This document shows positions 1 through 64,000 of a stretch of 64,000 bases of DNA, piece after piece. Each line of letters starts with the position of its first letter. Position 1 is the stretch's first letter. The stretch spans positions 124,001 to 188,000 of the forward strand of contig NC_014633.1 in the NCBI RefSeq assembly GCF_000165505.1, written 5' to 3'. Below the pieces are notes generated by a model, which ran no database searches, was not told the origin of the DNA, and was given only the letters and a program-made list of their open reading frames with translations. This DNA comes from Ilyobacter polytropus DSM 2926. Its GTDB lineage: Bacteria; Fusobacteriota; Fusobacteriia; Fusobacteriales; Fusobacteriaceae. A program made the translations under genes and the position numbers.

Positions 1-342
1 GGCCTTATCGACCTCATACCCCAAGAACACTGGTATCACATTATGACAATCGTCATCTTCCAGCCATCCATACTTCTGCATAAGATCCAGAGGTAATTGA
101 GCTGCGTTGATATAATCAAATTTTCTCCTGGAATCCCTGATAAAATAAAATCCTATCCTGTAGGGCTTCTCTTTACCTTGGAGTAATTCCATAAACTTGT
201 TCCTTTTGATTTTATATTCCATTTCAGAGGTCTTAATATATCTTTTGCAGGTGTCAGACATTACTAGGAATTTCCCAGTCCACTGTTTCGAGTTTTTAGA
301 GCTTGGTACATTCCCTGGTATAAATATTTTAGTCTTGTCCAT
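1..342 (-). CDS. RusA-like Holliday junction resolvase (3' end outside window)
   Basis: Reading leftward from an ATG at 342 there is an open frame of 114 codons that runs off the window. It begins MDKTKIFIPGNVPSSKNSKQ and contains the family's acidic catalytic pattern: an aspartate in RRKFDYINAAQLPLDLM at about residues 76-92, followed by GWLEDDD near residue 97. RusA proteins are small homodimeric phage resolvases that cut Holliday junctions using a cluster of aspartates; the D-x-x-N then D-D spacing here fits. The gene overlaps the 3' end of the DUF3310 gene by 14 bases, as is usual in phage DNA-metabolism operons. The C-terminus is not visible, so the full active site cannot be checked. 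Confidence 0.72.
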   Translation of the reverse strand, partial: MDKTKIFIPGNVPSSKNSKQWTGKFLVMSDTCKRYIKTSEMEYKIKRNKFMELLQGKEKPYRIGFYFIRDSRRKFDYINAAQLPLDLMQKYGWLEDDDCHNVIPVFLGYEVDKA

Positions 343-553
343 GGTTCGCCTCGGTTTCAATTTTAGCTATATACCTGTCCAAATACCATCTGGCTTTTTT
401 TAAGTCTTGGATTTTGTTTTCTTTGTGTTCTGCTCGTGCTACGTATTTGACTACATTTCCTAGGTGGTAGGGAAGTCTCCAGTCCTCTATGGCATCTATG
501 ACCTCAATCTCCCCAAAAGTATAATGCTTAGGGTGGTTGATATTATCTGTCAT
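329..553 (-). CDS. DUF3310 family phage protein
   Basis: A 74-residue protein with the typical DUF3310 layout: an NHPKHY motif near the N-terminus, IEVIDAIEDW, then GNVVKYVARAEHK and DLKKARWYLDRYI. DUF3310 proteins are common in phage and prophage nucleotide/DNA metabolism clusters and are proposed to be nucleotide kinase-like, but their role is not established. I chose the ATG at 553 rather than the GTG at 562, because GGAGAG lies about 8 bases upstream of the ATG but almost touches the GTG. It sits between the resolvase and the MazG-like gene in one leftward operon. Confidence 0.8.
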   Translation of the reverse strand: MTDNINHPKHYTFGEIEVIDAIEDWRLPYHLGNVVKYVARAEHKENKIQDLKKARWYLDRYIAKIETEANHGQD

Positions 554-938
554 AGTGTCCACTCTCCATCCTGGATAAAGTCCGGTCTATCTTCTGCTCA
601 ATGATACGCCTAATATCGCCCCTGTGCTCCTCTAAGACGTTTTGAAAGAGGTGGTGGAGGTTGTGCCCCTCTAATGCATTCTTGAAGTGGATACAGTGAA
701 TCTCGAAGTCTCTCTTGATAGCTCCAGCTGAATTAACAATCATTTGTTCAGCAGTAATAATCCTGTCTGCTATTTCATCTTTGACCTCGTTGAGCCTTTT
801 CTGGGAAGGATCCATAAGAAACCTCTGAAGGGACAGAAGCAACTCCAATCCCTCACATTTGGTCTGTTCTAGTTGTGCAGAACCACCGAAGTGGTTGTAT
901 ATGCTACTGTTCTTGATTTTATAATCCTTTGATATCAT
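543..938 (-). CDS. MazG-like phage protein
   Basis: A 131-residue protein. Residues 17-70 (HFGGSAQLEQTKCEGLELLL ... VKDEIADRIITAEQM) resemble the E-x-x-E ... E-I-A-D pattern of small phage MazG-like nucleotide pyrophosphohydrolases, in which the acidic residues bind magnesium. The first family glutamate position appears partly altered (CEGLEL), so catalytic activity is uncertain. The C-terminal half is alpha-helical and charged with no recognisable domain. It overlaps its neighbours on both sides by about 10-20 bases, so it is translated within the same phage operon. A plain phage protein of unknown function is the alternative. Confidence 0.6.
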   Translation of the reverse strand: MISKDYKIKNSSIYNHFGGSAQLEQTKCEGLELLLSLQRFLMDPSQKRLNEVKDEIADRIITAEQMIVNSAGAIKRDFEIHCIHFKNALEGHNLHHLFQNVLEEHRGDIRRIIEQKIDRTLSRMESGHYDR

Positions 939-1476
939 ATGCCCTCCCTGTGAGATTATTTAGTATTCCCATCGTCTGGTTATATATTTCAAGCTTTTCT
1001 TTCAAAGCCTTATTTTCAACTCTGTACGCATCTATATTTTCATGTGCTATTTCAAGGTCAACTGCCATATCTGTATTCATTACCTCAAATTTTTTTAGCT
1101 TGTCATTAAGTTTTTCAATGCATGGATGAGGTGTTTTCAGTTTATGAGGCACACTCTTTTTAAGCTCATTATCCAGATACTTGTTGACGTTATCCGCATA
1201 TTCTATTTGGGATTTGAGATCCGAAATAATATTATCTTTTTCAGCTATCTCTTTCTCCCTCTCCGAAATCACTTCTAATGCATCTTGGAGCATATTTTGC
1301 TTATTTAAGTTCATCACACCATCTCCACTTATTTTATTTTTAGGCTTTAAACGGGCTATTTTATTTCTTACTTGTGCCACTGCGACACCTAGTTTTTCCG
1401 CAATTTCATTTGCAGTCATTTTGCCCTTGTTGTCGATTATGAACTGCTCTTCCTCTTTGGTCCAAACTTTCCGCAT
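919..1476 (-). CDS. Phage protein with SANT/Myb-like N-terminus and coiled coil
   Basis: A 185-residue protein. Residues 1-46 (VWTKEEEQFIIDNKGKMTANEIAEKLGVAVAQVRNKI, split here as VWTKEEEQF, NEIAEKLG and VRNKIARL) look like a Myb/SANT-type helix-turn-helix. From residue 60 the sequence is strongly heptad-like (EREKEIAEKDNIISDLKSQI and later ALKEKLEIYNQ), predicting a long coiled coil. I do not recognise a defined family. Its start codon overlaps the stop of the upstream 61-residue gene (TAATG), so the two are probably translationally coupled. A role in replication control or protein bridging is possible but not shown. Confidence 0.65.
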   Translation of the reverse strand: MRKVWTKEEEQFIIDNKGKMTANEIAEKLGVAVAQVRNKIARLKPKNKISGDGVMNLNKQNMLQDALEVISEREKEIAEKDNIISDLKSQIEYADNVNKYLDNELKKSVPHKLKTPHPCIEKLNDKLKKFEVMNTDMAVDLEIAHENIDAYRVENKALKEKLEIYNQTMGILNNLTGRAYDIKGL

Positions 1477-1661
1477 TACTCCCCCTTTATGTCATCGAGT
1501 TGTTTTCTCTTGAATTTCCAAAACCTCCTCAGACTGTCCATGCTGCCTATGCTATACCTGGCCAGATATTTTCTCTGATCACCAGGCATCATGTTGCTGG
1601 CTTTCTTTCCCAGTTCTTCCAGGAAGGCCACAGTTTTTTCCAGGATCTCTTTTTCAATCAC
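1476..1661 (-). CDS. Small phage protein, unknown
   Basis: A 61-residue basic protein starting with GTG at 1661. It contains a helical N-terminal half (LEKTVAFLEELGKKA) and an arginine/lysine-rich C-terminal half (RRFWKFKRKQL). I do not recognise it. It lies tightly packed between the helicase genes and the coiled-coil gene and shares its stop with the next start, which supports it as a real gene of the leftward operon. Confidence 0.6.
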   Translation of the reverse strand: MIEKEILEKTVAFLEELGKKASNMMPGDQRKYLARYSIGSMDSLRRFWKFKRKQLDDIKGE

Positions 1662-1734
1662 ACTTAAGCGTTTTCCCTTTAGTATTTTTCATGTAGAGCC
1701 AGTACGCATATAGCTTTATCTCTGATTTAGTCAT
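1654..1734 (-). CDS. Possible 26-residue phage peptide
   Basis: An ATG at 1734 opens a 26-codon frame (MTKSEIKLYAYWLYMKNTKG and a short tail) that fills the gap between the helicase stop at 1737 and the next gene, overlapping the latter's GTG start by 8 bases. Position and tight packing favour translation; length alone does not. No family recognised. Confidence 0.35.
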   Translation of the reverse strand: MTKSEIKLYAYWLYMKNTKGKTLKCD

Positions 1735-1736
1735 GG

Positions 1737-2327
1737 TTATAACCCCCTTATGCATTCGTTAAATCTTTGTATTTCGCCTTTAAACATAAACATATCAGTC
1801 CCTGTTGTTCCGTTCCTATTTTTCACTGTTAAGACTTCTACAACGCCCTTAAACTCACTATTTTCGTTGTAATAATCGTCTCTGTAAAGCATTTGAATGA
1901 CTGAGGCATCTTGCTCTATCTGTCCCGACTCCCTCAAATCACTCATCATAGGTCTTCTGTCTGCTCTCTGCTCTACCGCTCTGGATAACTGAGAAAGAGC
2001 TACTACGGGGATTCTCAGCTCCCTAGCAAGATCTTTCAGACCAAGTGATATATTGGTTATCTCCTGTGTCCTGTTTTCTCCTGAGCCTCTTATAAGCTGC
2101 ATATAATCCACAATTATGAAATTTAAAGGCTTTATCTGGTTGAGTCTCTTAGCTTCTGCTCTTATTTTCCCTATTGTGGCTCCTGGCATATCAACAATTT
2201 CAAGGTCTAGTTTCCCGGCTATTTCTCTAGCGGTTCCGATTCTACCCATGTCCTCATCGGTGAGCTTTTTCATGCCATAAGAAGTCATTATTTTTTCTAA
2301 CTCCACACCACCAAGAATTGATATCAT
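1737..2327 (-). CDS. Replicative DnaB-like helicase, C-terminal half (frameshifted)
   Basis: A 196-residue frame carrying the second half of a RecA-fold DnaB helicase core: the Walker B strand (NFIIVDYMQLI at about residues 68-78), the motif LARELRIPVVALSQLSR and the C-terminal KNRNGTTG, which in DnaB contributes the arginine finger region. It lacks Walker A. The preceding frame (2324-2989) ends exactly where this one begins, at an ATGA overlap, and joining them with one added base regenerates a continuous DnaB core. A natural two-gene arrangement with stop-start coupling is conceivable, but both halves are needed for one ATPase fold. Confidence 0.85.
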   Translation of the reverse strand: MISILGGVELEKIMTSYGMKKLTDEDMGRIGTAREIAGKLDLEIVDMPGATIGKIRAEAKRLNQIKPLNFIIVDYMQLIRGSGENRTQEITNISLGLKDLARELRIPVVALSQLSRAVEQRADRRPMMSDLRESGQIEQDASVIQMLYRDDYYNENSEFKGVVEVLTVKNRNGTTGTDMFMFKGEIQRFNECIRGL

Positions 2328-2989
2328 CGTTTCATAAGTTGTTTTTTATCCATTTCGAGTGAGAAAAAAGCTCCTCTGTGCTTTTGGAAACATAACTTTG
2401 ACGTGAGATTCAAGGCGTAAGCAGTTTTCCCCATGGCAGGTCTTGCAGCTATTATCACAAGATCTCCCTGCTCGAAGGAAATTCTTTTGTCGAGATTATC
2501 ATAACCTGTTTTCAGGTGGTCGCTCTTTAAGTCACAGTTGTCGATCTCGTCAAAAATACCATTCATGGTTTCCGAGAGTTTTTCCGTATAGTGTGGGTTC
2601 TCTCTCCCTTTTGCCTGTTCCAATTTCCCAGTTATTTTTTCAAGCATCATATCTGCTGTGGAATGTTCATCTGACAAGATTACGGTAATCTCTTTCGTGA
2701 TAAATTCTCGCTTGATAGTGTCTTTCAGCTCGTCTATATACGCTGTAACATTTGAACTGTTGAATTCTACCTCAGTGAGCCGCTGTAGATATTCCATATC
2801 GAATTGATCTAGCATACCAGGCTCAACTTTATTTCCGGACTTAACAATCTCAGATATCTTTTTATGAAATTCACGTTCTTTCCCGGTAAAAAGTTTGTTG
2901 CTTAGTTCCGCTACTTCCTGTGCAGCCGTATCACTCAAAAGAGTCGTGGCCAATATTCTGAGCTCATAATTTTTCCTAAGGCTTACCAT
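2324..2989 (-). CDS. Replicative DnaB-like helicase, N-terminal half (frameshifted)
   Basis: A 221-residue frame with the DnaB N-terminal helical domain (residues 1-110), linker, and the first part of the ATPase core including Walker A (AARPAMGKTAYALNL at about residues 185-199) and FFSLEMDKKQLMKR at the very end. The next residues expected in the family (M-(I/L)-S) are read from the overlapping ATG of the downstream frame, so a single missing base near 2325 splits the gene. The helicase would load at the phage origin with the upstream initiator, whose 3' end it overlaps by 7 bases. Confidence 0.85.
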   Translation of the reverse strand: MVSLRKNYELRILATTLLSDTAAQEVAELSNKLFTGKEREFHKKISEIVKSGNKVEPGMLDQFDMEYLQRLTEVEFNSSNVTAYIDELKDTIKREFITKEITVILSDEHSTADMMLEKITGKLEQAKGRENPHYTEKLSETMNGIFDEIDNCDLKSDHLKTGYDNLDKRISFEQGDLVIIAARPAMGKTAYALNLTSKLCFQKHRGAFFSLEMDKKQLMKR

Positions 2990-3807
2990 GATTCCACCTC
3001 TTTCAGGCTAGAATAGTAATCTGGTACTGTTGGAATGGCATTCTCTACTGGATCACTGTCTTTGTAAAACCCACCAATTATTTTATCCAGTTGTTTATTG
3101 CCGGTAAAAGTTTTTATTGGCGGCTTTTTATTACTTAGACCTTGTAAATATTTAGATTCACTAATAGCTTTTACCAGCTCTTTTGTAGAGTGGTTTTTTA
3201 GATCACTTGGATTAATACACATTTGAACTCTCATCAGAGGTGTATCGGTTGCTTTTGACACTAGTTCACAATAATTTTCAAAATCTGATTTTTGCATAGA
3301 TATATTAATCTTATTTAGTCTATTTGTATTATTCTTATTCGGGTACGGTTTTTCGTACTGGTCATCGGTACGGTTTTCCGTACTGGTAGCAGTACTATTT
3401 TTAGTACCGGTACTATTTTCCGTACTGGTACTATTTTTAGTACTGGTTTTTGATTGAGTCTTTTCTTTTATTTCATCAATTTCAGGTTCAGTTATAAAGT
3501 ATTTTGTAGCAGTTCCATTTTTCTTTTCAGCTTCAAGAAGCCCTATCTCAACTAGAAGCCCAATAGCTTTATTGATGGTCTCTCTCCTGGCTCCTGTAAA
3601 ATCTACCAGTGCAGCATAACTTAGTTTAAAATAAACCTCGCCTTTTCCGTTTATCCAACCGTTATTTCTAGAAAGGTTGTAATTATTTAAGGCAAGCATA
3701 TAAATTTCTCTATGAAGGCTTTTAAGACCTTTAATCTCATAGATCCATTTAGGCATCTGATAAAATTCTTTCTTTTCCATATCTTTTGCAGTAAGTCGTT
3801 TTGCCAT
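2983..3807 (-). CDS. Phage replication initiator with internal iterons
   Basis: A 274-residue protein. Residues 10-110 form a winged-helix-type region (FYQMPKWIYEIKGLKSL, then LSYAALVDFTGARRETINKA) similar to RepA-N/phage replisome organiser N-termini. Residues 115-150 are a low-complexity T/S/N-rich linker (repeating T-K/E-N-S-T) followed by a C-terminal domain that may recruit the helicase. The gene lies directly upstream of the DnaB-like gene. The linker is encoded by five tandem palindromic repeats that resemble replication iterons (listed separately), as in lambda O-type initiators that contain their own origin. Exact family is uncertain; function is inferred from domain look, context and iterons. 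Confidence 0.7.
   Translation of the reverse strand: MAKRLTAKDMEKKEFYQMPKWIYEIKGLKSLHREIYMLALNNYNLSRNNGWINGKGEVYFKLSYAALVDFTGARRETINKAIGLLVEIGLLEAEKKNGTATKYFITEPEIDEIKEKTQSKTSTKNSTSTENSTGTKNSTATSTENRTDDQYEKPYPNKNNTNRLNKINISMQKSDFENYCELVSKATDTPLMRVQMCINPSDLKNHSTKELVKAISESKYLQGLSNKKPPIKTFTGNKQLDKIIGGFYKDSDPVENAIPTVPDYYSSLKEVESW
3342..3446. repeat. Five palindromic iterons inside the initiator gene (candidate phage origin)
   Basis: Five copies of a roughly 20-base unit of form GGTAC(G/T)(G/A)TTTT(T/C)(C/A)GTACTGG start at 3342, 3367, 3391, 3409 and 3427. Each is itself an imperfect inverted repeat around a T4-5 loop; the unit at 3367 pairs GTACGG with CCGTAC perfectly. Spacing is about 25, 24, 18 and 18 bases. 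Location within a replication initiator gene next to a helicase gene suggests an origin of replication. Confidence 0.65.
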
Positions 3808-4215
3808 AATTAAAAAATCACTCTCCTGTTAGAGCCGTGCCACCGACCCTCTTTATTTTTGTATTTTTATTGAAAGGCCCCACAGGGCAGAGTCGGTGGC
3901 TGACCCTGGAGACACTTCAAAAAAAATACAATTTCATTAAATTTTTGACCAAAAACGTAAATATGCTGGCTATATTTATGTCCGAACCAGCAACGGACAA
4001 CCGATTTTAATTCAAGAAGGATCCTGCACATGCAGTAAAGACTCTTCCAAAGAGCCTCTTCGATACAGTCAAGAGAAGCGAAAGGCATGGATAGAGTACC
4101 CTTCGGGGGAGCCCCTTGACTGCACTGAGGAAGCCCTGAAATAGGCTTCTTGTATATATGCATCAAAAAAGGTAAATTTTAAGTGGTTGCTGTCTTACTA
4201 CCAAAGGAGGTAATT
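3808..4215. other. 408-base gap with inverted repeat 3839-3847/3892-3900
   Basis: No convincing gene. A perfect 9-base inverted repeat (GCCACCGAC at 3839-3847 and GTCGGTGGC at 3892-3900) encloses a 44-base loop just upstream of the initiator start. The remainder (3900-4180) is richer in GC than its surroundings and contains several short complementary segments (for example CAGTCAAG near 4067 and CCTTGACTG near 4112), so a structured RNA or control region is possible. Leftward transcription of the replication genes must initiate in or to the right of this gap. Confidence 0.4.
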
Positions 4216-4593
4216 TTGCACAAACAAAAATTTAACACCATACTTGCAATGAAATCATTTCAAAGTGTCCCTGGAATGGAAACTAATTATTTAATATTTA
4301 CTACCCCACTAGGATTTGTGAGCGGTAATTTAATATCTGAAAATGAACATGACAAAGTATCGTTTGATGCCGAAGATATATCAAAGTTAAATTTAAGTTT
4401 CGGTCTCAAAAGTTTCAATCAAGCTGCCGATAATCAAGAAAAAGATATAGAAAAAATTGATTTTACTAAAGTTATCCCACTAAAAGATGTAACTATATCA
4501 CTAGCTAATGGAAAAATAATAAATACCCCTTCGTATTTATTGTTTATTGATAGTGTTTTAGGCATCACAATTGGTAATTTGAATCTAGGATAA
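4216..4593 (+). CDS. Hypothetical protein, 125 residues
   Basis: I place the start at TTG 4216 because AAAGGAGG at 4203-4210 lies five bases upstream; the longer frame back to 4183 has no such site. The product (L/MHKQKFNTILAMKSFQSVPG ...) is soluble, beta-rich in appearance and ends SVLGITIGNLNLG. The segment with FTTPLGFVSGNLI and KVIPLKDVTISLANGKI resembles small beta-barrel-like proteins of unknown function. It is the only rightward gene among leftward phage genes and converges tail-to-tail, overlapping 9 bases, with the basic protein at 4585. It may be a moron gene. Function unknown. Confidence 0.65.
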   Translation: MHKQKFNTILAMKSFQSVPGMETNYLIFTTPLGFVSGNLISENEHDKVSFDAEDISKLNLSFGLKSFNQAADNQEKDIEKIDFTKVIPLKDVTISLANGKIINTPSYLLFIDSVLGITIGNLNLG

Positions 4594-4779
4594 GTTTTTT
4601 TTAATAGAAGACAGCAACCTATTTTTAACATCGTTTTTATTTATTTTTCTTGGCATTTCCACTTTTATAGTGACATTCTTCTTGATAAAATTTTTATTAA
4701 TATCTTCTTTAGCTTTCTCCACGCGTTTTTTAATATATCTTCTCAGTACTCTCTTTTTTCTCTTTTGAAAATTCCTCAC
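4585..4779 (-). CDS. Small highly basic phage protein
   Basis: A 64-residue protein beginning at GTG 4779, chosen because AAGGAGG lies seven bases upstream. About half of its residues are lysine or arginine (KRKKRVLRRYIKKRVEKAKE), suggesting nucleic-acid binding. It is immediately downstream of a candidate repressor operator (4805-4822), so it is probably the first gene of an early lytic leftward transcript. No family recognised. Confidence 0.55.
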   Translation of the reverse strand: MRNFQKRKKRVLRRYIKKRVEKAKEDINKNFIKKNVTIKVEMPRKINKNDVKNRLLSSIKKNLS

Positions 4780-4804
4780 TCTCTCACCTCCTTGGAATTT
4801 TGTT

Positions 4805-4822
4805 TTCTACCAATTTGTAGAA
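4805..4822. promoter_or_regulatory. Candidate phage repressor operator (copy 1)
   Basis: TTCTAC-CAATTT-GTAGAA, a perfect 6+6 palindrome with a 6-base centre. The same half-sites recur at 5060-5077, 13446-13463 and 13508-13525. It sits between the XRE gene stop and the start of the basic-protein gene, overlapping the region where a leftward promoter would lie. Confidence 0.65.
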
Positions 4823-5038
4823 CTAGTTTGTAAAAAAATATAACAAATCTATATTAGTGACATCTTTTATTATTTTTATTTGCTCCAGATTAAAAGTAAG
4901 ACGTCCGTCTTTTAAATTTTTAAGATGGTAGTGTAAATTTTGTCGGGTACATCCTATTTTATTACTTAATTCATTTTTTTTTATATTTTTTTCTTTCAAG
5001 GAATTGTTTAAAATTTCTAACACATTTGCCTCCTTCAC
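4823..5038 (-). CDS. Small XRE-type helix-turn-helix regulator
   Basis: A 71-residue protein with an HTH at residues 18-45 (ELSNKIGCTRQNLHYHLKNL), beginning MKEANVLEILNNSLKEKNIKK. Such single-domain proteins in prophages are Cro-like or auxiliary regulators. Its own promoter contains a copy of the palindrome also found at the main repressor's control region (5059-5087), so it is likely under repressor control. It lies upstream of the leftward replication genes. Whether it binds the same palindrome as the CI-type repressor is not known. Confidence 0.75.
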   Translation of the reverse strand: MKEANVLEILNNSLKEKNIKKNELSNKIGCTRQNLHYHLKNLKDGRLTFNLEQIKIIKDVTNIDLLYFFTN

Positions 5039-5058
5039 AAAATCACCTCATGTTACTT

Positions 5059-5087
5059 ATTCTACATTATTGTAGATAATACGTCAA
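5059..5087 (-). promoter_or_regulatory. Leftward promoter with operator in the spacer
   Basis: On the minus strand TTGACG (plus 5082-5087) is followed after 17 bases by TAGAAT (plus 5059-5064), a near-consensus sigma-70 promoter for the XRE gene. The palindrome TTCTAC-N6-GTAGAT (5060-5077) fills most of the spacer and the -10, so bound repressor would block RNA polymerase. The promoter at 13436-13464 has the same architecture. Confidence 0.7.
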
Positions 5088-5140
5088 ATTAATTTTTACT
5101 TTTTGTTTTTTAAAATAAAAGTTTCTTTTCTTACAAAAAT

Positions 5141-5164
5141 AAAAAAGCCCCTCTATAGGGGCTT
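5141..5164 (-). terminator. Rho-independent terminator for the membrane-protein gene
   Basis: AGCCCC (5146-5151) pairs with GGGGCT (5158-5163); in the minus direction the stem is followed by a run of T (plus A-run 5141-5146). It lies just after the stop of the gene at 5174. Confidence 0.8.
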
Positions 5165-5173
5165 AAGAAATTT

Positions 5174-5557
5174 TTATTGACTCATAATTTGTTCTAGCTC
5201 TATGAATTCCTCTTGTGTAAGAGTCCCAGATTCTTTTTTGTAATTTAGATACTTATATCTTTTTCTTTCTTTAAGAGGTTTGAGTGCTTCCTCTTCTTTT
5301 TCCTTTTCCTGAGCTATTTCCAATTCTTCCAGCCTGATTTTCTCCAAGAATTTCTTTTTTCTTTCTTCGGCTTCGGCCTTGGTTTGCTTTTGTTTTATCT
5401 CCTCTTTCACCAGATCTTCTTTGCAGAAAAGAACGATAATCATCAGCAATGGCGAAAGCAGGATAGACAGCAATAGCCAAGCACCGAAACCTCTTCCCCT
5501 GTCTGTGGCAAGTTTTGCCACAAAGAAAGAAAAAGCCAACCAAATTAAAAATAACAT
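5174..5557 (-). CDS. Membrane protein with long charged cytoplasmic tail
   Basis: A 127-residue protein with two predicted membrane helices (residues 2-15, IWLAFSFFVAKLA, and 27-45, WLLLSILLSPLLMIIVLF), connected by the short basic loop TDRGRGFG. The tail (residues 50-127) is rich in E and K and is probably a coiled coil. Such small two-helix proteins with the first helix containing a glycine-rich turn are common and of unknown role. It is monocistronic with its own terminator, consistent with a prophage moron expressed in the lysogen. Confidence 0.65.
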   Translation of the reverse strand: MLFLIWLAFSFFVAKLATDRGRGFGAWLLLSILLSPLLMIIVLFCKEDLVKEEIKQKQTKAEAEERKKKFLEKIRLEELEIAQEKEKEEEALKPLKERKRYKYLNYKKESGTLTQEEFIELEQIMSQ

Positions 5558-5728
5558 AGTATATTCCCTCCCCCTAGATTGATATGAATAAGTATACCCC
5601 GAGGATGATGCAAATTCAAATAAAGAGATAAAAATATGGAGACATTATTTTTTCTTGAAATTTCATATTTTATATGGAAAACTTACATTAAAATATATAT
5701 TAAAAAATAATTCAAAGGAGAGAAAATT

Positions 5729-6112
5729 ATGAAAAAATTAATTTTAACGTTATTACTATGTATTAGTATCACTGTTTTAGCTGTCCCACAAGCATCTCCA
5801 TGGGATAGTGTTACATATGCAGTAAAAAATTATTTGAAGGATAATGCAAACGATCCGAAAAGCATCAAATATGTAGAATGCAGCTATATACTAAAACTCA
5901 GCAACGGAGGGTGGGCTCAACGAGTTAAATTCAGAGGTAAAAATGCTTATGGTGGAATGGTTCTTAATGAATATGCATTTTTGATATCTGGAGACGGGAA
6001 CAGTGCTGTGGTTGTTTCGGCTGGTTCTATGGGTGAATTTAGTAAAGCTCTTTCATCAACAGGAGTCAGTATAGTCGGATCTTATAATCATGAAGGAAAG
6101 AAAGTAGATTAG
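5729..6112 (+). CDS. Small secreted protein, unknown function
   Basis: A 127-residue protein with a clear signal peptide (MKKLILTLLLCISITVLAVP, probable cleavage after VLA or nearby). The mature part contains VKNYLKDNANDPKSIKYVEC and WAQRVKFRGKNAYGG, a pattern shared by many short exported proteins whose role is unknown: an N-D-P-x-S segment followed by a beta-rich half with K-N-A-(Y/F)-G-G. A good ribosome site (AAAGGAGAG) precedes the ATG. It is monocistronic, convergent with the Doc gene across a shared terminator, and likely a lysogenic-conversion gene acting in the envelope. Confidence 0.75.
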   Translation: MKKLILTLLLCISITVLAVPQASPWDSVTYAVKNYLKDNANDPKSIKYVECSYILKLSNGGWAQRVKFRGKNAYGGMVLNEYAFLISGDGNSAVVVSAGSMGEFSKALSSTGVSIVGSYNHEGKKVD

Positions 6113-6124
6113 TAATAAAAAAAG

Positions 6125-6144
6125 AGCCCCGTATAGGGGCTTTT
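6125..6144. terminator. Bidirectional rho-independent terminator
   Basis: AGCCCC-GTATA-GGGGCT (6125-6141) with A-run before and T-run after. It closes the secreted-protein gene and, on the other strand, the Doc toxin gene. Stem sequence is nearly the same as in the terminator at 5146-5163. Confidence 0.8.
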
Positions 6145-6146
6145 GG

Positions 6147-6575
6147 TTATGAAATAGCATTAAAAATCTTTAATTTAAGTTCTTCTGAAAAATCCACCTC
6201 ATTTATCATAGATGTTATTATTTCTTCTAATAATTCTTTATCTATTTTTCCTGAGGCGACATGATAACTTATATTTTCCATATCTCTGATAAATCTGTCA
6301 AGCATATAAAGATAACCGTTTAAAAGTAAGAATTGTGCACCTAAAACAATTGCTATTCTTTTATTTCCATCATTAAAGGTATGAAATTTATTTGCACAAA
6401 AAAATAAATGTGTAAGTTTTTTTTCGAATGTTGGATAATAAAGATCATTTTGAATATGGGCTAAAGCACCCTCTAATATTCCCAAATCTCTTATACCAGT
6501 ATCCCCACCGCCACTGATCTGTACTGTTTTTTTATGAAGTTTTTTTACAATATCTACTGGGAAATAGTTATACAT
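6147..6575 (-). CDS. Doc/Fic family toxin (death-on-curing)
   Basis: A 142-residue protein with the Fic/Doc signature HTFNDGNKR at about residues 64-72, matching H-x-F-x-(D/E)-G-N-K-R. Doc enzymes phosphorylate EF-Tu and other Fic proteins AMPylate targets; the aspartate after the phenylalanine as seen here is typical of both. Length is close to Doc (about 126 residues) with a short C-terminal extension. It is the last gene of a leftward series: repressor, type III mod, res, DNA-binding protein, doc. No Phd-like antitoxin is adjacent; the upstream 339-residue DNA-binding protein, one base away, is the only candidate partner. It ends at the terminator at 6125. Confidence 0.85.
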   Translation of the reverse strand: MYNYFPVDIVKKLHKKTVQISGGGDTGIRDLGILEGALAHIQNDLYYPTFEKKLTHLFFCANKFHTFNDGNKRIAIVLGAQFLLLNGYLYMLDRFIRDMENISYHVASGKIDKELLEEIITSMINEVDFSEELKLKIFNAIS

Positions 6576-6576
6576 A

Positions 6577-7596
6577 TTATTCCCTTTCCTTTAAACGTTT
6601 AAATTCATCTTTATAATCTTCAAGCCTTTCCGAAAGTTCCTTACTTTTTTCACCCAAAAATCTTTCAAATTCAGCTGGTGGCAAGACAGATATATATTCT
6701 TTTAGATTTTTATGAAGTGCATCTCTGAAAGCTAGATCTCTACTAGCCATTTTTAATCTAGCTTTTTCTCTTAGTGGTTTAAATAAGACCATATTTTCAA
6801 ATTGGTGAAATAATACATCCACTTCGTGACTTTTAAGCTTTCTTCCTAATTCAATACTTTTTTTGTTTAAAATATCAGCAAAACCATACTCGTAACTTGA
6901 AATTATATCTAATATCTCACTATACATAGTATCTCTTATATTTTCAGAACTATTTAACCTTAAAATTTGACGGTATTCTTTAGCTTTTTCATTGAAGATT
7001 GATACATATATTTTATCTGTGTATATAGCATATTTAAAATTTCCCATATCTACGCAATTTTTCAACGCATCTGTAAATTCTTTTCTGTAATTTTCTTGCT
7101 GAAAATAACTTATTATGAAATCTTCATCTCTTTGATTTATATACTTTGTGCTACCGCCTGTTTTCTGATTAATAACATCTATCACAATATCTAGTATCGC
7201 ACTTCTTAGTTCTGAAGCTTTTTCACTTTCAGTAAGAAGCATACCTATGTTTAAAAATGCTCTGAAATTAAAGATACCTAATACGGTAGTTTTGGTGCCG
7301 ACATCTATGTCGGTACCACTATGCTCTTTTACTAATTCTTTTAATGTTTTTAAGCGTTTCCCACGTAAAACAACATAACCATTTTTTCCTATTTCATCTG
7401 AATTTTTTTCAATATATCTTTCAACAGTTCTTTCGTCAATCTCATAAAATTCAGCTAATTGTTTTTTTGTAAACTTTATTTCATTTTCAAAAATAAACCC
7501 CTGCACCCCAATAGCCTTTTCAATTTCTTTTAAAGCAACTGGATTATTTAATATATTCTGTCTGTCTATTTCAGAAACAGTTAAATCTTTACCCAA
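6577..7596 (-). CDS. HTH DNA-binding protein paired with Doc (possible antitoxin)
   Basis: About 339 residues from TTG 7596, chosen because GAGGTG lies six bases upstream; a GTG at 7605 overlaps that site. Residues 40-75 (FTKKQLAEFYEIDERTVERYI) are a helix-turn-helix, followed by a region with FNFRAFLNIGMLLTESEKA and LRSAILDIVIDVINQKTGG that recalls RhuM/phage antirepressor-type DNA-binding proteins. The C-terminal 100 residues are helical and charged. Proteins of this kind are often found directly upstream of Fic/Doc genes, so I infer a regulatory or neutralising role, but this is not proven. It follows res by 20 bases and precedes doc by one base. Confidence 0.65.
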   Translation of the reverse strand: MGKDLTVSEIDRQNILNNPVALKEIEKAIGVQGFIFENEIKFTKKQLAEFYEIDERTVERYIEKNSDEIGKNGYVVLRGKRLKTLKELVKEHSGTDIDVGTKTTVLGIFNFRAFLNIGMLLTESEKASELRSAILDIVIDVINQKTGGSTKYINQRDEDFIISYFQQENYRKEFTDALKNCVDMGNFKYAIYTDKIYVSIFNEKAKEYRQILRLNSSENIRDTMYSEILDIISSYEYGFADILNKKSIELGRKLKSHEVDVLFHQFENMVLFKPLREKARLKMASRDLAFRDALHKNLKEYISVLPPAEFERFLGEKSKELSERLEDYKDEFKRLKERE

Positions 7597-7624
7597 AAGA
7601 ATCACCTCTAAATCCTATTTTATA

Positions 7625-10552
7625 CTATTGTGTAATATTTCTAATTATTTTGCTCATCTCGTCCCTTTTAAATTGTGGCTTAAACTTAATATTTAAATTT
7701 CCAGCAAAAAGCTTCTCAACACATTTGATTTTCATTTTTTCTTCAGTTGATAAACCTATCTCGTCTTTGCCTTTAGATTCGACTACAAGATTTAAAGTTT
7801 CTTTACCATCTTTATATCTCACCACATAAGCAAAGTCTGGAGAGTAGGTTCCTCCTGCAACTACTGGAATTTTAATACTATTTTTAGGTATTTTAGAAAA
7901 AACTACCACTTCTGAGATATGTTCTATAATATTTTCTTTTTCAATCTCAGAGTCAAAATAGAGTTCATTGAACAGGTAGTTGCTGTCAACTTTTTCTATG
8001 CTGTTATTAACTCCTACTTCTGATGAACAGATACTTTGTTTAGCTTTTCCGATTTCATCGGTTAAGGTAGTTGGGTGAATATTTGTACTGACCTCATCAT
8101 ATGATATGAACATATTTTTCAAAGAATTTTCAATTAGGTAATCTCTATAATATTTTTGAATTTCCCTAATTGTAGTTCTGTTTAGGTAGTTGTTCAAATT
8201 GAAATTATTTTTTGATATTCCATCTTTAATTTTAATTGAACTATTCTCTTTGAGATATAAGAACATATTATGAATCATGACGAGTGGAACCTTCATTATT
8301 TTTTCCAGCTCTAATAAAAACTCTTTATAGGTTAAGTGAGACATGTTTTGAATTTTATATGACACACTTTTTTCCTCGATAAAATCTATTTTATCTCCTT
8401 TTTCCATCTTATGTACTTTCAACTTGAAACCGCTGTTTTCAAAAAGGCCATTCCCCCAAAATTCTAAAATCATATTGTTCAACAACTCTTGCTGTTCTTG
8501 GTTGCTCTTAAAGTCATATTTTATAAGTACCTTTTTATTTAGCTCTTCCCACAGTTTTTTAAATTCTAAGTATTTTTCCTGCCTCAAAGTTACTTTTTTA
8601 TCTCCATCTTTACTGCTTCTAACTTTATTTTTCTTAAGCTGTTCAAAAACTAAAGGATAGATCTCTTTTATTCTCTCAAATCCCTGATCTAAGAAATTTT
8701 GTTTTCTGTCAATTATCTTCAAGGTTTTAAGTTCATCAAAAACATCATCATCTTCTTTATTGTATGTTTTGGATATCTCTTTAAGAAGTTCATCAGTCAA
8801 AACCTTTGGTTGCTCGTCAAAAAGAGACCCGCTGTTTATCTCTTTTTGAAGATTTTCTACAAAATCTTTCTCTTCAAAATCTACAAAGTAATGGAGATAA
8901 TGTTCTTTATCGGTAACCCTATTCATATACTCATTTACCGGGATTCTTAATCCTCTTCCTACTTCTTGGAGTTTATTTGTCTCACTTCCGCTTCCACGTA
9001 GTTTACATATAACAAAGATATTGGGATTGTCCCAGCCTTCTCTTAAGGTCCATTTAGAAAATATAAACCTCCTTGGGTTATCCAAATCTAATAGGGATTC
9101 CTTATCATGGAGTATCTCGTTGACCTCTTTCTCTATTTTTTCATCACTACCACTGTTATCTTTAGAAAAGTATCCTCCATGACAGTTTCTTATATCTTTT
9201 AAGCTATCTTCTAGATATTTTTTATATTCAAGATTATTTGTTCTTTCTATTCTTGATTTTATAACCCTTTCCAGTTCCTGTTCAAAAAATATTCTTATAT
9301 GTTCCTTACTGCTGTCTTCCTGATTTCTATAGGATTCGATGGAGTCAATAAAGAAAAGAGACATTGTTTTTATCCTAGGAGAATTTACCTTAGTCATATT
9401 TTCTTCTTCTATATCAAAGTGTTTCTCTATAGCCTCTCTTATCATCTTTTCCTGTAATATTTCGCTGTAAGAATAAGGGTTAAGTTTATCTTTTTTCTTC
9501 ATCTCTATCCCGTTAGACAAAAGAGCTCTAGTTTTATTAATAGCTTCAATAGTGAGACCCTTCATTTCAGAATGGACAACTGAAAAGTCATCTTTTTTAC
9601 TAAGAGTAAAAGTCTGCTTTTTACCCAGTTCATTAATATAAATAAACTTGGCTTCTTTTCCGTCGTTATCATTTAAAACTATAGATTCATTTTTTCCGTC
9701 TTTGTTTTCCTCGATATTTACAACTATTCCCTTAACAAGATCGTTGTTAAAGGCTTTTATAGCATCGAGAGAGTAAACCAGATCATAATATTTTTTATCA
9801 AAGGTCGCTCCGTACCTAATAAGAAACTGTGGATTAAAATTCATTAGATTTTTCCATGTTTTTTTATCACTTTTAAATTTATGAGGTTCATCTATTATGA
9901 TCACAGGCTTAGTTGATGATATACCGTCCAAGCAGCAGGAAAATCTGTCAAATAATGTAACATCATATTTCTCTTCTTGAATTGTAGGGCTATTTATCAT
10001 CCCCTGGTTAATTACCAGTACATAAATACTGTTTTTATCCATCTTTGAACCTTCTATGTACTCCTTTACCTTTGGAGGGAAAGGTCTTTTAGCCGTGGTC
10101 TTTTTATTGCCACTATCTACAACTAGACAGTTGATATCTTTTTTATAAATACTGTTAAAGTGAAGTCTGCAAGCATCACTCTTTAAAAAATTAACTGTCC
10201 CGGCTTTTATTGATAGGGTGGGGACAACAACAATAAACTTGTTTAATCCATATTCTCTGTTCAGTTCAAAAATAGTTTTAGTATAGGTATAGGTTTTCCC
10301 AGTTCCTGTTTCCATATGAATATCCAAGATCAGAGGATCTCCCTCCTTATACTCTTTTTTGAGAGTGCTAAGCTTCTTTTCTCCTCTTATCCTCTCAATA
10401 TTTGAATCTATGACATCTCTGTCCTTTGCCAAATTATAGTTACTATGCGGAGTAGTCTCATATATCCCTGCATCTCTAAAGACATCCACGATAGATTCTA
10501 TGGCATCATTTTGATGTTTCAGATTATTTTCAAAATTAAGGTGTTTACTCAT
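7625..10552 (-). CDS. res: Type III restriction enzyme, Res subunit
   Basis: A 975-residue protein with superfamily 2 helicase motifs: Walker A METGTGKTYTYT at about residues 79-90, DEAD-type box IIIDEPHKF near residue 223, and later motifs around FIFSKWTLREGWDNPNIFVI and LQEVGRGLRIP (motif VI) near residues 510-560. A C-terminal PD-(D/E)xK nuclease is visible as SPDFAYVV followed by LVVESKGKDE near residues 905-935. This is the full type III Res architecture and length. With Mod it would cleave unmodified DNA between two head-to-head sites using ATP. The ATG overlaps the mod stop (ATTA-type junction at 10552), so the two are co-translated. Confidence 0.93.
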   Translation of the reverse strand: MSKHLNFENNLKHQNDAIESIVDVFRDAGIYETTPHSNYNLAKDRDVIDSNIERIRGEKKLSTLKKEYKEGDPLILDIHMETGTGKTYTYTKTIFELNREYGLNKFIVVVPTLSIKAGTVNFLKSDACRLHFNSIYKKDINCLVVDSGNKKTTAKRPFPPKVKEYIEGSKMDKNSIYVLVINQGMINSPTIQEEKYDVTLFDRFSCCLDGISSTKPVIIIDEPHKFKSDKKTWKNLMNFNPQFLIRYGATFDKKYYDLVYSLDAIKAFNNDLVKGIVVNIEENKDGKNESIVLNDNDGKEAKFIYINELGKKQTFTLSKKDDFSVVHSEMKGLTIEAINKTRALLSNGIEMKKKDKLNPYSYSEILQEKMIREAIEKHFDIEEENMTKVNSPRIKTMSLFFIDSIESYRNQEDSSKEHIRIFFEQELERVIKSRIERTNNLEYKKYLEDSLKDIRNCHGGYFSKDNSGSDEKIEKEVNEILHDKESLLDLDNPRRFIFSKWTLREGWDNPNIFVICKLRGSGSETNKLQEVGRGLRIPVNEYMNRVTDKEHYLHYFVDFEEKDFVENLQKEINSGSLFDEQPKVLTDELLKEISKTYNKEDDDVFDELKTLKIIDRKQNFLDQGFERIKEIYPLVFEQLKKNKVRSSKDGDKKVTLRQEKYLEFKKLWEELNKKVLIKYDFKSNQEQQELLNNMILEFWGNGLFENSGFKLKVHKMEKGDKIDFIEEKSVSYKIQNMSHLTYKEFLLELEKIMKVPLVMIHNMFLYLKENSSIKIKDGISKNNFNLNNYLNRTTIREIQKYYRDYLIENSLKNMFISYDEVSTNIHPTTLTDEIGKAKQSICSSEVGVNNSIEKVDSNYLFNELYFDSEIEKENIIEHISEVVVFSKIPKNSIKIPVVAGGTYSPDFAYVVRYKDGKETLNLVVESKGKDEIGLSTEEKMKIKCVEKLFAGNLNIKFKPQFKRDEMSKIIRNITQ

Positions 10553-12549
10553 TAATACCTCACCTCAACTTCAATATTGGCTCCCTTTTTGTTGTTGTAG
10601 TTCTTAATATTTTCTTCTAGTTCAACTCTATATTTTCCTATTGTATTAGTAAACCCATAGATCACTATTTTATTTATCTCAAATTCAGGATCGTTGTCTA
10701 TCTTTTCAATTATTTTACTCTGAACCTTACTAGAACTTATAGAGTCAATTAGATATAAAATCTCACCAACTCTATACCCCTCATAGATATATGTTCCCGA
10801 ACCATCTCCACCCACAACAGTTTTTTCCCAGGAAAGTTTGACTGTCTCAATTTCTGTATTCAGGAAGTTTCCATCCTGTAATTTATACGTGTGAACAAGA
10901 TCTAACCTGTCATTATTTGTTAAGGAAATATGTTCAGGTAATGTTATTTCATCTGTAAATTCAATCATTTCATCCAACTCTTTTATCTTATTATCTATTC
11001 CAAAGATCTTGAAACCAAGCTTTTTCTCCAGTTCTATCCTATCAAAATCTTCTTGATTTTTAGTCTCTTCCTCATCCAACATCTGCTTATTGGCTCTCTT
11101 GATTCTTTCGATACCTATTGAAGTGATGTTTTTAGGAAGTTTTTCTTTTTCACAAAACTTATATGCCTCGCTTTTTTGAGAAAGTTCCTCCTCAAGCTGG
11201 ACCATTATCCATTTTCTGTTCCCGCCGTCTTCCAAATTAAGCTTATTTACTGCGTGGGATGTAGTGGCAGAACCTGAGAAAAAATCAAGAATAATATCCT
11301 CATCTTTAATTCCTTGACTTAGGCAGTAGCTTATAAAATCTACAGCTTTTGGTGAAGAGAAAACTTTAGTTCCGAATAATTCCCTTACACTTTTTGTTCC
11401 AGCATCACTAGAAAAAGATTTGTCTAGCCAAAACGATTTAGCCTTTACTATTCTCTGCTCTCCATTTTGAATCAAATAATCTTTTTGATAGATATCAAAT
11501 TCATTCCTTTTATTTATATATTTCGCTTCTAATTCGTCGATTCTTTCCACTGCCGTAGCTTTTCCCCATCTCCAACAACCATCAGATCCATCTGATAGTT
11601 TAGGGTAAATTTTTATAGACCCTTCATTTTCATCTAAATAAATTTTTTTAGTCTCTTGATTATAGTAAATAGGATAGAACATTTTAGGTCTATCTTCTCT
11701 CTTTGAATTACTTCCTCTTTTTCTCAAACCTTGTAATCTATACTTTCCATTACAATCTTCTAAATCATATTCTTTAATGTAATCTTCTGGCATAGGGATT
11801 CCATAAGTAGAGTAAGATGTTGATTTTCTGTATATTAGAAGATTTTCATGAGCAGTTGCAATATATTCATCATCACTTCTTCCCTTTAAATTATTTACAA
11901 CAGCAATATTAGCAATAAAATTTTCCTCGCCAAATATCTCGTCACACATAAGTTTCAGTTGTGCCAATTCGTTATCATCTATGGATATAAAAATAACTCC
12001 ATCCTCTGTGAGAAGTTTTCTAGCCAAATACAATCTAGGAAACATAAATGTAAGCCATGCTGAATGTGAAGAGGAGTTCCCTTCCCACTTCAGTATTCTT
12101 TCCTTTTCCTCTTCATCTATGATGTTAGATCTTACAAGTTTATTAAGTTCCTTTGCGCTAAAATCCCTATTATCATTATAAACAAACTCCCCACTCTTTG
12201 TGTTGTAAGGCGGGTCTATGTAGATCATTTTTATCTTTTCTCTGTAGCCGCTATCAAGGTGTTTCAATACCTCTAAGTTGTCCCCTTTTATATAAAGGTT
12301 TTCACTGTCTCTGTTTTCCTCTTTACTGTTATGCTCCACATCCTCCCTGAGCATCTTTCTGGCTTCCCCTTGAGCCAATGCTCTGGCATATGATTTACCC
12401 AGCCAGTTAAGCCCGTAAGAGTCTTTAAAGACTTTTGTTTCAGGGCTTATAATCCACTGGAATTTTTCTAAATTAAAATTTCCATCTCTGTCGAAACACT
12501 CTGGAAATTCTTTTTTTAATATATCTATTTTCAATTTATTATTTTCCAC
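10552..12549 (-). CDS. mod: Type III DNA methyltransferase, Mod subunit
   Basis: A 665-residue protein from GTG 12549, chosen because AAAGGAG lies about six bases upstream; the longer frame to 12765 only shadows the repressor gene. Catalytic motif IV is DPPY (MIYIDPPYNTKSGEFVYND at about residue 165) and the AdoMet-binding motif I is FFSGSATTSHAVN near residue 440. That order, IV before I, marks the beta class N6-adenine methyltransferases of type III systems. The middle segment is the target-recognition region, the part that varies among homologues. Mod alone methylates; Mod with Res restricts. It starts 100 bases after the repressor stop in the same direction, so it is likely co-expressed with lysogeny. 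Confidence 0.93.
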   Translation of the reverse strand: MENNKLKIDILKKEFPECFDRDGNFNLEKFQWIISPETKVFKDSYGLNWLGKSYARALAQGEARKMLREDVEHNSKEENRDSENLYIKGDNLEVLKHLDSGYREKIKMIYIDPPYNTKSGEFVYNDNRDFSAKELNKLVRSNIIDEEEKERILKWEGNSSSHSAWLTFMFPRLYLARKLLTEDGVIFISIDDNELAQLKLMCDEIFGEENFIANIAVVNNLKGRSDDEYIATAHENLLIYRKSTSYSTYGIPMPEDYIKEYDLEDCNGKYRLQGLRKRGSNSKREDRPKMFYPIYYNQETKKIYLDENEGSIKIYPKLSDGSDGCWRWGKATAVERIDELEAKYINKRNEFDIYQKDYLIQNGEQRIVKAKSFWLDKSFSSDAGTKSVRELFGTKVFSSPKAVDFISYCLSQGIKDEDIILDFFSGSATTSHAVNKLNLEDGGNRKWIMVQLEEELSQKSEAYKFCEKEKLPKNITSIGIERIKRANKQMLDEEETKNQEDFDRIELEKKLGFKIFGIDNKIKELDEMIEFTDEITLPEHISLTNNDRLDLVHTYKLQDGNFLNTEIETVKLSWEKTVVGGDGSGTYIYEGYRVGEILYLIDSISSSKVQSKIIEKIDNDPEFEINKIVIYGFTNTIGKYRVELEENIKNYNNKKGANIEVEVRY

Positions 12550-12649
12550 TTTCTGCTCCTTTAGTCGATCTGTTATAATTCCATTTCCATTATAGCCTAT
12601 GCCCTCTCCCCTCTGCTCAAAGTAAGTCTTAACAACCCTTCTGTGCCTT

Positions 12650-13360
12650 CTACGCTTTCTCCATAATCCAAATAACCTTCCCACAGACCTTGAACTCATC
12701 ATTCTTACGAATCTCCCTTGGAGGGTAGTTCTGATTATCTGAATAAAGATAACACTTGCCGTCAAAGCACCTGTACCGTTTCACTAAGGCCTCTCCTTCA
12801 TGGATAAAGATGCCTATGTCGTTGTTGGCAACCTCGATTTCTCTTTTGACCATTACGGCATATCCGTCTTTTATAGTCGGTTCCATAGAATCTCCCCAGA
12901 CATTTATTATGACGCATCCCTCCGCCACGGATTTGGGTAGCAATAAAACATCTACTGGCTCTGGACTTGGCTCTAATCCAGAGCCAGCTGATACTGAGTT
13001 ATACACAGGAACTTGAATCATTTCTGTTGATCCTGATTTTAATTTGGAAATGGAGATGTTGGATTGGTTTTTTATATTCTTACTGTCTTCAAGTTTTCTT
13101 TCTAAGTCTTCTATTTTTTCTATTATAGGTCTTGGGGTTCTATCTCTTGAAATTAAATACCTAACTTTCTCAGATTCTTTATTATCTGAAATAAAAGCAG
13201 ATATAAATTTTTCTATAAAATCATCTTTTGGAATCCTTTCTCCAGTTTTGTAGTGACCTATTGCAGACACTGAGGCTCCCGTTGCTTGAGAAATATATTC
13301 TAATTTATAGCCTTTATCTGCCATAAAATTGCTTAAATATTTAGAAAATTCAGTTTTCAT
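12650..13360 (-). CDS. CI/LexA-type prophage repressor (S24 peptidase)
   Basis: A 236-residue protein. Residues 1-60 hold an HTH (YISQATGASVSAIGHYKTG), then a linker with a short coiled coil, then an S24 autoprotease/dimerisation domain. The cleavage site is probably the A-G in SVSAGSGLEP at about residues 122-131; the catalytic serine is in WGDSMEPTI near residue 155 and the lysine in GEALVKRYR near residue 195. RecA-stimulated self-cleavage would induce the prophage after DNA damage. The upstream region carries two palindromic operators, one inside the opposing early promoter. Two further copies occur at the XRE gene, so all four likely bind this protein. Confidence 0.9.
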   Translation of the reverse strand: MKTEFSKYLSNFMADKGYKLEYISQATGASVSAIGHYKTGERIPKDDFIEKFISAFISDNKESEKVRYLISRDRTPRPIIEKIEDLERKLEDSKNIKNQSNISISKLKSGSTEMIQVPVYNSVSAGSGLEPSPEPVDVLLLPKSVAEGCVIINVWGDSMEPTIKDGYAVMVKREIEVANNDIGIFIHEGEALVKRYRCFDGKCYLYSDNQNYPPREIRKNDEFKVCGKVIWIMEKA

Positions 13361-13435
13361 TCATTAACCACTCCATTCTTTTCTTTTACTTTACCTTAAA
13401 CAATCTATATTTTATACAAAAATGTAAAATATTGT

Positions 13436-13525
13436 TTGACATTTTTTCTACAAAACAGTAGAATTAGTTATGGGATGAATTGAAGGCAAGTTTTTTTTAA
13501 ATTTTAGCTCTACAAATAAGTAGAA
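13436..13525 (+). promoter_or_regulatory. Early rightward promoter with two repressor operators
   Basis: TTGACA (13436-13441) and TAGAAT (13459-13464) are separated by 17 bases. The palindrome TTCTAC-AAAACA-GTAGAA (13446-13463) occupies the spacer and -10. A second copy, CTCTAC-AAATAA-GTAGAA (13508-13525), lies about 40 bases past the expected start. The region (13361-13557) separates the leftward repressor operon from the rightward early operon. Confidence 0.8.
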
Positions 13526-13557
13526 AAGTTAAGGTTTTTTTTATTAAGGGGGAGCTT

Positions 13558-13755
13558 ATGAATGAAAAATTAACAAAAGTACAGATCGCTCGTGAACTCA
13601 TAAGACCATTTAAACTTACATTTATGGATATTAGAAAACATGATCTTGAGGCTCATGAAATACAATTGATAGTTAAAAATAATAAACAATATTCGGAAGT
13701 GTTTATCAGGCTACTTTTACAAGAGGTTCATAGCGGAGAGGTGAAAGGAAGATGA
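13558..13755 (+). CDS. Small early phage protein
   Basis: A 65-residue protein (MNEKLTKVQIARELIRPFKL ...) preceded by AAGGGGGAGC. The sequence is helical and slightly basic, with VQIARELIRPF resembling part of an HTH but too short to call. It is the first gene of the rightward early operon under direct repressor control, a position often taken by antirepressors or small host-takeover proteins. No family recognised. Confidence 0.6.
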   Translation: MNEKLTKVQIARELIRPFKLTFMDIRKHDLEAHEIQLIVKNNKQYSEVFIRLLLQEVHSGEVKGR

Positions 13756-13874
13756 GAAAAGGGATAAGTGGTAAGTCAGAGGTATTGGATAAGTTGGTAG
13801 CCAAGTATGGTGATATTACTGTGGTTGAAGCTATCAAGAAAGAAGAAATAGAAGAGACACTGAGGAGGCGATAA
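13752..13874 (+). CDS. 40-residue early phage protein
   Basis: An ATG at 13752 overlaps the previous stop (ATGA) and opens a 40-codon frame (MRKGISGKSEVLDKLVAKYG ... ETLRRR). AAAGGAAG lies at good spacing. Charged and helical; the segment SEVLDKLVAKYGDITVVEAI is similar to helical parts of small phage regulators. Function unknown. Confidence 0.55.
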   Translation: MRKGISGKSEVLDKLVAKYGDITVVEAIKKEEIEETLRRR

Positions 13875-13876
13875 AA

Positions 13877-14050
13877 GTGGCTATATGTAATCTTTGTGGG
13901 AACTGGATGGATAAGGTTGGAAACTGGGGAGACGGATGGACAGAGCCCTATGAAGAACTTTGGAGGTGTGAATGTGGCCAAGAGTTGGATATTAACCAAG
14001 CTTATGGAGATAGCTGGTCTATTGAAGCAGCAGAAGAAGAGGAAGATTAA
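13877..14050 (+). CDS. Small zinc-ribbon-like phage protein
   Basis: A GTG at 13877 with GAGGAGG eight bases upstream opens a 57-codon frame. Two cysteine pairs, CNLC at residues 4-7 and CEC at residues 31-33, separated by a tryptophan- and glycine-rich loop, suggest a zinc ribbon; the C-terminus is strongly acidic. Likely a small nucleic-acid or protein adaptor in the recombination operon. Function unknown. Confidence 0.6.
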   Translation: MAICNLCGNWMDKVGNWGDGWTEPYEELWRCECGQELDINQAYGDSWSIEAAEEEED

Positions 14051-14062
14051 ATATTATGGAAA

Positions 14063-14118
14063 TTTTTAGTTTTTTTAGGTCCCTCTACGGGTTAGAGGGT
14101 ACTTATCAAAAACTAAAA
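14063..14118 (+). promoter_or_regulatory. Large hairpin upstream of the exonuclease gene
   Basis: CCCTCTA (14081-14087) pairs perfectly with TAGAGGG (14093-14099) around a 5-base loop. An outer stem pairs TTTTTAGTTTTT (from 14063) with AAAAACTAAAAA (to about 14120) across an internal loop. It ends next to the ribosome site of the exonuclease gene (GGGAGG at 14121), so it may attenuate transcription or gate translation. Confidence 0.5.
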
Positions 14119-14133
14119 AAGGGAGGTCACCTA

Positions 14134-15240
14134 ATGACTGTTAAAGAGTTACAAAATGCCCTCAGGGGTAAGGTTAAAGGACTTTGGAAAATGAATAAAC
14201 CTGAACTGCTGAAAGCTTATAAGGAGCTTGAAAAGAGCCCTGAGGCAATAGTAGAAAAAGCACTTGAAGAGAAACAAATATTAAGGCCTGGAAATAGAGA
14301 AGAATGGCTTGAAATTAGAGAAGGTGGACTAGGTGGAAGTGATATTGCTGCAGTAATCGGACTTAATGAATATTCGTCAAAAATAGATGTATTTATTTCA
14401 AAGACAGCTAGAAATAATGCAGTATTGAAACAGCAATATGAGGAGAAACAAAAGAAAATTAGAGAATCTGAAGCTGTCCAGATGGGGCATGTCCTAGAAC
14501 CTGTGATAGCTGATATTTTTAAGAAAAAAAACAAAGGATATACCGTTGTAGATCTGCCAGTAACAGTAAAAGCAAACCCATGGGAAATAGCCAATGTAGA
14601 CAGATATCTAATAAATGAAAAAGGAGAGGTGGGAATACTAGAAGTTAAAACAACTACTCTCTATAACAAAGATAAGTGGGAAGGTGACAGCTGTCCTCGT
14701 AATTATCTCTGCCAGGTCCTTTGGTACCTTGGGATAACAGGCCTGAAATATGCTTATATCTGTTGTCTAATAGGTGGACAACATTACAGACAATTTAAAA
14801 TAGAAAGATGTGAGGAAACAATTAATTATCTTAGAACAGAAGGGAGGATCTTTTGGGAGGACCACGTTATCCATAATATAGTCCCGGAGCCAGATGGGAG
14901 CTCCTCCTATACAGAGCACCTTCAATTTTTAGCAGATTATGCTGAAGATAAGGGAGAAAAAATCGAAGTTGAAGCAGCTGCAGATAAAGTTGAAACCTAC
15001 GAGGAACTTATTGAACAAAGAAAAGAACTCGATAAAAAAATTGAGAAAATTAAACAGGAAGTGTTTAAAGAAGCAATAGAGCGGGGATCTAAACGAGGAC
15101 TTTGGGGGAGACGTAAGTTTAGTATTCAAGGAGGTCCTTACAAAGGATTTGACAGTAAAAAGTTCAAATTTGAAAATCCAGATTTATATGAGCAATATCT
15201 TGTAGAAAAAACGAAAAGACAATATATAAAATTATCTTAG
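14134..15240 (+). CDS. YqaJ/lambda-Exo family phage exonuclease
   Basis: About 368 residues from ATG 14134, which follows GGGAGG; the longer frame back to 14056 runs through the hairpin. An N-terminal helical region (residues 1-60) precedes the nuclease core: REEWLEIREGGLGGSDIAAVIG (residues about 68-90), QMGHVLEPVIADIF, then NVDRYL with the metal aspartate and EVKTTT with the E-x-K pair near residue 175, and YLCQVLWY. These are the catalytic residues of the lambda exonuclease (YqaJ) fold, which degrades the 5' strand of duplex ends to leave 3' overhangs. It is followed after 12 bases by recT, its usual annealase partner. The C-terminal coiled coil (residues 290-330) may mediate oligomerisation. 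Confidence 0.9.
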   Translation: MTVKELQNALRGKVKGLWKMNKPELLKAYKELEKSPEAIVEKALEEKQILRPGNREEWLEIREGGLGGSDIAAVIGLNEYSSKIDVFISKTARNNAVLKQQYEEKQKKIRESEAVQMGHVLEPVIADIFKKKNKGYTVVDLPVTVKANPWEIANVDRYLINEKGEVGILEVKTTTLYNKDKWEGDSCPRNYLCQVLWYLGITGLKYAYICCLIGGQHYRQFKIERCEETINYLRTEGRIFWEDHVIHNIVPEPDGSSSYTEHLQFLADYAEDKGEKIEVEAAADKVETYEELIEQRKELDKKIEKIKQEVFKEAIERGSKRGLWGRRKFSIQGGPYKGFDSKKFKFENPDLYEQYLVEKTKRQYIKLS

Positions 15241-15252
15241 GAGGAATCATAA

Positions 15253-16119
15253 ATGGCAGAAAAGATAGCTAAAAATGACATTATACAAAAGGCAGCAACT
15301 AACAGATCTGTAACTAAAAAGAAAAGTAACAGCATATATGACCTTATCTCAAGCGATAAGATGAAAAGCCAGTTTGCTATGGCATTACCAAAACATGTTG
15401 ATACAGAAAGGTTTGTAAGAATAGCTCTTACATGCATCAGACAGAATCCAAAATTGGCAGAATGTAGCAGAGAAAGTCTATTGGGTGCTCTTATGACATC
15501 TTCTCAACTTGGATTAGAACCCGGTGGAGTATTAGGGCAAGCTTACTTAATTCCATTCTCTGTTAAAGGGCAAATGGAATGCCAATTTCAAATTGGGTAT
15601 AAAGGTATGTTGGAGCTTCTAAGGAGATCAAAACAACTTTCAAATATAAGAGTTCACACAGTATATGAAAATGACGAGTTTGAAATAGGTTATGGATTAG
15701 ACTGTACTCTTAATCATAAACCAGTTTTTAAAAACAGAGGAAATATGATCGGATTTTATTCCGTTGCGGAGCTAAAAGACGGTTCAAAACAATTTCATTT
15801 CATGTCCTATGATGATGTAGTAGAGCACGAAAAAAAGCATAGGAAAGGAAATTACCAAAGTAATGTATGGAAACAACATTTTGAAGCTATGGCACATAAA
15901 ACAGTAGTTAAGCAACTTATGAAGTGGCTGCCTGTTTCGGTTGAGTATCTTGAAATGGCTTCTAAAGACGAGGGCGTATATAAAGCCAGTGAAGAAAACC
16001 TTAAGGACGTTACTGAGGAAGTAGTAGCTCCAACTTTAGATTATGATGAAGATACCGGAGAGATAATGGAATCTGAGGATAATTCAGCTGACAACGTCAT
16101 AAGTGACGTTTTTAAATAG
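15253..16119 (+). CDS. recT: RecT-family single-strand annealing protein
   Basis: A 288-residue protein of the RecT family. Diagnostic segments are ALTCIRQNPKLAECSRESLL, the GLEPGGVLGQAYLIPF core at about residues 92-107 and QFQIGYKGMLELLRRS. An acidic C-terminal tail (residues 245-288) is typical and may bind single-stranded DNA-binding protein. With the YqaJ exonuclease it forms a phage homologous-recombination pair that repairs or circularises replicating phage DNA. The ribosome site is TAGGAGGAATC. Length and order are normal for the family. Confidence 0.93.
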   Translation: MAEKIAKNDIIQKAATNRSVTKKKSNSIYDLISSDKMKSQFAMALPKHVDTERFVRIALTCIRQNPKLAECSRESLLGALMTSSQLGLEPGGVLGQAYLIPFSVKGQMECQFQIGYKGMLELLRRSKQLSNIRVHTVYENDEFEIGYGLDCTLNHKPVFKNRGNMIGFYSVAELKDGSKQFHFMSYDDVVEHEKKHRKGNYQSNVWKQHFEAMAHKTVVKQLMKWLPVSVEYLEMASKDEGVYKASEENLKDVTEEVVAPTLDYDEDTGEIMESEDNSADNVISDVFK

Positions 16120-16184
16120 ATGTGGAGGGTGGGTTCCAGTCTGCCTTCCTAGATAAAAATTTTGTCTGGAGGTTTTTAAGGGGT

Positions 16185-16487
16185 ATGGATTGGACTAAGG
16201 AAAAGATAAAGAAACTGAAAAAGATGAGAACAGAAGGGGTACATTACTACGGGATTGGGCTTGTCCTGGGGTGTTCTGAAAATGCTGTCAGGCAGGCTGT
16301 ACAGAAGTTTATTTTCAAGCCTGGGAGACCTAGCAAAACTGACAGCAGGATAGATATGTCAAAAAGGAAAGTAGCTCTGAGAAGCGGTAGCCAGTACGCC
16401 CTTCACGACTTAGGGTTGCCTAAAAACACCTTTGTGGGGTGGGCTATGAAGGGAGATATACCGAAGGACTTTATAATCGTATTTTAG
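16185..16487 (+). CDS. HTH phage protein
   Basis: About 100 residues from ATG 16185; GGAGG lies 12 bases upstream and an extra AAGGGG is directly adjacent, so the start is not certain (the frame stays open back to GTG 16122). Residues 3-45 (WTKEKIKKLKKMRTEGVHYY, then LGCSENAVRQAVQKF) are a Myb/sigma-like helix-turn-helix. The rest is basic with GWAMKGDIPKDFIIVF at the end. Probably a DNA-binding regulator in the recombination operon. Confidence 0.6.
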   Translation: MDWTKEKIKKLKKMRTEGVHYYGIGLVLGCSENAVRQAVQKFIFKPGRPSKTDSRIDMSKRKVALRSGSQYALHDLGLPKNTFVGWAMKGDIPKDFIIVF

Positions 16488-16494
16488 AAGTGAT

Positions 16495-16548
16495 ATGAAT
16501 GAAAAAGAGAGATATAACCGAAGAAAGAAAATGGCTGGAATTAGTTAG
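16495..16548 (+). CDS. Possible 17-residue basic peptide
   Basis: ATG 16495 to TAG 16548 encodes MNEKERYNRRKKMAGIS. It lies between the HTH gene and the excisionase-like gene; the ribosome site is weak (GTGATATG). Listed only because it fits the gap. Confidence 0.2.
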   Translation: MNEKERYNRRKKMAGIS

Positions 16549-16560
16549 GAGGGATTATAT

Positions 16561-16749
16561 ATGAAACAAATGCTAACCGTTGAAGATGTGATGAATATAT
16601 GTCAAGTAAAAGAAAGTAAAGCTTATAAGCTTATGAAACAAGTTAATAATGAAATGGAAAAAGAAGGGTATATTGTTATCAGAGGAAGAGTAAACTCTAA
16701 GTATTTAATGAAAAAGCTAGGGATAGTCTCAGAGGAACCAGTGAGTTAG
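16561..16749 (+). CDS. Excisionase-like / HTH protein
   Basis: A 62-residue protein with a MerR/excisionase-type helix-turn-helix: LTVEDVMNICQVKESKAYKL at residues 4-23, then a wing IVIRGRVNSKYLMKKLG. Such proteins upstream of a tyrosine integrase usually direct excision or act as the DNA-targeting domain. The stop TAG ends at 16749 and the integrase ATG begins at 16750, so the two are translated together. Ribosome site TTAGGAGGG. Confidence 0.75.
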   Translation: MKQMLTVEDVMNICQVKESKAYKLMKQVNNEMEKEGYIVIRGRVNSKYLMKKLGIVSEEPVS

Positions 16750-17838
16750 ATGCCAGTCTATAAAGATGGTAAAAAATGGAGAGTTGTATACACTTTTAAT
16801 CAGTGTGGCGAATTAAAACAATCCCAAAAGAGAGGTTTCAAAACTAAAAAGGAGGCCTCTCTTTGGGAGAGTGAACACAAGCTCAAAGGAAGTAAGTCAG
16901 TTAATATGACATTCACTTCCTTTTATGACTTATATATGGGAGATATAAAACCAAGAGTTGCTGAAACTACATATCATTTGAAGGAGTTAATATTCAAAAA
17001 TAGCATTCTTCCTTATTTTCAAAATATGAAGATGTCGAAAATAACACCTATAATAATCAGAGATTTTCAAAATAAATTGATCACAGGGACTAATCCAAAA
17101 ACTGGGAATCCTTATAAGGCACACTATATACAAAAGATTAATGCTCAACTTTCGGCACTTATGAACCATGCTGTGAATTTCTATGAACTTAAAGAAAACC
17201 CATGTAAAAAAGCAGGGCCTTTAAAATTAAGATATGATAAAAAAATAAACTTTTGGACATTAGAAGAGTTTGAAAAATTTACTGAGGTTATAGAACATAA
17301 GCCAATGAGTTATACAGCTTTTAATATCCTATTTTGGACAGGAATAAGAGTTGGAGAACTTCTAGCCTTAACATTAAGTGACGTAGATCTCAAAAAAGGA
17401 ATTATGAAAATAGATAAATCTTATGCTAGATTAAAAGGGAAAAATATAATTAAATCAACTAAAAATGAAAGCAGTGAAAGAACTATAAAGCTGCCTCAAA
17501 ACTTGGTTGAATTGCTAAAAAAATATGTTAAAATGATGTATGGATTAACCCAAGAAGACAGACTTTTTCCAATGACTAAAGAAGTCTTTAAAAATGATCT
17601 TGTAAGGTATTGTGATAAAGCAGGTGTGAAAAAAATTACGCCTCACGACCTGAGACATTCTCATGCTAGTTTGTTGATAAATTCAGGAATAAACCCACTA
17701 GCTATATCAAAGAGACTTGGACACGCTAAAGTGGATATGACATTGAATACTTATTCTCATCTATACCAATCTACAGAGGATAAAATGATTGAGTTATTGG
17801 AAGAGGTCAGTGGCAAAGTTTTGGCAAAGAAAAATTAA
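16750..17838 (+). CDS. int: Prophage tyrosine integrase
   Basis: A 362-residue integrase of the Tn916/lambda type. Residues 1-55 are an AP2-like arm-binding domain (MPVYKDGKKWRVVYTF), residues 60-160 the core-binding helices and 175-350 the catalytic domain: first arginine in FWTGIRVGELLAL at about residue 200, the H-x-x-R box in HDLRHSHASLL near residue 298, LGHAKVD near 327 and the nucleophilic tyrosine in TLNTYSHLY near 340. All catalytic positions are present. The gene ends about 100 bases before the tRNA-derived attachment site, the normal position for the integrase at one prophage end. Confidence 0.95.
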   Translation: MPVYKDGKKWRVVYTFNQCGELKQSQKRGFKTKKEASLWESEHKLKGSKSVNMTFTSFYDLYMGDIKPRVAETTYHLKELIFKNSILPYFQNMKMSKITPIIIRDFQNKLITGTNPKTGNPYKAHYIQKINAQLSALMNHAVNFYELKENPCKKAGPLKLRYDKKINFWTLEEFEKFTEVIEHKPMSYTAFNILFWTGIRVGELLALTLSDVDLKKGIMKIDKSYARLKGKNIIKSTKNESSERTIKLPQNLVELLKKYVKMMYGLTQEDRLFPMTKEVFKNDLVRYCDKAGVKKITPHDLRHSHASLLINSGINPLAISKRLGHAKVDMTLNTYSHLYQSTEDKMIELLEEVSGKVLAKKN

Positions 17839-17878
17839 AAAAAGGGTATAAAACACCATAAAAAACTAAAACACAAAA

Positions 17879-18020
17879 ATAAGAACCATTGAAAATAAAG
17901 GGATACAGAATATATAAAAAGTTGCCAAAGTATGGTAAGGTAGAGGTCGCCGGTTCGACTCCGGCAGGTGGCACCACTGAAAATAACACTTAGAGCAGGA
18001 CTTCGGTTCTGCTTTTTTTT
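17879..18020 (+). repeat. Attachment-site repeat copy 1: tRNA 3' end plus terminator
   Basis: 17941-17976 reads as the 3' part of a tRNA: T-stem GCCGG (17949-17953), loop TTCGACT, stem CCGGC, acceptor strand AGGTGGC, A and CCA (17974-17976). No matching 5' acceptor strand (GCCACCT) exists upstream, so this is not a whole tRNA. A terminator hairpin with a TTCG tetraloop follows (17994-18013, T-tract to 18020). The segment is repeated in direct orientation at about 44342-44482. The tRNA identity is uncertain; the variable-loop form is threonine-like. Confidence 0.8.
17994..18020 (+). terminator. tRNA-type rho-independent terminator
   Basis: AGCAGGAC and GTTCTGCT form an 8-pair stem with one G-T pair around TTCG, followed by eight T. 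It would originally have terminated the tRNA gene and now stops transcription out of the integrase gene. Confidence 0.85.
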
Positions 18021-18265
18021 ATTTGGTAGCAAAATGGTTGTTTTTCTTGATTACTTTTTCTTCCTTGGAAGGATATAAGTGTGAATAGGTATCAAGAGTT
18101 ATATCTACTTTAGCATGGCCTAATCTCTTTAAAATTATCATATGGTTAACATCATTATTTATTAGTAAGGAAGCATGGCTGTGTCTAAGGTCATGAACTC
18201 TTATCTTTTTTACCTCTGCAATCTTATGATATCTTGTTATATCATTTCTAAACAGATAATGTTCT
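18019..18265 (-). pseudogene. Integrase relic, C-terminal catalytic fragment
   Basis: The minus strand is open for about 82 codons and encodes the end of a tyrosine recombinase: VHDLRHSHASLL, KRLGHAKVDITLDTYSHLYP with the H-x-x-R box, LGH and nucleophilic tyrosine. It is clearly homologous to the C-terminus of the intact integrase at 16750, but faces it across the attachment site. A stop (TAG) cuts the frame upstream and no N-terminal part remains. The stop codon overlaps the T-tract of the tRNA terminator. I read it as the leftover integrase of a second, older element inserted at the same tRNA. Confidence 0.85.
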
Positions 18266-18310
18266 CTAGAAAAGTATAATTGTATTAATAACTTTTAGGA
18301 GAAAACTACT

Positions 18311-18631
18311 ATGAATAAAAACAACTTAAATATTTATGCTGATTTTTTAATTGCATCTTCAAAATATGCTCATTCTCCAGATCTTAAAAAGATAACAAAT
18401 GATAGATACTCTGAGGACAAAATATACCGTTTTCTAAGTTCCGGTGAATTTTGTGAAAAGAACTTTTGGTTAACGATTAAACCTACGCTTAAGAGTATTC
18501 AGAACAATAATGCCTGTATATCTGTAGATAATACAATTATCGAGAAACCACATATCAAGGAAAATGAAGTTGTTTCTTATTACTACGACCACACTAAATC
18601 TAAATGTGTTAAAGGTGTTAATTTACTTTAG
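18311..18631 (+). pseudogene. Truncated DDE transposase, N-terminal fragment
   Basis: A 106-residue frame (MNKNNLNIYADFLIASSKYA ...) that contains ACISVDNTIIEKPHIKENE and YYYDHTKSKCVKGVNLL. This matches the region around the first catalytic aspartate (I-(D/E/S)-V-D-x-T) of IS4/IS701-like transposases, which normally continue for another 200 or more residues. Here it stops just after GVNLL. A good ribosome site (TTTTAGGAGAA) remains. It is part of the mobile debris between the attachment repeat and the first metabolic gene. Confidence 0.6.
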
Positions 18632-18655
18632 TTAATAAATAGATATTTTAGCGTG

Positions 18656-18685
18656 ACTCTCGGAAATTTATTCTGAGAGTTTTTT
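18656..18685 (+). terminator. Terminator hairpin
   Basis: ACTCTCGGAA pairs with TTCTGAGAGT (18656-18680) with one mismatch and is followed by TTTTT. It isolates the transposase fragment from the downstream metabolic genes. The rest of 18686-18878 is AT-rich and presumably holds their promoter. Confidence 0.7.
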
Positions 18686-18878
18686 ATATTTTTAGAAACT
18701 TTAAGAGCTCATAATAGCATAAAGCAGATCTAATCTATTTTCATAGTTCATGACTATGATGTTATGAAAAAGCTTTTCAATTATAAAATTTGGGAATGTT
18801 TATATATAAAAAAACTGTATTTTAAATAATTTTGATAAAAAGGTAGACTTTTATTAAACAAAGTTTAAAGGAGGATGG

Positions 18879-20039
18879 ATGAAAATAGAAGCTGCCAAGA
18901 AAATTTTCGGTGAAATATTGAGGGAACAGTTAGAAAAAATAGAGAAAATAAAATCCTTTAAAGACAGTATAGACTACAAAAATTTAGACAAAATTATTAT
19001 AGGGGTTATAGACGGAGATGGTATAGGACCCATCATAATGGAGCAGACAAAAAGAATAATAAATGAACTCCTGAAGTCTGAAATCGATGCAGGGGGAATA
19101 GAGATAAAGAATATAAAGGGACTTACCATAGAAAACAGAGTTTCCAAGATGGAGTCTGTACCATCTGATATTTTGGATGAGATTAAAAAATGTCACGTTA
19201 TTTTGAAGGGGCCTTGTACAACTCCTAGAGCAGGTGATCCATGGCCGAATCTAACAAGTGCCAATGCTGTACTGAGAAGGGAACTGGATCTGTTTAGCAA
19301 TGTTCGGCCGGTGTCCATTCCCGGTAAAGGTGTGGACTGGATATTTTTCAGGGAGAATATAGAGGGAGGTTATGCCCTAGGAAGCAAGGGTATACAGGTA
19401 GATGAAAATTTAGCCATCGACTTCGTACTGGAAACAAAAATAAATTCCGAACGTCTTGCTAAAAAAGCATTTGAGTACGCCAGAAACAATAACAAAAGTA
19501 ATGTCACTGTTGTTACAAAGGCAAACATAGTAAAAACTACAGACGGGAATTTTATTAAAGCTTGTAAAAAAGTGGGAGAAGACTATAAAGAGATAAATAT
19601 TGTGGAAAAACTTGCTGATGTTACAGCTGCAAGACTTACAGATCTTAAATTCAGCAAAGATTTGCAGGTATTTGTACTGCCAAATCTTTACGGCGATATT
19701 ATCTCTGATATAGCAGCAGAATTCCAAGGTGGGCGTGGAACAGCAGGAAGTGCCAATCTGGGAAATAGGTATGCTGTATTTGAAGCCATTCACGGGTCGG
19801 CTCCGGCAATGATAAAAAGCAACAGGGGGCAGTATGCTGACCCCAGCAGTCTCATGAGAGGGTTTGGAATGCTCCTTAACCATATAGGGTACAGTGATAA
19901 ATCAAAGGTATTAACAAGAGCTCTGGATATTTGCGGAGTTGAAGAGAGAAAAATTAAAATGACAAGTTCATCGAAAGGGGCTTCGGCCGAGGAGTATACA
20001 GATTACATACTAGATGAAATTAAAAAGTTGAAGTCATAA
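18879..20039 (+). CDS. Isocitrate dehydrogenase-type beta-decarboxylating dehydrogenase
   Basis: A 386-residue member of the isocitrate/isopropylmalate dehydrogenase family, with a 35-residue N-terminal extension. DGDGIGP lies near residue 46. The substrate helix reads LTSANAVLRRELDLFSNVRP at about residues 125-145: serine, asparagine and arginine at the positions that bind isocitrate, rather than the isopropylmalate pattern. The metal aspartates are in NLYGDIISDIAAE near 265-277, and HGSAP near 308 begins the cofactor loop; the family resemblance suggests NAD. Reaction inferred: NAD-dependent oxidation and decarboxylation of a 2-hydroxy-3-carboxy acid such as isocitrate. It precedes an aconitase homologue, and a close paralogue lies at 32369-33517. 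Ribosome site AAAGGAGG. Confidence 0.85.
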   Translation: MKIEAAKKIFGEILREQLEKIEKIKSFKDSIDYKNLDKIIIGVIDGDGIGPIIMEQTKRIINELLKSEIDAGGIEIKNIKGLTIENRVSKMESVPSDILDEIKKCHVILKGPCTTPRAGDPWPNLTSANAVLRRELDLFSNVRPVSIPGKGVDWIFFRENIEGGYALGSKGIQVDENLAIDFVLETKINSERLAKKAFEYARNNNKSNVTVVTKANIVKTTDGNFIKACKKVGEDYKEINIVEKLADVTAARLTDLKFSKDLQVFVLPNLYGDIISDIAAEFQGGRGTAGSANLGNRYAVFEAIHGSAPAMIKSNRGQYADPSSLMRGFGMLLNHIGYSDKSKVLTRALDICGVEERKIKMTSSSKGASAEEYTDYILDEIKKLKS

Positions 20040-20086
20040 ACAGCGGATTGAGTATAGAGGTCATTTTTAGATTATCAGGAGGGATT

Positions 20087-20335
20087 ATGAATAAAACGCT
20101 GACTGAAAAACTTATTTCAAAATCACTTGTAGAAGGAGAAATGATAAGAGGCCAAAGAATCGGGGTAAAGGCACACCAGACTCTGTCTCACGATTTAAAC
20201 GGAGTGATGTCTTATCTTGTTTTGGAGGCACTGGAGATAGACAGAGTCAAGACAGAAGTTTCGGTGCATTATACAGATCATAGATTCAGGCTGATTTTAA
20301 AAATTCAGACGATCATGAATTTGAGTATGGCATGA
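20087..20335 (+). CDS. Aconitase-family hydratase, N-terminal piece (frameshifted)
   Basis: From ATG 20087, preceded by AGGAGGG, about 82 residues: TLTEKLISKSLVEGEMIRGQ, then HQTLSHDLNGVMSYLVLEAL and VHYTDHR. This is the start of an aconitase/isopropylmalate dehydratase large domain. After DHR the frame departs from the family and stops at 20335. Reading one base differently after about 20286 gives QADFKNSDDHEFEYG, which matches the intact paralogue at 36150 (QADYKNMDDHMF) and continues into the next frame. A one-base deletion at about 20286-20288 therefore splits the gene, unless it is a sequence error. Confidence 0.85.
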   Translation: MNKTLTEKLISKSLVEGEMIRGQRIGVKAHQTLSHDLNGVMSYLVLEALEIDRVKTEVSVHYTDHRFRLILKIQTIMNLSMA

Positions 20336-22032
20336 CGTCGAAAATTGGAGTTTACGCATCTAACAAGGGGAGCGGAATCTGCCATCAGCTCCATTTGGAA
20401 CACTGGGGTATACCGGGTAAAACTTTAATCGGAGGAGATTCCCACACTGTAGCTGCCGGGGGGATAGGGATGTTTTCTATAGGGGTCGGCGGTTTTGATG
20501 GAGCTATGACTATGGCAGGAGAACCTTTTTATTTTAAAATGCCTGAAATTATCAATGTAAAACTCACAGGGAAATTAAACCCTTTTGTTTCTGCCAAAAA
20601 CATCATTTTGGAAGTGCTCAGAAGAATATCTACCAAAGGGGGAGTGGGAAAAGTTCTTGAGTATTCCGGCCATGGAGTGAAGACCCTGAATGTGGCTGAA
20701 CGTTCTACAATAACAAATATGGGTCAGGAAACTGGTGCGACCACCTCTGTTTTCCCAAGTGATGAAAATACTAAAAAATGGATGAAGGCATATAAAAGAG
20801 AAAAAGACTGGGTGCCTATGTCAGCAGATGATGGAGCCGTTTATGACGGTGTGATCGAAATTGATCTTTCTGAACTGGAGCCTCTTATAGCGCTTCCTTC
20901 TCAGCCTGATAAAGTAGTTCCTGTAAAGGAAGTGGCAGGGAGAAAGATTGACCAGGTAATGATGGGAAGCTGTACGAATACTTCTCTTCATGATCTCCTT
21001 TCAATAGCCAATATTCTTGATGGGAGACATACCAATAAAGATGTGGATGCCGGTTTATACCCCTCTACCCGAACAGTAATCAGAGAAAGTATCGCAAGAG
21101 GAGCCTACGATAAAATAATCGCTTCTGGAGTCAGGGTGTTTGAACCTGTGTGCGGCGGATGTAACGGATGTGGGTTTGCTCCTAAAACCAACGGGGTTTC
21201 ATTGAGGACAACTCCGCGTAATTTCAAAGGTAGAAGCGGGACAGCAACAGACCAGGTATACCTTGTAGCACCGGAAACAGCTGCTGCATCGACTGTCACA
21301 GGGGTAATAACTGATCCGAGGGATTTTAAAATATCTGATTATAACTACGAAATGCCAGAAGAGTTTATTTTTGACAGCAACTTATTTATTAGCCCTTCTG
21401 ATAACCCAGACGAAGTGGTTATTACCAAGGGTCCAAATATAAGGCCTCTTCCTGAGGTTCAGCCCCTTTCTGACAATGTCAGTGGGGAGATTTTATTAAA
21501 ACTGGATGATAATATAACTACCGACCATATCTGTCCGGCAGGGGCTTTATATCTGCCAATAAGATCTAATATTCCTGAGATGTCTAAACATGCGTTTAAA
21601 GTTGTAGATGAAAACTTTGCTGAAAGAGCTAATAAATCTGACGGGGGAATTTTAGTTGCAGGAGTTAATTACGGTCAGGGCTCAAGTAGGGAGCAGGCTG
21701 CAATACTTCCAAGATATCTCGGAGTAAAGACCGTTATTGCCAAAGATTTTGCAAGGTTACATCTTGCAAATATGGTGAACTGGGGACTTTTACCTCTCAC
21801 ATTTATAAATGATGAAGACTATGAAAACCTGGATCAAGAAGACCTGCTGTCAATTGATGCCACGGAACTTGTGGAAGGTAAAAAATATACCGTGTTTAAT
21901 AAAAGTAAAAATATTAAGTTTGAAGTTACTTCTCCACTGTGCCAAAAGGACCTCGCTGCAGTTAAAGCAGGGGGAACTATCAATGTAGTTAAAAATAAAT
22001 TAAAAGCTGAAAAAATAGATAATTTTAAATAG
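20332..22032 (+). CDS. Aconitase-family hydratase, main part (frameshifted)
   Basis: 566 residues holding the rest of a fused large-plus-small-subunit aconitase. Motifs: GGDSHTVAAGGIGMF (substrate loop), the [4Fe-4S] cysteines in MGSCTNTS near residue 213 and VCGGCNGCGF near residues 280-288, and the swivelling domain with DDNITTDHICPAG and NYGQGSSREQAA. The ATG at 20332 overlaps the previous stop and could allow separate translation, but lacks the N-terminal residues of the fold. With the preceding dehydrogenase it would carry out a hydrate-then-oxidise pair as in citrate to 2-oxoglutarate. Total length, once joined, is about 645 residues, the normal size of this aconitase subgroup. Confidence 0.88.
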   Translation: MTSKIGVYASNKGSGICHQLHLEHWGIPGKTLIGGDSHTVAAGGIGMFSIGVGGFDGAMTMAGEPFYFKMPEIINVKLTGKLNPFVSAKNIILEVLRRISTKGGVGKVLEYSGHGVKTLNVAERSTITNMGQETGATTSVFPSDENTKKWMKAYKREKDWVPMSADDGAVYDGVIEIDLSELEPLIALPSQPDKVVPVKEVAGRKIDQVMMGSCTNTSLHDLLSIANILDGRHTNKDVDAGLYPSTRTVIRESIARGAYDKIIASGVRVFEPVCGGCNGCGFAPKTNGVSLRTTPRNFKGRSGTATDQVYLVAPETAAASTVTGVITDPRDFKISDYNYEMPEEFIFDSNLFISPSDNPDEVVITKGPNIRPLPEVQPLSDNVSGEILLKLDDNITTDHICPAGALYLPIRSNIPEMSKHAFKVVDENFAERANKSDGGILVAGVNYGQGSSREQAAILPRYLGVKTVIAKDFARLHLANMVNWGLLPLTFINDEDYENLDQEDLLSIDATELVEGKKYTVFNKSKNIKFEVTSPLCQKDLAAVKAGGTINVVKNKLKAEKIDNFK

Positions 22033-22042
22033 GAGGAGACCA

Positions 22043-22354
22043 ATGCCAAAGATACTATGTCAAAATATTAAAGAAGAAACAATCTCGGAAGTGAGCAAAG
22101 ATCTTACTTTGGAACTTGCAGATATTTTAGGGATACCTAAAGAAAGAATCTCTTTTATTGTTCCCAGCTGTGAAGAGTTCATTATAAAAGAGGGGGAGAA
22201 ATCAAAAGCTCCACATTATATTAAGATTACGTGGAGAGAAAGACCTGAAGATTTGATGCAGGCTGTGGCAAAATCTATAAAGGCACATTTTTCAAAAGCA
22301 GGAGTAGATAATTCCCCAATTTATTTTGAAAATATCTTTAAAAAAATAAAATAA
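22043..22354 (+). CDS. DUF1904 protein (tautomerase superfamily)
   Basis: A 103-residue protein. After the initiator methionine comes proline (MPKILCQNI), the residue that acts as the catalytic base in 4-oxalocrotonate tautomerase/MIF-fold enzymes. The pattern (K-D-L ... LADILGIPKERISFIV ... ITWRERPEDLMQAVAKSI) fits DUF1904. The function of this group is not established; enol-keto or double-bond tautomerisation of a pathway intermediate is a reasonable guess given the hydratase and dehydrogenase upstream. It follows the aconitase by 10 bases with GGAGGAG as ribosome site, so it belongs to the same operon. Confidence 0.75.
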   Translation: MPKILCQNIKEETISEVSKDLTLELADILGIPKERISFIVPSCEEFIIKEGEKSKAPHYIKITWRERPEDLMQAVAKSIKAHFSKAGVDNSPIYFENIFKKIK

Positions 22355-22417
22355 GTAATGTTAAATTGTAGAATTAATTTTAAATTTTGATAACAAGCTG
22401 AAAAATAATGATTTTAG

Positions 22418-22454
22418 AAACACCCTTACCTTGAAAAAGGAAGGGTGTTTTGCT
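22418..22454 (+). terminator. Rho-independent terminator after the DUF1904 gene
   Basis: AAACACCCTT (22418-22427) pairs perfectly with AAGGGTGTTT (22441-22450); the loop contains a second small stem (CCTT with AAGG). T-rich sequence follows. It ends the dehydrogenase-aconitase-DUF1904 unit, though the next gene starts only about 20 bases later, so read-through or attenuation is possible. Confidence 0.8.
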
Positions 22455-22472
22455 TGGAAAAAGGAGGTCAAA

Positions 22473-23855
22473 TTGAAAAAATTAAAAATAACAGAAACGG
22501 CACTGAGAGACGGACATCAGTCCCTGATAGCAACAAGATTGACGACTGAAGAGATTCTTCCTATCCTGGAAAAAATGGACCAGGTTGGGTATTACTCGAT
22601 GGAGGTCTGGGGAGGAGCCACCTTTGATGCATGTATAAGATTTCTCAACGAAGACCCTTGGGAAAGACTGAGAGAGATGAGAGCAAGGGTAAAAAATACA
22701 AAGCTTCAAATGCTTCTTCGTGGTCAGAACTTATTGGGATACAGACATTATGCAGATGATGTGGTAGAAAAATTTGTGGAAAAATCTATAAAAAATGGGA
22801 TAGATATCATAAGAGTTTTTGATGCTCTGAATGATTACAGAAACTTGGAAACTACAATAAAATCAATCATAAAATATAACGGTCACTGCCAGGGATGTAT
22901 CGCATATACAACAAGTGAAATTCACACAGTGGACTACTATGTTGGGAAAGTACAGGAGCTGGAAAAACTAGGAGCCCACTCTATCTGTATAAAGGATATG
23001 GCGGGGATACTTCTTCCTGATATAGCTTATGAGCTTATCACGAAAATGAAAGAGGTATCAAAACTTTCTATAGAACTTCACACTCACTGTACCACAGGGA
23101 TAGCATCTATGCTTTATATGAAGGCCATAGAGGCTGGAGTGGACATAATAGATACAGGCATATCTTCATTTTCAGGAGGGACAGCCCAGCCAGCAACAGA
23201 GGTATTCGTACAAGTATTAAAGGGAAGCGAAAGAGACCCTAAGCTAAACCTGGATATTCTCGCAGAGGTAGCAGATTACTTTAAACCTATAAAAGAAAAA
23301 TACAGAGCTGAAGGAATATTGAACCCTAAGGTGATGGACGTAGAACCTAAGACTCTTGCGTATCAGGTTCCAGGAGGAATGCTTTCAAACCTCCTTTCAC
23401 AGCTTGAAGGACAGGGGGCGGCAGATAAATATGATGAGGTACTTGCAGAAGTACCGAGAGTAAGAAAAGACCTTGGATACCCTCCACTGGTTACTCCGCT
23501 TTCTCAGATGGTAGGGACACAAGCGGTATTCAATATACTAGTAGGGGAAAGATATAAATTCATACCAAAAGAGATAAAAGATTATGTAAGAGGAAAATAC
23601 GGGCAGTCTCCTGCACCTATAAGTAAAGAGATAAAAGAGAAGATCATAGGTAATGAGGCATCGATAACTCATAGGCCAGCAGACGACATTGCTCCGGAAT
23701 TTGAGAAGCTTAAGGCTGAGATCGGACACCTTGCAGACTCTGATGAGGATATACTTATGTACGCGCTTTTCCCGGAAAATTCTAAAAAGTTTTTAGAGGA
23801 GAGATTTGAAGAGGAGATAGAGGAAAGAGAATATATGATGACAGTAGCAATTTAA
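22473..23855 (+). CDS. Oxaloacetate decarboxylase alpha / pyruvate carboxylase B-type carboxyltransferase
   Basis: About 460 residues from TTG 22473, which follows AAGGAGG; the longer frame to 22431 runs into the terminator. The carboxyltransferase TIM barrel is clear: ETALRDGHQS near residue 8, LRGQNLLGYRHY, ICIKDMAGILLP with the lysine that is carboxylated in the family, and LHTHCTTG with the two metal histidines. The C-terminal helical PYC_OADA domain follows (PGGMLSNLLSQL). No biotin-carrier domain is fused, so a separate carrier is needed. Reaction expected: transfer of carboxyl between oxaloacetate and biotin, giving pyruvate. In such anaerobes this usually feeds a sodium-pumping decarboxylase whose membrane subunit is not in this window. 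Confidence 0.9.
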   Translation: MKKLKITETALRDGHQSLIATRLTTEEILPILEKMDQVGYYSMEVWGGATFDACIRFLNEDPWERLREMRARVKNTKLQMLLRGQNLLGYRHYADDVVEKFVEKSIKNGIDIIRVFDALNDYRNLETTIKSIIKYNGHCQGCIAYTTSEIHTVDYYVGKVQELEKLGAHSICIKDMAGILLPDIAYELITKMKEVSKLSIELHTHCTTGIASMLYMKAIEAGVDIIDTGISSFSGGTAQPATEVFVQVLKGSERDPKLNLDILAEVADYFKPIKEKYRAEGILNPKVMDVEPKTLAYQVPGGMLSNLLSQLEGQGAADKYDEVLAEVPRVRKDLGYPPLVTPLSQMVGTQAVFNILVGERYKFIPKEIKDYVRGKYGQSPAPISKEIKEKIIGNEASITHRPADDIAPEFEKLKAEIGHLADSDEDILMYALFPENSKKFLEERFEEEIEEREYMMTVAI

Positions 23856-24142
23856 TCGGATATTAATTATAGAAATGCTAAGTGTTGGCATTAAAAATAT
23901 TTTCTGAAATACCAACAAGTAAATCAAATCCAAAAATATTATATTTTAAAATATAAAACTCTCCAAAATTCTATAAGCTATTGAATTTTTTTAGATATCT
24001 ATTTAAGTCAAGTTGCGATCTAAGTGACTTTTGTGTAAAATATCTCTAAACCAAATACGAGAAATATATAATTTTGGTGTTTTGCACACTTATAAATTTT
24101 AAACAGCGACATTTTAGGCAGATGAATATTAAGGAGTGAAAT
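23856..24142. other. 287-base gap with one inverted repeat
   Basis: TGTTGGCATT (23883-23892) pairs with AATACCAACA (23908-23917), a 10-pair hairpin with one G-T pair but no T-tract. It may still end the carboxyltransferase transcript. The rest is AT-rich and should contain the MATE gene promoter; I see no gene. Confidence 0.4.
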
Positions 24143-25492
24143 ATGGGTAAAAAAAGTGTGAAAAATCTTTTGACTGGATCTATTCCTAAACACCTCTTTG
24201 ACCTTGTCCTTCCCTCTATAGGAGGGATGTTTGCCATCACAATTTTCAATTTAACTGATACATATTTTGTATCCAAGTTAGGAACCAATGAACTTGACGC
24301 TATGGGATTTACCTTTCCTGTAATAATGGTTATTGGCTCTATTACAGGAGGAATAGGTATAGGTTCCTCTTCCGTAGTGGCGAGAGCTCTGGGAAAAAAT
24401 AATCACCATGAAATTAATAGAACTACTACCGACGGTATTATTTTGTCAATTATAGTTGTTGTTATTATTTCTCTAATTGGTCTTCTCACAATAGATCCAT
24501 TATTTTCACTTTTAGGAGCAGATAATACTATCCTACCTCTAGTTAAAGATTATATGTCTATATGGTATCTAGGGGTAGTGGCTGTTATCATGCCGCGAGT
24601 GTGTGATTCATCTATGAGAGCCCTAGGAGATATGAAGAGACCTCTTATTGTAATGCTAGTATGTGCTTTGACCAACCTCATATTGGACCCCATCTTTATA
24701 TTTGGATACTTTGGAATTCCCGCTTTGGGTATAAAAGGGGCCGCTATTGCTACTATTCTTTCAAGAATTTTAGGAATGGTCACCACTCTTTCATTTGTGC
24801 ATTTTCACTATAAGCTTATCGACTTCAAATACAACTATAAGTCTGAGATATTTGATTCGTGGAAAAAAATCCTTCATGTTGGGATACCAGGAGCTATAAT
24901 AAGGCTTTTTCCACAGCTGCTTAGAGCTGTCTTGACTAGCCTAGGGGCCAAAAGTGCCGGAATAGCTGGAGTAGCTGCAATTGCAGCTGGTGCCAGAATT
25001 GAAAGTTTTTCTACTATTATAAGTATGGCTGTTGGGGCAGCTCTGGTTCCAATTGTAGGTCAAAACTGGGGGGCAAAAAAATACGAGCGAGTAGAGGAAG
25101 TAAAAAAATTGACGAATAAAATTTCGATTGTTTACGGGTTTATTCTTTTTGTTCTTTCACTTATTTTTACAAGGAAAATTGCAACTATTTTTACTGGTGA
25201 TCCTGTAGTTATAGACCTAATCTATGCCTATGTAAATATTGTTATGCTCGGGAGCATAGGCTTAAATCTTTATAACTGGACCAGTGAAAGTCTAAATGCC
25301 ACTGGTAAACCTAAATATGTACTTATAATAAATGGCCTAGGAACCTGTCTCATTATAATTCCCTCTATTTATATAGGATTTTTTCTAGGGGGGTTCCCAG
25401 GTATGCTTATAGGAATTTCTATAGGACAGATTATTTTAGGTGGAGTTTCTGTTAAAATTGGGAAGAAAGAGCTTGGTATGCAAGCAGTATAG
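24143..25492 (+). CDS. MATE family efflux transporter
   Basis: A 449-residue integral membrane protein with about 12 predicted helices in two homologous halves, as in MATE cation/drug antiporters. Family features: LPSIGGMFAITIFNLTDTYF at the start of helix 1, SIGGMF-like glycine motif, VVARALGKNN at the end of helix 2 of the first half, and GAKSAGIAGVAAIAAGARIE with VGQNWGAKKYERV in the second half. It exports organic compounds in exchange for sodium or protons; the substrate cannot be told. Ribosome site AAGGAG. It is apparently a single-gene unit between metabolic operons. Confidence 0.92.
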   Translation: MGKKSVKNLLTGSIPKHLFDLVLPSIGGMFAITIFNLTDTYFVSKLGTNELDAMGFTFPVIMVIGSITGGIGIGSSSVVARALGKNNHHEINRTTTDGIILSIIVVVIISLIGLLTIDPLFSLLGADNTILPLVKDYMSIWYLGVVAVIMPRVCDSSMRALGDMKRPLIVMLVCALTNLILDPIFIFGYFGIPALGIKGAAIATILSRILGMVTTLSFVHFHYKLIDFKYNYKSEIFDSWKKILHVGIPGAIIRLFPQLLRAVLTSLGAKSAGIAGVAAIAAGARIESFSTIISMAVGAALVPIVGQNWGAKKYERVEEVKKLTNKISIVYGFILFVLSLIFTRKIATIFTGDPVVIDLIYAYVNIVMLGSIGLNLYNWTSESLNATGKPKYVLIINGLGTCLIIIPSIYIGFFLGGFPGMLIGISIGQIILGGVSVKIGKKELGMQAV

Positions 25493-25620
25493 TATAAAAG
25501 TTCAATTAAAAGTCAGAAAATTGATAAACTTGCGAGGGTTTCAAAAGCTGACATATTATAATGTATTCTCTAGAGGTTTAGAGATTACAACTGAGTTATT
25601 TGTGGAAATGGGAGGATGAA

Positions 25621-26361
25621 ATGATTTATTTTTTTCTGGCTATAGGGGCACTTATAGCAGGAATAGTTACGGCCATGGCCGGTGGCGGTGGGATTTTTAT
25701 TATAACTTTTCTGATGATGTTGGAAATTCCAATTAAAATAGTTATTGGTACAAACAGAGTCAGTGCATGCCTTGATAATGCTACAAGTTCATACAACTAT
25801 TATAAGAAAGGGAAATTGGACACAGAATTTTTTAAGTATGCGATTATACCTGCTTTTTTGGGAACGGTTATCGGATCTAAACTATTGGTATTATTGAATG
25901 CTAAAATTGTAGAAAGATTAATCCCAATGATATTATTGGCATTGGTTATAAGGATGTTTGTTAATAAAAAAGCCGGCCTAGAAAATGAGTTTGAAGGGTT
26001 CACCAGAAAAAATATAATAAAAGGAATTATTGTTACATTTTTAATGGGGATATACATGGGTTTTTTTGGACTAGCAATAGGCAACTTTTTTACACTGGCC
26101 TTGGTTTATGTTTTGAAATTTGATTTTTTAAAAGCGGTAGCCACAGTAAAACCAATTAATTTTTTTATGGGCCTTGTCTCTGTAGTCATCTATGCAATGG
26201 AAGGTATTATTGATTGGAAAATTGCTATATTTGTAACTGCTTTCAGGGTGATCGGGAGTAAATTGGGAAGTAATTACGCCAGTGAAAAAGGTGCAAAGGC
26301 TGTGAAACCTATTTTTTTACTTTTATGTGTATTCACTGTTTTTAAAGAATATTTTTTGTAG
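25621..26361 (+). CDS. TauE/SafE family anion transporter
   Basis: About 246 residues from ATG 25621, which follows GGGAGG; the frame extends upstream to 25600 without a better site. Eight hydrophobic segments are visible. The family's glycine-rich N-terminal motif is present (GIVTAMAGGGGIFIITF), followed by GTNRVSACLDNATSS, and a second-half motif GIYMGFFGLAIGNFF. TauE/SafE proteins move sulfur-containing or small carboxylic anions such as sulfoacetate, sulfite or organic acids. In this neighbourhood export or import of an organic acid is a fair inference. Confidence 0.85.
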   Translation: MIYFFLAIGALIAGIVTAMAGGGGIFIITFLMMLEIPIKIVIGTNRVSACLDNATSSYNYYKKGKLDTEFFKYAIIPAFLGTVIGSKLLVLLNAKIVERLIPMILLALVIRMFVNKKAGLENEFEGFTRKNIIKGIIVTFLMGIYMGFFGLAIGNFFTLALVYVLKFDFLKAVATVKPINFFMGLVSVVIYAMEGIIDWKIAIFVTAFRVIGSKLGSNYASEKGAKAVKPIFLLLCVFTVFKEYFL

Positions 26362-26404
26362 TAAAATTGTTTCAAAATCACATATTATATTTTAGGTGTT
26401 TGTG

Positions 26405-26427
26405 AGGGCTCCACTGGAGCTCTTTTT
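26405..26427 (+). terminator. Rho-independent terminator
   Basis: AGGGCTCC (26405-26412) pairs with GGAGCTCT (26416-26423) around ACT, followed by T5. It closes the TauE-type gene. Confidence 0.85.
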
Positions 26428-26458
26428 AAATTAAATTTTCGATAATCAGGATATAAAA

Positions 26459-26516
26459 AGTCCCTCAATTAATTACACAAACACACTAGAATCAACTGGT
26501 AATTAAGGGAAGGACT
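26459..26516 (-). terminator. Long-loop terminator of the leftward kinase operon
   Basis: AGTCCCTCAATTAATTAC (26459-26476) is nearly complementary to GTAATTAAGGGAAGGACT (to 26516). On the minus strand the stem is followed by TTTTTAT. It stands 48 bases past the DUF1537 stop. A related structure occurs at 54871-54922. Confidence 0.65.
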
Positions 26517-26563
26517 AAAAATTCCACTTTAATTGAAATGTTTATAAGATTTGTATTTTTTTA

Positions 26564-27835
26564 TCATAAGGATTTAAGATGATTTATAGATGTTTCTAAA
26601 AATTCTTTTTTGCCAAAACTCCCAGATTTTAGCACAATTAACATCTCTCTTCCTATGGCAAGTCCCGAAGGAAGGCCTGTTTCAATTTCTTTTAAAACAT
26701 AGTTTCCTTTGATACCTAATTTTCTGCAGATAGTCCCGGAAGTATCTCCCCCTGCCACAACAAGCCTTTTTAAATTTATATTTTTGGTGATTGTTTCTGC
26801 TATATCCGCAAGCAACGCTGACACCATTTTGCTGATTTTTAGTTCATCTATATTGAGAGCTTTTCCTCGTTTTTTAGTTTCAGCAATTATTACGTTGTCG
26901 TTATCTGCCATTATAAGGATGTCGTTTCCTTCTTTTAGAAGAGCTGTTCCCTTTTCTACGATTTTTATTTTTTCCTTTTCATATAGGTCTTCTGAAAAAA
27001 CTTTTCTAGAATCTAATACTAAGGTAGGCACTCCTATTTCTTTTAAATGTGCTGTTTGAGCCCTTGTTTGTGGAGTAAGGCTTCCAGATACAACTAACAC
27101 TCCGTTATTATCATCACAGTCTAATTTATATACAGGGTTCTGTGACTTTTTATTTTCAAGAAATTTAGGTAGTTCTTCCCCTATAGCCGAACTTCCCCCC
27201 AGGCATTCATATCCCACAGAGGCTTCTGCCACGATTTTCAGGTCCTCTTGAGTCTCGCTATCTATTATACAGTAGTTGCAGTTTTTTCTTACCTTTTCAA
27301 TGGCTTCTCTCAGTTTTTCTGCACCCATTCTGACTACCTCTATATCAATACTACATACCTTCTTATTTGTTTCTTCAGAAAGTATAGATACCAGATCAGA
27401 GCTTGTCATAGGGTGCACCGGGTCCTTTGCAAAATTTGAATTTTCCAGAAGTTCTCCGTTCACCCTGTGTATCCCGTGTACTGTGGTTCTCCCGTTTTTA
27501 GGGAAGGCAAGGCTGATAATTGCAAAATCTTTTTTCAATGCATCCATCATTGCATCTAGCTCAACCCCTATATTTCCCCTGAAAACCGAGCAGGTCTTTT
27601 TATGAAAAATCTCACATCCTGCTTTTTTTAATATTTCCGCCGATTTATAAACCTTAAATCTGCTTAACTCCAAAGGGTCTAACCTGCTGTCTGTATCTAT
27701 AATCAGAACGTCACAGTTATTTTCAGGAACCATATCCTCTTCAAAAGTTAAAATTTTAACTGCATAACCGTTTTTTCTAAACATTATTCCTATATCATTA
27801 GCTCCTGTAGTGTCGTCTGCTATTACTCCTATCAT
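26564..27835 (-). CDS. DUF1537 four-carbon acid sugar kinase
   Basis: A 423-residue protein with both halves of the DUF1537/OtnK-DtnK family: N-terminal substrate domain with VIADDTTGANDIG near residues 4-16 and HKKTCSVFRGN, C-terminal nucleotide domain with GGDTSGTIC near residue 365 and VLKSGSFGKKEFL near residue 405. Characterised members phosphorylate threonate or erythronate (D or L) at O4 using ATP. The exact substrate is not readable from sequence. It overlaps the racemase-like gene by four bases (ATGA) and would receive the product of that gene or of the dehydrogenase upstream. A class II aldolase of the kind that acts after such kinases lies at 40659. Confidence 0.9.
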   Translation of the reverse strand: MIGVIADDTTGANDIGIMFRKNGYAVKILTFEEDMVPENNCDVLIIDTDSRLDPLELSRFKVYKSAEILKKAGCEIFHKKTCSVFRGNIGVELDAMMDALKKDFAIISLAFPKNGRTTVHGIHRVNGELLENSNFAKDPVHPMTSSDLVSILSEETNKKVCSIDIEVVRMGAEKLREAIEKVRKNCNYCIIDSETQEDLKIVAEASVGYECLGGSSAIGEELPKFLENKKSQNPVYKLDCDDNNGVLVVSGSLTPQTRAQTAHLKEIGVPTLVLDSRKVFSEDLYEKEKIKIVEKGTALLKEGNDILIMADNDNVIIAETKKRGKALNIDELKISKMVSALLADIAETITKNINLKRLVVAGGDTSGTICRKLGIKGNYVLKEIETGLPSGLAIGREMLIVLKSGSFGKKEFLETSINHLKSL

Positions 27836-28494
27836 TTTACTCTTTCCTCCTTAATCTCTTCTAATATTTTTCGGGCACTTATTTCGGGGCTTGAAAATAT
27901 AGGTTTATTGCACGGATCAAGGCTTTCCAAGGCGCCGTTCATAGACATCTGAGCCAGGACGATCACATCATATTTAGAAGAAAACTCCTTGATTTTATTT
28001 TGAATTAATCTGTCGTGCTGGTTCTTATTGCCGTTTTTTAGCTCATCAAAGGCATTGTAAACAATTTCTCCTTCTACTTCCACGGTGGTTTTATTTTTAT
28101 CTCCTAGTTCTTTTATAAGCTGTAATGTTGTAGACCTCGCTGCTTCAATAGTAGTCAAAACTCCTATCTTGCCTCCCATACTTACAACTTTTTCTAGCAT
28201 AGCCATATCGGCACTTAGTAAAGGGATGTTTACAAAGTCTTTTATAACATCCACGTAGGGAGAAAAAGCCGAACATGCCAAGAGTATTCCGTCAGCCCCG
28301 CTTTTTTCAGCATTTTCTGCCATTGTGATGATTCTTTTTAGCATAAAAAATTCTATAGGGCTATTCTTTTTAAGGTCCGACATTAATCCCTCGTCAAGAA
28401 AATTCATTAATTCTATGGTGGCGTCAATTTTATTAAAGGCCTTTATTATAGGTGACATTGAATTTACTGTTGTATGAATCAAAGCTATTTTCAT
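27832..28494 (-). CDS. Asp/Glu/hydantoin racemase family protein
   Basis: A 220-residue protein of the Asp/Glu racemase fold (IALIHTTVNSM at the start). The first catalytic cysteine is present in ILLACSAFSP near residue 75. At the second active-site position, where racemases have a cysteine, it reads VLAQMSM, with no cysteine. One-cysteine members include decarboxylases such as arylmalonate decarboxylase and many uncharacterised enzymes, so ordinary two-base racemisation is unlikely. It is the first of two co-translated genes with the DUF1537 kinase and may act as an isomerase, hydrolase or decarboxylase on the same acid. Confidence 0.75.
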   Translation of the reverse strand: MKIALIHTTVNSMSPIIKAFNKIDATIELMNFLDEGLMSDLKKNSPIEFFMLKRIITMAENAEKSGADGILLACSAFSPYVDVIKDFVNIPLLSADMAMLEKVVSMGGKIGVLTTIEAARSTTLQLIKELGDKNKTTVEVEGEIVYNAFDELKNGNKNQHDRLIQNKIKEFSSKYDVIVLAQMSMNGALESLDPCNKPIFSSPEISARKILEEIKEERVK

Positions 28495-28537
28495 AACGCT
28501 GCTCCTTTTAATTTTTATAATCAGATACTATAAAAAA

Positions 28538-28576
28538 GATATTCCACCTACAGAAAAGAATCTATAGGTGGATATC
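28538..28576 (-). terminator. Rho-independent terminator of the leftward dehydrogenase gene
   Basis: GATATTCCACCTA (28538-28550) pairs with TAGGTGGATATC (28565-28576); on the minus strand a T-run follows (plus A-run 28532-28537). It separates the dehydrogenase at 28601 from the racemase-kinase pair, which therefore may be fed by read-through or have their own promoter. Confidence 0.75.
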
Positions 28577-28600
28577 TTAATTTTTTAATTTAACAGCTTC

Positions 28601-29674
28601 TTACATTGTTTTTAAAGTGTTTATAACTTCTTGTGTGAAACTTGTTGTTGATTCTTTTCCTCCGAGGTCTCTAGTGCAAACCCCTTCGGTAAGATTCTTT
28701 TCTATAGCAGCCTCTATAAGAAGGGCCATATCATTCATTCTTTTGTCCTCATGCTTGTCTGCAAGCCATTTTAAAAGTAATGTTCCAGATAGTATCATTC
28801 CCACAGGGTTGGCTACATTCTGTCCTCCGATATCAGGAGCAGATCCGTGAGCCGCCTGAGCCATAGCCTGAGTTTCGTTACTGTTGATTGCAGGGGCAAG
28901 TCCAAGACTTCCAGAAAGTTCCCCGGCCAAATCAGAAAGGATGTCTCCGAATAAGTTTGTAGTAACAATTACATCAAAATCTTTTGCTCTTCTCACGAGG
29001 TGAGCGGTCATTGCATCAATGTGGTAATCCTCTATCTCTACCTCTGGATAGAATTCTCTTCCAACTTCATAGCATGTATCTCTAAATAATCCGTAAGCCA
29101 TCTGGATAACGTTTGCTTTATGAACTATAGCCAATTTCTTTCTTCTAGACATAGCCATTTTAAATGCTTCGTGGGCAATTCTTCTTGTTGCTTTCTTTGT
29201 GAATACTCCAGTTGCCAGGGCAATTTCAGGAGTTACAAGGAATTCTCCACGTCCTTTGAACATGTTTCTGTCAGGCATAAATCCCTCTGTATTTTCACGG
29301 AAAAGTACCAGGTCCATTCCGTCTACTACTGATTTAATTCCAGGTACCGGTTTGATCGGCCTTGCATTTGAATAAAGATCAAAATGATGTCTTATTGTTC
29401 CGCTTGGATTTAACTGTGAACTCCACTCTTCAGGGTATGCAGCCGAATCATGTGGTCCTAATAACCATGCATCACATTTTGTAAGTCCCTCTTTAGTTAC
29501 ATCAGGTACAGGATTGTTATATTTTTCAATACCTTCCCATCCTAAAGGCATTTTTTCAAATTCTACCTCTATACCAATTTTCCCTGCTGCTGCTTCCATA
29601 ATGTCAACAGTTGATTTAACAATCTCCGGTCCGATCCCGTCTCCGTATAAAGCCCCTAATTTATAATTTTTCAT
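28601..29674 (-). CDS. Tartrate/D-malate/isopropylmalate-type dehydrogenase
   Basis: A 357-residue beta-decarboxylating dehydrogenase without the N-terminal extension of the two isocitrate-type paralogues. YGDGIGPEIV lies near residue 10; the substrate region reads LNPSGTIRHHFDLYSNARP near residue 88, closer to tartrate dehydrogenase/decarboxylase and D-malate dehydrogenase (TtuC/DmlA) than to LeuB. NLFGDILSDLAGEL near 238 carries the metal aspartates and HGSAPDI near 278 the cofactor loop. Reaction expected: NAD-dependent oxidation of a (2R)-hydroxy acid, with or without decarboxylation. No leucine genes are nearby, which argues against LeuB. It has its own terminator and a 460-base upstream gap. 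Confidence 0.85.
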   Translation of the reverse strand: MKNYKLGALYGDGIGPEIVKSTVDIMEAAAGKIGIEVEFEKMPLGWEGIEKYNNPVPDVTKEGLTKCDAWLLGPHDSAAYPEEWSSQLNPSGTIRHHFDLYSNARPIKPVPGIKSVVDGMDLVLFRENTEGFMPDRNMFKGRGEFLVTPEIALATGVFTKKATRRIAHEAFKMAMSRRKKLAIVHKANVIQMAYGLFRDTCYEVGREFYPEVEIEDYHIDAMTAHLVRRAKDFDVIVTTNLFGDILSDLAGELSGSLGLAPAINSNETQAMAQAAHGSAPDIGGQNVANPVGMILSGTLLLKWLADKHEDKRMNDMALLIEAAIEKNLTEGVCTRDLGGKESTTSFTQEVINTLKTM

Positions 29675-30133
29675 TTGAACCTCCCTGTAAATATTGGTTT
29701 TTTTCTTCTTGAGTTAAGTATATCGCAGATTGAAAACCAAATAAAATACATTATTTTCATTGAAAAAGATAATAAAAAGTTATAGTTATTAATCATTTTA
29801 AGTTCAAATAATGATCGTTGTGAAAAAATATAATTAAGTATATATTAGTCTTAAAGAATACCAATAAAATAAGAGATTATAATTTGATTAAGGCGAAATA
29901 TTTAACTTAAGCCTTCTTTGTGGATTTATGGAAACAGAAAAGTTCATTATTAATATGTGTTTTTTGCCAGGTTATCTTATAAATAAAATTATTTTTCGTC
30001 ACGAATTTACACAAATAACACACAACCTGGTATATTTTTTGACTAAAAGTGTTTCTATGTATTTTTGAGAAGTTAAATATTCTACAGTAACTGGAAACTT
30101 AGGCTATACATGTTTATTATGAAAATTTTAAGG
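29675..30133. promoter_or_regulatory. 459-base control gap upstream of the dehydrogenase
   Basis: No gene seen. It must contain the promoter of the leftward dehydrogenase (AT-rich 29690-29760) and the end of the hydratase transcript. GCCAGGTTAT (29966-29975) and ACAACCTGG (30022-30030) form an imperfect inverted pair 46 bases apart; a regulator site is possible but unproven. Confidence 0.35.
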
Positions 30134-32050
30134 TCAGTCATTGCTTTTATAGTAATTGATCAAACAGCCCTTTAAAAGAATTTTTCTCTCAGTGCTGTTA
30201 ATATTTAGTAATTCCAAATTGAATTTTGTTATCTCATCCCCTATGAGAAAGGCTTTGACATCTTTATTTCCTTCTTCGAGAGCCTTTTTTACACCAGTAA
30301 TAAAGATAAAATCATCATTTCCGAAAGGAATATCTTCCTTGATTGTGAATGGGAGTATACCCCAGTTAATCAGATTTGATACATATCTTTTGGTGGCATA
30401 TTCTTTTGCAATATTGGCCCATCCTCCCAAGACTTTCTGGTTTGATGCAGCCTGTTCCCGGGCACTTCCGTCTCCCGGTTTATTGGCATACATCAAAGAA
30501 CCCACAGCTGTTTTCAACGGACTTATTTTATCCTGTCCCTCAATAGATCTTATTTTATCAAAAATACTATTCAGTTCAGGGCTTAACTCTCCGTTTTTAC
30601 GGGCATATTCAAGTTCCCGGACCTCCTTACACTTCTGAACATAATTCGGGGCTTTTGTTATCAGGGTAAATTCTGCCAGCCTGTCTGGATCTGATCTGAA
30701 AGAAGAAGCTTCACCAGAGGGCATCAATTCATCTGTTGTGGTAACCGGATCCTCGATAAATGCAGTTACTTTTAACAATAAATTATCTTCTAACTTGGAC
30801 ATTTCAGGCCAGGGTTTTATGCACGGCCCCTCAAGCAATTCAACAGTTGGGTCCTCCAGATCTTGGGTTTTCCCGTAGTTATAGACCTTACCTTCATATG
30901 CCTGAGAATCAAAAACATATTCAGGTTTTGTGTATTCGACGTTTAAATCTGTGGCCGCCGTGATTATTCCGCCATTTACAGCCGTTGCTGCGATACTTCT
31001 TGCGTCCATCAGTGCAACCCCTGCAGACTGTCCCTGGCCTGGCTTAGCTCCTTCCCTGTTGGGGAAATTTCTCGTGTTATGTCTTATAGATAGCTGATTG
31101 TTTCCGGGAATGTCACCGACACCAAAGCATGGGCCACATATAGAAGACCTGATAACCGCACCTGATCTCAATAATTTTGAACTTGTAGTATTCTCCATCA
31201 GGTTTATGGCTGCATTTTTTGATGCAGGATAAATATTTAGTGTAAACTCCAGGTCTATAGATTTGCCATTTAAGATGTCTGCCGCATCGATAATGTTATC
31301 GTAAATCCCTCCTGAACACCCTCCGATAATTCCCTGTTCAGCTTTCAGCTTGCCCTTTAATATTTTTTTCTTGATATCAAAATTGACACCTATTTTTTTC
31401 AAGTCTTCGTTTGTTTTTTCACAAATTTCATCCAAGTTTTCATAAAGCTCTTTAATAGTATAGGCATTGGACGGATGAGCAGGGAGGGCTATCATAGACT
31501 GGATCTCATCCAGATTTATCTCTACTAATCCGTCATAATAGGTTATGCCGTTGGCTTTTAATTCCCTGTATTCATCTCCTCTCTTATGGAGCTTCAGATA
31601 TTCCCTGACCTGTTCGTCTGTTTCCCAGATTGATGAAAGGCAGTTTGATTCGCTGGTCATAACGTCAATACCGTTTCTGAATTCAATATTAAGGTTTTTT
31701 ATTCCCTCTCCGAAAAATTCCACAACCCCGTTCTTAGCATACTCCTTTGAATATACCTCCCTTATGAAGGCCAGTGCCACATCCATAGGTCCAATTCCAG
31801 GTTGGGGCTTACCGATTAATTTGATGCCGATAACTTTCGGGTATTTGATGTCATAAGTTTTATCAAGGAGCTGCTTTACTACCTCTCCTCCACCTTCGCC
31901 AATTGCGAGGCTTCCTATTGCTCCGTATCTCGTGTGAGAATCCGATCCCAGGATCATCTTTCCGCAGCCTGCGAAGTGCTCCCTCATATATTGGTGTAAA
32001 ACACCCATGTGAGGGGGGAGGAAATATCCCCCCATATTTTTTTGCAGCAC
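30134..32050 (-). CDS. YbhJ-like aconitase-fold hydratase, main part (frameshifted)
   Basis: 638 residues containing most of a large aconitase-superfamily hydratase of the E. coli YbhJ type: [20 protein letters not shown], the cluster cysteines in IIGGCSGG near residue 225 and [11 protein letters not shown] near residue 298, and a swivelling-domain motif [12 protein letters not shown] near residue 545. The usual SCTN motif is replaced by GCSGG, typical of this distant branch. The natural N-terminus is in the neighbouring frame 31863-32372; a G6 run at about 32032-32037 that should be G5 explains the break. The substrate of YbhJ proteins is unknown. In E. coli the gene lies beside ybhH (PrpF-like) and a dicarboxylate transporter gene, an association repeated here. 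Confidence 0.85.
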
Positions 32051-32372
32051 TTAACCCAAACTGGTGATCGTCTTCATTTATTGTCCCTCCTATTGCACAG
32101 AGAGAATTATGGCAGTTGCTGAGGACATAGGGTACCGGAAACTTTTTAAGTCCCGAGGCCTTTGCAGTCTGAATTATTGATACGGAATTATTGTCTGGAG
32201 AAGTAATGGCATCAAATTTTATTTTTAGATTTTCCATATCACCGGAAGAATTGTGCTTTTTAAGGATATCATAGGTGATTGTGTTTCTCTTTGCCTCTTC
32301 CATACTTATATTTATATCTGTCATTATCTGGCCATCTTTTATAAACTGGCCTTTCTCATATATTTTTATCAT
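31863..32372 (-). CDS. YbhJ-like hydratase, N-terminal piece (frameshifted)
   Basis: A 169-residue frame of which about the first 113 residues are authentic: [55 protein letters not shown] and [11 protein letters not shown]. Beyond the G-run at about 32032-32037 it reads a nonsense tail rich in arginine. Removing one G restores [20 protein letters not shown] and joins the main part. The ATG overlaps the stop of the isocitrate dehydrogenase-like gene by four bases, so the three genes form one operon. Confidence 0.82.
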
Positions 32373-33517
32373 AATAATTTACCTAAAATGTAATCTGTAT
32401 ATTCCTTTGCAGAGGCATCTTTTACCTCGCTTGTGATTACAATTTTTCTTTCCTTTCTCCCGCAGATGTCTAATGCTTCTGATAATGATTTGGCTTTGTC
32501 GGGGAAGCCTATATGTGACAACATGAGGCCTACAGCTTTCAATAAACTTGTGGGGCTGGCATAGTCACCACGACCGTTCTCTACTAGGAAGGGGGCCGTA
32601 CCGTGGGTTGCTTCAAATATAGCTTTTTTATTACCCAAATTAGCAGCACCGGCGGCACCTATCCCACCTAAATATTCCACTGCAATGTCCGTAACGATAT
32701 CACCGTATAAATTTGGCAGTATGAGCACCTGAAAGTTTTTGTTAAACTCAGGTACTCTCAATTTTGCAGAGGTGACATCTACGTATCTCCCTTGTAACTC
32801 AATTCCGGGATACTCTTTCGCAACTTCCTGGCATATTTTAATCAAATTTCCATCGGTGGCCTTTATTACGTTTCCCTTGGTAATAACAGTGACCACTGTT
32901 TTCCCATTTTTTTTGGCAAATTCAAAAGCTGCTCTTGCCAGCCTTTCAGCGTTTGCCCTTGACAATATTTTGAAATCAACAGCGAGAATATCATCGACCT
33001 GAAGTCCCTTTGAACCCAATACATACTCCCCTTCAACATTTTCCCTGAAGAATGTCCAGTCTATTCCCTTATCTGGGGCTTCAATTCTTCTCACCTGACA
33101 GAAAAGATCAAGACCTCTTCTGAGGGCGCTGTTTGCACTGGGCAAGTTGGGATATTTATCTCCTAGACTGGGAGTGACAGTAGGACCTTTTAACAGCACA
33201 TGGCACTTTTTGATCTCTTCAAAAACCTCTGTGGGAACACTCTGCATCTTTTCGACTCTGTTTTCAATAGTCAGGCCTTCAATCTGTCTGATTTCAATTT
33301 TGTTATTTTGTATTTCCTCTCTCAGAAGCTGATTGATGACTCTTAATGCCTGGCGGGATATTATGGGACCGATGCCGTCTCCGGGGATTATACCTATGAC
33401 AATCTTGTCTAACTTCGAATAGTCGGTTATTTCTTTATCCTCTTCAATTTGCTTGATTCTTTTTAGTTGCTCCTCAATCATATCTCCAAAATGATCTTTG
33501 ATCTCGTCTATTTTCAT
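32369..33517 (-). CDS. Isocitrate dehydrogenase-type dehydrogenase (second paralogue)
   Basis: A 382-residue close paralogue of the product at 18879, sharing the N-terminal extension, [15 protein letters not shown] and the isocitrate-type substrate helix [20 protein letters not shown]. The two differ near the substrate pocket: NVRPVSI in the first copy against QVRRIEA here, so the highly conserved R-P after the helix is R-R in this copy. That change could alter substrate preference. Metal aspartates are present in [13 protein letters not shown]. It is co-translated with the YbhJ-like hydratase, whereas the first copy is paired with a canonical aconitase. Confidence 0.85.
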
Positions 33518-33531
33518 TTTTCACCGCCTTT

Positions 33532-34659
33532 TTATTTTATATAAACGTGTCCCTCCATTATCTTTCTTGTAGTTCTAACAACGGCGACATCTATAATATT
33601 TACTTTATCACCATCATATTGAATGTTCGGTGTGACTTTCATAACACCACTTGGATGAGCTATTGTGACCTCCCCGGTGTTCACCTTGGTTTTCATAAAT
33701 TCCTTAGCCACAGTTCCATCTAACTCTGCTGCCACTGCTGTAGCAGTTGCTGCTGTTAAAACATAAGCCTTGTGTAGCTTGTTAAGGGATATAACTCTTG
33801 CACATATATCATGTGTTTCAGTCTTTATTAGTTCCCCTGTCAGTGTTTTGTATTCTTTAGGTGTGTTTAAAAATGCGATTTTAGGTATTGCCGGAGTTTC
33901 CACAGCTGCTTTTCTCCAGTCTGAGACCATACCTATCTTTTCAGCACATTTTCCTCTTATAGTTTCAAATTTTTCTAAAATATCTTTTTTGTTGATCTCG
34001 TCTAAAAGTTCTGTGGCATCAAAGCCAAGGTCTTCAGCTCTCAATAAAATTAAAGGGTTGGAAACATCTATAATTGTAAGGTCAATTTCCCCTATACCAG
34101 GGATATCTATAGTATCAGTTCTGTTTCCAGTTGGAAAAAGACTCTCTGTAACAGCTCCGGTTGGATCTTTGAATGCAAGTTTCACTTCTGCACTGGTTCC
34201 TAATACACCTGCTATTGAACAGTCACCGTAATTATCAAATTTACCATCTTTTATCGGGACGTCCACATCCAGATATTTATTGGTATTTTCATTGTATAGG
34301 TGAATTGTTGTTATATCTCCTTTTGGTTCTACTAGACCTTCATCAATGGCAAAGGGACCGACAACTGAAGACATATTCCCACAATTACTTTTATAGTCTA
34401 CCTGAGGTCTGTCTATTATTACCTGGGCAACAGTATAATCAATATCAACACCGGGTCTTTCTGATTTTTTTATAATAGCTATCTTATTGTTTGAGGAGAC
34501 GCATCCCCCCAGACCATCAATTTGTTTTGGGTCCGGGCTTCCCATTACTTTTAGGAATATTTCATCCCATTTTGACCTGTCTTCTGGTAAATCTCTCTCA
34601 TGAAATACTGCTCCTTTGCTCGTTCCGCCTCTCATGAAGACCGTTGGTATTTTTTTCAT
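33532..34659 (-). CDS. PrpF/YbhH family isomerase (DUF453)
   Basis: A 375-residue protein with the diaminopimelate-epimerase-like fold of PrpF: FMRGGTSKGAVFHERDLP at residues 8-25, GLGGCVSSNNKIAII near residues 49-63, KSNCGNMSSVVGPFAI near 90-105 and PSGVMKV near 330. Family members move a double bond: PrpF isomerises methylaconitate and GalD tautomerises 4-oxalomesaconate. The lysine in TSKG and the cysteine in NCGN correspond to their active site. It heads the leftward operon PrpF, dehydrogenase, YbhJ-like hydratase, so the unit could isomerise, hydrate and oxidise an unsaturated tricarboxylate. Ribosome site AAAGGAGGAG. Confidence 0.9.
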   Translation of the reverse strand: MKKIPTVFMRGGTSKGAVFHERDLPEDRSKWDEIFLKVMGSPDPKQIDGLGGCVSSNNKIAIIKKSERPGVDIDYTVAQVIIDRPQVDYKSNCGNMSSVVGPFAIDEGLVEPKGDITTIHLYNENTNKYLDVDVPIKDGKFDNYGDCSIAGVLGTSAEVKLAFKDPTGAVTESLFPTGNRTDTIDIPGIGEIDLTIIDVSNPLILLRAEDLGFDATELLDEINKKDILEKFETIRGKCAEKIGMVSDWRKAAVETPAIPKIAFLNTPKEYKTLTGELIKTETHDICARVISLNKLHKAYVLTAATATAVAAELDGTVAKEFMKTKVNTGEVTIAHPSGVMKVTPNIQYDGDKVNIIDVAVVRTTRKIMEGHVYIK

Positions 34660-35321
34660 TTTTTACTCCTCCTTTAAATTTATTTTGAAATTCAAAAATA
34701 ATTTTCCAGATTATGAATATTTGAACTTTTACTCCTGATAATATATAAGCATGAATACAAGCTAAGTAAAAATACTGTTTTTCTATCGCTAAGAATAACT
34801 TTTTATTATAGTAGGGATATACAGTCATTAAAATTTTTGATTGGAATGTAAAATAAGAATGTATGGACAATAAAGAATCTGGAGCAATAAAGATAAAATC
34901 TAGGGAATAGTTCCATTCCTTTTTTTTATGATTAAGGATAAAAAAGTTGTATTTTTCAAAAGATGAAATATCACATATACTTGTAACACAGTAAGACAAC
35001 AGATGATAACAAACTCTAAAAGCACATAAGGTTCGTTTTTGATACATTTTTTAAGAAGTTACAAAAGAAAATAGTGAATAAAAATATTTTTGCTGAAATA
35101 AATATGCATTAAATTTACAAAAAGTTATCCATTCCATTTGTTTATCTAAAATGATAGAAAAATTGTATTTTTCACAAGAGAAATTTTTCTATATACTTAT
35201 ACTAGAGTAGAATAAGTGTCAATTACGGATTTTAAGAGCACAAAGTGTTTTTTTTTAAAACAAAGTGGTAGAGGGTTCAACTGGAGTATAACTAAATTTG
35301 TAAAAGGAAGTGATATAGGTT
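34660..35321. promoter_or_regulatory. Divergent control region with a 100-base direct repeat
   Basis: This gap separates the leftward PrpF operon from the rightward aldolase operon and holds no convincing gene. Two similar segments, about 34936-35040 and 35153-35260, both run: TTGTATTTTTCA-(A/C)AAGA-GAAAT, then a TATAC-rich part, then AAGAGCACA (or AAAAGCACA) and a T-rich tail. They look like a duplicated rightward promoter or regulator-binding region. The second copy has TATACT near 35198-35203. Confidence 0.5.
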
Positions 35322-36095
35322 ATGAGAGAAATAGAAAATTCTATGGTGGAGACATTAATAAAACTCAGAGAAGAATTTGGTGCGAGTTGCCTGAAGATGT
35401 CTTTTGAAACAGAAAATCTTGGGATGTTTGAACTTTTAAAAGTGAAAGATATCGCCAACAGAGCCGGAGTTGACCTTCTTATGAAACTAGGTGGATGCGA
35501 AGCTCTTGCTGATATAGAGGTAGCTAAAAATATAGGGTCATCTATTGTACTAGGACCAATGATCGAATCAAGATTTGCACTGGAAAAATATCTTCAAATG
35601 TGTGAAAAAGTTTTCAAGGGATACGATGATGTCAAATTTCTTATTAATATAGAGACAATAGAGTCATGTAAAAATATTGAAGATATTTTGGCTGCGAGCA
35701 ACGTAGATAAACTTGAAGGTATAGTAGTAGGTAGAACAGATCTTTGCAGGTCCCTTAATAATGGAGGAAAGGTAAATTCAGAAGAGGTACTTTCCATAGT
35801 GAAAGAACTTTTTGAAAAAACTAAAAAATATGGTGTTAGATGCATGTTAGGCGGAGGAATATCGCCAGAATCAATGGATTTCTTCGACGGTCTAGGAAAC
35901 CTATTAGATGGATTTGAGACAAGAAAAGTAGTGTTTAAAGATGCAGAAAAACCAAAAAAAGACCTCAAAAAATGTTTGGACTTGGCGCTGGAAGCAGAAC
36001 TTAATTGGTATGAGCTCAAGAAAAATTATTATAGTCAAAGATTCACTGAAGATGATAAGAAAATACAAGAGATGAAATTAGCTCTAAGGAAATAG
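35322..36095 (+). CDS. HpcH/HpaI family aldolase/citrate lyase-like protein
   Basis: A 257-residue TIM-barrel protein. GASCLKMSFETENLGMFELL near residue 22 and INIETIESCKNIEDI near residue 105 carry the acidic metal-binding positions (E in FETE and E in IETIE), and GIVVGRTDLCRSL near 135 matches the G-x-(N/T)-D-L segment of the family. Members cleave 2-hydroxy or 2-keto diacids or their CoA esters, such as 4-hydroxy-2-oxo acids, 2,3-dimethylmalate or citramalyl-CoA. The C-terminal 50 residues are an unusual helical extension. It heads the rightward operon that includes aconitase, 2-hydroxyacid dehydrogenase and a hydroxycarboxylate transporter, so cleavage of an imported hydroxy acid is likely. 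Confidence 0.8.
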   Translation: MREIENSMVETLIKLREEFGASCLKMSFETENLGMFELLKVKDIANRAGVDLLMKLGGCEALADIEVAKNIGSSIVLGPMIESRFALEKYLQMCEKVFKGYDDVKFLINIETIESCKNIEDILAASNVDKLEGIVVGRTDLCRSLNNGGKVNSEEVLSIVKELFEKTKKYGVRCMLGGGISPESMDFFDGLGNLLDGFETRKVVFKDAEKPKKDLKKCLDLALEAELNWYELKKNYYSQRFTEDDKKIQEMKLALRK

Positions 36096-36149
36096 AAAAA
36101 TTTATCAAAAGAATTTATAAATTATTTAAATTCTAGAAAGGAGTTGAAA

Positions 36150-38090
36150 ATGGGATTAACTATCGCCGAAAAAATAATAAAAAATCACCTGGTAGACGGA
36201 GATATGACAACAGGATCAGAAATAGGGATTATTTTTGATCATACACTGACACATGACGTAACAGGGACACTTGGTTATCTTGCTTTTGAAACAATGAATA
36301 TACCAAAAGTAAAGGCGGAACTGTCTTTAAGCTATGTAGATCATAATCTGCTTCAGGCAGACTATAAAAACATGGATGATCATATGTTTTTAAAATCTAC
36401 TGCGGAAAAATTTGGAGTGATACTTTCAAGGGCAGGAAATGGTATCTGTCATTCTATTCATTATCAAAGATTTGGGAAACCTGGAAAAACCTTAATAGGA
36501 TCTGATTCTCATTCTACTACAGGAGGAGGGCTGGGAGTATTGTGTATAGGAGCGGGAGCTCTAGATGTTGCCATGTCAATGGCAGGAGAAGCATATTATC
36601 TTCAAATGCCAGAAATTGTAAAGGTTGAATTAAAAGGGAAACTTTCTCCTGGGGTTGCAGCAAAGGACATAATCCTTGAGCTTCTAAGAAGAATAGGGGT
36701 AAAAGGTGGACTTGGGAAAATCATGGAATATTCGGGAAAAGGGGTTAATTCACTTTCTGTACCAGAAAGAGCTACTATCACCAATATGGGAGCTGAAGTA
36801 GGAGCAACCACTTCTATTTTTCCAAGTGACGAAATTACAAAAGAATTCCTTGTTAAGCAAGGAAGAGAGAAAGATTTTGTAGAAATAAAGGCCGATGAAG
36901 ATGCAGTTTATTCAGAAGTTATTACCATAGATTTAGATACTCTTATGCCTCTAGTAGCAATGCCAAGCATGCCGGATAATGTAGTTAAGGTATCTGAACT
37001 TGAGCAAGTTAAGGTCAACCAGGTTTTTATAGGAAGTTGTACAAATGGTTCTTATGCTGATATAGCCAAGGCAGCAAAAGTGCTAAAAGGGAAAAAAGTA
37101 CATCCAGACGTGAGTCTTTCTGTAAGTGCAGGAACCAGGCAGACATTTCAGGAGCTTATGAGAGATGGGATAATTGCAGATCTTGTGACTTCTGGAGCGA
37201 GAATTATGGAGAATAGTTGTGGAGCCTGTACGGGTATTGGTCAGGCACCGAACACAGGAGGAGTTTCAGTAAGAACTTCTAACAGGAATTTTAAGGGAAG
37301 AAGTGGAACTATGGACGCAAAACTTTATCTTGTGAGTCCAGAGACAGCAGCGGCAACAGCAATTACAGGGTATGTGAGCCAAGTATTAGATGGTGAAAAT
37401 GCACAAGTTCTAGAAAATATAGGAGAACCTGAAGTTTATCATATTGATGATACTATGTTTATATATCCTCCAGAGGACGGAAGTGGCGTTGAAATCTATA
37501 GGGGTCCTAACATTAAGCCGCTGCCTATCCCGGAAATATTAATAGGGAACTTAGAGGTCCCAGTAGTGGGGAAATTTGGAGACAATATAACAACAGATGA
37601 TATCACTCCTGCAAGTGCTACTTTCTCTGCTCTCAGGTCCAACGTTCCTGAAATATCTAAGATAACATTTATGGGAAGAGACACCGACTTTGTGGAAAGA
37701 GCAAAGAAAATGGAAAGAAGCATTATAGTGGGTGGTGAAAACTACGGGCAGGGATCTTCGAGAGAACATGCAGCTGTAGCGCCGATGTATCTTGGTGTAA
37801 AAGCTGTAATAGCAAAGTCTATAGCCAGAATACATAAAGCTAATTTGATTAACTTTGGAGTGCTTCCTTTAGTCTTTAAAAACAAGGAAGATTATGACAA
37901 GATTGATAGAGAAGATATTTTATTTATAGAGAATATAGTGGACCAGATTAAGAGTAAGAAAGTTACTGTATTAAATAAAACAAAAGATATATCTTTTGAA
38001 GTTGAAATAGAAGTGACGGACAGAGAAGCTACAATTCTTGCTTCTGGAGGGAAATTAAATTTTGTAAAAAATAAAAATAAAAAAATATAA
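36150..38090 (+). CDS. Aconitase-family hydratase (intact third copy)
   Basis: About 646 residues from ATG 36150, which follows AAAGGAG; a TTG six bases earlier is too close. It is a fused aconitase of the same type as the broken copy at 20087-22032. Motifs: SYVDHNLLQAD, GSDSHSTTGGGLGV, cluster cysteines in IGSCTNGS near 295 and NSCGACTGIGQA near 360-367, the swivelling domain FGDNITTDDITPA and NYGQGSSREHAA. All expected catalytic positions are intact. It could serve aconitate, or related acids such as citramalate/mesaconate or dimethylmaleate, which some members hydrate. It lies between the HpcH-type aldolase and a 2-hydroxyacid dehydrogenase. Confidence 0.92.
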   Translation: MGLTIAEKIIKNHLVDGDMTTGSEIGIIFDHTLTHDVTGTLGYLAFETMNIPKVKAELSLSYVDHNLLQADYKNMDDHMFLKSTAEKFGVILSRAGNGICHSIHYQRFGKPGKTLIGSDSHSTTGGGLGVLCIGAGALDVAMSMAGEAYYLQMPEIVKVELKGKLSPGVAAKDIILELLRRIGVKGGLGKIMEYSGKGVNSLSVPERATITNMGAEVGATTSIFPSDEITKEFLVKQGREKDFVEIKADEDAVYSEVITIDLDTLMPLVAMPSMPDNVVKVSELEQVKVNQVFIGSCTNGSYADIAKAAKVLKGKKVHPDVSLSVSAGTRQTFQELMRDGIIADLVTSGARIMENSCGACTGIGQAPNTGGVSVRTSNRNFKGRSGTMDAKLYLVSPETAAATAITGYVSQVLDGENAQVLENIGEPEVYHIDDTMFIYPPEDGSGVEIYRGPNIKPLPIPEILIGNLEVPVVGKFGDNITTDDITPASATFSALRSNVPEISKITFMGRDTDFVERAKKMERSIIVGGENYGQGSSREHAAVAPMYLGVKAVIAKSIARIHKANLINFGVLPLVFKNKEDYDKIDREDILFIENIVDQIKSKKVTVLNKTKDISFEVEIEVTDREATILASGGKLNFVKNKNKKI

Positions 38091-38104
38091 AAGGAGAGTG
38101 TCAA

Positions 38105-39058
38105 ATGAAAATCAAATTAATCGAACCATTAGTTGTAAAAAGAGAGTATATCGAGAAACTTGCTAAAACACTAGAAAATATGGGGCATGAATTTGTATAT
38201 TACGATACAAAAACAACAGATATCGAGGAGATGAAGGAAAGATCTAAAGATGCTGAAATCCTTATGATAGCTAATAATCCTCTTCCAAATGAAGTTATAG
38301 AGGCAGCAAAAGATCTAAAAATGATCTCAGTAGCATTTACAGGTTTTGACCATGTAGGAAGTCTGGCAAAAGAAAGAGGTATCACAGTTTGTAATGCAGC
38401 AGGATATGCTAACAACGCAGTTGCTGAGCTTGTAATTGGTTTGGCTCTTGACCTTATGAGAAACATATCTACATGTAATGATGTAATCAGAGACGGTGGA
38501 ACAATAGCAGGACTTATCGGAAATGAAATAAAAGGAAAAACAGTAGGAATCGTTGGAACAGGAAGAATCGGAACTATGACAGCAGTTCTATTCAAGGCAT
38601 TCGGATGTAAATTAATCGGTTATGATCCATATGAAAACCAGGCAGCAAAAGATCTTGGTTTAGAATATGTTGGGATAGATGATTTAATGTCAAAATCTGA
38701 TATAGTGTCACTTCACCTTCCGGTAAATGATGCAACAAAAGGATTTATTTCAAGAGAAAAATTAGAGCTTATGAAGGAAACAGCACTTATGATCAACTGT
38801 GCGAGAGGAGGGGTAATGGACAATAATGCCCTGGCTGAACTTCTAAACGAAGGAAAAATTGCAGGAGCAGGACTTGATGTATTTGATATGGAACCTCCTA
38901 TTCCTTCAGACTATCCAATATTATCGGCTAAAAACACTATTCTTACTCCGCATGTTGCTTTCGCATCAGATGAGTCTATGGAGACAAGAGCGGAGATCAC
39001 ATTTGACAATGTAGTCAAGTATGTGGAGGGAACTCCTGTAAACGTTGTAAAATTATAA
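38105..39058 (+). CDS. D-2-hydroxyacid dehydrogenase
   Basis: A 317-residue member of the D-isomer-specific 2-hydroxyacid dehydrogenase family. The Rossmann NAD motif is GIVGTGRIGTMTAVLF near residues 147-162 with an acidic residue after the second strand (IGYDPY), specifying NAD over NADP. The catalytic arginine lies in INCARGGVMDNNAL near 234, and the histidine in LTPHVAFAS near 283. These enzymes interconvert a 2-oxo acid and its D-2-hydroxy acid. It follows the aconitase by 14 bases with AAAGGAGAG as ribosome site and precedes the transporter, so it may be the first oxidation or last reduction of the pathway. The 3-phosphoglycerate dehydrogenase role is less likely here. Confidence 0.9.
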   Translation: MKIKLIEPLVVKREYIEKLAKTLENMGHEFVYYDTKTTDIEEMKERSKDAEILMIANNPLPNEVIEAAKDLKMISVAFTGFDHVGSLAKERGITVCNAAGYANNAVAELVIGLALDLMRNISTCNDVIRDGGTIAGLIGNEIKGKTVGIVGTGRIGTMTAVLFKAFGCKLIGYDPYENQAAKDLGLEYVGIDDLMSKSDIVSLHLPVNDATKGFISREKLELMKETALMINCARGGVMDNNALAELLNEGKIAGAGLDVFDMEPPIPSDYPILSAKNTILTPHVAFASDESMETRAEITFDNVVKYVEGTPVNVVKL

Positions 39059-39085
39059 TTTCAACAAAATAGAAGGAGGTATAAA

Positions 39086-40390
39086 ATGCAAGACTCAGCA
39101 GCATTAGAAGTGGGGAAAAAAGAAGGATTTAAAGTATTTGGAATGCCTGCACCACTATTCTTGTTTCCGTTGTCAGTAATATTATTTGCACATTTCACTG
39201 ACTCTATACCAACAGGGATAGTCGGAGGATTTTGTTTCATGTATGTTTTTGGAATCATCTTCGGTGAAATCGGAGACAGACTTCCATTTTTCAAGGAATA
39301 TATAGGTGGTGCTCCGGTATTGATATTCCTAATGGCAGCATACTTTGTTTATCAGGGATGGTTTACAGAAAGAGAGATCGAAACTGTAACCAATATTATG
39401 AAGAAGACTAAGTTTATCAATTTCTTTATAGTTGTTTTGATAACTGGTTCCATTCTTTCCGTGAATAGAAAACTCCTTATAAGATCTTTTGTAGGGTATG
39501 TTCCGGCAATATTAGCAGGTGTGGCTGGAGCATCTATTATGGGTATTTTGGGAGGATTCATCTTTGGAATCAGCCCTAAAGAGATAATGATGCTTTATGT
39601 ATTACCTACAATGGGTGGAGGAAACGGATCAGGAGCTATCCCGATGTCTGAAATATATGAGGCAGCCACTGGAAATCCTAAAGATGCATACTACTCCTAT
39701 GCAATTGCAATACTGACAATAGCCAATATCTGGGCTATCGTGGTAGCGGCACTTCTGAACAAGCTTGGGAAAAAGAAGCCTGCCTTAAGTGGTGAAGGTG
39801 AGCTTGTAAGAACCGGTAAAATAGAACTGGAAGAAGATGAAGAAGTGAAAGTCACTCACAGAGATATGTCAGGAGGACTAATAATAGGTCTGACAGCATA
39901 CACTTTGGGATATGTTCTTTATAAAAAAGTCTATGGAGGCGTACACTATTATGCTTATATGGTAATAATCATAGCTGCTTTCAATGCTCTGAATCTTGTG
40001 CCGGCTGCTCTGAGACAGGGAGCAAAAAAATTACAAGGCTTTATATCCAAGCAGTTTTTATGGGTATTAATGGTCGGAGTAGGTGTAGCTTATACTGATC
40101 TTGGAGAAATAATGGCAGCTATCACACCAGGAAACGTTATAATAGCATTAATGATCGTAATAGGAGCTACTGTTGGGTCTGGATTTGTGGGACACTTAGT
40201 AGGGTTCCACGCTATCGAATCTTCTATAACTGCCGGACTTTGTATGGCAAATAGAGGAGGTTCTGGAGATATAGAGGTACTTGGAGCGTCTAAAAGAATG
40301 GAACTTATCTCTTATGCTCAAATCTCTTCTAGATTAGGAGGAGGAATAATTCTAATTATAGCAAGTATTTTATTCAAAATGCTCGCATAA
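39086..40390 (+). CDS. 2-hydroxycarboxylate transporter family symporter
   Basis: A 434-residue membrane protein with about 11 helices, of the CitS/MleP/CimH family. Both re-entrant glycine loops are visible: PTMGGGNGSGAIPMSE near residue 175 and MANRGGSGDIEVL near residue 390, the latter being the conserved substrate loop. An arginine after the second loop region, proposed to bind the substrate carboxylate in the family, is present in ASKRME and in SRLGGG. Transport is sodium- or proton-coupled uptake, or precursor/product exchange, of malate, citrate, lactate or relatives. Its presence in the operon is the best clue that a 2-hydroxycarboxylate is the growth substrate. Confidence 0.93.
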   Translation: MQDSAALEVGKKEGFKVFGMPAPLFLFPLSVILFAHFTDSIPTGIVGGFCFMYVFGIIFGEIGDRLPFFKEYIGGAPVLIFLMAAYFVYQGWFTEREIETVTNIMKKTKFINFFIVVLITGSILSVNRKLLIRSFVGYVPAILAGVAGASIMGILGGFIFGISPKEIMMLYVLPTMGGGNGSGAIPMSEIYEAATGNPKDAYYSYAIAILTIANIWAIVVAALLNKLGKKKPALSGEGELVRTGKIELEEDEEVKVTHRDMSGGLIIGLTAYTLGYVLYKKVYGGVHYYAYMVIIIAAFNALNLVPAALRQGAKKLQGFISKQFLWVLMVGVGVAYTDLGEIMAAITPGNVIIALMIVIGATVGSGFVGHLVGFHAIESSITAGLCMANRGGSGDIEVLGASKRMELISYAQISSRLGGGIILIIASILFKMLA

Positions 40391-40436
40391 CAGCAAAATA
40401 GAATTATTTTTAATAAACAAAAGTGGTTAATATAAG

Positions 40437-40462
40437 GGGTTATTGGAAAAATCCAATAACCC
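40437..40462 (+). terminator. Hairpin after the transporter gene
   Basis: GGGTTATTGGA (40437-40447) pairs perfectly with TCCAATAACCC (40452-40462). Only a modest T-rich tail follows, so it may be a leaky terminator or an mRNA-stabilising structure. Confidence 0.65.
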
Positions 40463-40544
40463 ACTTATTATATTTAAGAGCATTGGTTAATAAAATAAAA
40501 ATAGTAAATATAACTCTATAAAATAGCTACACAAGGAGGGAAAA

Positions 40545-40646
40545 ATGAATATATTGCTGATAAAAAGGTATAAATATGACTTGTGGAATTATTATATAGA
40601 AATATTTATAATTAAATTTATGAAGATAAATATAATAGCCATTTAA
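40545..40646 (+). CDS. Candidate 33-residue cationic hydrophobic peptide
   Basis: ATG 40545 follows an excellent ribosome site (AAGGAGGG, four bases upstream) and opens a 33-codon frame (MNILLIKRYKYDLWNYYIEI, then a hydrophobic and basic tail) ending 12 bases before the class II aldolase. The composition suggests membrane association, or alternatively a leader peptide controlling the downstream gene. No family recognised. Confidence 0.5.
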   Translation: MNILLIKRYKYDLWNYYIEIFIIKFMKINIIAI

Positions 40647-40658
40647 GGAGGAGATAAC

Positions 40659-41267
40659 TTGGATAAATTGTTGATGAAAAAGTATGAAAATGCCATCTGG
40701 ATAGGAAAGAGCCTTTTTGAAAGAGGAAGGGCGACAGGTTCCTCGGCCAATATGAGTTTTATCCATGAAGAAAAGATTTATATAACCGGAACCGGGACAT
40801 GTTTTGGAAGACTGGCAGTAGAAGATTTTGCAGTAATTGATAGCAGAGGAAATCATGTAAGCGGAGCCAGACCCAGTAAGGAACTGCCGCTTCACCAAAT
40901 ACTGTACAAAAAAGATGAAGGCATAAAGGCAGTTTTACATACCCACAGCTTTTATTCTACAATTTGGTCATGTTTGGATCATGAAAATACAAACGATGTA
41001 ATTCCAGAATATACCCCCTATTTAAAGATGAAGCTTGGTAAAGTAGGCCTTATTCCTTATGCCAAACCGGGAACAAGAGAATTGTTTGATTCTTTCAGAG
41101 AAAACATAGGAGAAAGCAATGGGTATCTTTTGAAAAATCACGGTGTAATACTTGGACATAAAGATCTAATGAGTTCTTTTTATACACTAGAAGAGTTAGA
41201 AGATAGTGCCCAGATAGCATGGGGACTGAGAAATGAAAATCAACCCAAAATATCTGAATTAAAGTAA
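40659..41267 (+). CDS. Class II aldolase/adducin family protein
   Basis: A 202-residue protein starting at TTG 40659, preceded by TAAGGAGGAG. The zinc ligands are the histidines in VLHTHSFYST near residue 93 and in LKNHGVILG near residue 162; ATGSSANMSF near residue 24 and ITGTGTCFGRL near 42 form the substrate-phosphate region. The short length and sequence fit the OtnC/YgbL-type branch (3-oxo-tetronate 4-phosphate decarboxylase), which acts after DUF1537 kinases, as well as fuculose- or ribulose-phosphate aldolases. A DUF1537 kinase is present in this same island at 26564, which supports the first reading. Confidence 0.85.
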   Translation: MDKLLMKKYENAIWIGKSLFERGRATGSSANMSFIHEEKIYITGTGTCFGRLAVEDFAVIDSRGNHVSGARPSKELPLHQILYKKDEGIKAVLHTHSFYSTIWSCLDHENTNDVIPEYTPYLKMKLGKVGLIPYAKPGTRELFDSFRENIGESNGYLLKNHGVILGHKDLMSSFYTLEELEDSAQIAWGLRNENQPKISELK

Positions 41268-41291
41268 AGAGTACCAATGAAAGGAGTTTAT

Positions 41292-41651
41292 ATGTTATTG
41301 GAGTTTTGTACAATTTTTGTTTTTCTTTATGTAGGGAACTTTATAAGTTCTTGTTTACCTGTTCCTATCCCGGGAACAGTAATTGGAATGTTATTACTAT
41401 TTTTTAGCCTCCATCTTAAATTATTAAAGCTGGAATCAATTGAGAAAGCTGCCAGTATTCTCCTTATGAATATGGCTATTTTATTTATACCCCCAGGGGT
41501 AAGTCTTGTAAAATCTTTGAGACTTTTAGAGGGAAGCTGGATGAAAATAATATTGGTTATGATAGTTACGACTATAATAACTATAGCAGTTACAGGTATA
41601 TTCATACAATGGTTTATAGGGAGATGTGAAAATGGAAAATCTATTAAATAA
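41292..41651 (+). CDS. lrgA: LrgA/CidA family membrane protein
   Basis: About 119 residues from ATG 41292, which follows AAAGGAG; the frame extends to 41277 without its own site. Four hydrophobic segments and the family motif SSCLPVPIPGTVIGMLLLFF near residues 17-36 are clear. LrgA/CidA are small holin-like membrane proteins, but some pairs act as pyruvate or organic-acid carriers. Its 3' end overlaps the lrgB start by 20 bases. Being in an organic-acid operon favours a transport role over lysis control. Confidence 0.85.
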   Translation: MLLEFCTIFVFLYVGNFISSCLPVPIPGTVIGMLLLFFSLHLKLLKLESIEKAASILLMNMAILFIPPGVSLVKSLRLLEGSWMKIILVMIVTTIITIAVTGIFIQWFIGRCENGKSIK

Positions 41652-42324
41652 TCCTTTATTCGGAGTAATTATAAGTCTGGGGGCTTTTGAAATAGGGAAA
41701 TTTATATACAGCAAAACAAGGATGGCTATTTTTAACCCTCTGCTTATATCTGTAACTTTCATTATATTGGTCCTTTTAAAATTTGATATTCCTTTTGAAT
41801 CTTACAGTCAGGGAGGTGATATAATAGTATTTTTCCTTGGTCCTGCCACAGTGGTATTGGCAGTTCCCCTCTACAAGCAATCTGAACTTTTTAAAAGTTA
41901 TTTCGTTCCCATTATTTTAGGAATAATAGTGGGAGCTTTAGTCGCGATGATTTCTGTGGTGCTGATGGGAAAATTAATGGGTCTAAATATAACTTTACTT
42001 CGTTCATTTATGCCCAAATCTATAACAACTCCTATAGGTATAGAAGTGAGTAAAACATTGGGAGGAGAACCCTCTATCACTATAATGGGGATACTTATAA
42101 CAGGGATAACAGGTTATATCGTAGCTCCTGCTGTATGTAAATTATTCAGGATAAAAAATTATATAGCAAGAGGAGTGAGTATAGGGGCTGCCAGCCATGC
42201 TATAGGAACAACCAAGGCAATTGAGATGGGGGAGATAACGGGAGCCATGAGCAGTCTGGCTATTGTTGTAACAGGTCTTGTAACTTTAATTTTAGCTCCT
42301 ATATTAGCTGGGATAATTTTATAG
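41632..42324 (+). CDS. lrgB: LrgB/CidB family membrane protein
   Basis: About 230 residues from ATG 41632; a GTG six bases earlier is too close to the ribosome site (AGGGAG). Six to seven membrane helices and the LrgB signatures are visible: FFLGPATVVLAVPLYKQ near residue 65, FMPKSITTPIGIEVSKTLGG near 125 and AASHAIGTTKAIEMGEITGA near 185. It works with LrgA as a two-component membrane system. The pair ends the rightward operon just before the LysR gene. Confidence 0.9.
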   Translation: MENLLNNPLFGVIISLGAFEIGKFIYSKTRMAIFNPLLISVTFIILVLLKFDIPFESYSQGGDIIVFFLGPATVVLAVPLYKQSELFKSYFVPIILGIIVGALVAMISVVLMGKLMGLNITLLRSFMPKSITTPIGIEVSKTLGGEPSITIMGILITGITGYIVAPAVCKLFRIKNYIARGVSIGAASHAIGTTKAIEMGEITGAMSSLAIVVTGLVTLILAPILAGIIL

Positions 42325-42418
42325 AATAGTTCAGAATTATGATATAAATAGTAATTATAGTATAATTAAGTGAAGCATATACATTAGATGGCTAAAATAG
42401 AATTTAGGGGGAAATGAT

Positions 42419-43285
42419 ATGATGGATCGTGATTGGGAGCTTATTTCTGTTTTATATCAGGAAAAAAATATAACCAAAGCCTCGGCAAAACTATATATAT
42501 CCCAGCCAGCAGTAACCAAACGTTTACAGATGATAGAGAGTAAGTTAGGTGTTCAGATAGTTGAAAGGGGGCGTAAAGGAGTTCATTTTACTCCTGAAGG
42601 AGAATATTTAGTAAAATGTGCCGAAGAGATGAGGGCTCGAATGAGAGAAATCATGTCCAATCTATCCTCTATGACCAAAGAAGTTAAAGGGGTCATAAAA
42701 ATCGGTGCTTCTAATAATTTTGCTAGAAAAACTTTGCCTAAAATTTTATCTGAATATCAGGAGAGGTATCCAGATGTAAAATTTGAAATATCCACAGGAT
42801 GGAGTTCAGAAATATTTAAACTGCTTTGTAACAAAGAAATTGAAGTGGCCTTTATAAGAGGAGAATATAAGTGGTCTCAGGGAGAAAAGTTGCTGTTTCA
42901 AGAAAAACTATTTGCTATAAATTCTGAAAAGATAAAAATAGAAGACCTGCCTAAATTTAAAAAGATAGAATATAATTGTGATATTAAACTGAAATCCATA
43001 TTAGATAATTGGTGGAGAGAAAATTTTTCTGATCACTCATTGAAAGGACTTATGGTGGATAGATCTGATACCTGCAAAGAGATGGTAATGCAGGGATTAG
43101 GATTTGCTTTAGTCCCAAGCACTATTTTGAAAGAAAATGATAAATTATTTAAGCTTGAACTTTTGGACAAAAATGGAGAGTTTTTAAAAAGAAATACCAA
43201 GATGCTTTACTATGAAAATTTTAAAGAAACTAATTTGGGAAAAACTTTTTTAGAAATAGTAGATGCTATAGATTTTAAAAATTAA
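42419..43285 (+). CDS. LysR family transcriptional regulator
   Basis: A 288-residue protein with the LysR winged helix at residues 3-62 (LYQEKNITKASAKLYISQPA, VTKRLQMIESKLG, HFTPEGEYL) and a periplasmic-binding-like effector domain from residue 90 (GVIKIGASNNFARKTLP). LysR proteins bind T-N11-A-type sites near promoters and respond to a pathway metabolite. It is transcribed away from the operon end and has a 95-base upstream gap, so it is probably the regulator of the island's carboxylate genes, though no specific site could be assigned. Confidence 0.9.
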   Translation: MMDRDWELISVLYQEKNITKASAKLYISQPAVTKRLQMIESKLGVQIVERGRKGVHFTPEGEYLVKCAEEMRARMREIMSNLSSMTKEVKGVIKIGASNNFARKTLPKILSEYQERYPDVKFEISTGWSSEIFKLLCNKEIEVAFIRGEYKWSQGEKLLFQEKLFAINSEKIKIEDLPKFKKIEYNCDIKLKSILDNWWRENFSDHSLKGLMVDRSDTCKEMVMQGLGFALVPSTILKENDKLFKLELLDKNGEFLKRNTKMLYYENFKETNLGKTFLEIVDAIDFKN

Positions 43286-43372
43286 AAGAGAGTGTCTAAA
43301 AAATTATCTAAATAGCATTTAATTAATTAACTTCCAGTAGTAATGATTATTACTATAAGGAAGTTTTTTATT

Positions 43373-43838
43373 ATGACAAAACGAGAGGAAAATCTGCAGA
43401 AAGAGAACAACTTGTAAATGCGATATTAGAGACTTGTGACATTAAAAAGAGCTGAAGATATTAAGGAGGCATTAAAAAATATTTTTGGAGCACGTCTAAA
43501 AATATGCTTGAAGCTGAAATGGATGAACCCTTAGGGTATGAAAAAGGTCATAAAACCCTTTTATAAGTTCAGAAAAATTGGGATATTTTATCGCCAAATA
43601 CAAATTTTTACCAGATGTTAGAAAGGTTATTTGCACTACCAATGCCATTGAGAGCTTAAATAGCACGTACAAGCGCCTAAATTCCCAACGAAGCGTTTTT
43701 CCATCGGATCAAGCGCTTTTTAAGACTTTGTATCTGTCTACCAAGAAAGTAACTGAGAAGTGGAAAATGCCCTTAAGAAGTTGGGGAAAAGTTTATGGAG
43801 AATTATCCATCATGTACGATGGTAGGTTCCCAGAATAG
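43373..43838 (+). pseudogene. IS256-family transposase relic
   Basis: Scattered frames encode pieces of an IS256/mutator-type transposase: MTKREENLQKE at 43373, EDIKEALKNIFG near 43455, SKNMLEAEMDEPLGYEKGH near 43500 in another frame, then the C-terminal part LPDVRKVICTTNAIESLN through STYKRLNSQRSVFP and WGKVYGELSIMYDGRF (43578-43838). The catalytic middle (DDE region) is missing and there are at least two frame changes. It lies between the LysR gene and the right attachment repeat. I could not define terminal inverted repeats. Confidence 0.85.
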
Positions 43839-44341
43839 AAAAAAAGCATGTCCTGCAGCCCATTTTTCATAAGCTTGCTTGACATGCTAACATTTAAAAG
43901 TTATATTCAAGGTAGAAGTAATATTGAATATATTGTTCAATTTAAAATTTCCACAGAAAGAAATTATCCTATTTACAGAGATTATTTCACAGTCTCAATA
44001 AAATGTGTAATTTTAGTTGGCTAAACTTAAAGAATCATACTAATAAGTTAGGGAATGTCTCAAATTATACGTATTCTTCTAAATGATGAGAAATTTTTTA
44101 TACTTCTGCTTAAGCTTATCTATGTCTAACTGAATATACCTCCTTGTAGTAAGGAGGGTACTGTGTCTTATGATCCTTTAATGGTTAAATACATCTCCTA
44201 CTTTTATTGATTTTTTATGAAAAAAATAAAGTGTAACCTGCACGGATCATCATTATCGACTCTTTCTTTATGAGGTTTCATTTTGACAATAAAAAAACAG
44301 AAACCACATAGAAAAAGCTTTAAAAATGCAAAAATTTAAAT
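43839..44341. other. Gap of mobile-element debris, with possible integrase relic (minus, about 44085-44275)
   Basis: No intact gene. GCATGTC (43846-43852) and GACATGC (43881-43887) form a short inverted pair. On the minus strand 44085-44275 encodes, with interruptions, VGDVFNH, then IIRHSTLLTTRRYIQLDIDK and LKQKYKKFL, which resembles the end of a tyrosine recombinase around the catalytic tyrosine (S-T-T-x-x-Y-x-H-x-D). This reading is tentative; the fragment is short and its H-x-x-R box is lost. Confidence 0.4.
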
Positions 44342-44482
44342 ATAAAACCCTTGAAAAGAAAAGGATAGAGAATAGGTTGAAAAATAAAAATCTATGGTAA
44401 AATAGAGATCGCCGGTTCTACTCCGGAAGGTGGCACCACTGAAAATAACACTTAGAGCAGGATTTCGGTTCTGTTTTTTTTA
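44342..44482 (+). repeat. Attachment-site repeat copy 2: degenerate tRNA 3' end plus terminator
   Basis: 44403-44438 repeats the tRNA 3' end of copy 1 with four changes (GAGATCGCCGG, TTCTACT, CCGGA, then AGGTGGCACCA). The following 40 bases, including the TTCG hairpin, differ by only two bases. Upstream similarity to the integrase-proximal side of copy 1 continues for about 55 bases (GGATA(C/G)AGAATA and TATGGTAA). The T-stem is no longer fully paired. This is a direct repeat 26.5 kb from copy 1. Confidence 0.8.
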
Positions 44483-44564
44483 TACAATCAAAAAGGTGAT
44501 CCAATTGGATCACCTATAAATGATTAAGAATATAATTTATTTATAATTTGGGAAACCTTCTTTA

Positions 44565-45575
44565 TTATGATTTTTGACTTTTCAACAACTTTATTTCTTC
44601 CGTGATCATAGGAACTATTTTTGACACATCTCCTACAATTCCTAAATCTGAAATATTAAATATAGGAGCTCCCTTATCCTTATTTATAGCTATTATATAC
44701 TCTGATTCTTCCATTCCAGCCACGTGTTGTATTGCTCCTGAAATTCCTAATGCAAAATAAATATCAGGCCTTACCGTTTTACCTGTTTGTCCAACCTGTC
44801 TGTCGTGATCTATCCAACCTGAATCTATAATTGCTCTCGATGCAGAGACAGTTCCCCCTATCTCTTCTGCAAGTCCCTCTAGTTTTTTGAAGTTATCGGC
44901 ACTTCCGACTCCTCTTCCTCCAGAAATTAGGACATTGGCTTCTGTAATATCTATTTTCTCTTTTTCTTCTTTTATTATTTCAATTATTTTTACCTTCATT
45001 TTTGACTTATCAAATTCCACATCAAATTTTTCAACTTCACCTGTTCTAGCCTCATCTTTTGAGAATTTTTGCATTACTCCAGGTCTTACTGTTGACATCT
45101 GTGGTCTATGATCAGGGCAGATTATTGTAGCCATTAAATTTCCGCCAAAAGCAGGTCTTGTCATGAGAAGTTCTCTCTCTTCTGAAATCTCAAGTTTAGT
45201 ACAGTCAGCAGTAAGTCCAGTAACAACTCTTGCAGAGACTCTAGGACCAAGGTCCCTTCCTATAGTTGTAGCTCCTACTAATACTATTTCAGATTTTTTA
45301 TCTTTTATAACTGATGAAAAAGCCTGCGCGTAAGCTTCTGTATCATAAAACTTAAGCTCTTCTTCGTCTACTACGACAACTTTGTCAGCTCCATATGAAA
45401 TTAGTTCTTTAGATAAATGTTCCACTTGATATCCAAGCAGAATCGCCGTAACTTCTTCGTTTATTTCAGAAGCAAGCTCTTTTGCTTTTCCTAGAAGTTC
45501 GAGTCCTACATTCTGAATCTCGCCTTCTCTTTGCTCTGCAAATACTAAGATTCCTCTATAATCATCTAAATTCAT
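44565..45575 (-). CDS. etfA: Electron transfer flavoprotein alpha subunit
   Basis: A 336-residue EtfA. The N-terminal nucleotide-like domain starts FAEQREGEIQNVGLELLGKA; the FAD-binding C-terminal domain begins at about residue 205 with ISGGRGVGSADNFKKL, then TVSASRAIIDSGWIDHDRQV and GQTGKTVRPDIYFALGISGA, and ends INKDKGAPIFNISDLGIVGD. EtfAB passes electrons to or from butyryl-CoA dehydrogenase; in many anaerobes the Bcd-EtfAB complex couples crotonyl-CoA reduction to ferredoxin reduction. It is the last gene of the leftward operon phaB, phaJ, bcd, etfB, etfA. Confidence 0.93.
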   Translation of the reverse strand: MNLDDYRGILVFAEQREGEIQNVGLELLGKAKELASEINEEVTAILLGYQVEHLSKELISYGADKVVVVDEEELKFYDTEAYAQAFSSVIKDKKSEIVLVGATTIGRDLGPRVSARVVTGLTADCTKLEISEERELLMTRPAFGGNLMATIICPDHRPQMSTVRPGVMQKFSKDEARTGEVEKFDVEFDKSKMKVKIIEIIKEEKEKIDITEANVLISGGRGVGSADNFKKLEGLAEEIGGTVSASRAIIDSGWIDHDRQVGQTGKTVRPDIYFALGISGAIQHVAGMEESEYIIAINKDKGAPIFNISDLGIVGDVSKIVPMITEEIKLLKSQKS

Positions 45576-45608
45576 CTTATTTTTCTCCTTTTTTAATTTT
45601 TATTTAAT

Positions 45609-45908
45609 TTAGATAACAAAGCTCTCTTTAAGTTTTTCTACGATCAACTTTGCTGCCTCTTTAGATTCTAATTCATAAACCTTCCCAGCTTGTTTGGCTC
45701 CTTTTGTAAATGACTTTCTTACCTTTGTAGGAGAACCTTTTAGTCCAAGTTTTTCAAGGTCTACAGTGATATTCGTAGTATCCCACACCTCTACATCTGT
45801 GTCATAGGCTTCAACGATACCTTTTACAGACATATATCTAGGCTTATTTGCCTCAGTCAATACTGTAACAAGGCAAGGCATTTTTAACTTGAAGAAGATA
45901 ATATCCAT
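45609..45908 (-). CDS. etfB: Electron transfer flavoprotein beta, C-terminal piece (frameshifted)
   Basis: The authentic part begins KMPCLVTVLTEANKPRYMSV, the family's conserved PCL-x-T-V ... PRYMS segment, and continues to the C-terminus (about 90 residues). The nominal start upstream (MDIIFFKL) is out-of-frame sequence of the N-terminal piece. Joining at the A5 run (plus 45881-45885) by removing one base gives one normal EtfB of about 262 residues. Confidence 0.85.
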   Translation of the reverse strand: MDIIFFKLKMPCLVTVLTEANKPRYMSVKGIVEAYDTDVEVWDTTNITVDLEKLGLKGSPTKVRKSFTKGAKQAGKVYELESKEAAKLIVEKLKESFVI

Positions 45909-46392
45909 CTTCTACAGCCCTTTTTATTGTTAAGGTCTTGTCTTCATCACACTCTATATCTTTTACATAGGATACCTGTGGCATTCCAAGATGTTCTGCA
46001 ATTTGTGGACCAACCTGAGCAGTATCTCCGTCTATAGCCTGTCTTCCGGCTATGATCATATCATAGTCAAGTTCTTTTATTGCAGCGGCAAGGGCATTAG
46101 AAGTAGCTAAAGTATCTGCTCCTGCAAACTTTCTATCTGTAAGTAAGATTGCTCTGTCTGCACCCATTGCCAGAGTTTCTCTCAAGGCTTCTTGCGCTTG
46201 AGGTGGTCCCATTGTAATTGCAGTAACATGAGCTCCAAATTTATCTTTAAGTTTTAAAGCCTCTTCTAGTCCGGCTTTATCATCAGGATTAATAATACTA
46301 GGTACTCCATCTCTTATTAGTGTTCCAGTTACAGGGTCTAATCTGATCTCTGTAGTATCAGGCACCTGTTTTACACAAACTACTATTTTCAT
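45853..46392 (-). CDS. etfB: Electron transfer flavoprotein beta, N-terminal piece (frameshifted)
   Basis: From ATG 46392 (AGGAGATA six bases upstream): VCVKQVPDTTEIRLDPVTGT, NPDDKAGLEEALKLKD, VTAITMGPPQAQEALRETLA, AGRQAIDGDTAQVGPQIAEH and VEDGYYLLQVK. These are the EtfB nucleotide-binding segments (AMP or second FAD). After LQVK the frame goes to NALPCYSID and stops, where the family has MPCLVT. An extra A in the run complementary to T5 at 45881-45885 explains this. Because etfB is needed with bcd and etfA, either the sequence has an error or the operon is inactive. Confidence 0.88.
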   Translation of the reverse strand: MKIVVCVKQVPDTTEIRLDPVTGTLIRDGVPSIINPDDKAGLEEALKLKDKFGAHVTAITMGPPQAQEALRETLAMGADRAILLTDRKFAGADTLATSNALAAAIKELDYDMIIAGRQAIDGDTAQVGPQIAEHLGMPQVSYVKDIECDEDKTLTIKRAVEDGYYLLQVKNALPCYSID

Positions 46393-46438
46393 CATTATCT
46401 CCTTTTTTTAACATAATTCAAAAATTTTGTTATTTATT

Positions 46439-47584
46439 TTATTTAAGAAGTCCGGCTGAAATTACCATCTTTTGTACTTCAGATGTTCCCTCGTATATTT
46501 CAGTGATTTTTGCATCTCTCATCATTCTTTCTACAGGATATTCTCTGGTATATCCATATCCTCCGTGGAGTTGTACAGCTTTAGTTGTCACTTCCATAGC
46601 TGTTTCTGCAGCCAACAACTTGGCCATAGCTGCATCTTGTGAATATGGCTTTTTGCTTGATTTTTTACATGCTGCACTATACACTAGCATTCTTGCTGCT
46701 TCAGTTTTTGTATGCATATCTGCAAGTTGAAATTGTGTATTTTGGAATGCTGCTATACTTCTTCCAAATTGTTTTCTTTCTTTTACGTAATTGATACTTT
46801 CATCTAGAGCTCCCTGGGAAATTCCAAGCGCCTGAGATGCAATACCGATTCTTCCACCATCAAGGGTCATCATCGCTATTTTAAATCCTTTTCCTATAGC
46901 TCCCAATAAGTTTTCCTTTGGAACTCTGCAATCTTCCATAATTAATTCACAAGTTGCAGAACCTTTTATTCCCAGTTTTTTCTCTTTTTTACCTACGCTA
47001 AATCCTGGGGTATCTGCCTCTAAAATAAATGCTGTTATTCCTTTTAAACCTTTTGATTTATCTGTCATGGCAAATATTATATATACATGGGCATATCCTG
47101 CATTTGTTATAAATATTTTAGAACCATTTAATACCCACTCATTGGTTTTTTCATCAAAATGAGCTGTTGTCTGTTGACCTGCTGCATCAGTTCCTGCATT
47201 TGGTTCAGTAAGACCAAAGGCTCCTAACCATTCTCCTGTCGTCATCTTAGGTAAATATTTTTTCTTTTGAGCATCTGTTCCAAACTCTAAAATTGGAGCC
47301 ATACCAAGGGAAGTATGAGCCGACACAATTACTCCAGTAGTTGCACAAGCTTTTGAAAGTTCCTCTACTGCCATTGCATACATAAGGTTATCACCACCGG
47401 CACCTCCATATTCTTTTGGTACAGGTATTCCCATAAGTCCTATCTCATTCATTTTTTTTACAGTTTCAATTGGAAATCTCTCTTCTTCATCTATCTCAGC
47501 AGCTATTGGCTTTACTTCGTTTTCAACAAATTCTCTGATCATTTGTCTAAAAAGCACATGCGTCTTAGGTAACTCGAAATTCAT
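46439..47584 (-). CDS. bcd: Butyryl-CoA (short-chain acyl-CoA) dehydrogenase
   Basis: About 381 residues from ATG 47584, chosen because GAGGAG lies eight bases upstream. Acyl-CoA dehydrogenase features: AFGLTEPNAGTDAAGQQTTA near residues 122-141 for FAD, KIFITNAGYAHVYIIFA, the arginine-rich tail and the catalytic glutamate in ITEIYEGTSEVQKMV near residue 365. The sequence is of the clostridial Bcd type. It reduces crotonyl-CoA to butyryl-CoA (or the reverse) with EtfAB as electron partner. Situated between phaJ-like and etfB genes in one leftward operon. Confidence 0.94.
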   Translation of the reverse strand: MNFELPKTHVLFRQMIREFVENEVKPIAAEIDEEERFPIETVKKMNEIGLMGIPVPKEYGGAGGDNLMYAMAVEELSKACATTGVIVSAHTSLGMAPILEFGTDAQKKKYLPKMTTGEWLGAFGLTEPNAGTDAAGQQTTAHFDEKTNEWVLNGSKIFITNAGYAHVYIIFAMTDKSKGLKGITAFILEADTPGFSVGKKEKKLGIKGSATCELIMEDCRVPKENLLGAIGKGFKIAMMTLDGGRIGIASQALGISQGALDESINYVKERKQFGRSIAAFQNTQFQLADMHTKTEAARMLVYSAACKKSSKKPYSQDAAMAKLLAAETAMEVTTKAVQLHGGYGYTREYPVERMMRDAKITEIYEGTSEVQKMVISAGLLK

Positions 47585-47628
47585 ATTTTTCACTCCTCAT
47601 AATCAAGTTGTTTTTTAATTGAAATATA

Positions 47629-48033
47629 TTATTTTTTCATTATTCTGGCTGTTCCGTCTATTACTACTTTTCCATCTTGATTAGTACATGTTGTTTTCAA
47701 TAATATTTGATTTTTCTCATCGATAAGCTCTATAATTTCAGCTTCAGCAGTAATTGTATCCCCCATATAAACAGGTGCTTTAAATTTTAATTCCTGCCCC
47801 ATATAAATACTTCCTTCTCCAGGAAGCTTTGTCCCAAGGACTGCTGATATGAGACCTGCAGTTAGCATCCCGTGTGCAATTCTTTTTTTAAACATTGTAT
47901 TTTTAGCGTATTCCTCATTTAGATGTGCAGGATTTGTATCTAAACTTATTCCAGAATAAAGAATTACATCTGTTTCAGTTATAGTTTTAGTTACACTGCT
48001 TTTCATTCCAAGATTTAGTTCTGAATATTTCAT
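47629..48033 (-). CDS. phaJ: MaoC-like (R)-specific enoyl-CoA hydratase
   Basis: A 134-residue hot-dog-fold protein of the PhaJ type. The hydratase 2 dyad is present: aspartate and histidine in YSGISLDTNPAHLNEEYA near residues 27-44, with FKKRIAHGMLTAGLISAVLG following. These enzymes interconvert (R)-3-hydroxyacyl-CoA and trans-2-enoyl-CoA. It stands where clostridial butyrate operons have crotonase (crt), so this pathway should run through (R)-3-hydroxybutyryl-CoA. Ribosome site AAAAGGAG. Confidence 0.9.
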   Translation of the reverse strand: MKYSELNLGMKSSVTKTITETDVILYSGISLDTNPAHLNEEYAKNTMFKKRIAHGMLTAGLISAVLGTKLPGEGSIYMGQELKFKAPVYMGDTITAEAEIIELIDEKNQILLKTTCTNQDGKVVIDGTARIMKK

Positions 48034-48057
48034 AATTGATCTCCTTTTAAATATTAT

Positions 48058-48777
48058 TTAAAGTCTCATTCCACCATTGACACTTAACACATGCCCTGTT
48101 ACATAACTTGAATCATCACTGGCAAGGAAAAGTGCCGCTTTAGCAATCTCCTCAGGTTGACCTAATCTTCCAAGCATAGTAAGTTTAGCAAAATCATCTA
48201 AAAGAGGCTGAGGAACAGTTTTTAATATATCCGTCATAACGTATCCCGGTGCTATTGCATTGGCTCTTACTGCGGCTCCCTTTCTAGCAAATTCCTTTGC
48301 CCATGTTTTAGCAAGTCCTATTACTCCAGCCTTTGTTGCAGAATAATTTGCCTGACCTATATTTCCATATTCTCCAACTACAGAGGAGATATTTATAATT
48401 GATCCATTTCCTTGTTTCATCATGTATGGTCCTACATGTTTTGTTAGATTAAAGACACCTTTAAGATTGACATCTATTACAATGTCCCACATATCATCTG
48501 TTATTTTATGTGTAAGGGCATCTCTCGTTATTCCGGCATTGTTTACCAATACGTCAATTTTTCCATATTTTTCAGAAGCATACTTAAATAATTCTTCACA
48601 CTGAGTAGGATTAGCTACATTTAGCTTATACCCTTCCACGTTTTCCAATGAATAATCAAGATCAGACATATCAGCGGCTATTACTTTTGCTCCTTCACTT
48701 GCAAACAACTTAGCCATCTCAAAACCAATACCTTTTGCCCCACCAGTAACTATACAGACTTTGTCTTCTAATCTCAT
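48058..48777 (-). CDS. phaB: Acetoacetyl-CoA reductase / (R)-3-hydroxyacyl-CoA dehydrogenase (SDR)
   Basis: A 239-residue short-chain dehydrogenase of the FabG/PhaB type: cofactor motif VTGGAKGIGFEMAKLF near residue 11, NNAGITRD near 85, catalytic serine in INISSVVGEYGN near 133 and the Y-x-x-x-K in ANYSATKAG near 147. In this operon, next to a PhaJ-like hydratase and thiolase, the natural substrate is acetoacetyl-CoA/(R)-3-hydroxybutyryl-CoA rather than acyl carrier protein substrates. NAD versus NADP use cannot be settled from the loop (AADMSD contains an acidic residue, which favours NAD). Confidence 0.88.
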   Translation of the reverse strand: MRLEDKVCIVTGGAKGIGFEMAKLFASEGAKVIAADMSDLDYSLENVEGYKLNVANPTQCEELFKYASEKYGKIDVLVNNAGITRDALTHKITDDMWDIVIDVNLKGVFNLTKHVGPYMMKQGNGSIINISSVVGEYGNIGQANYSATKAGVIGLAKTWAKEFARKGAAVRANAIAPGYVMTDILKTVPQPLLDDFAKLTMLGRLGQPEEIAKAALFLASDDSSYVTGHVLSVNGGMRL

Positions 48778-48889
48778 CGTATCTCTCCTTTTTTATATTG
48801 ATATTTTATTTTTAAAAACTCATAGTTTTTAAATCGATAATTAAATATGAAACATTTATTTCCCTTAAATATGTTTATCACTGCAACAA

Positions 48890-48914
48890 GTGAATTCATT
48901 CACAGTGTATTATA
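48890..48914 (-). promoter_or_regulatory. Candidate promoter and palindromic operator for the phaB operon
   Basis: On the minus strand TATAAT (plus 48909-48914) is followed a few bases later by the palindrome GTGAAT-GA-ATTCAC (plus 48890-48903). No clear -35 is visible. The palindrome covers the expected start of transcription, so a repressor there would block the phaB-phaJ-bcd-etfBA operon. Confidence 0.5.
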
Positions 48915-49044
48915 AAATTTTTATTTTGTATAGTCTTATAACCTTTAAAGACTAGATGTTATTTTGTTTGCTAAAGCTTATATTGGGAATTTTATTCACT
49001 TAATTTATTTATAAAATTAAAATAATTTATATGATTCTAAAGAT

Positions 49045-49088
49045 TTATAACAAGGACTGAAGATATAAAATCTAAGTCCTTGTTATAA
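49045..49088. terminator. Strong hairpin between thiolase and phaB genes
   Basis: TTATAACAAGGACT (49045-49058) pairs perfectly with AGTCCTTGTTATAA (49075-49088), 14 pairs. A T7 run lies on the plus-strand side (49093-49099); the minus-strand side is only AT-rich. It likely separates the atoDA-thiolase unit from the phaB unit. Confidence 0.65.
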
Positions 49089-49129
49089 GAAGATTTTTTT
49101 AATTTTTAAGGCGAATATCACCAAATATA

Positions 49130-50335
49130 CTATACTCTTTTTATTATTAGAGCAGTTCCCATTCCTCCCCCTATACACAGAGAGGCTAGTCCTACATTTA
49201 CATTTCTTTTTATCATCTCATGAATAAGAGTAGTTGTAATTCTATTCCCAGATGCTCCTACTGGATGCCCTAGTGCTATGGCTCCACCGTTAACATTTGT
49301 TTTTTCCGAGAACCATTCAAGTGAAACACCGTGCTGTTCTGACAGTTCAGTCATTACTCCTAAAGACTGGGCTGCAAATGCTTCATTTAGTTCTAAAAGT
49401 TCGATATCTTCAAGCTTCATTTCTAATTTACTAAGTGCATTGTTTATAGCAGGAACAGGTCCCATTCCCATTATAGCTGGGTCTACTCCTCCTTGACCAG
49501 TAGATATAATCTCAGCAATTGGTTTCAGATTATATTTTTCCACCGCTTCTTCTGAAGCAAGAAGTAACATACTTGCACCATCATTTAGACCTGATGCATT
49601 ACCTGCAGTTACACTACCGTCTTTTTTAAAGGCCGGTCTTAATTTCGCAAGAATTTCTGGAGTTGTTTTTCTATTTGGATGTTCATCCTGATCTACAATA
49701 ACTGTTCCCTTTCTTGTTTTAACTTCTACAGGAACAATCTCGTCTTTAAATTTTCCAGCATCTACTGCTGCAATTGCTCTCTTTTGAGATTCCATTGCAA
49801 ATTTATCTTGAGCTTCTCTTGTAAGGTTATATTTCTCAACAATATTTTCAGCTGTTATTCCCATATGATAGTCATTAAAAGAATCTGTAAGGGCGTCTTT
49901 TATCATGTGATCGATCATTTTTATATCCGCCATTTTGTGACCGCCTCTTACTGCTGCAGGAAGTACAAAACCTGCCTTAGACATAGACTCAGTTCCACCT
50001 GCGATTATAAGATTGGCTTCCCCTGATTTTATATTGCTATAAGCTGAGATTACAGATTTCATTCCGCTTCCACAGATAATGTTTAGTGAATAAGCCGGAA
50101 CTTCATAAGGAACTCCTCCTGCTACTGCAGCCTGTCTTCCTATCCCTTGTCCATGACCTGCAGGCAGGACATTTCCAATTACAATTTCGTCAAGATTCTT
50201 AGGATCAATACCAGTTTCTTCAACAATATTTCTAATTACTGCCCCTCCAAGTTCAGCTGGCGAGACGCTACTTAATCCACCTAAAAAGGTTCCCACAGGT
50301 GTTCTTTTTGCACTTATTACATATACTTTTCCCAT
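49130..50335 (-). CDS. atoB: Acetyl-CoA C-acetyltransferase (thiolase)
   Basis: A 401-residue biosynthetic-type thiolase. The acyl-accepting cysteine is in LNIICGSGMKSVISA near residue 88; NVNGGAIALGHPVGASGNRI near 340-360 carries the catalytic histidine and LCIGGGMGTALI near 385 the second cysteine. It splits acetoacetyl-CoA into two acetyl-CoA or the reverse. Transcribed after atoD-atoA, it completes acetoacetate activation and cleavage; the acetyl-CoA can go to ATP via acetate elsewhere. Confidence 0.94.
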   Translation of the reverse strand: MGKVYVISAKRTPVGTFLGGLSSVSPAELGGAVIRNIVEETGIDPKNLDEIVIGNVLPAGHGQGIGRQAAVAGGVPYEVPAYSLNIICGSGMKSVISAYSNIKSGEANLIIAGGTESMSKAGFVLPAAVRGGHKMADIKMIDHMIKDALTDSFNDYHMGITAENIVEKYNLTREAQDKFAMESQKRAIAAVDAGKFKDEIVPVEVKTRKGTVIVDQDEHPNRKTTPEILAKLRPAFKKDGSVTAGNASGLNDGASMLLLASEEAVEKYNLKPIAEIISTGQGGVDPAIMGMGPVPAINNALSKLEMKLEDIELLELNEAFAAQSLGVMTELSEQHGVSLEWFSEKTNVNGGAIALGHPVGASGNRITTTLIHEMIKRNVNVGLASLCIGGGMGTALIIKRV

Positions 50336-50404
50336 ATTTATAATCCCCTTTTATATAATTTTTATTTAGAAAGAAAATTTAATATCATACTTAAAACTTA
50401 GTTA

Positions 50405-51061
50405 TTAAAAATTCATTGTTTTTAAATCACTATTTACTATAAGTTTTGCCTCTGTTAGGTCTTGAATTTCTTTCACTGTAGTACCTGGAGCAATTTCCTT
50501 TAGAAGCAGTCCTTCAGAAGTTACTTCCATTACTCCTAATTCTGTAATGATCATATTTACCTGTTTTACAGCTGTAAAAGGTAGGGTGCATTTCGTTAAA
50601 ATTTTTGCTTTTCCTCTGGCTGTATGAGTCATTGCGATGATTACTTTTTTTGCCCCAACGACTAGATCCATTGCTCCCCCCATTCCAGGTACTTTTTTAC
50701 CAGGAATGATCCAGTTTGCAAGGTTTCCCTCTTCGTCTACTTGAAGTGATCCCAAAACTGTCACATCTACATGTCCTCCACGAATAATACCAAAGGAGGT
50801 GGCACTGTCAAATGTTGCTCCGTGTTCAAATATTGTTACCGGCTCTCCTCCGGCATTGGTGAGGTCTAAATCGATATTAGATTCATCAGGCTCTGGTCCT
50901 AGACCTATAAGTCCATTTTCAGACTGAAATATAACTTCAACACCATCTTCTATATAGTTCCCCACAAGTGTAGGTAGCCCTATACCCAAGTTTACTACAT
51001 CTCCCGAAGAAAGTTCCTGTGCAACTCTTTTAGCAATTCTTCCTTTTACATCTAGACTCAT
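50405..51061 (-). CDS. atoA: Acetate/butyrate-acetoacetate CoA-transferase subunit beta
   Basis: A 218-residue class I CoA-transferase beta subunit. The glutamate that forms the thioester is in [14 protein letters not shown] near residue 46; [15 protein letters not shown] near 22 and [19 protein letters not shown] near 115-133 are standard segments. With AtoD it moves CoA among acetate, butyrate and acetoacetate. It begins three bases after the atoD stop, so the subunits are translated together. Confidence 0.94.
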
Positions 51062-51063
51062 TA

Positions 51064-51717
51064 TTATTCTCCTTCCTTCACAATATAATCAACAAAGAGG
51101 TGTGGTGTCATAACATTATCAACATGAATTGTTCCAGGTTCCACAATTTCTTTAGCTCCTACCATAACTAACTCTGCAGCAGTAGCCATAACCTTGTTAA
51201 AATTTTGAGTCGTATATCTATATACAATATTTCCTTTTTTGTCTACAATAGATCCCCCTATAAGAGCCACATCTGCTTTCAGTGCCTCTTCAAGAAGATA
51301 TTTTTCTCCCTGAATTTCCAGAATCTTTTTCCCTTCTTCTACAATAGTACCTAAACCAGTGGGAGTGAGAACTCCTCCGAGACCTGCTCCGCCAGATCTG
51401 ATCTGTTCCACAAGTGTTCCCTGAGGGACTAATACCACTTCCATTTTTCCTTCGTTCATAAGTTCTCCGGCCATTGGATTAAGTCCAATATGAGATGCAA
51501 TAAGTTTTTTTACCTGCCCGTTAGAGATTAGTTTTCCAACTCCCTTATCTGGATAACCAGCATCATTACAGATAATAGTCAAATCTTTTACGCCACATTC
51601 AACTATAGCATCAATCAGATTTTCCGGTGTTCCTTGTACCATAAATCCACCAACCATTATACTCATACCGTCTTTTATATGACTTATGGCCTCTTTAGCT
51701 AAAACTACTTTTGACAT
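51064..51717 (-). CDS. atoD: Acetate/butyrate-acetoacetate CoA-transferase subunit alpha
   Basis: A 217-residue class I CoA-transferase alpha subunit: [20 protein letters not shown] near residues 17-36, the glycine-rich [16 protein letters not shown] near 112 and [20 protein letters not shown] near 170. First gene of the leftward operon atoD-atoA-atoB. Its upstream region carries two copies of a palindrome (51772-51857) also found before atoE, indicating control by the TetR protein encoded just beyond. Ribosome site AAAGGAG. Confidence 0.94.
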
Positions 51718-51771
51718 TTTTTCTCCTTTCTGTTTCTCTTTATAGTTTTTTGATTAAATATTGTCTCTTGT

Positions 51772-51857
51772 GCAAGTGCTTGCTTGCACAAGAGGTAAAA
51801 AAAATAAATCCAAAAATTCAATATGAACATTTTTTCACTTTGCAAGTATATACTTGC
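51772..51857. promoter_or_regulatory. Two TetR-type operators upstream of atoD
   Basis: GCAAG-TGCTTG-CTTGC (51772-51787, within a wider inverted repeat CTTGTGCAAG/CTTGCACAAG at 51767-51792) and GCAAG-TATATA-CTTGC (51842-51857, within a perfect 20-base palindrome 51840-51859). The centres are 70 bases apart, close to seven helical turns. A third copy lies before atoE. Confidence 0.75.
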
Positions 51858-51861
51858 AAGA

Positions 51862-52165
51862 AGGCTAAAAAAATATCTCTTAGAAAAAACTTTGATTTGA
51901 TAATAAAGTATATTACAACATTTTATTTTCTGTCAAGTATATAAAATGTTTTTTTTCATTTTTTTAAATCAAATAATTTGTTTACTTTTGATTGTCTCGA
52001 AAAATAATTTTATTAAAATTGTGAAAAATATACTTTGAATAAAATCATTCAGTATGATACTTAAAATTTAAAGTAATTCCCAATAAGTTTTGAAATAATA
52101 AAAGACTAAAATATTAAAGTGATTCATATATAAGAGATTAGTATATATAAATTATTTGTAAAAAA
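51862..52165. other. AT-rich gap between atoD control region and the TetR gene
   Basis: About 300 bases, very AT-rich, no gene or clear terminator seen. It contains the remaining promoter region of atoD and the 3' end of the TetR transcript. Confidence 0.4.
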
Positions 52166-52735
52166 TTAAGCAACGTACATTTTAATAATTTTTTTAACCT
52201 CTTCCTCAAGAATATCTTTTATATTTAGATTTTCTAGTATTTCTTTGTTGAATATTCTAAAGGTAAATATTCCCATTACAATTGAAATAATTGAAACTGC
52301 AACTATCTCAGGATTACCAGTAAATTTTCCTTTTTCTTTTTTTTCTGTGAGATAATCTCTAAAATAATTTTTATATTTAAGTGAATTGGTAAATTTACTG
52401 GATTCTTCATCTATCTGCTTTATCTGAAGTTTGTAAAAAAGCTGGTTATTAAGTAAAAAATTATAAAAATCTTCTGCAAAAATTAGTAAATCATTTTCGA
52501 TAGTCCCAGTAAGATCATTTTTAAGTTTATTTATTATATTTCCTTCAACTGAAAAGTTTGTTATAACCTCTTGAAAGAGTTTACTCTTACTTTCAAATTT
52601 TCTGAAAATCGTGACTTCATTCACTCCGGATTCCGAAGCTATTCTTTTGGTAGTGACCCCTGAATAACCGTATTTTGAAAAAAGTTCCAAAGAAGTTTTT
52701 AAAATTTTATCTTCTATTGTCAACTGACTTACCAC
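52166..52735 (-). CDS. TetR family transcriptional regulator
   Basis: A 189-residue protein with a TetR HTH at residues 8-55 (ILKTSLELFSKYGYSGVTTK, IASESGVNEVTIFRKFES, KSKLFQEVI) and a helical ligand domain. The nominal start is GTG; a TTG 12 bases later is also possible. Three GCAAG-N6-CTTGC palindromes lie around it, two before atoD and one between it and atoE, so it most likely represses both units until a short-chain acid or CoA ester is present. That assignment is inference from position and symmetry. Confidence 0.88.
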   Translation of the reverse strand: MVSQLTIEDKILKTSLELFSKYGYSGVTTKRIASESGVNEVTIFRKFESKSKLFQEVITNFSVEGNIINKLKNDLTGTIENDLLIFAEDFYNFLLNNQLFYKLQIKQIDEESSKFTNSLKYKNYFRDYLTEKKEKGKFTGNPEIVAVSIISIVMGIFTFRIFNKEILENLNIKDILEEEVKKIIKMYVA

Positions 52736-52974
52736 CCTTCTATCATTTTAAAAATTTAATTTAAACTATTATACTCTAAAAATAGCTCTGTGACAAAGGA
52801 TATTATATTTTTAAATATTGATAGTGATTTTTTTAATTTATTTTTTGTAAATATAAAAAAAATATGGTATAACTTATCAAGTAAAATAATTCACCTGTTT
52901 ATGGATTTGATTGTACGGCCGAGTAACAAAAAAAATGTTTCATTTCAGTACTGTTTTATTTTTTTACATTCATT

Positions 52975-52990
52975 GCAAGCAAATACTTGC
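52975..52990. promoter_or_regulatory. TetR-type operator upstream of atoE
   Basis: GCAAG-CAAATA-CTTGC, with the same half-sites and 6-base spacing as the two sites before atoD. It is 78 bases before the atoE start and about 240 bases from the TetR start, in the 332-base intergenic gap, which otherwise shows no gene. Confidence 0.75.
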
Positions 52991-53067
52991 TTGCTAAAAA
53001 TAGTCGGACATTTCATAAACACAGACTTATTTAAATTAAAATTAGAGAAAGCATAAGGGGGTTAACA

Positions 53068-54426
53068 ATGAAAAAAATATTTAACAAAATGACAAAATTT
53101 TCTGTGGGAATAATGCAAAAATATCTTCCTGATCCATTTATATTTGCTATAATTTTGACCTTTATAGTATTTGTTATGGCATTATTTGTGACTCAGTCTT
53201 CACCTTTAGCAATTATCGAGGCGTGGAGTAAGGGACTTTGGAGTTTATTGTCTTTTTCAATGCAGATGGCACTGGTACTTGTGACAGGAACTATTTTAGC
53301 AACTGCGCCTGCTTTTAAAAAAATATTAGGTAAAATAGCTTCTATTCCAAAAAATAAGATTCAAGCTATAGTTGTTGTAAATTTCATTTCTTTGATAGCT
53401 TGCTTTATAAACTGGGGGTTTGGTTTAGTAATAGGAGCAATTCTTGCAAAAGAAGTTGCTAAAAAAGTAAAGACTGTGGATTATCCATTATTGATAGCTG
53501 CTGCCTATTCTGGTTTTGTAGTTTGGCATGCTGGACTGTCTGGTTCTATTCCACTAAAATTAGCTTCAGGTGGGAACCTTCTTGCTCAAACTGGAGGAGC
53601 CCTTTCAGAGGCTGTTCCTACAAATATGACAATATTTTCAACAATGAATATAGTCATATTTGCAATAATATTATTTACAGTACCTTTTCTGTTGGGTTCA
53701 ATGAATCCAAGTGAAAAAGATACTAAATTAGTTTCATTAGATCTTTTGAATGATGAACAGCCCAAAGCAAAACTTGATATAAAGACAATTACACCTGCCC
53801 AAAAGTTAGAAAGCTCAGTTGCGATAAACTATATGCTAGGAGCTATGGGTTATGTATATATATTCTCATATTTTATAAAAAATGGATTCAGTCTTAACTT
53901 AAATATAGTTAATTATATATTTTTGTTTACAGCTATTATCTTACACGGGACACCTATAAATGTTGTTAATGCTGTAAATTCTGCTGCTAAGAGTACAGGA
54001 GGAATAATCCTTCAATTTCCTTTTTACGGAGGTATAATGGGGATTATGACCTTCGTAGGACCAAATGGGACTTCCATAGCTGCTGCTATGTCAAACTTCT
54101 TTGTGAATATATCAACCCAGACTACTTTCCCTGTATTTACATTTTTTAGTGCTGGTTTAGTTAACTTCTTTGTCCCAAGTGGAGGAGGACAATGGGCTGT
54201 TCAGGCACCGATAATGATGCCTGCAGGTGCACAATTAGGTGTAAGTGCAGCTAAAACTGGTATGGCAATAGCTTGGGGAGATGCTTGGACAAACATGATC
54301 CAGCCATTCTGGGCGTTACCTGCATTAGGTATAGCAGGTTTAGGAGCAAAAGATATTATGGGATATTGTTTGATGGTTCTATTCTATACCGGAGTAGTAA
54401 TATCTTTAGGTCTTGCATTTTTATAA
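53068..54426 (+). CDS. atoE: Short-chain fatty acid transporter AtoE
   Basis: A 452-residue membrane protein with about 11-12 helices. Family segments: MQKYLPDPFIFAIILTFIVF at residues 16-35, FINWGFGLVIGAILAKEVA near 113, and the conserved FFVPSGGGQWAVQAPIMMPA near 367-386 with IAWGDAWTNMIQPFWALPA after it. AtoE-type proteins carry short-chain fatty acids or acetoacetate. Placed next to the CoA-transferase operon and sharing its operator, it likely imports 3-hydroxybutyrate, acetoacetate or butyrate. Ribosome site AAGGGGG. Confidence 0.93.
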   Translation: MKKIFNKMTKFSVGIMQKYLPDPFIFAIILTFIVFVMALFVTQSSPLAIIEAWSKGLWSLLSFSMQMALVLVTGTILATAPAFKKILGKIASIPKNKIQAIVVVNFISLIACFINWGFGLVIGAILAKEVAKKVKTVDYPLLIAAAYSGFVVWHAGLSGSIPLKLASGGNLLAQTGGALSEAVPTNMTIFSTMNIVIFAIILFTVPFLLGSMNPSEKDTKLVSLDLLNDEQPKAKLDIKTITPAQKLESSVAINYMLGAMGYVYIFSYFIKNGFSLNLNIVNYIFLFTAIILHGTPINVVNAVNSAAKSTGGIILQFPFYGGIMGIMTFVGPNGTSIAAAMSNFFVNISTQTTFPVFTFFSAGLVNFFVPSGGGQWAVQAPIMMPAGAQLGVSAAKTGMAIAWGDAWTNMIQPFWALPALGIAGLGAKDIMGYCLMVLFYTGVVISLGLAFL

Positions 54427-54511
54427 TATTTTTAAAAGCAAGTTTAATTCTAAAATTGTGTAGATATCAAAGCTATTAGACTACCTAAGATCTATTCTTT
54501 TTTATTCAATA

Positions 54512-54556
54512 AATAAACAGGCTTTCAGAAATAAATTTTCCGAAAGCCTGTTTATT
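54512..54556 (+). terminator. Terminator hairpin after atoE
   Basis: AATAAACAGGCTTTC (54512-54526) pairs perfectly with GAAAGCCTGTTTATT (54542-54556), with an inner GAAA/TTTC extension; T-rich sequence follows. Confidence 0.8.
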
Positions 54557-54959
54557 GTTTAGTTTACAATTATGCAAAATTTTGGTTTTAGTCTCTTTTT
54601 AAAGTCTATCTTATTCCTTCCTTAGATAGATAAACTCAAATCTTAGCCTGGTCCTATTTACCTAGGAATAGCGTTCTAAAATTCTTTTAGGCTATCTACA
54701 GAGGCAGCTAGTATATTATTTTACTCTTTTAAAGTAAACATATTACATTAAGTAAAATGAAGAGATATACATTATCAAGAGGTCTGAGATATCTAACCGA
54801 TACTTTCAAATTTTTTTACTTCTCTAACAAAATTTCTAGCAGGTTCTTTTTATGATATGGTAATAAAAAACCCCCTCTTAATTACATCGATACCCTGGTA
54901 TCATTTAATAATTAAGAGAGGGACTCAAGAGAGAAAAAATATTTACAATAGTATTATTT
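54557..54959. other. 403-base intergenic region with terminator 54871-54922
   Basis: 54557-54865 shows no gene; short fragments on the minus strand are broken by many stops. At its right end CCCCCTCTTAATTA (54871-54884) pairs with TAATTAAGAGAGGG (54909-54922) and, on the minus strand, is followed by TTTTTT: the rho-independent terminator of the leftward inositol operon. Confidence 0.65.
54871..54922 (-). terminator. Terminator of the leftward inositol/ABC operon
   Basis: Stem of about 14 pairs with an inner TACC/GGTA stem, then T6 on the minus strand. Its TAATTAAG core and outer GGGAC also occur in the terminator at 26459-26516. Confidence 0.75.
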
Positions 54960-55793
54960 TTATCCCCAACCTAGTAGTTTGTATTTTTCTTCAATAACTT
55001 TACGCATTTCTTCCATTGGCCTTTGAACGAGCTCAATTCTGTCAAAGGTATTTGGGTTGTCTTTAAGGAAATCTCTCAATGTGTTTCCAAATGCCATTCT
55101 AACAGCGGTTCCTATATTCATTTTTCCGATACCGTAATAACGCATTTTAATAAGTTGTTCGTCTGATATTCCAGTTGATCCGTGTATAACCAATGGAACT
55201 GAATTTAGATTTTTAATTTCTGAGAGTCTTTCAAAATCAATAATACCATTTTTCTCTTCCATTCTATGGACGTTTCCTACAGCTACAGCAACACAATCTA
55301 CATCTGCTTCTTCATACATTTTTAAAACCTCTTTAGGTTCTGTCAATTTTTCATCAACTTTTATGTCAGGGTTGCTATATGCAACACATCCAACCTCAAC
55401 CTCAAAAGAAACATTGCATGCTCTACAAAATTCACTGATCTCTTTAGATATTTTTATATTATCTTCTAAAGGTAAGCTAGAGCCATCGTACATTACAGAA
55501 GAATAATTAGCTTGGATAGCGGCTACAATTTCGGATTTTGTTTTACCGTGATCTAAGTGAATACATATAGGCGCTGAAGATTCATGAGCCATTTTTCCAT
55601 ATAAAGCTCCATAATATTTAACATCCATAAAATTTGCAGCATCCCTGTTTGTCATTAAAATCACCGGAGCATTTAAGGATTCGGCAACTTCAATTACCAT
55701 TTTAGCATCTTCATAACCAAAGACATTAAAACCAGGAATGATGCGATTTTCATCAATGGCTTTTTTCATAATATCATTAAGATTGACTAGCAT
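54960..55793 (-). CDS. iolJ: Class II aldolase, probably 6-phospho-5-dehydro-2-deoxygluconate aldolase
   Basis: A 277-residue zinc-dependent class II fructose-bisphosphate-type aldolase. The zinc region is APICIHLDHGKTKSE near residues 75-90, SSVMYDGSSLPLEDNI near 98, and GNVHRMEE and LVIHGSTGIS (near 205) supply further ligands and the phosphate loop. Next to iolC, its natural substrate is the IolC product, giving dihydroxyacetone phosphate and malonate semialdehyde. It overlaps the iolC 3' end by 17 bases. A tagatose- or fructose-bisphosphate aldolase role is the alternative, less likely in this context. Confidence 0.85.
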   Translation of the reverse strand: MLVNLNDIMKKAIDENRIIPGFNVFGYEDAKMVIEVAESLNAPVILMTNRDAANFMDVKYYGALYGKMAHESSAPICIHLDHGKTKSEIVAAIQANYSSVMYDGSSLPLEDNIKISKEISEFCRACNVSFEVEVGCVAYSNPDIKVDEKLTEPKEVLKMYEEADVDCVAVAVGNVHRMEEKNGIIDFERLSEIKNLNSVPLVIHGSTGISDEQLIKMRYYGIGKMNIGTAVRMAFGNTLRDFLKDNPNTFDRIELVQRPMEEMRKVIEEKYKLLGWG

Positions 55794-56793
55794 TTAATGC
55801 CTCCTTTTTATAATTTATTATAAAATGGTTTATTTCTTCTTCGGTAGGCATAGCTTCAGAACAACTGTTTTCTTGAACTACAATAGCAGCAGCTCCAGCA
55901 CCATACTGCATGGCTTCCTCTATACTCTTACCCTTAATCATGCTACTGATAACGCCACCAGCATATGAGTCTCCTGCTCCTTGTGTCTTCAGAGGCTTAA
56001 CTGGGAATACTTCTCCTAGTTTTTTATCGCCATTTTTCAAATATGCTGTAGATCCGTCGCTTCCTCTTTTTACGATCACCAATTTTGATGAATTATTTAA
56101 CCAATATTTGGCAGTCTCATCATCATCTTTATTCCCTGGAAGGTCGACTCCTTCTAAGACATCAAATTCCTCTCTAGTTCCTATTATAACATCGCACTTT
56201 TCAGCAGCTAGACTGCAGTATAATGATGTTTCATCTAGAGAATTCCATGTGTAGGGTCTGTAATCAACATCAAAGAATACGATTGTCTTATGTTTCTTGG
56301 CGTATTTTAGTGCTAATAATACAGCTTCTCGAGATGGTGATGCAGCCAATGCAGTTCCAGAAACTACGATGGCTTTAGAATTTTTAATATATTCTTCTGA
56401 AATATCATCCATTTCAAGTTTTAAATCCACAGCATCTGAACGATACATGATAATATTACTTTCTTTAGGGCTCTTAATCTCAACAAATGCTAATCCAGTT
56501 TTATGATTATTTTTATCGATAATTAAGCCCTCTGTGTCAATATCCTTAGATTTAAAATAATTAGCAATATACTTTCCAAAGGAATCGTCTGCAATTTTAC
56601 CTATGAAACCAGTATTCATTCCATATTTTGATGTTGCCACCGCTATATTAGCTGGTGATCCACCTACTGTTCTAGTGAAACTCTCAGTTTCTTCCAGTGG
56701 TCTGTTAAACTCATTTGGGTTAAGGTCTACTCCTATTCTGCCGATTGCAATTATATCTAATTTTCTATCTTTTTGAAATATAATTTCACTCAT
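55777..56793 (-). CDS. iolC: 5-dehydro-2-deoxygluconokinase
   Basis: A 338-residue PfkB-family kinase: DIIAIGRIGVDLNPNEFNRP at residues 13-32, GGSPANIAVATSKYGMNTGF near 43-62 and the catalytic loop KTQGAGDSYAGGVISSM near 266 with the base aspartate in GAGD. The N-terminal sequence and context identify IolC over other sugar kinases. It phosphorylates 5-dehydro-2-deoxy-D-gluconate, the ring-opened inositol intermediate. It follows the importer genes in a leftward operon and overlaps iolJ. The intermediate between IolD and IolC needs IolB, which is not in this window. Confidence 0.9.
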   Translation of the reverse strand: MSEIIFQKDRKLDIIAIGRIGVDLNPNEFNRPLEETESFTRTVGGSPANIAVATSKYGMNTGFIGKIADDSFGKYIANYFKSKDIDTEGLIIDKNNHKTGLAFVEIKSPKESNIIMYRSDAVDLKLEMDDISEEYIKNSKAIVVSGTALAASPSREAVLLALKYAKKHKTIVFFDVDYRPYTWNSLDETSLYCSLAAEKCDVIIGTREEFDVLEGVDLPGNKDDDETAKYWLNNSSKLVIVKRGSDGSTAYLKNGDKKLGEVFPVKPLKTQGAGDSYAGGVISSMIKGKSIEEAMQYGAGAAAIVVQENSCSEAMPTEEEINHFIINYKKEALNASQS

Positions 56794-56853
56794 AATATCT
56801 CTCCTAATAAATTTTATTTTGTAATGATTATAATTTAATACCAGAACAACTTT

Positions 56854-57843
56854 TTAAGCAGCTTTTTTATTTCTACTCGCGTCTAAAACTACAGCTCCTA
56901 CAATGATTAAACCTTTAATAATCTGCTGCCAGTATGGAGATACTCCTAATAACATTAAGCCATTATTCAAAACACCTATTATTAATGCTCCGATAATAGT
57001 TCCGGAAATAAATCCAGATCCACCACTCAAGCTTGTTCCTCCTATAACTGCTGATGCGATGGCATCTAACTCGTATGAGAGCCCTGAGGTAGGATTTCCA
57101 GAACTAACACGTGCAGTAAGTATTAATCCACCTATTGCTGACATAAGCCCCGCATAAGTGTATAATATAACCTTAACTTTCTTAACATTTAATCCACAAA
57201 TTAATGCAGCCTTTTCGTTTCCACCTATCGCATAGATGGTTTTACCAAATTTAGTTTTTCTGAGTATTATATGAGAAATTAGTCCCATCAGTAAGAAGAT
57301 TAAAACCGATACTGGTAGCCATCCGATTTTTCCGGCTCCAATGTAGAGAAAACTTGGATTTATATGTCCGATAGGCTTTCCTCCGGAATATAACAACGCC
57401 GCTCCTCTAGCTATTGTCATCATTCCCAATGTTACAATAAATGGAGGGATTCCAGTTTTAGCAATGACTACTCCATTCACCGCTCCGCATAGAGCTCCCG
57501 CAAATAATCCTGCTAATATTGCGATAAATACATTTCCACCCATAGTTGCAAAACTAGCACTAACTACACCGACCAGAGCGACCACTGATCCTGATGACAG
57601 ATCGATACCTTCTGTAATTATAATTAAGGTGACTCCATAGGCTAATGTTCCAATTACTGCAACCTGTTTGAAAATGTTTATAATATTTGCAGATTTTAAA
57701 AATACTGGTTTAATTGAACTGACTCCTATGACCATCAAAAGTAAAATTAACACCATTCCATATCGTTTTGAATAATCATTTAGTTTTTCTTTTGAAAAAA
57801 ATCCCTCTTTAGATTTAGGTAATTCTAAGGTTTTTTCACTCAT
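56854..57843 (-). CDS. Sugar ABC transporter permease (RbsC type)
   Basis: A 329-residue membrane protein of the ribose/inositol permease family with about 8-10 helices. Characteristic segments: LAYGVTLIIITEGIDLSSGS near residue 70, GAVNGVVIAKTGIPPFIVTL near 122, the EAA-like cytoplasmic loop TKFGKTIYAIGGNEKAALIC near 200 and GGTSLSGGSGFISGTIIGA near 270. With the neighbouring ATPase and binding protein it forms an importer, by context for myo-inositol. Confidence 0.92.
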   Translation of the reverse strand: MSEKTLELPKSKEGFFSKEKLNDYSKRYGMVLILLLMVIGVSSIKPVFLKSANIINIFKQVAVIGTLAYGVTLIIITEGIDLSSGSVVALVGVVSASFATMGGNVFIAILAGLFAGALCGAVNGVVIAKTGIPPFIVTLGMMTIARGAALLYSGGKPIGHINPSFLYIGAGKIGWLPVSVLIFLLMGLISHIILRKTKFGKTIYAIGGNEKAALICGLNVKKVKVILYTYAGLMSAIGGLILTARVSSGNPTSGLSYELDAIASAVIGGTSLSGGSGFISGTIIGALIIGVLNNGLMLLGVSPYWQQIIKGLIIVGAVVLDASRNKKAA

Positions 57844-57908
57844 CTGATTCCTCCTACAAATTTTGTTTATAGAACTTTAATTAGTTATTGCGAAAACATT
57901 TCATATCC

Positions 57909-57938
57909 AAAGGATTTATTTGATGCAATAAATCCTTT
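57909..57938. promoter_or_regulatory. Perfect hairpin between ATPase and permease genes
   Basis: AAAGGATTTATT (57909-57920) pairs perfectly with AATAAATCCTTT (57927-57938) around TGATGC. It has no T-tract on the minus strand and lies between co-transcribed genes, so an mRNA processing or stability element is plausible. Confidence 0.55.
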
Positions 57939-57951
57939 AGATTATTTAATA

Positions 57952-59442
57952 TTACTTAACAGCTAACGCCATTATATTTTCTTGTGTGGCTTCTTCTCTG
58001 TTTAATTCACCTGTTATTTTTCCCTCGTGCATGACTAAAACTCTATCACTCATTCCTAATATTTCAGGTAATTCTGAAGATACCATTATTATAGCCTTTC
58101 CTTGAGATGCCAATTCACACATAAGTGCATGTATTTCAGATTTTGCTCCTACATCGATTCCCCTGGTGGGTTCGTCTATTATCAGAATATCTGGATCCAT
58201 AAGCAGCCAACGTCCTATCAATACCTTTTGTTGGTTTCCACCACTTAGATTACAAACTAACTGATCAATACTAGGTGTTTTTATTCTAAGCTTTTTTCTT
58301 TGTAACTCACAATTTACTCTGATTTTTTTTTCGTTTAAAAGTCCGGCACTTGTCTTATAGCTGTTGTCATCTGGCATAATTGTGTTGTCTGCTACAGAAA
58401 GGGGAAGGAACAGACCTGTTCCCTTCCTGTCTTCAGTTAACAATCCTATCCCCAGGTCCATAGCGTCTCTGGGCGATTTAATATTAACTTTTTCACCCTT
58501 GATGTATACCTCTCCAGACACCGATTCTCTTATTCCAAAAATAGTTTCCATGACTTCAGATCGCCCTGCACCCATCAAACCTGCAAATCCTATAATTTCC
58601 CCGGATTTTATGGAAAAATTAATATTTTTAAATAAAGTTTTATGCGTTAAATCTTTAACTTCTAACAAGGTTTCCCCAAATTCTTCCACATCTACTTTTG
58701 GAAACACATTATTGACTTCACGACCTACAAGCATCTTAATTATTTCCTGTTCGGTTAGTTCATCAGAAAGACCGGTACCAATATATTTTCCATCTCTAAA
58801 GGTGGTACATTCATCTGTAATTTGGAAAACCTCATCCATTTTATGGGTTATATATATGATTGCTACACCTTTAGCTTTAAGCTTTCTTATCATTTCAAAT
58901 AACTGAGCTACTTCTTTTTCCGTAATAGCTGAAGTAGATTCATCCATTATAATCAGATCAGCATTATAGGATATTGCTTTTGCAATCTCGACTAATTGAG
59001 TATAAGCTGTTGATAATTCACGCATCTTTTTATAAGGACTCAGTTTGATGTGCAATCCATCGAGGAGCTCCTGAGTCATTTGATATAATTTTTTTTCATC
59101 AACTATTCCAAATTTAGAAGGTTCTCTTCCTAAAAATATATTTTCCGCTACTGTCATCTCTGGAATCGGACTTAATTCCTGATGTATCATCGCAATTCCT
59201 GCATCTAATGAATCTTTGGTATTTTTAAAATCAACTTTTTCACCTTTAAAGTATATCTCTCCACTATCAGGCCTGTAAATACCGTTTATTATTTTCATTA
59301 GAGTTGACTTTCCGGCTCCATTTTCACCCATAAGACCGTGAACTGTTCCCTTTCTCACTTTCAAATGTACTCCGTCAAGAGCTTTGACTCCTGGAAAGGT
59401 TTTAGTTACATTTTTCATCTCAAGAAGAAATTCTGAACTCAT
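57952..59442 (-). CDS. Sugar ABC transporter ATPase (RbsA type, two domains)
   Basis: About 496 residues from ATG 59442, which follows AAGGAGA. Two ATPase domains: the first with Walker [12 protein letters not shown] near residue 36, [16 protein letters not shown] as signature region and [11 protein letters not shown] as Walker B; the second with the degenerate loop [12 protein letters not shown] near 285, [15 protein letters not shown] near 395 and [14 protein letters not shown]. This duplicated layout is typical of ribose/galactose/inositol importers, in which the second site is less active. The binding-protein gene is immediately upstream. Confidence 0.93.
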
Positions 59443-59456
59443 ATTTACATCTCCTT

Positions 59457-60392
59457 TTATTCCCAAATTGCTATATATTTATCTACGTTTTCTGAAGTTA
59501 CTGGCTCGAATGGTACTTCTACAAACTGCTCTACCTCTTCACCTTTCAATTTTTTTAGTGCAGCATCAACAGATATTTCAGCTGTACGGAAAGGGCTATA
59601 GAATAAAGAGATATCCATCAATCCATTTTTTACATATTCTAATGCATCAATAGTTCCGTCGATAGCTGCAACAGGCATATCTTTGATTCCTGCTCCCTCA
59701 AGGGCTCTGATTGCACCTATAGCCATCTCATCATTGTTAGCTACTATCGCATCTAATTTGACTCCAGATTGTAGCCAATTTTCTGCGATTTCCATACCTT
59801 TAGCTCTGTCCCATAGACCAACTTCTTCTAGCACAATGCTTAAACCTTCATATTTATCTATTACTTCTTTGTTTCCTTCTGTTCTAAGGATTGTGTCGTC
59901 CTGACCCAAAGTTCCTAACATTAATCCTATGTTACCTTCGTTTCCTAGTAAATTAGCCATATATTCCATCTGCATGATACCACCGGATTTTGCATCTGAA
60001 CCGACAAATACTTCTGCATCTTTATAGTTTCTATTTACCCCGATCAAAGGAATTCCAGCATCCTTACAAGCATTAATAATTGGTTCCGGAGCTGTAGGGT
60101 CTACCATAACTATGAGTATTGCATCAACCCCTTGGACAATTAGGTTCTCTACGTTGGCTAGCTGGATAGCCGAGTCACTTTTAGCATCTGTAAAAATTGT
60201 TTCCACTCCAAGTTCCTCGGCATAAGTTTTAGTTCTTTCATTAAGGTAAGTCATCCATTTTTGAGAATATTCGTTTGATGCTATACCTAAAACAATTTTC
60301 TTAGATCCGGAAGCTTCTTCTTTCTTTCCACACCCTATTAATGAACCCATAATTACAGTTACCAATAAAACTAATGATATTACTTTTTTCAT
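59457..60392 (-). CDS. Sugar ABC transporter substrate-binding lipoprotein
   Basis: A 311-residue periplasmic-binding protein of the ribose/inositol family. It has a lipoprotein signal peptide with lipobox LIGC at about residues 18-21, then [20 protein letters not shown]. Binding-pocket segments include [40 protein letters not shown] and [20 protein letters not shown], typical of this fold. First gene of the importer operon and divergent from iolD, so myo-inositol is the likely ligand. In a diderm it would sit in the periplasm, anchored by lipid. Confidence 0.92.
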
Positions 60393-60450
60393 TTAATTCC
60401 TCCTTAAGTTATGTTATGTTCTAATTTTTTTTAAATAAAGCCTTGCTAAG

Positions 60451-60544
60451 TTCCGTTTAGTTATTTTTTGTTCTGATCACCTCCGATTTTTTCATGATTT
60501 TTTTATCATTACTAGAGTCTAGTTTCAAAAAAAAGTTTTGTCAA
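60451..60544 (-). promoter_or_regulatory. Leftward promoter of the importer operon with candidate operators
   Basis: On the minus strand TTGACA (plus 60539-60544) is followed after 17 bases by TAGACT (plus 60516-60521). Downstream in the leader, AACAAAAAATAA (plus 60461-60472) and AACTAAACGGAA (plus 60451-60462) are direct repeats about 10 bases apart resembling the repeats before iolD. The leader also holds GGAGGTGATC (plus 60475-60484), complementary to the 16S rRNA 3' end, without a start codon at usual distance. Confidence 0.6.
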
Positions 60545-60626
60545 GTATAAATTTGAGATAATTTATGTTCTGTTATAGTAGTTTTTGATCTTAAAAAAAT
60601 ACTTTTATTTATTTTGAGTTCTTCTA

Positions 60627-60655
60627 TTGACAAGTTGGGTAACTGGTTGTAATAT
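60627..60655 (+). promoter_or_regulatory. Sigma-70 promoter of iolD
   Basis: TTGACA (60627-60632), 17-base spacer, TAATAT (60650-60655); transcription expected from about 60662. Confidence 0.8.
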
Positions 60656-60675
60656 GATTAAAAAGTTAGATTAAG

Positions 60676-60721
60676 AACCAAAACGAACTTTTGAAACAAC
60701 CAAAACGAAACCAAACGAAAA
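60676..60721 (+). promoter_or_regulatory. Direct-repeat operators downstream of the iolD promoter
   Basis: AACCAAAACGAA occurs at 60676-60687 and 60698-60709, and AACCAAACGAAAA at 60709-60721: spacings of 22 and 11 bases, about two and one helical turns. They lie just past the expected start point, suiting a blocking repressor. DeoR-type IolR proteins bind direct repeats, so an IolR is a reasonable candidate; its gene is not in the window. Confidence 0.6.
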
Positions 60722-60814
60722 CTCAAATCAAAAATGGAGGTATTTCAAAACAAGAAAGTCTATAATTTAAAATTAACAAAAATACTATACATAAAATAAA
60801 ATATTAGGAGGTAT

Positions 60815-62749
60815 ATGACATTGAAAACTATTAAACTTACCACAGCTCAGGCTTTAGTTAAATTTTTAGATAATCAATATGTAGAGTTCAACGGTAAGCA
60901 AGAAAAATTCATAAAGGGGTTTTTCACTATATTTGGACACGGAAATGTGGTTGGATTGGGTCAAGCTTTGGAAGAATATGAAGGTGACATGATAATTCAC
61001 CAAGGTAGAAACGAACAGGGAATGGCGCAAGCTGCAATAGGCTTCGCCAAGCAAACTCACAGAAAACAAATTTATGCTTGTACTTCGTCAGTAGGTCCAG
61101 GTGCTGCTAACATGGTTACTGCAGCTGCGACTGCAACTGCAAACAGAATTCCTGTGCTTTTACTTCCAGGAGATACTTTTGCAACTAGACAACCTGATCC
61201 CGTACTACAGCAGGTAGAGCAATCAAGTGACCTAAGCATAACTACAAATGATGCCTTCAAAGCTGTATCGAAATACTGGGACAGAATCAACAGACCTGAG
61301 CAACTTATGACCGCTGCTATAAATGCAATTAGGGTACTTGTAGATCCTGCTGATACTGGTGCTGTTACACTTTCTCTTCCTCAAGACGTACAAGGTGAAG
61401 CCTACGAATACCCTGAAAGCTTCTTCCAAAAAAGAGTTCATAGAATCGAGAGAACTCCTGCAACTGCAGAAATGTTAAAAGATGCAGTTGAACTTATGAA
61501 AGATAAGAAAAAACCTTTATTAATAGCTGGTGGTGGGGTAAGATACTCTGAAGCTGCAGCTGTATTAAAAGATTTTGCTGAAAAATTTGAAATTCCATAT
61601 GCTGAAACTCAAGCAGGAAAAAGTGGAAATACCTGGGACGACAAGTACAATCTTGGAACTATAGGTGTAACTGGAACAGAATCAGCAAATGTAATTGCAC
61701 AAAACTGTGACCTGATTATAGGTGTAGGTACAAAATTTAATGATTTCGTAACTGGATCTAAGTGGCTTTTCGCGGATAAAGAAATACTTCAAATCAATAT
61801 AAACTGCTATGATGCCTACAAACTTGATGCGGTAAAAGTTGTTGCCGATGCAAAAGCTGGACTAGGAGCACTTTCTACTGAACTTGAAAAGATAGGTTAC
61901 AAATCTGGATATACAAGCGAAGTTGACGAAGTTAAGGAAAAATGGGAAACTGAGTGGCAAAGACTGGCAACAGTAAAATACTGTCCAGAAGGTTTTGTTG
62001 CTGAAAATCCAGGACAATTGGATCACGTATTAAAAGAAGTGGCAGAACAAACAGGGTCTTGCTTGACTGTAACAGAAGTTTTAGGTACTTTAAACGACAT
62101 TCTAGCCGACGATGCAATTGTAGTTGCGGCAGCAGGAAGTCTTCCAGCTGACCTTGGAAGAATGTGGAAATGTAAAACTCCTAATGTATATAACATGGAG
62201 TATGGATATTCTTGTATGGGATACGAAGTTCCTGCAGCACTTGGAGCAAAACTAGCTGCACCAGAGCAAGAAGTTTACGCAATGGTTGGAGATGGATCCT
62301 ATATGATGCTTCACTCAGAATTACCTACAGCTATCCAAGAGGGGAAGAAAATCAATGTAATCATGTTTGACAACATGGCTTTTGGATGTATAAACAACCT
62401 TCAAATGGGAGCTGGAATGGGAAGCTTCGGTACTGAGTTTAGACGAAGAAACCCTAAAACTGGAAAACTTGATGGTTCATTGGTTCCTGTTGACTTCGCA
62501 ATGAACGCTAGATCTTACGGAGCAGTTGGGTATACAGTTAAAAACCTAGATGAGCTGAAGGCAGCTGTAGAAGACTCTAAAAAACAAACAGTATCTACTT
62601 TGATAGACATTAAAGTTCTTCCAAAAACAATGACTCACCATTACGAGACTTTCTGGAGCTTTGGATGTGCTGAAGTTGCTAAAAAGAAGGAAGTAGAGGA
62701 AACAGCTAAAGGATTAAAAGAAACACTTAAAAAAGCTAGACAATATTAA
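60815..62749 (+). CDS. iolD: 3D-(3,5/4)-trihydroxycyclohexane-1,2-dione hydrolase
   Basis: A 644-residue thiamine-diphosphate enzyme. N-terminal domain: [19 protein letters not shown] near residue 37 and [20 protein letters not shown] near 67, with the cofactor-activating glutamate in that second stretch, then [20 protein letters not shown]. The C-terminal ThDP/magnesium motif starts [20 protein letters not shown] near 490 and runs to [12 protein letters not shown]. IolD opens the ring of the dione formed by IolE. It is the first gene of the rightward iolD-iolE-iolG unit under the promoter at 60627. Full family length. Confidence 0.95.
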
Positions 62750-62814
62750 TATAGATAAAATCGTAGCCGAAATATTTTTATTATACTTAAGATTTTATTA
62801 AAAGGGGGTATTGA

Positions 62815-63738
62815 ATGATAAATACAAATAGTAAAATGGATTTAACAAAGCATTTTATAAAATTAGGGTGTGCGCCTATAAACTGGACAAATGATGACTT
62901 ACCTGAATTAGGAGGAGAATTAACATTTCAGCAGTGTTTAAGTGAGATGGCTTTAGCTGGATTTTCAGGGAGTGAGATTGGAAATAAATACCCAACTGAT
63001 GTAGATGAACTTGCAAAGGCATGTGACATCAGAGGCATGCAAATATGTAACAAGTGGTTCAGTTGCGAATTTACAACTAAACCTGAGTTAGAAACATTAG
63101 AAGCATTTGAAAAAACTACAGATTTTTTAAAGGCTTTAGGGGCGAAAGTAGTTGGTGTGTGTGAGACAGGTAAGACTATCCAGTGTGATATAGATAAAAA
63201 AATGTTTGATGATGCCCCTGTTTTAACTGAGGAAGAATTTGAGAAGATAGCTCAAGGTCTAAATAAAATGGGTGAAATAGCTAAATCAAAGGGAATGAAA
63301 ATAGGTTATCATTATCACATGGGAACTGGTGTCCAATCATTGGCTGAATTTGATAAATTAATGAGTATGACAGATCCAGAGTTAGTGGGTGTTCTTTTTG
63401 ATACTGGTCATGCTACATTTGCTGGAGAATCTGCTGCAGAAGTTTTAAAAAAATATATAGACAGAGTTGTCCACATTCACTTTAAAGATGTTAGAAGTGA
63501 GATGCTTCAAAAGGTAAAAAATGAAAAGTTAAGTTTTTTACAAGCTGTAAAGGGTGGTATTTTTACTGTTCCAGGTGACGGAGATATGGTTGACTGGGAT
63601 TATATCTTTGAAATTATAAGTGCAAGTAACTATGCTGGGTGGATAGTTATTGAGGCAGAGCAAGATCCTGCAAAGGCTGATCCCCTTGAATATGCAATAA
63701 AAGCTAGAAAGTTTATAACCGAGAAAACAGGCTTATAA
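62815..63738 (+). CDS. iolE: Inosose (2-keto-myo-inositol) dehydratase
   Basis: A 307-residue xylose-isomerase-like TIM barrel of the IolE type: LGCAPINWTNDDLPELGGEL near residues 18-37, FSGSEIGNKYPTD, GYHYHMGTGVQS near 163 and GVLFDTGHATFAGE near 190-203 with metal-binding H, D and E residues, and VIEAEQDPAKADPLEYA at the end. It dehydrates 2-keto-myo-inositol to the dione used by IolD. Ribosome site AAAAGGGGG; 65-base gap after iolD. Confidence 0.93.
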   Translation: MINTNSKMDLTKHFIKLGCAPINWTNDDLPELGGELTFQQCLSEMALAGFSGSEIGNKYPTDVDELAKACDIRGMQICNKWFSCEFTTKPELETLEAFEKTTDFLKALGAKVVGVCETGKTIQCDIDKKMFDDAPVLTEEEFEKIAQGLNKMGEIAKSKGMKIGYHYHMGTGVQSLAEFDKLMSMTDPELVGVLFDTGHATFAGESAAEVLKKYIDRVVHIHFKDVRSEMLQKVKNEKLSFLQAVKGGIFTVPGDGDMVDWDYIFEIISASNYAGWIVIEAEQDPAKADPLEYAIKARKFITEKTGL

Positions 63739-63769
63739 TATTAAATAATCACTATAAAAGGAGTTAACC

Positions 63770-64000
63770 ATGAGAAAATTAAAAGTGGGTATTATAGGAG
63801 CAGGAAGAATAGGTAAAGTTCATGCAGAGAGTATACTTTATCATGTTCCTGAAGCAGAGGTAAAAGCAATTTCAGATATCTCTATGGATTATGTTCAAAA
63901 TGTTGCTGATTCATTGGGGATACCCAATGCATATGATGATTACAAAAAAATACTTGAGGACCCAGAAATTGATGCTGTATTAATTTGTTCATCGACAGAT
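63770..64000 (+). CDS. iolG: Inositol 2-dehydrogenase (N-terminus only; cut by window end)
   Basis: ATG 63770, after AAAAGGAG, opens a frame that continues to the end of the window (77 codons). The Rossmann motif KVGIIGAGRIGKVHAESILY at residues 5-24, then ISDISMDYVQNVAD and EIDAVLICSSTD, identify a GFO/IDH/MocA oxidoreductase; position after iolE makes it IolG, which oxidises myo-inositol to 2-keto-myo-inositol with NAD. Confidence 0.88.
   Translation, partial: MRKLKVGIIGAGRIGKVHAESILYHVPEAEVKAISDISMDYVQNVADSLGIPNAYDDYKKILEDPEIDAVLICSSTD

What the first reader, a model, noticed from the sequence alone, without database searches (positions are those of the whole stretch)
6147..13360. Lysogeny operon carrying type III restriction-modification plus a Doc module
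The CI/LexA-type repressor, mod, res, a DNA-binding protein and doc are all leftward with gaps of 0-100 bases. The defence genes are placed to be expressed from the repressor transcript, that is, in the lysogen. A combination of restriction, toxin and repressor in one prophage unit suggests a compact system excluding competing phages and stabilising the prophage.
Basis: partly seen in the sequence, partly recalled or inferred. Interest (0 to 1): 0.62.

Follow-up and report, generated by a model that had tools for sequence, protein, structure and literature searches.

The report
Prophage defence cassette behind its repressor
A dormant virus in a bacterial genome carries, directly behind the gene that keeps it dormant, a DNA-cutting defence system and a paired toxin module, so the host cell is probably guarded against other viruses while the dormant virus stays put.

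Summary
Five leftward genes (S24/LexA-type repressor, mod, res, a 342-aa DNA-binding protein, doc) lie at 6147-13360 with gaps of 100, -1, 19 and 1 bases. They sit in a complete 42.3-kb prophage (tRNA-Thr att repeat, empty site in a sister genome). The "lysogeny operon" reading gains strong support. Four copies of the repressor operator TTCTAC-N6-GTAGAA lie in two pairs at the two ends of the region, on promoters of identical geometry. A terminator follows doc, and no terminator was found between repressor and mod. This is the layout of lambda OL-rexBA-cI-OR. The five genes are not one conserved unit, however. A sister prophage holds unrelated cargo in the same slot. Mod-Res is of the EcoP1I/EcoP15I family. 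The last two genes are PADLOC's untested candidate PDC-M59, an invariably paired module in many phyla (83/83 loci), usually inside R-M operons, and it follows a repressor in two other kinds of phage element too. Its first protein is not Phd and not RhuM; it has a KilA-N/antirepressor-like DNA-binding fold. Best reading: a lysogen-expressed two-layer defence, restriction plus an abortive Doc kinase held by M59A. The activity steps are inferred. Verdict: a new member of a known kind.

The parts
12650..13360 (-). CI/LexA-type prophage repressor, 236 aa; N-terminal HTH, S24 domain with Ala-Gly, Ser and Lys of self-cleaving repressors
   Evidence: Pfam Peptidase_S24 9.3e-25; phrog_4; motifs at residues 125, 156, 193; conserved in sister repressors
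10552..12549 (-). mod, type III methyltransferase of the EcoP15I/EcoP1I family, 665 aa, probable GTG start
   Evidence: PADLOC MTase_III 3.2e-151; PDB EcoP15I Mod 4e-94
7625..10552 (-). res, type III restriction helicase-endonuclease, 975 aa, full length
   Evidence: PRK15483 6.6e-290; EcoP15I Res 8.8e-230; phage P1 Res 42.8% identical over 100%
6577..7605 (-). M59A: DNA-binding partner of Doc (342 aa; family start probably TTG at 7596, 339 aa)
   Evidence: PADLOC PDC-M59A 8.5e-109; KilA-N/antirepressor-like fold
6147..6575 (-). doc: Fic/Doc kinase-type toxin, PDC-M59B, motif HTFNDGNKR
   Evidence: Pfam Fic 2e-10; PDC-M59B 8.9e-39; TIGR01550
6125..6141 (-). intrinsic terminator of the leftward operon, 6 bases behind the doc stop
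   Evidence: folds at -11.3 kcal/mol, z -2.6, followed by UCUUUUUUU
13446..13463 (+). repressor operator OR (TTCTAC-N6-GTAGAA, perfect)
13508..13525 (+). second OR operator (1 mismatch); weaker third site at 13412-13429 (2 mismatches)
5060..5077 (+). OL operator (1 mismatch) on the leftward early promoter
4805..4822 (+). second OL operator (perfect)
13436..13464 (+). PR-like rightward early promoter TTGACA-17-TAGAAT, overlapped by the operator (offset 10-27)
5059..5087 (-). PL-like leftward early promoter TTGACG-17-TAGAAT, overlapped by the operator in the same register
4823..5038 (-). small Cro-like HTH gene, first gene from PL
   Evidence: ORF; phrog_2439 and phrog_8, transcriptional regulators, weak; counterpart in the sister prophage at L191:14242-14442
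5729..6112 (+). small gene with a signal-peptide-like start, cargo inside the immunity region, convergent with doc
   Evidence: ORF; phrog_21933, unknown function
5174..5557 (-). small membrane-protein-like gene with its own terminator at 5145-5164
13558..16487 (+). early genes from PR, including YqaJ exonuclease (14056-15240) and RecT (15253-16119)
16750..17838 (+). integrase
   Evidence: phrog_1 6.6e-78
17932..17976 (+). attR: 3' part of tRNA-Thr; 18-bp core ATGGTAAGGTAGAGGTCG identical to attL at contig C2:99619-99636
   Evidence: empty site in a sister genome

Best explanation
This is the immunity region of an intact temperate prophage, organised like lambda OL-rexBA-cI-OR, with a horizontally acquired defence cassette in the rex position. 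In the lysogen the repressor holds PR and PL shut at TTCTAC-N6-GTAGAA operators. The repressor's own leftward transcript (inferred) reads on through mod, res, M59A and doc and ends at the terminator 6 bases behind doc. Layer one is an EcoP1I/EcoP15I-type III R-M enzyme that methylates host and prophage and cuts unmodified incoming DNA (inferred from full-length homology and intact motifs). Layer two is the PDC-M59 pair: a Doc-family kinase held inactive by its invariable, translationally coupled DNA-binding partner M59A, and released when infection or loss of restriction disturbs that hold, arresting the cell (inferred). SOS cleavage of the repressor would open PR and PL for induction. Shown here: gene content, motif integrity, operators, terminator, att site, M59A-Doc pairing, slot variability. 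Inferred: the continuous transcript, restriction activity, M59A as inhibitor/sensor, and phage exclusion.
For: Operators: TCTAC-N6-GTAGA occurs 7 times in the 3.13-Mb genome and 4 of these bracket this operon, chance about 1e-6. Both promoters carry the operator in the same register. Terminator behind doc, none between repressor and mod. Complete prophage: tRNA-Thr att with an empty site in the sister genome, terminase, portal/head and tail genes. The sister prophage G041 keeps the same frame (RecT 87%, replication gene 93.5%, repressor 62%, own palindromes at both ends) but different cargo in the slot. G052 has a repressor of this family followed by another type III R-M. M59A-Doc follows the repressor in streptococcal satellite phages and, with a repressor-like HTH gene upstream, in prophage contig L086. 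M59A is followed by Doc in 83/83 loci, mostly overlapping by 1 or 4 bases; their distance matrices correlate at r=0.75 against at most 0.19 in 500 permutations. R-M association 54/85 against 5/43 controls, p=2e-8. One Doc is fused to a TIR domain, as expected of a defence effector. Precedents: BstA lies behind cI in a mosaic hotspot (PMC8585504); Doc and RhuM-Doc in R-M loci were proposed as multilevel defence (PMC3710099); DarTG inside a type I R-M island that is functional (PMC12255303).
Against: No good consensus promoter was found for the repressor operon itself (best 8/12). A perfect TATAAT with a poor -35 lies in the 100-base gap before mod (12589-12617), and in phage P1 mod and res have promoters of their own, so a transcript independent of the repressor is possible. 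The tandem AlphaFold model gave no confident M59A-Doc interface: the conserved M59A C-terminus stayed under pLDDT 55, so M59A as inhibitor is unproven. About a quarter of M59 loci with full flanks show no R-M by these tests (10/37), so a functional link to restriction is not obligatory. The sister prophage's slot genes gave no defence hit.
Confidence: 0.62

Rival explanations
1. Independent cargo: mod-res and M59A-doc were inserted behind the repressor by chance and are driven by their own promoters, as mod and res are in phage P1; the repressor transcript is irrelevant.
For: P1 mod and res have their own annotated promoters. A TATAAT lies at 12589-12594. G+C falls stepwise from the repressor (36.6%) to mod 33.4, res 31.4, M59A 28.8, doc 27.5, so the cassette is foreign to the prophage.
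Against: No promoter of 9/12 or better on the - strand between the repressor and mod, and promoter-like hits in the region are at chance level (43 against 39.3 in shuffles). No terminator before mod. The slot between OL and OR recurs as a cargo site, and repressor-M59 order recurs in other elements.
Confidence: 0.3
2. Selfish stabilisation: R-M and M59-Doc act mainly as addiction modules that kill cells losing the prophage, with phage exclusion secondary.
For: Doc-type toxins and R-M systems are known addiction modules (general knowledge; P1 phd-doc). The pair is obligate and translationally coupled.
Against: M59 is mostly found in R-M loci of cellular genomes, not on plasmids (0 of 72,556 plasmid records), the opposite of a typical addiction module. 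M59A has no similarity to known labile antitoxins in Pfam.
Confidence: 0.2
3. M59A is primarily a transcription factor or antirepressor of the lysogeny circuit, with Doc as a by-passenger.
For: The N-terminal half resembles phage antirepressor/KilA-N proteins (27% identity to a Paenibacillus phage antirepressor, E 1e-6; viral fold hits).
Against: In 83/83 loci M59A is followed by Doc, mostly far from any phage circuit and inside R-M operons. The whole 340 aa is conserved across phyla, not only the DNA-binding half.
Confidence: 0.08

Closest known systems
PDC-M59 (PADLOC phage defence candidate, M59A + M59B)
   Same: Both genes match their models over nearly full length and are adjacent in the defined order.
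   Different: PDC-M59 is an untested prediction; here it stands in a prophage immunity operon behind an EcoP-type mod-res rather than inside a type I or a mod-M59A-doc-res operon.
EcoP1I / EcoP15I type III R-M (phage P1 and P7 mod-res)
   Same: Full-length Mod and Res, same domain order and gene order; in P1 also prophage-borne and directly behind a lysogeny gene (lxc, a C1 modulator).
   Different: About 43% identity; no M59 pair in P1 at this place; P1 mod and res have annotated promoters of their own.
Lambda rexAB / BstA type cargo in the prophage immunity region
   Same: Same slot: behind cI, codirectional, bounded by a terminator, between two operator-bearing promoters (PMC8585504).
   Different: Cargo proteins are unrelated; here it is a 6.4-kb R-M plus Doc cassette.
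phd-doc of phage P1
   Same: Doc motif HxFxD(A/G)NKR and Doc fold (3dd7, TM 0.77 by target length, rmsd about 2.9, for relative L073).
   Different: No Phd; the partner is a 340-aa KilA-N/antirepressor-like protein.
RhuM-Fic/Doc proteins in R-M loci (PMC3710099) and DarTG inside type I R-M (PMC12255303)
   Same: A toxin or toxin-antitoxin pair embedded in R-M operons; Doc in R-M neighbourhoods was proposed as multilevel defence.
   Different: M59A is not RhuM (no PF13310 hit; profile comparison 2% probability) and not DarG.

Membership tests
Type III R-M, EcoP1I/EcoP15I family | Mod: N6-adenine MTase with DPPY and FxGxG-type motifs plus EcoP15I C-terminal domain | tested here: met
   N6_N4_Mtase 5.6e-32, T3RM_EcoP15I_C 3.3e-13; DPPYNT at 112, DFFSGS at 422; EcoP15I Mod 4e-94
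Type III R-M, EcoP1I/EcoP15I family | Res: SF2 helicase plus C-terminal PD-ExK endonuclease | tested here: met
   ResIII and RE_endonuc domains; TGTGKT, DEPH, PDFAYVV, VVESK; EcoP15I Res 8.8e-230
Type III R-M, EcoP1I/EcoP15I family | ATP-dependent restriction and methylation of an asymmetric site | not testable with these tools
   needs methylome or enzyme assay
PDC-M59 | M59A and M59B homologues, adjacent | tested here: met
   8.5e-109 and 8.9e-39; 1-base gap
PDC-M59 | anti-phage activity | not testable with these tools
   no paper in the library mentions PDC-M59
phd-doc toxin-antitoxin | Doc motif HxFx(D)(A/G)NKR and Doc fold | tested here: met
   HTFNDGNKR; Doc structures as fold hits for a relative
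phd-doc toxin-antitoxin | Phd antitoxin upstream of doc | tested here: not met
   the upstream partner is M59A, with no Pfam hit and a KilA-N/DdrC-like fold
RhuM-Fic/Doc | RhuM domain (PF13310) | tested here: not met
   no Pfam hit; no PF13310 match in the genome; hhalign probability 2.2
Lambda-type immunity-region cargo (rexAB/bstA slot) | codirectional behind cI, between operator-controlled PL and PR, ended by a terminator | tested here: met
Lambda-type immunity-region cargo (rexAB/bstA slot) | transcribed with cI in the lysogen | not testable with these tools
   no expression data
Self-cleaving (SOS-inducible) S24 repressor | Ala-Gly cleavage site with Ser/Lys dyad | tested here: met
   AG at 125, GDSM at 156, VKRY at 193; conserved in relatives

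The most novel reading that the evidence does not exclude
M59A is a new kind of Doc controller: a phage-antirepressor-derived (KilA-N/DdrC-like) DNA-binding protein that holds a Doc kinase on DNA and releases it when the linked restriction enzyme is blocked or foreign DNA or breaks are sensed, so that type I, type III and BREX-like systems as well as prophage repressor operons share one plug-in abortive-infection back-up.
Probability: 0.3. Interest if true: 0.72.

Novelty: new member of a known kind. Interest (0 to 1): 0.45.

Why it matters
It gives a concrete, fully delimited example of a prophage immunity region used as a defence cargo slot in the Fusobacteria-type host, with operators, promoters, terminator and att site defined. 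It also points to PDC-M59, a very conserved, widely transferred and untested Doc module that plugs into several restriction systems, as a ready target for experiment. Whether R-M-embedded toxins act as guards of restriction is an open question that this module makes testable.

Tried and rejected
Near-DNA searches of phage and plasmid collections gave nothing. M59A as a RhuM relative: rejected. M59A as a relative of a solved structure by sequence: none (best E 0.19). AlphaFold of an M59A-Doc tandem (a relative, L073, in which the genes are in frame and the stop was read through) to see an interface: no confident interface, inconclusive. A (S/T)xxxE(G/N) Fic-inhibitory motif in M59A: S-x-x-x-E near residue 202 is conserved, but the last position is not and this protein has K there; set aside. 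The strong hairpin at 12954-12988 in the repressor gene as a terminator: rejected, since it lacks a T run and encodes the conserved linker at the cleavage site. Literature: no paper on PDC-M59. Rfam found no RNA family in 4000-19000. Co-inheritance of M59 with one R-M type: rejected, since R-M type changes about 21 times on the M59A tree.

Full report
WHAT IS THERE. The window is contig C2:124001-188000 of a 3,132,314-base genome in three contigs. The five genes are all present and leftward: repressor 12650-13360, mod 10552-12549, res 7625-10552, a 342-aa protein 6577-7605, doc 6147-6575. Family searches give S24 repressor, type III Mod and Res, PADLOC PDC-M59A and PDC-M59B/Doc. Catalytic motifs of Mod, Res, Doc and the self-cleaving repressor are intact.

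THE PROPHAGE. IMG/VR holds it as a 42,095-base viral contig (L084). An 18-base repeat ATGGTAAGGTAGAGGTCG lies at window 17932 (94 bases behind the integrase stop) and at C2:99619. The left copy is in tRNA-Thr(ggt), which stays intact; the right copy is its duplicated 3' part. In sister genome G041 the left flank (C2:111721-112657) and the tRNA end (112636-112727) are contiguous, i.e. an empty site. Terminase, portal/minor head, head and tail proteins are encoded on the left side, RecT, YqaJ and integrase on the right.

IMMUNITY REGION. TTCTAC-N6-GTAGAA with up to one mismatch occurs at 4805, 5060, 13446 and 13508; a weaker site (two mismatches) is at 13412. Without the outer bases the pattern occurs 7 times in the whole genome, 4 of them here; the chance of 4 or more of 7 in a stretch of 42.3 kb is about 1e-6. 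The 13446 site covers a TTGACA-17-TAGAAT promoter facing right (13436-13464) and the 5060 site covers a TTGACG-17-TAGAAT promoter facing left (5087-5059), in both cases from base 10 to base 27 of the promoter. The leftward promoter precedes a small HTH gene and the replication genes. That this is the repressor's operator is inferred from position and symmetry. Between the two promoters lie repressor, mod, res, M59A and doc, then a terminator 6 bases behind the doc stop (6141-6125, -11.3 kcal/mol), and two small cargo-like genes. This is lambda's order OL-rexB-rexA-cI-OR. In the 100 bases between repressor and mod there is no terminator and no promoter of 9/12 or better; a TATAAT with a poor -35 remains.

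THE SLOT IS VARIABLE. In G041 (same genus) a sister prophage has RecT 87%, YqaJ 87%, replication gene 93.5% and repressor 62% identical, its own palindromes AAAGTAWA-N7/8-TWTACTTT at both ends, but seven unrelated genes (one a staphylococcal-nuclease homologue) between repressor and the small HTH gene. In G052 a repressor of this family (46%) is followed by a different type III mod-res and then by a PDC-S18 gene. In G054 a repressor (43%) is followed by a Ser/Thr kinase similar to PD-T4-6. A published parallel is BstA, behind cI and presumed to share its promoter, in a mosaic hotspot (PMC8585504).

MOD-RES. Res matches EcoP15I Res over its full length (8.8e-230) and phage P1 Res at 42.8%; Mod matches EcoP15I Mod. 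In P1 the same system lies directly behind lxc, a C1 modulator, but with annotated promoters of its own. Within 96 genomes of the order only distant Res relatives and no second M59A occur, and G+C falls through the cassette, so it is an acquisition.

M59A-DOC. One scan of 84,980 genomes found 225 relatives of M59A; the best 80, at about 60-67% identity, come from at least ten phyla, with five further non-self loci from viral contigs. In all 83 loci whose contig continues, Doc follows, mostly with a 1- or 4-base overlap; 80 keep H-x-[FY]-x-D-G-N-K-R. M59A and Doc distance matrices correlate at r=0.75 against at most 0.19 by permutation. Type I or III R-M genes lie near 54 of 85 (control 5 of 43, p=2e-8), BREX-like genes near 5, none found near 26, mostly on short contigs; the control set is viral contigs, so the comparison is rough. 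In type III loci the usual order is mod-M59A-doc-res, unlike here, and the R-M type changes about 21 times on the M59A tree, so M59 is a plug-in. Without R-M, M59A-Doc stands between an XRE-type regulator and the integrase of streptococcal satellite phages Javan313 and Javan319, and behind a 110-aa repressor-like HTH gene in prophage contig L086. One Doc (L061) is fused to a TIR domain.

WHAT M59A IS. It is not Phd and not RhuM. The AlphaFold model (mean pLDDT 74) resembles viral KilA-N/antirepressor proteins and, among solved structures, the DNA-binding protein DdrC of Deinococcus (E 3.6e-3, probability 1.00, TM 0.41 by target length). Residues 286-342 are among the best conserved but are not confidently modelled, alone or in tandem with Doc. 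Such a tail would suit a Doc-binding element, but the tandem model does not show it.

MECHANISM. Shown: anatomy, motif integrity, operators, terminator, pairing, slot variability. Inferred: transcription with cI, restriction, M59A holding Doc, release on infection, phage exclusion. The multilevel idea is published for R-M loci with Doc (PMC3710099), and an island with a toxin-antitoxin pair inside a type I R-M protects against phages (PMC12255303).

VERDICT. Observation confirmed, interpretation partly supported, a new member of a known kind. The most interesting part is the uncharacterised M59 pair.

Noticed in passing
window 1737-2327 and 2324-2989 (-): A DnaB-like helicase is split into two ORFs overlapping by 4 bases, matching phrog_19 positions 400-581 and 160-399; natural split or frameshift not decided.
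   Followed up: no
L061:11021-11965: A Doc of the M59 family is fused to a C-terminal TIR_2/SEFIR domain (Prevotellaceae).
   Followed up: partly
L192:7351-14856 (G052): S24 repressor followed by a different type III mod-res pair and a PDC-S18 gene, in an element that also encodes a ParA-like protein.
   Followed up: partly
L193:7250-12118 (G054): S24 repressor followed by a Ser/Thr kinase like PD-T4-6, two unknown genes and a gene matching PDC-M21C (phosphatase-like start) on the other strand.
   Followed up: partly
L191:7391-14127 (G041): Cargo slot of the sister prophage: two unknown proteins of 424 and 456 aa, a secreted nuclease and a lipoprotein-like gene, with no defence hit.
   Followed up: partly
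L115 and L116 (Streptococcus satellite phages Javan319, Javan313): M59A (annotated CiaB protein) and Doc lie between regulator and integrase with no R-M; in Javan319 the Doc ORF (8253-8705) is not annotated.
   Followed up: yes
L064:1122-5098 and other type III M59 loci: A helicase-like protein (about 1000 aa) and a DUF4391 protein recur upstream of mod in type III M59 loci, perhaps a further part of that defence operon.
   Followed up: no
window 18255-18629: A repeated element of about 375 bases right of attR, with about 12 copies at 90% identity in sister genome G041.
   Followed up: no
L002:12533-13453 (contig C2:102533-103453): A radical-SAM-like protein is encoded near the left end of the prophage.
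   Followed up: no
contig C2:43966-44430 (L133): A second prophage in the same genome has a repressor 38-41% identical over its first 165 residues.
   Followed up: no
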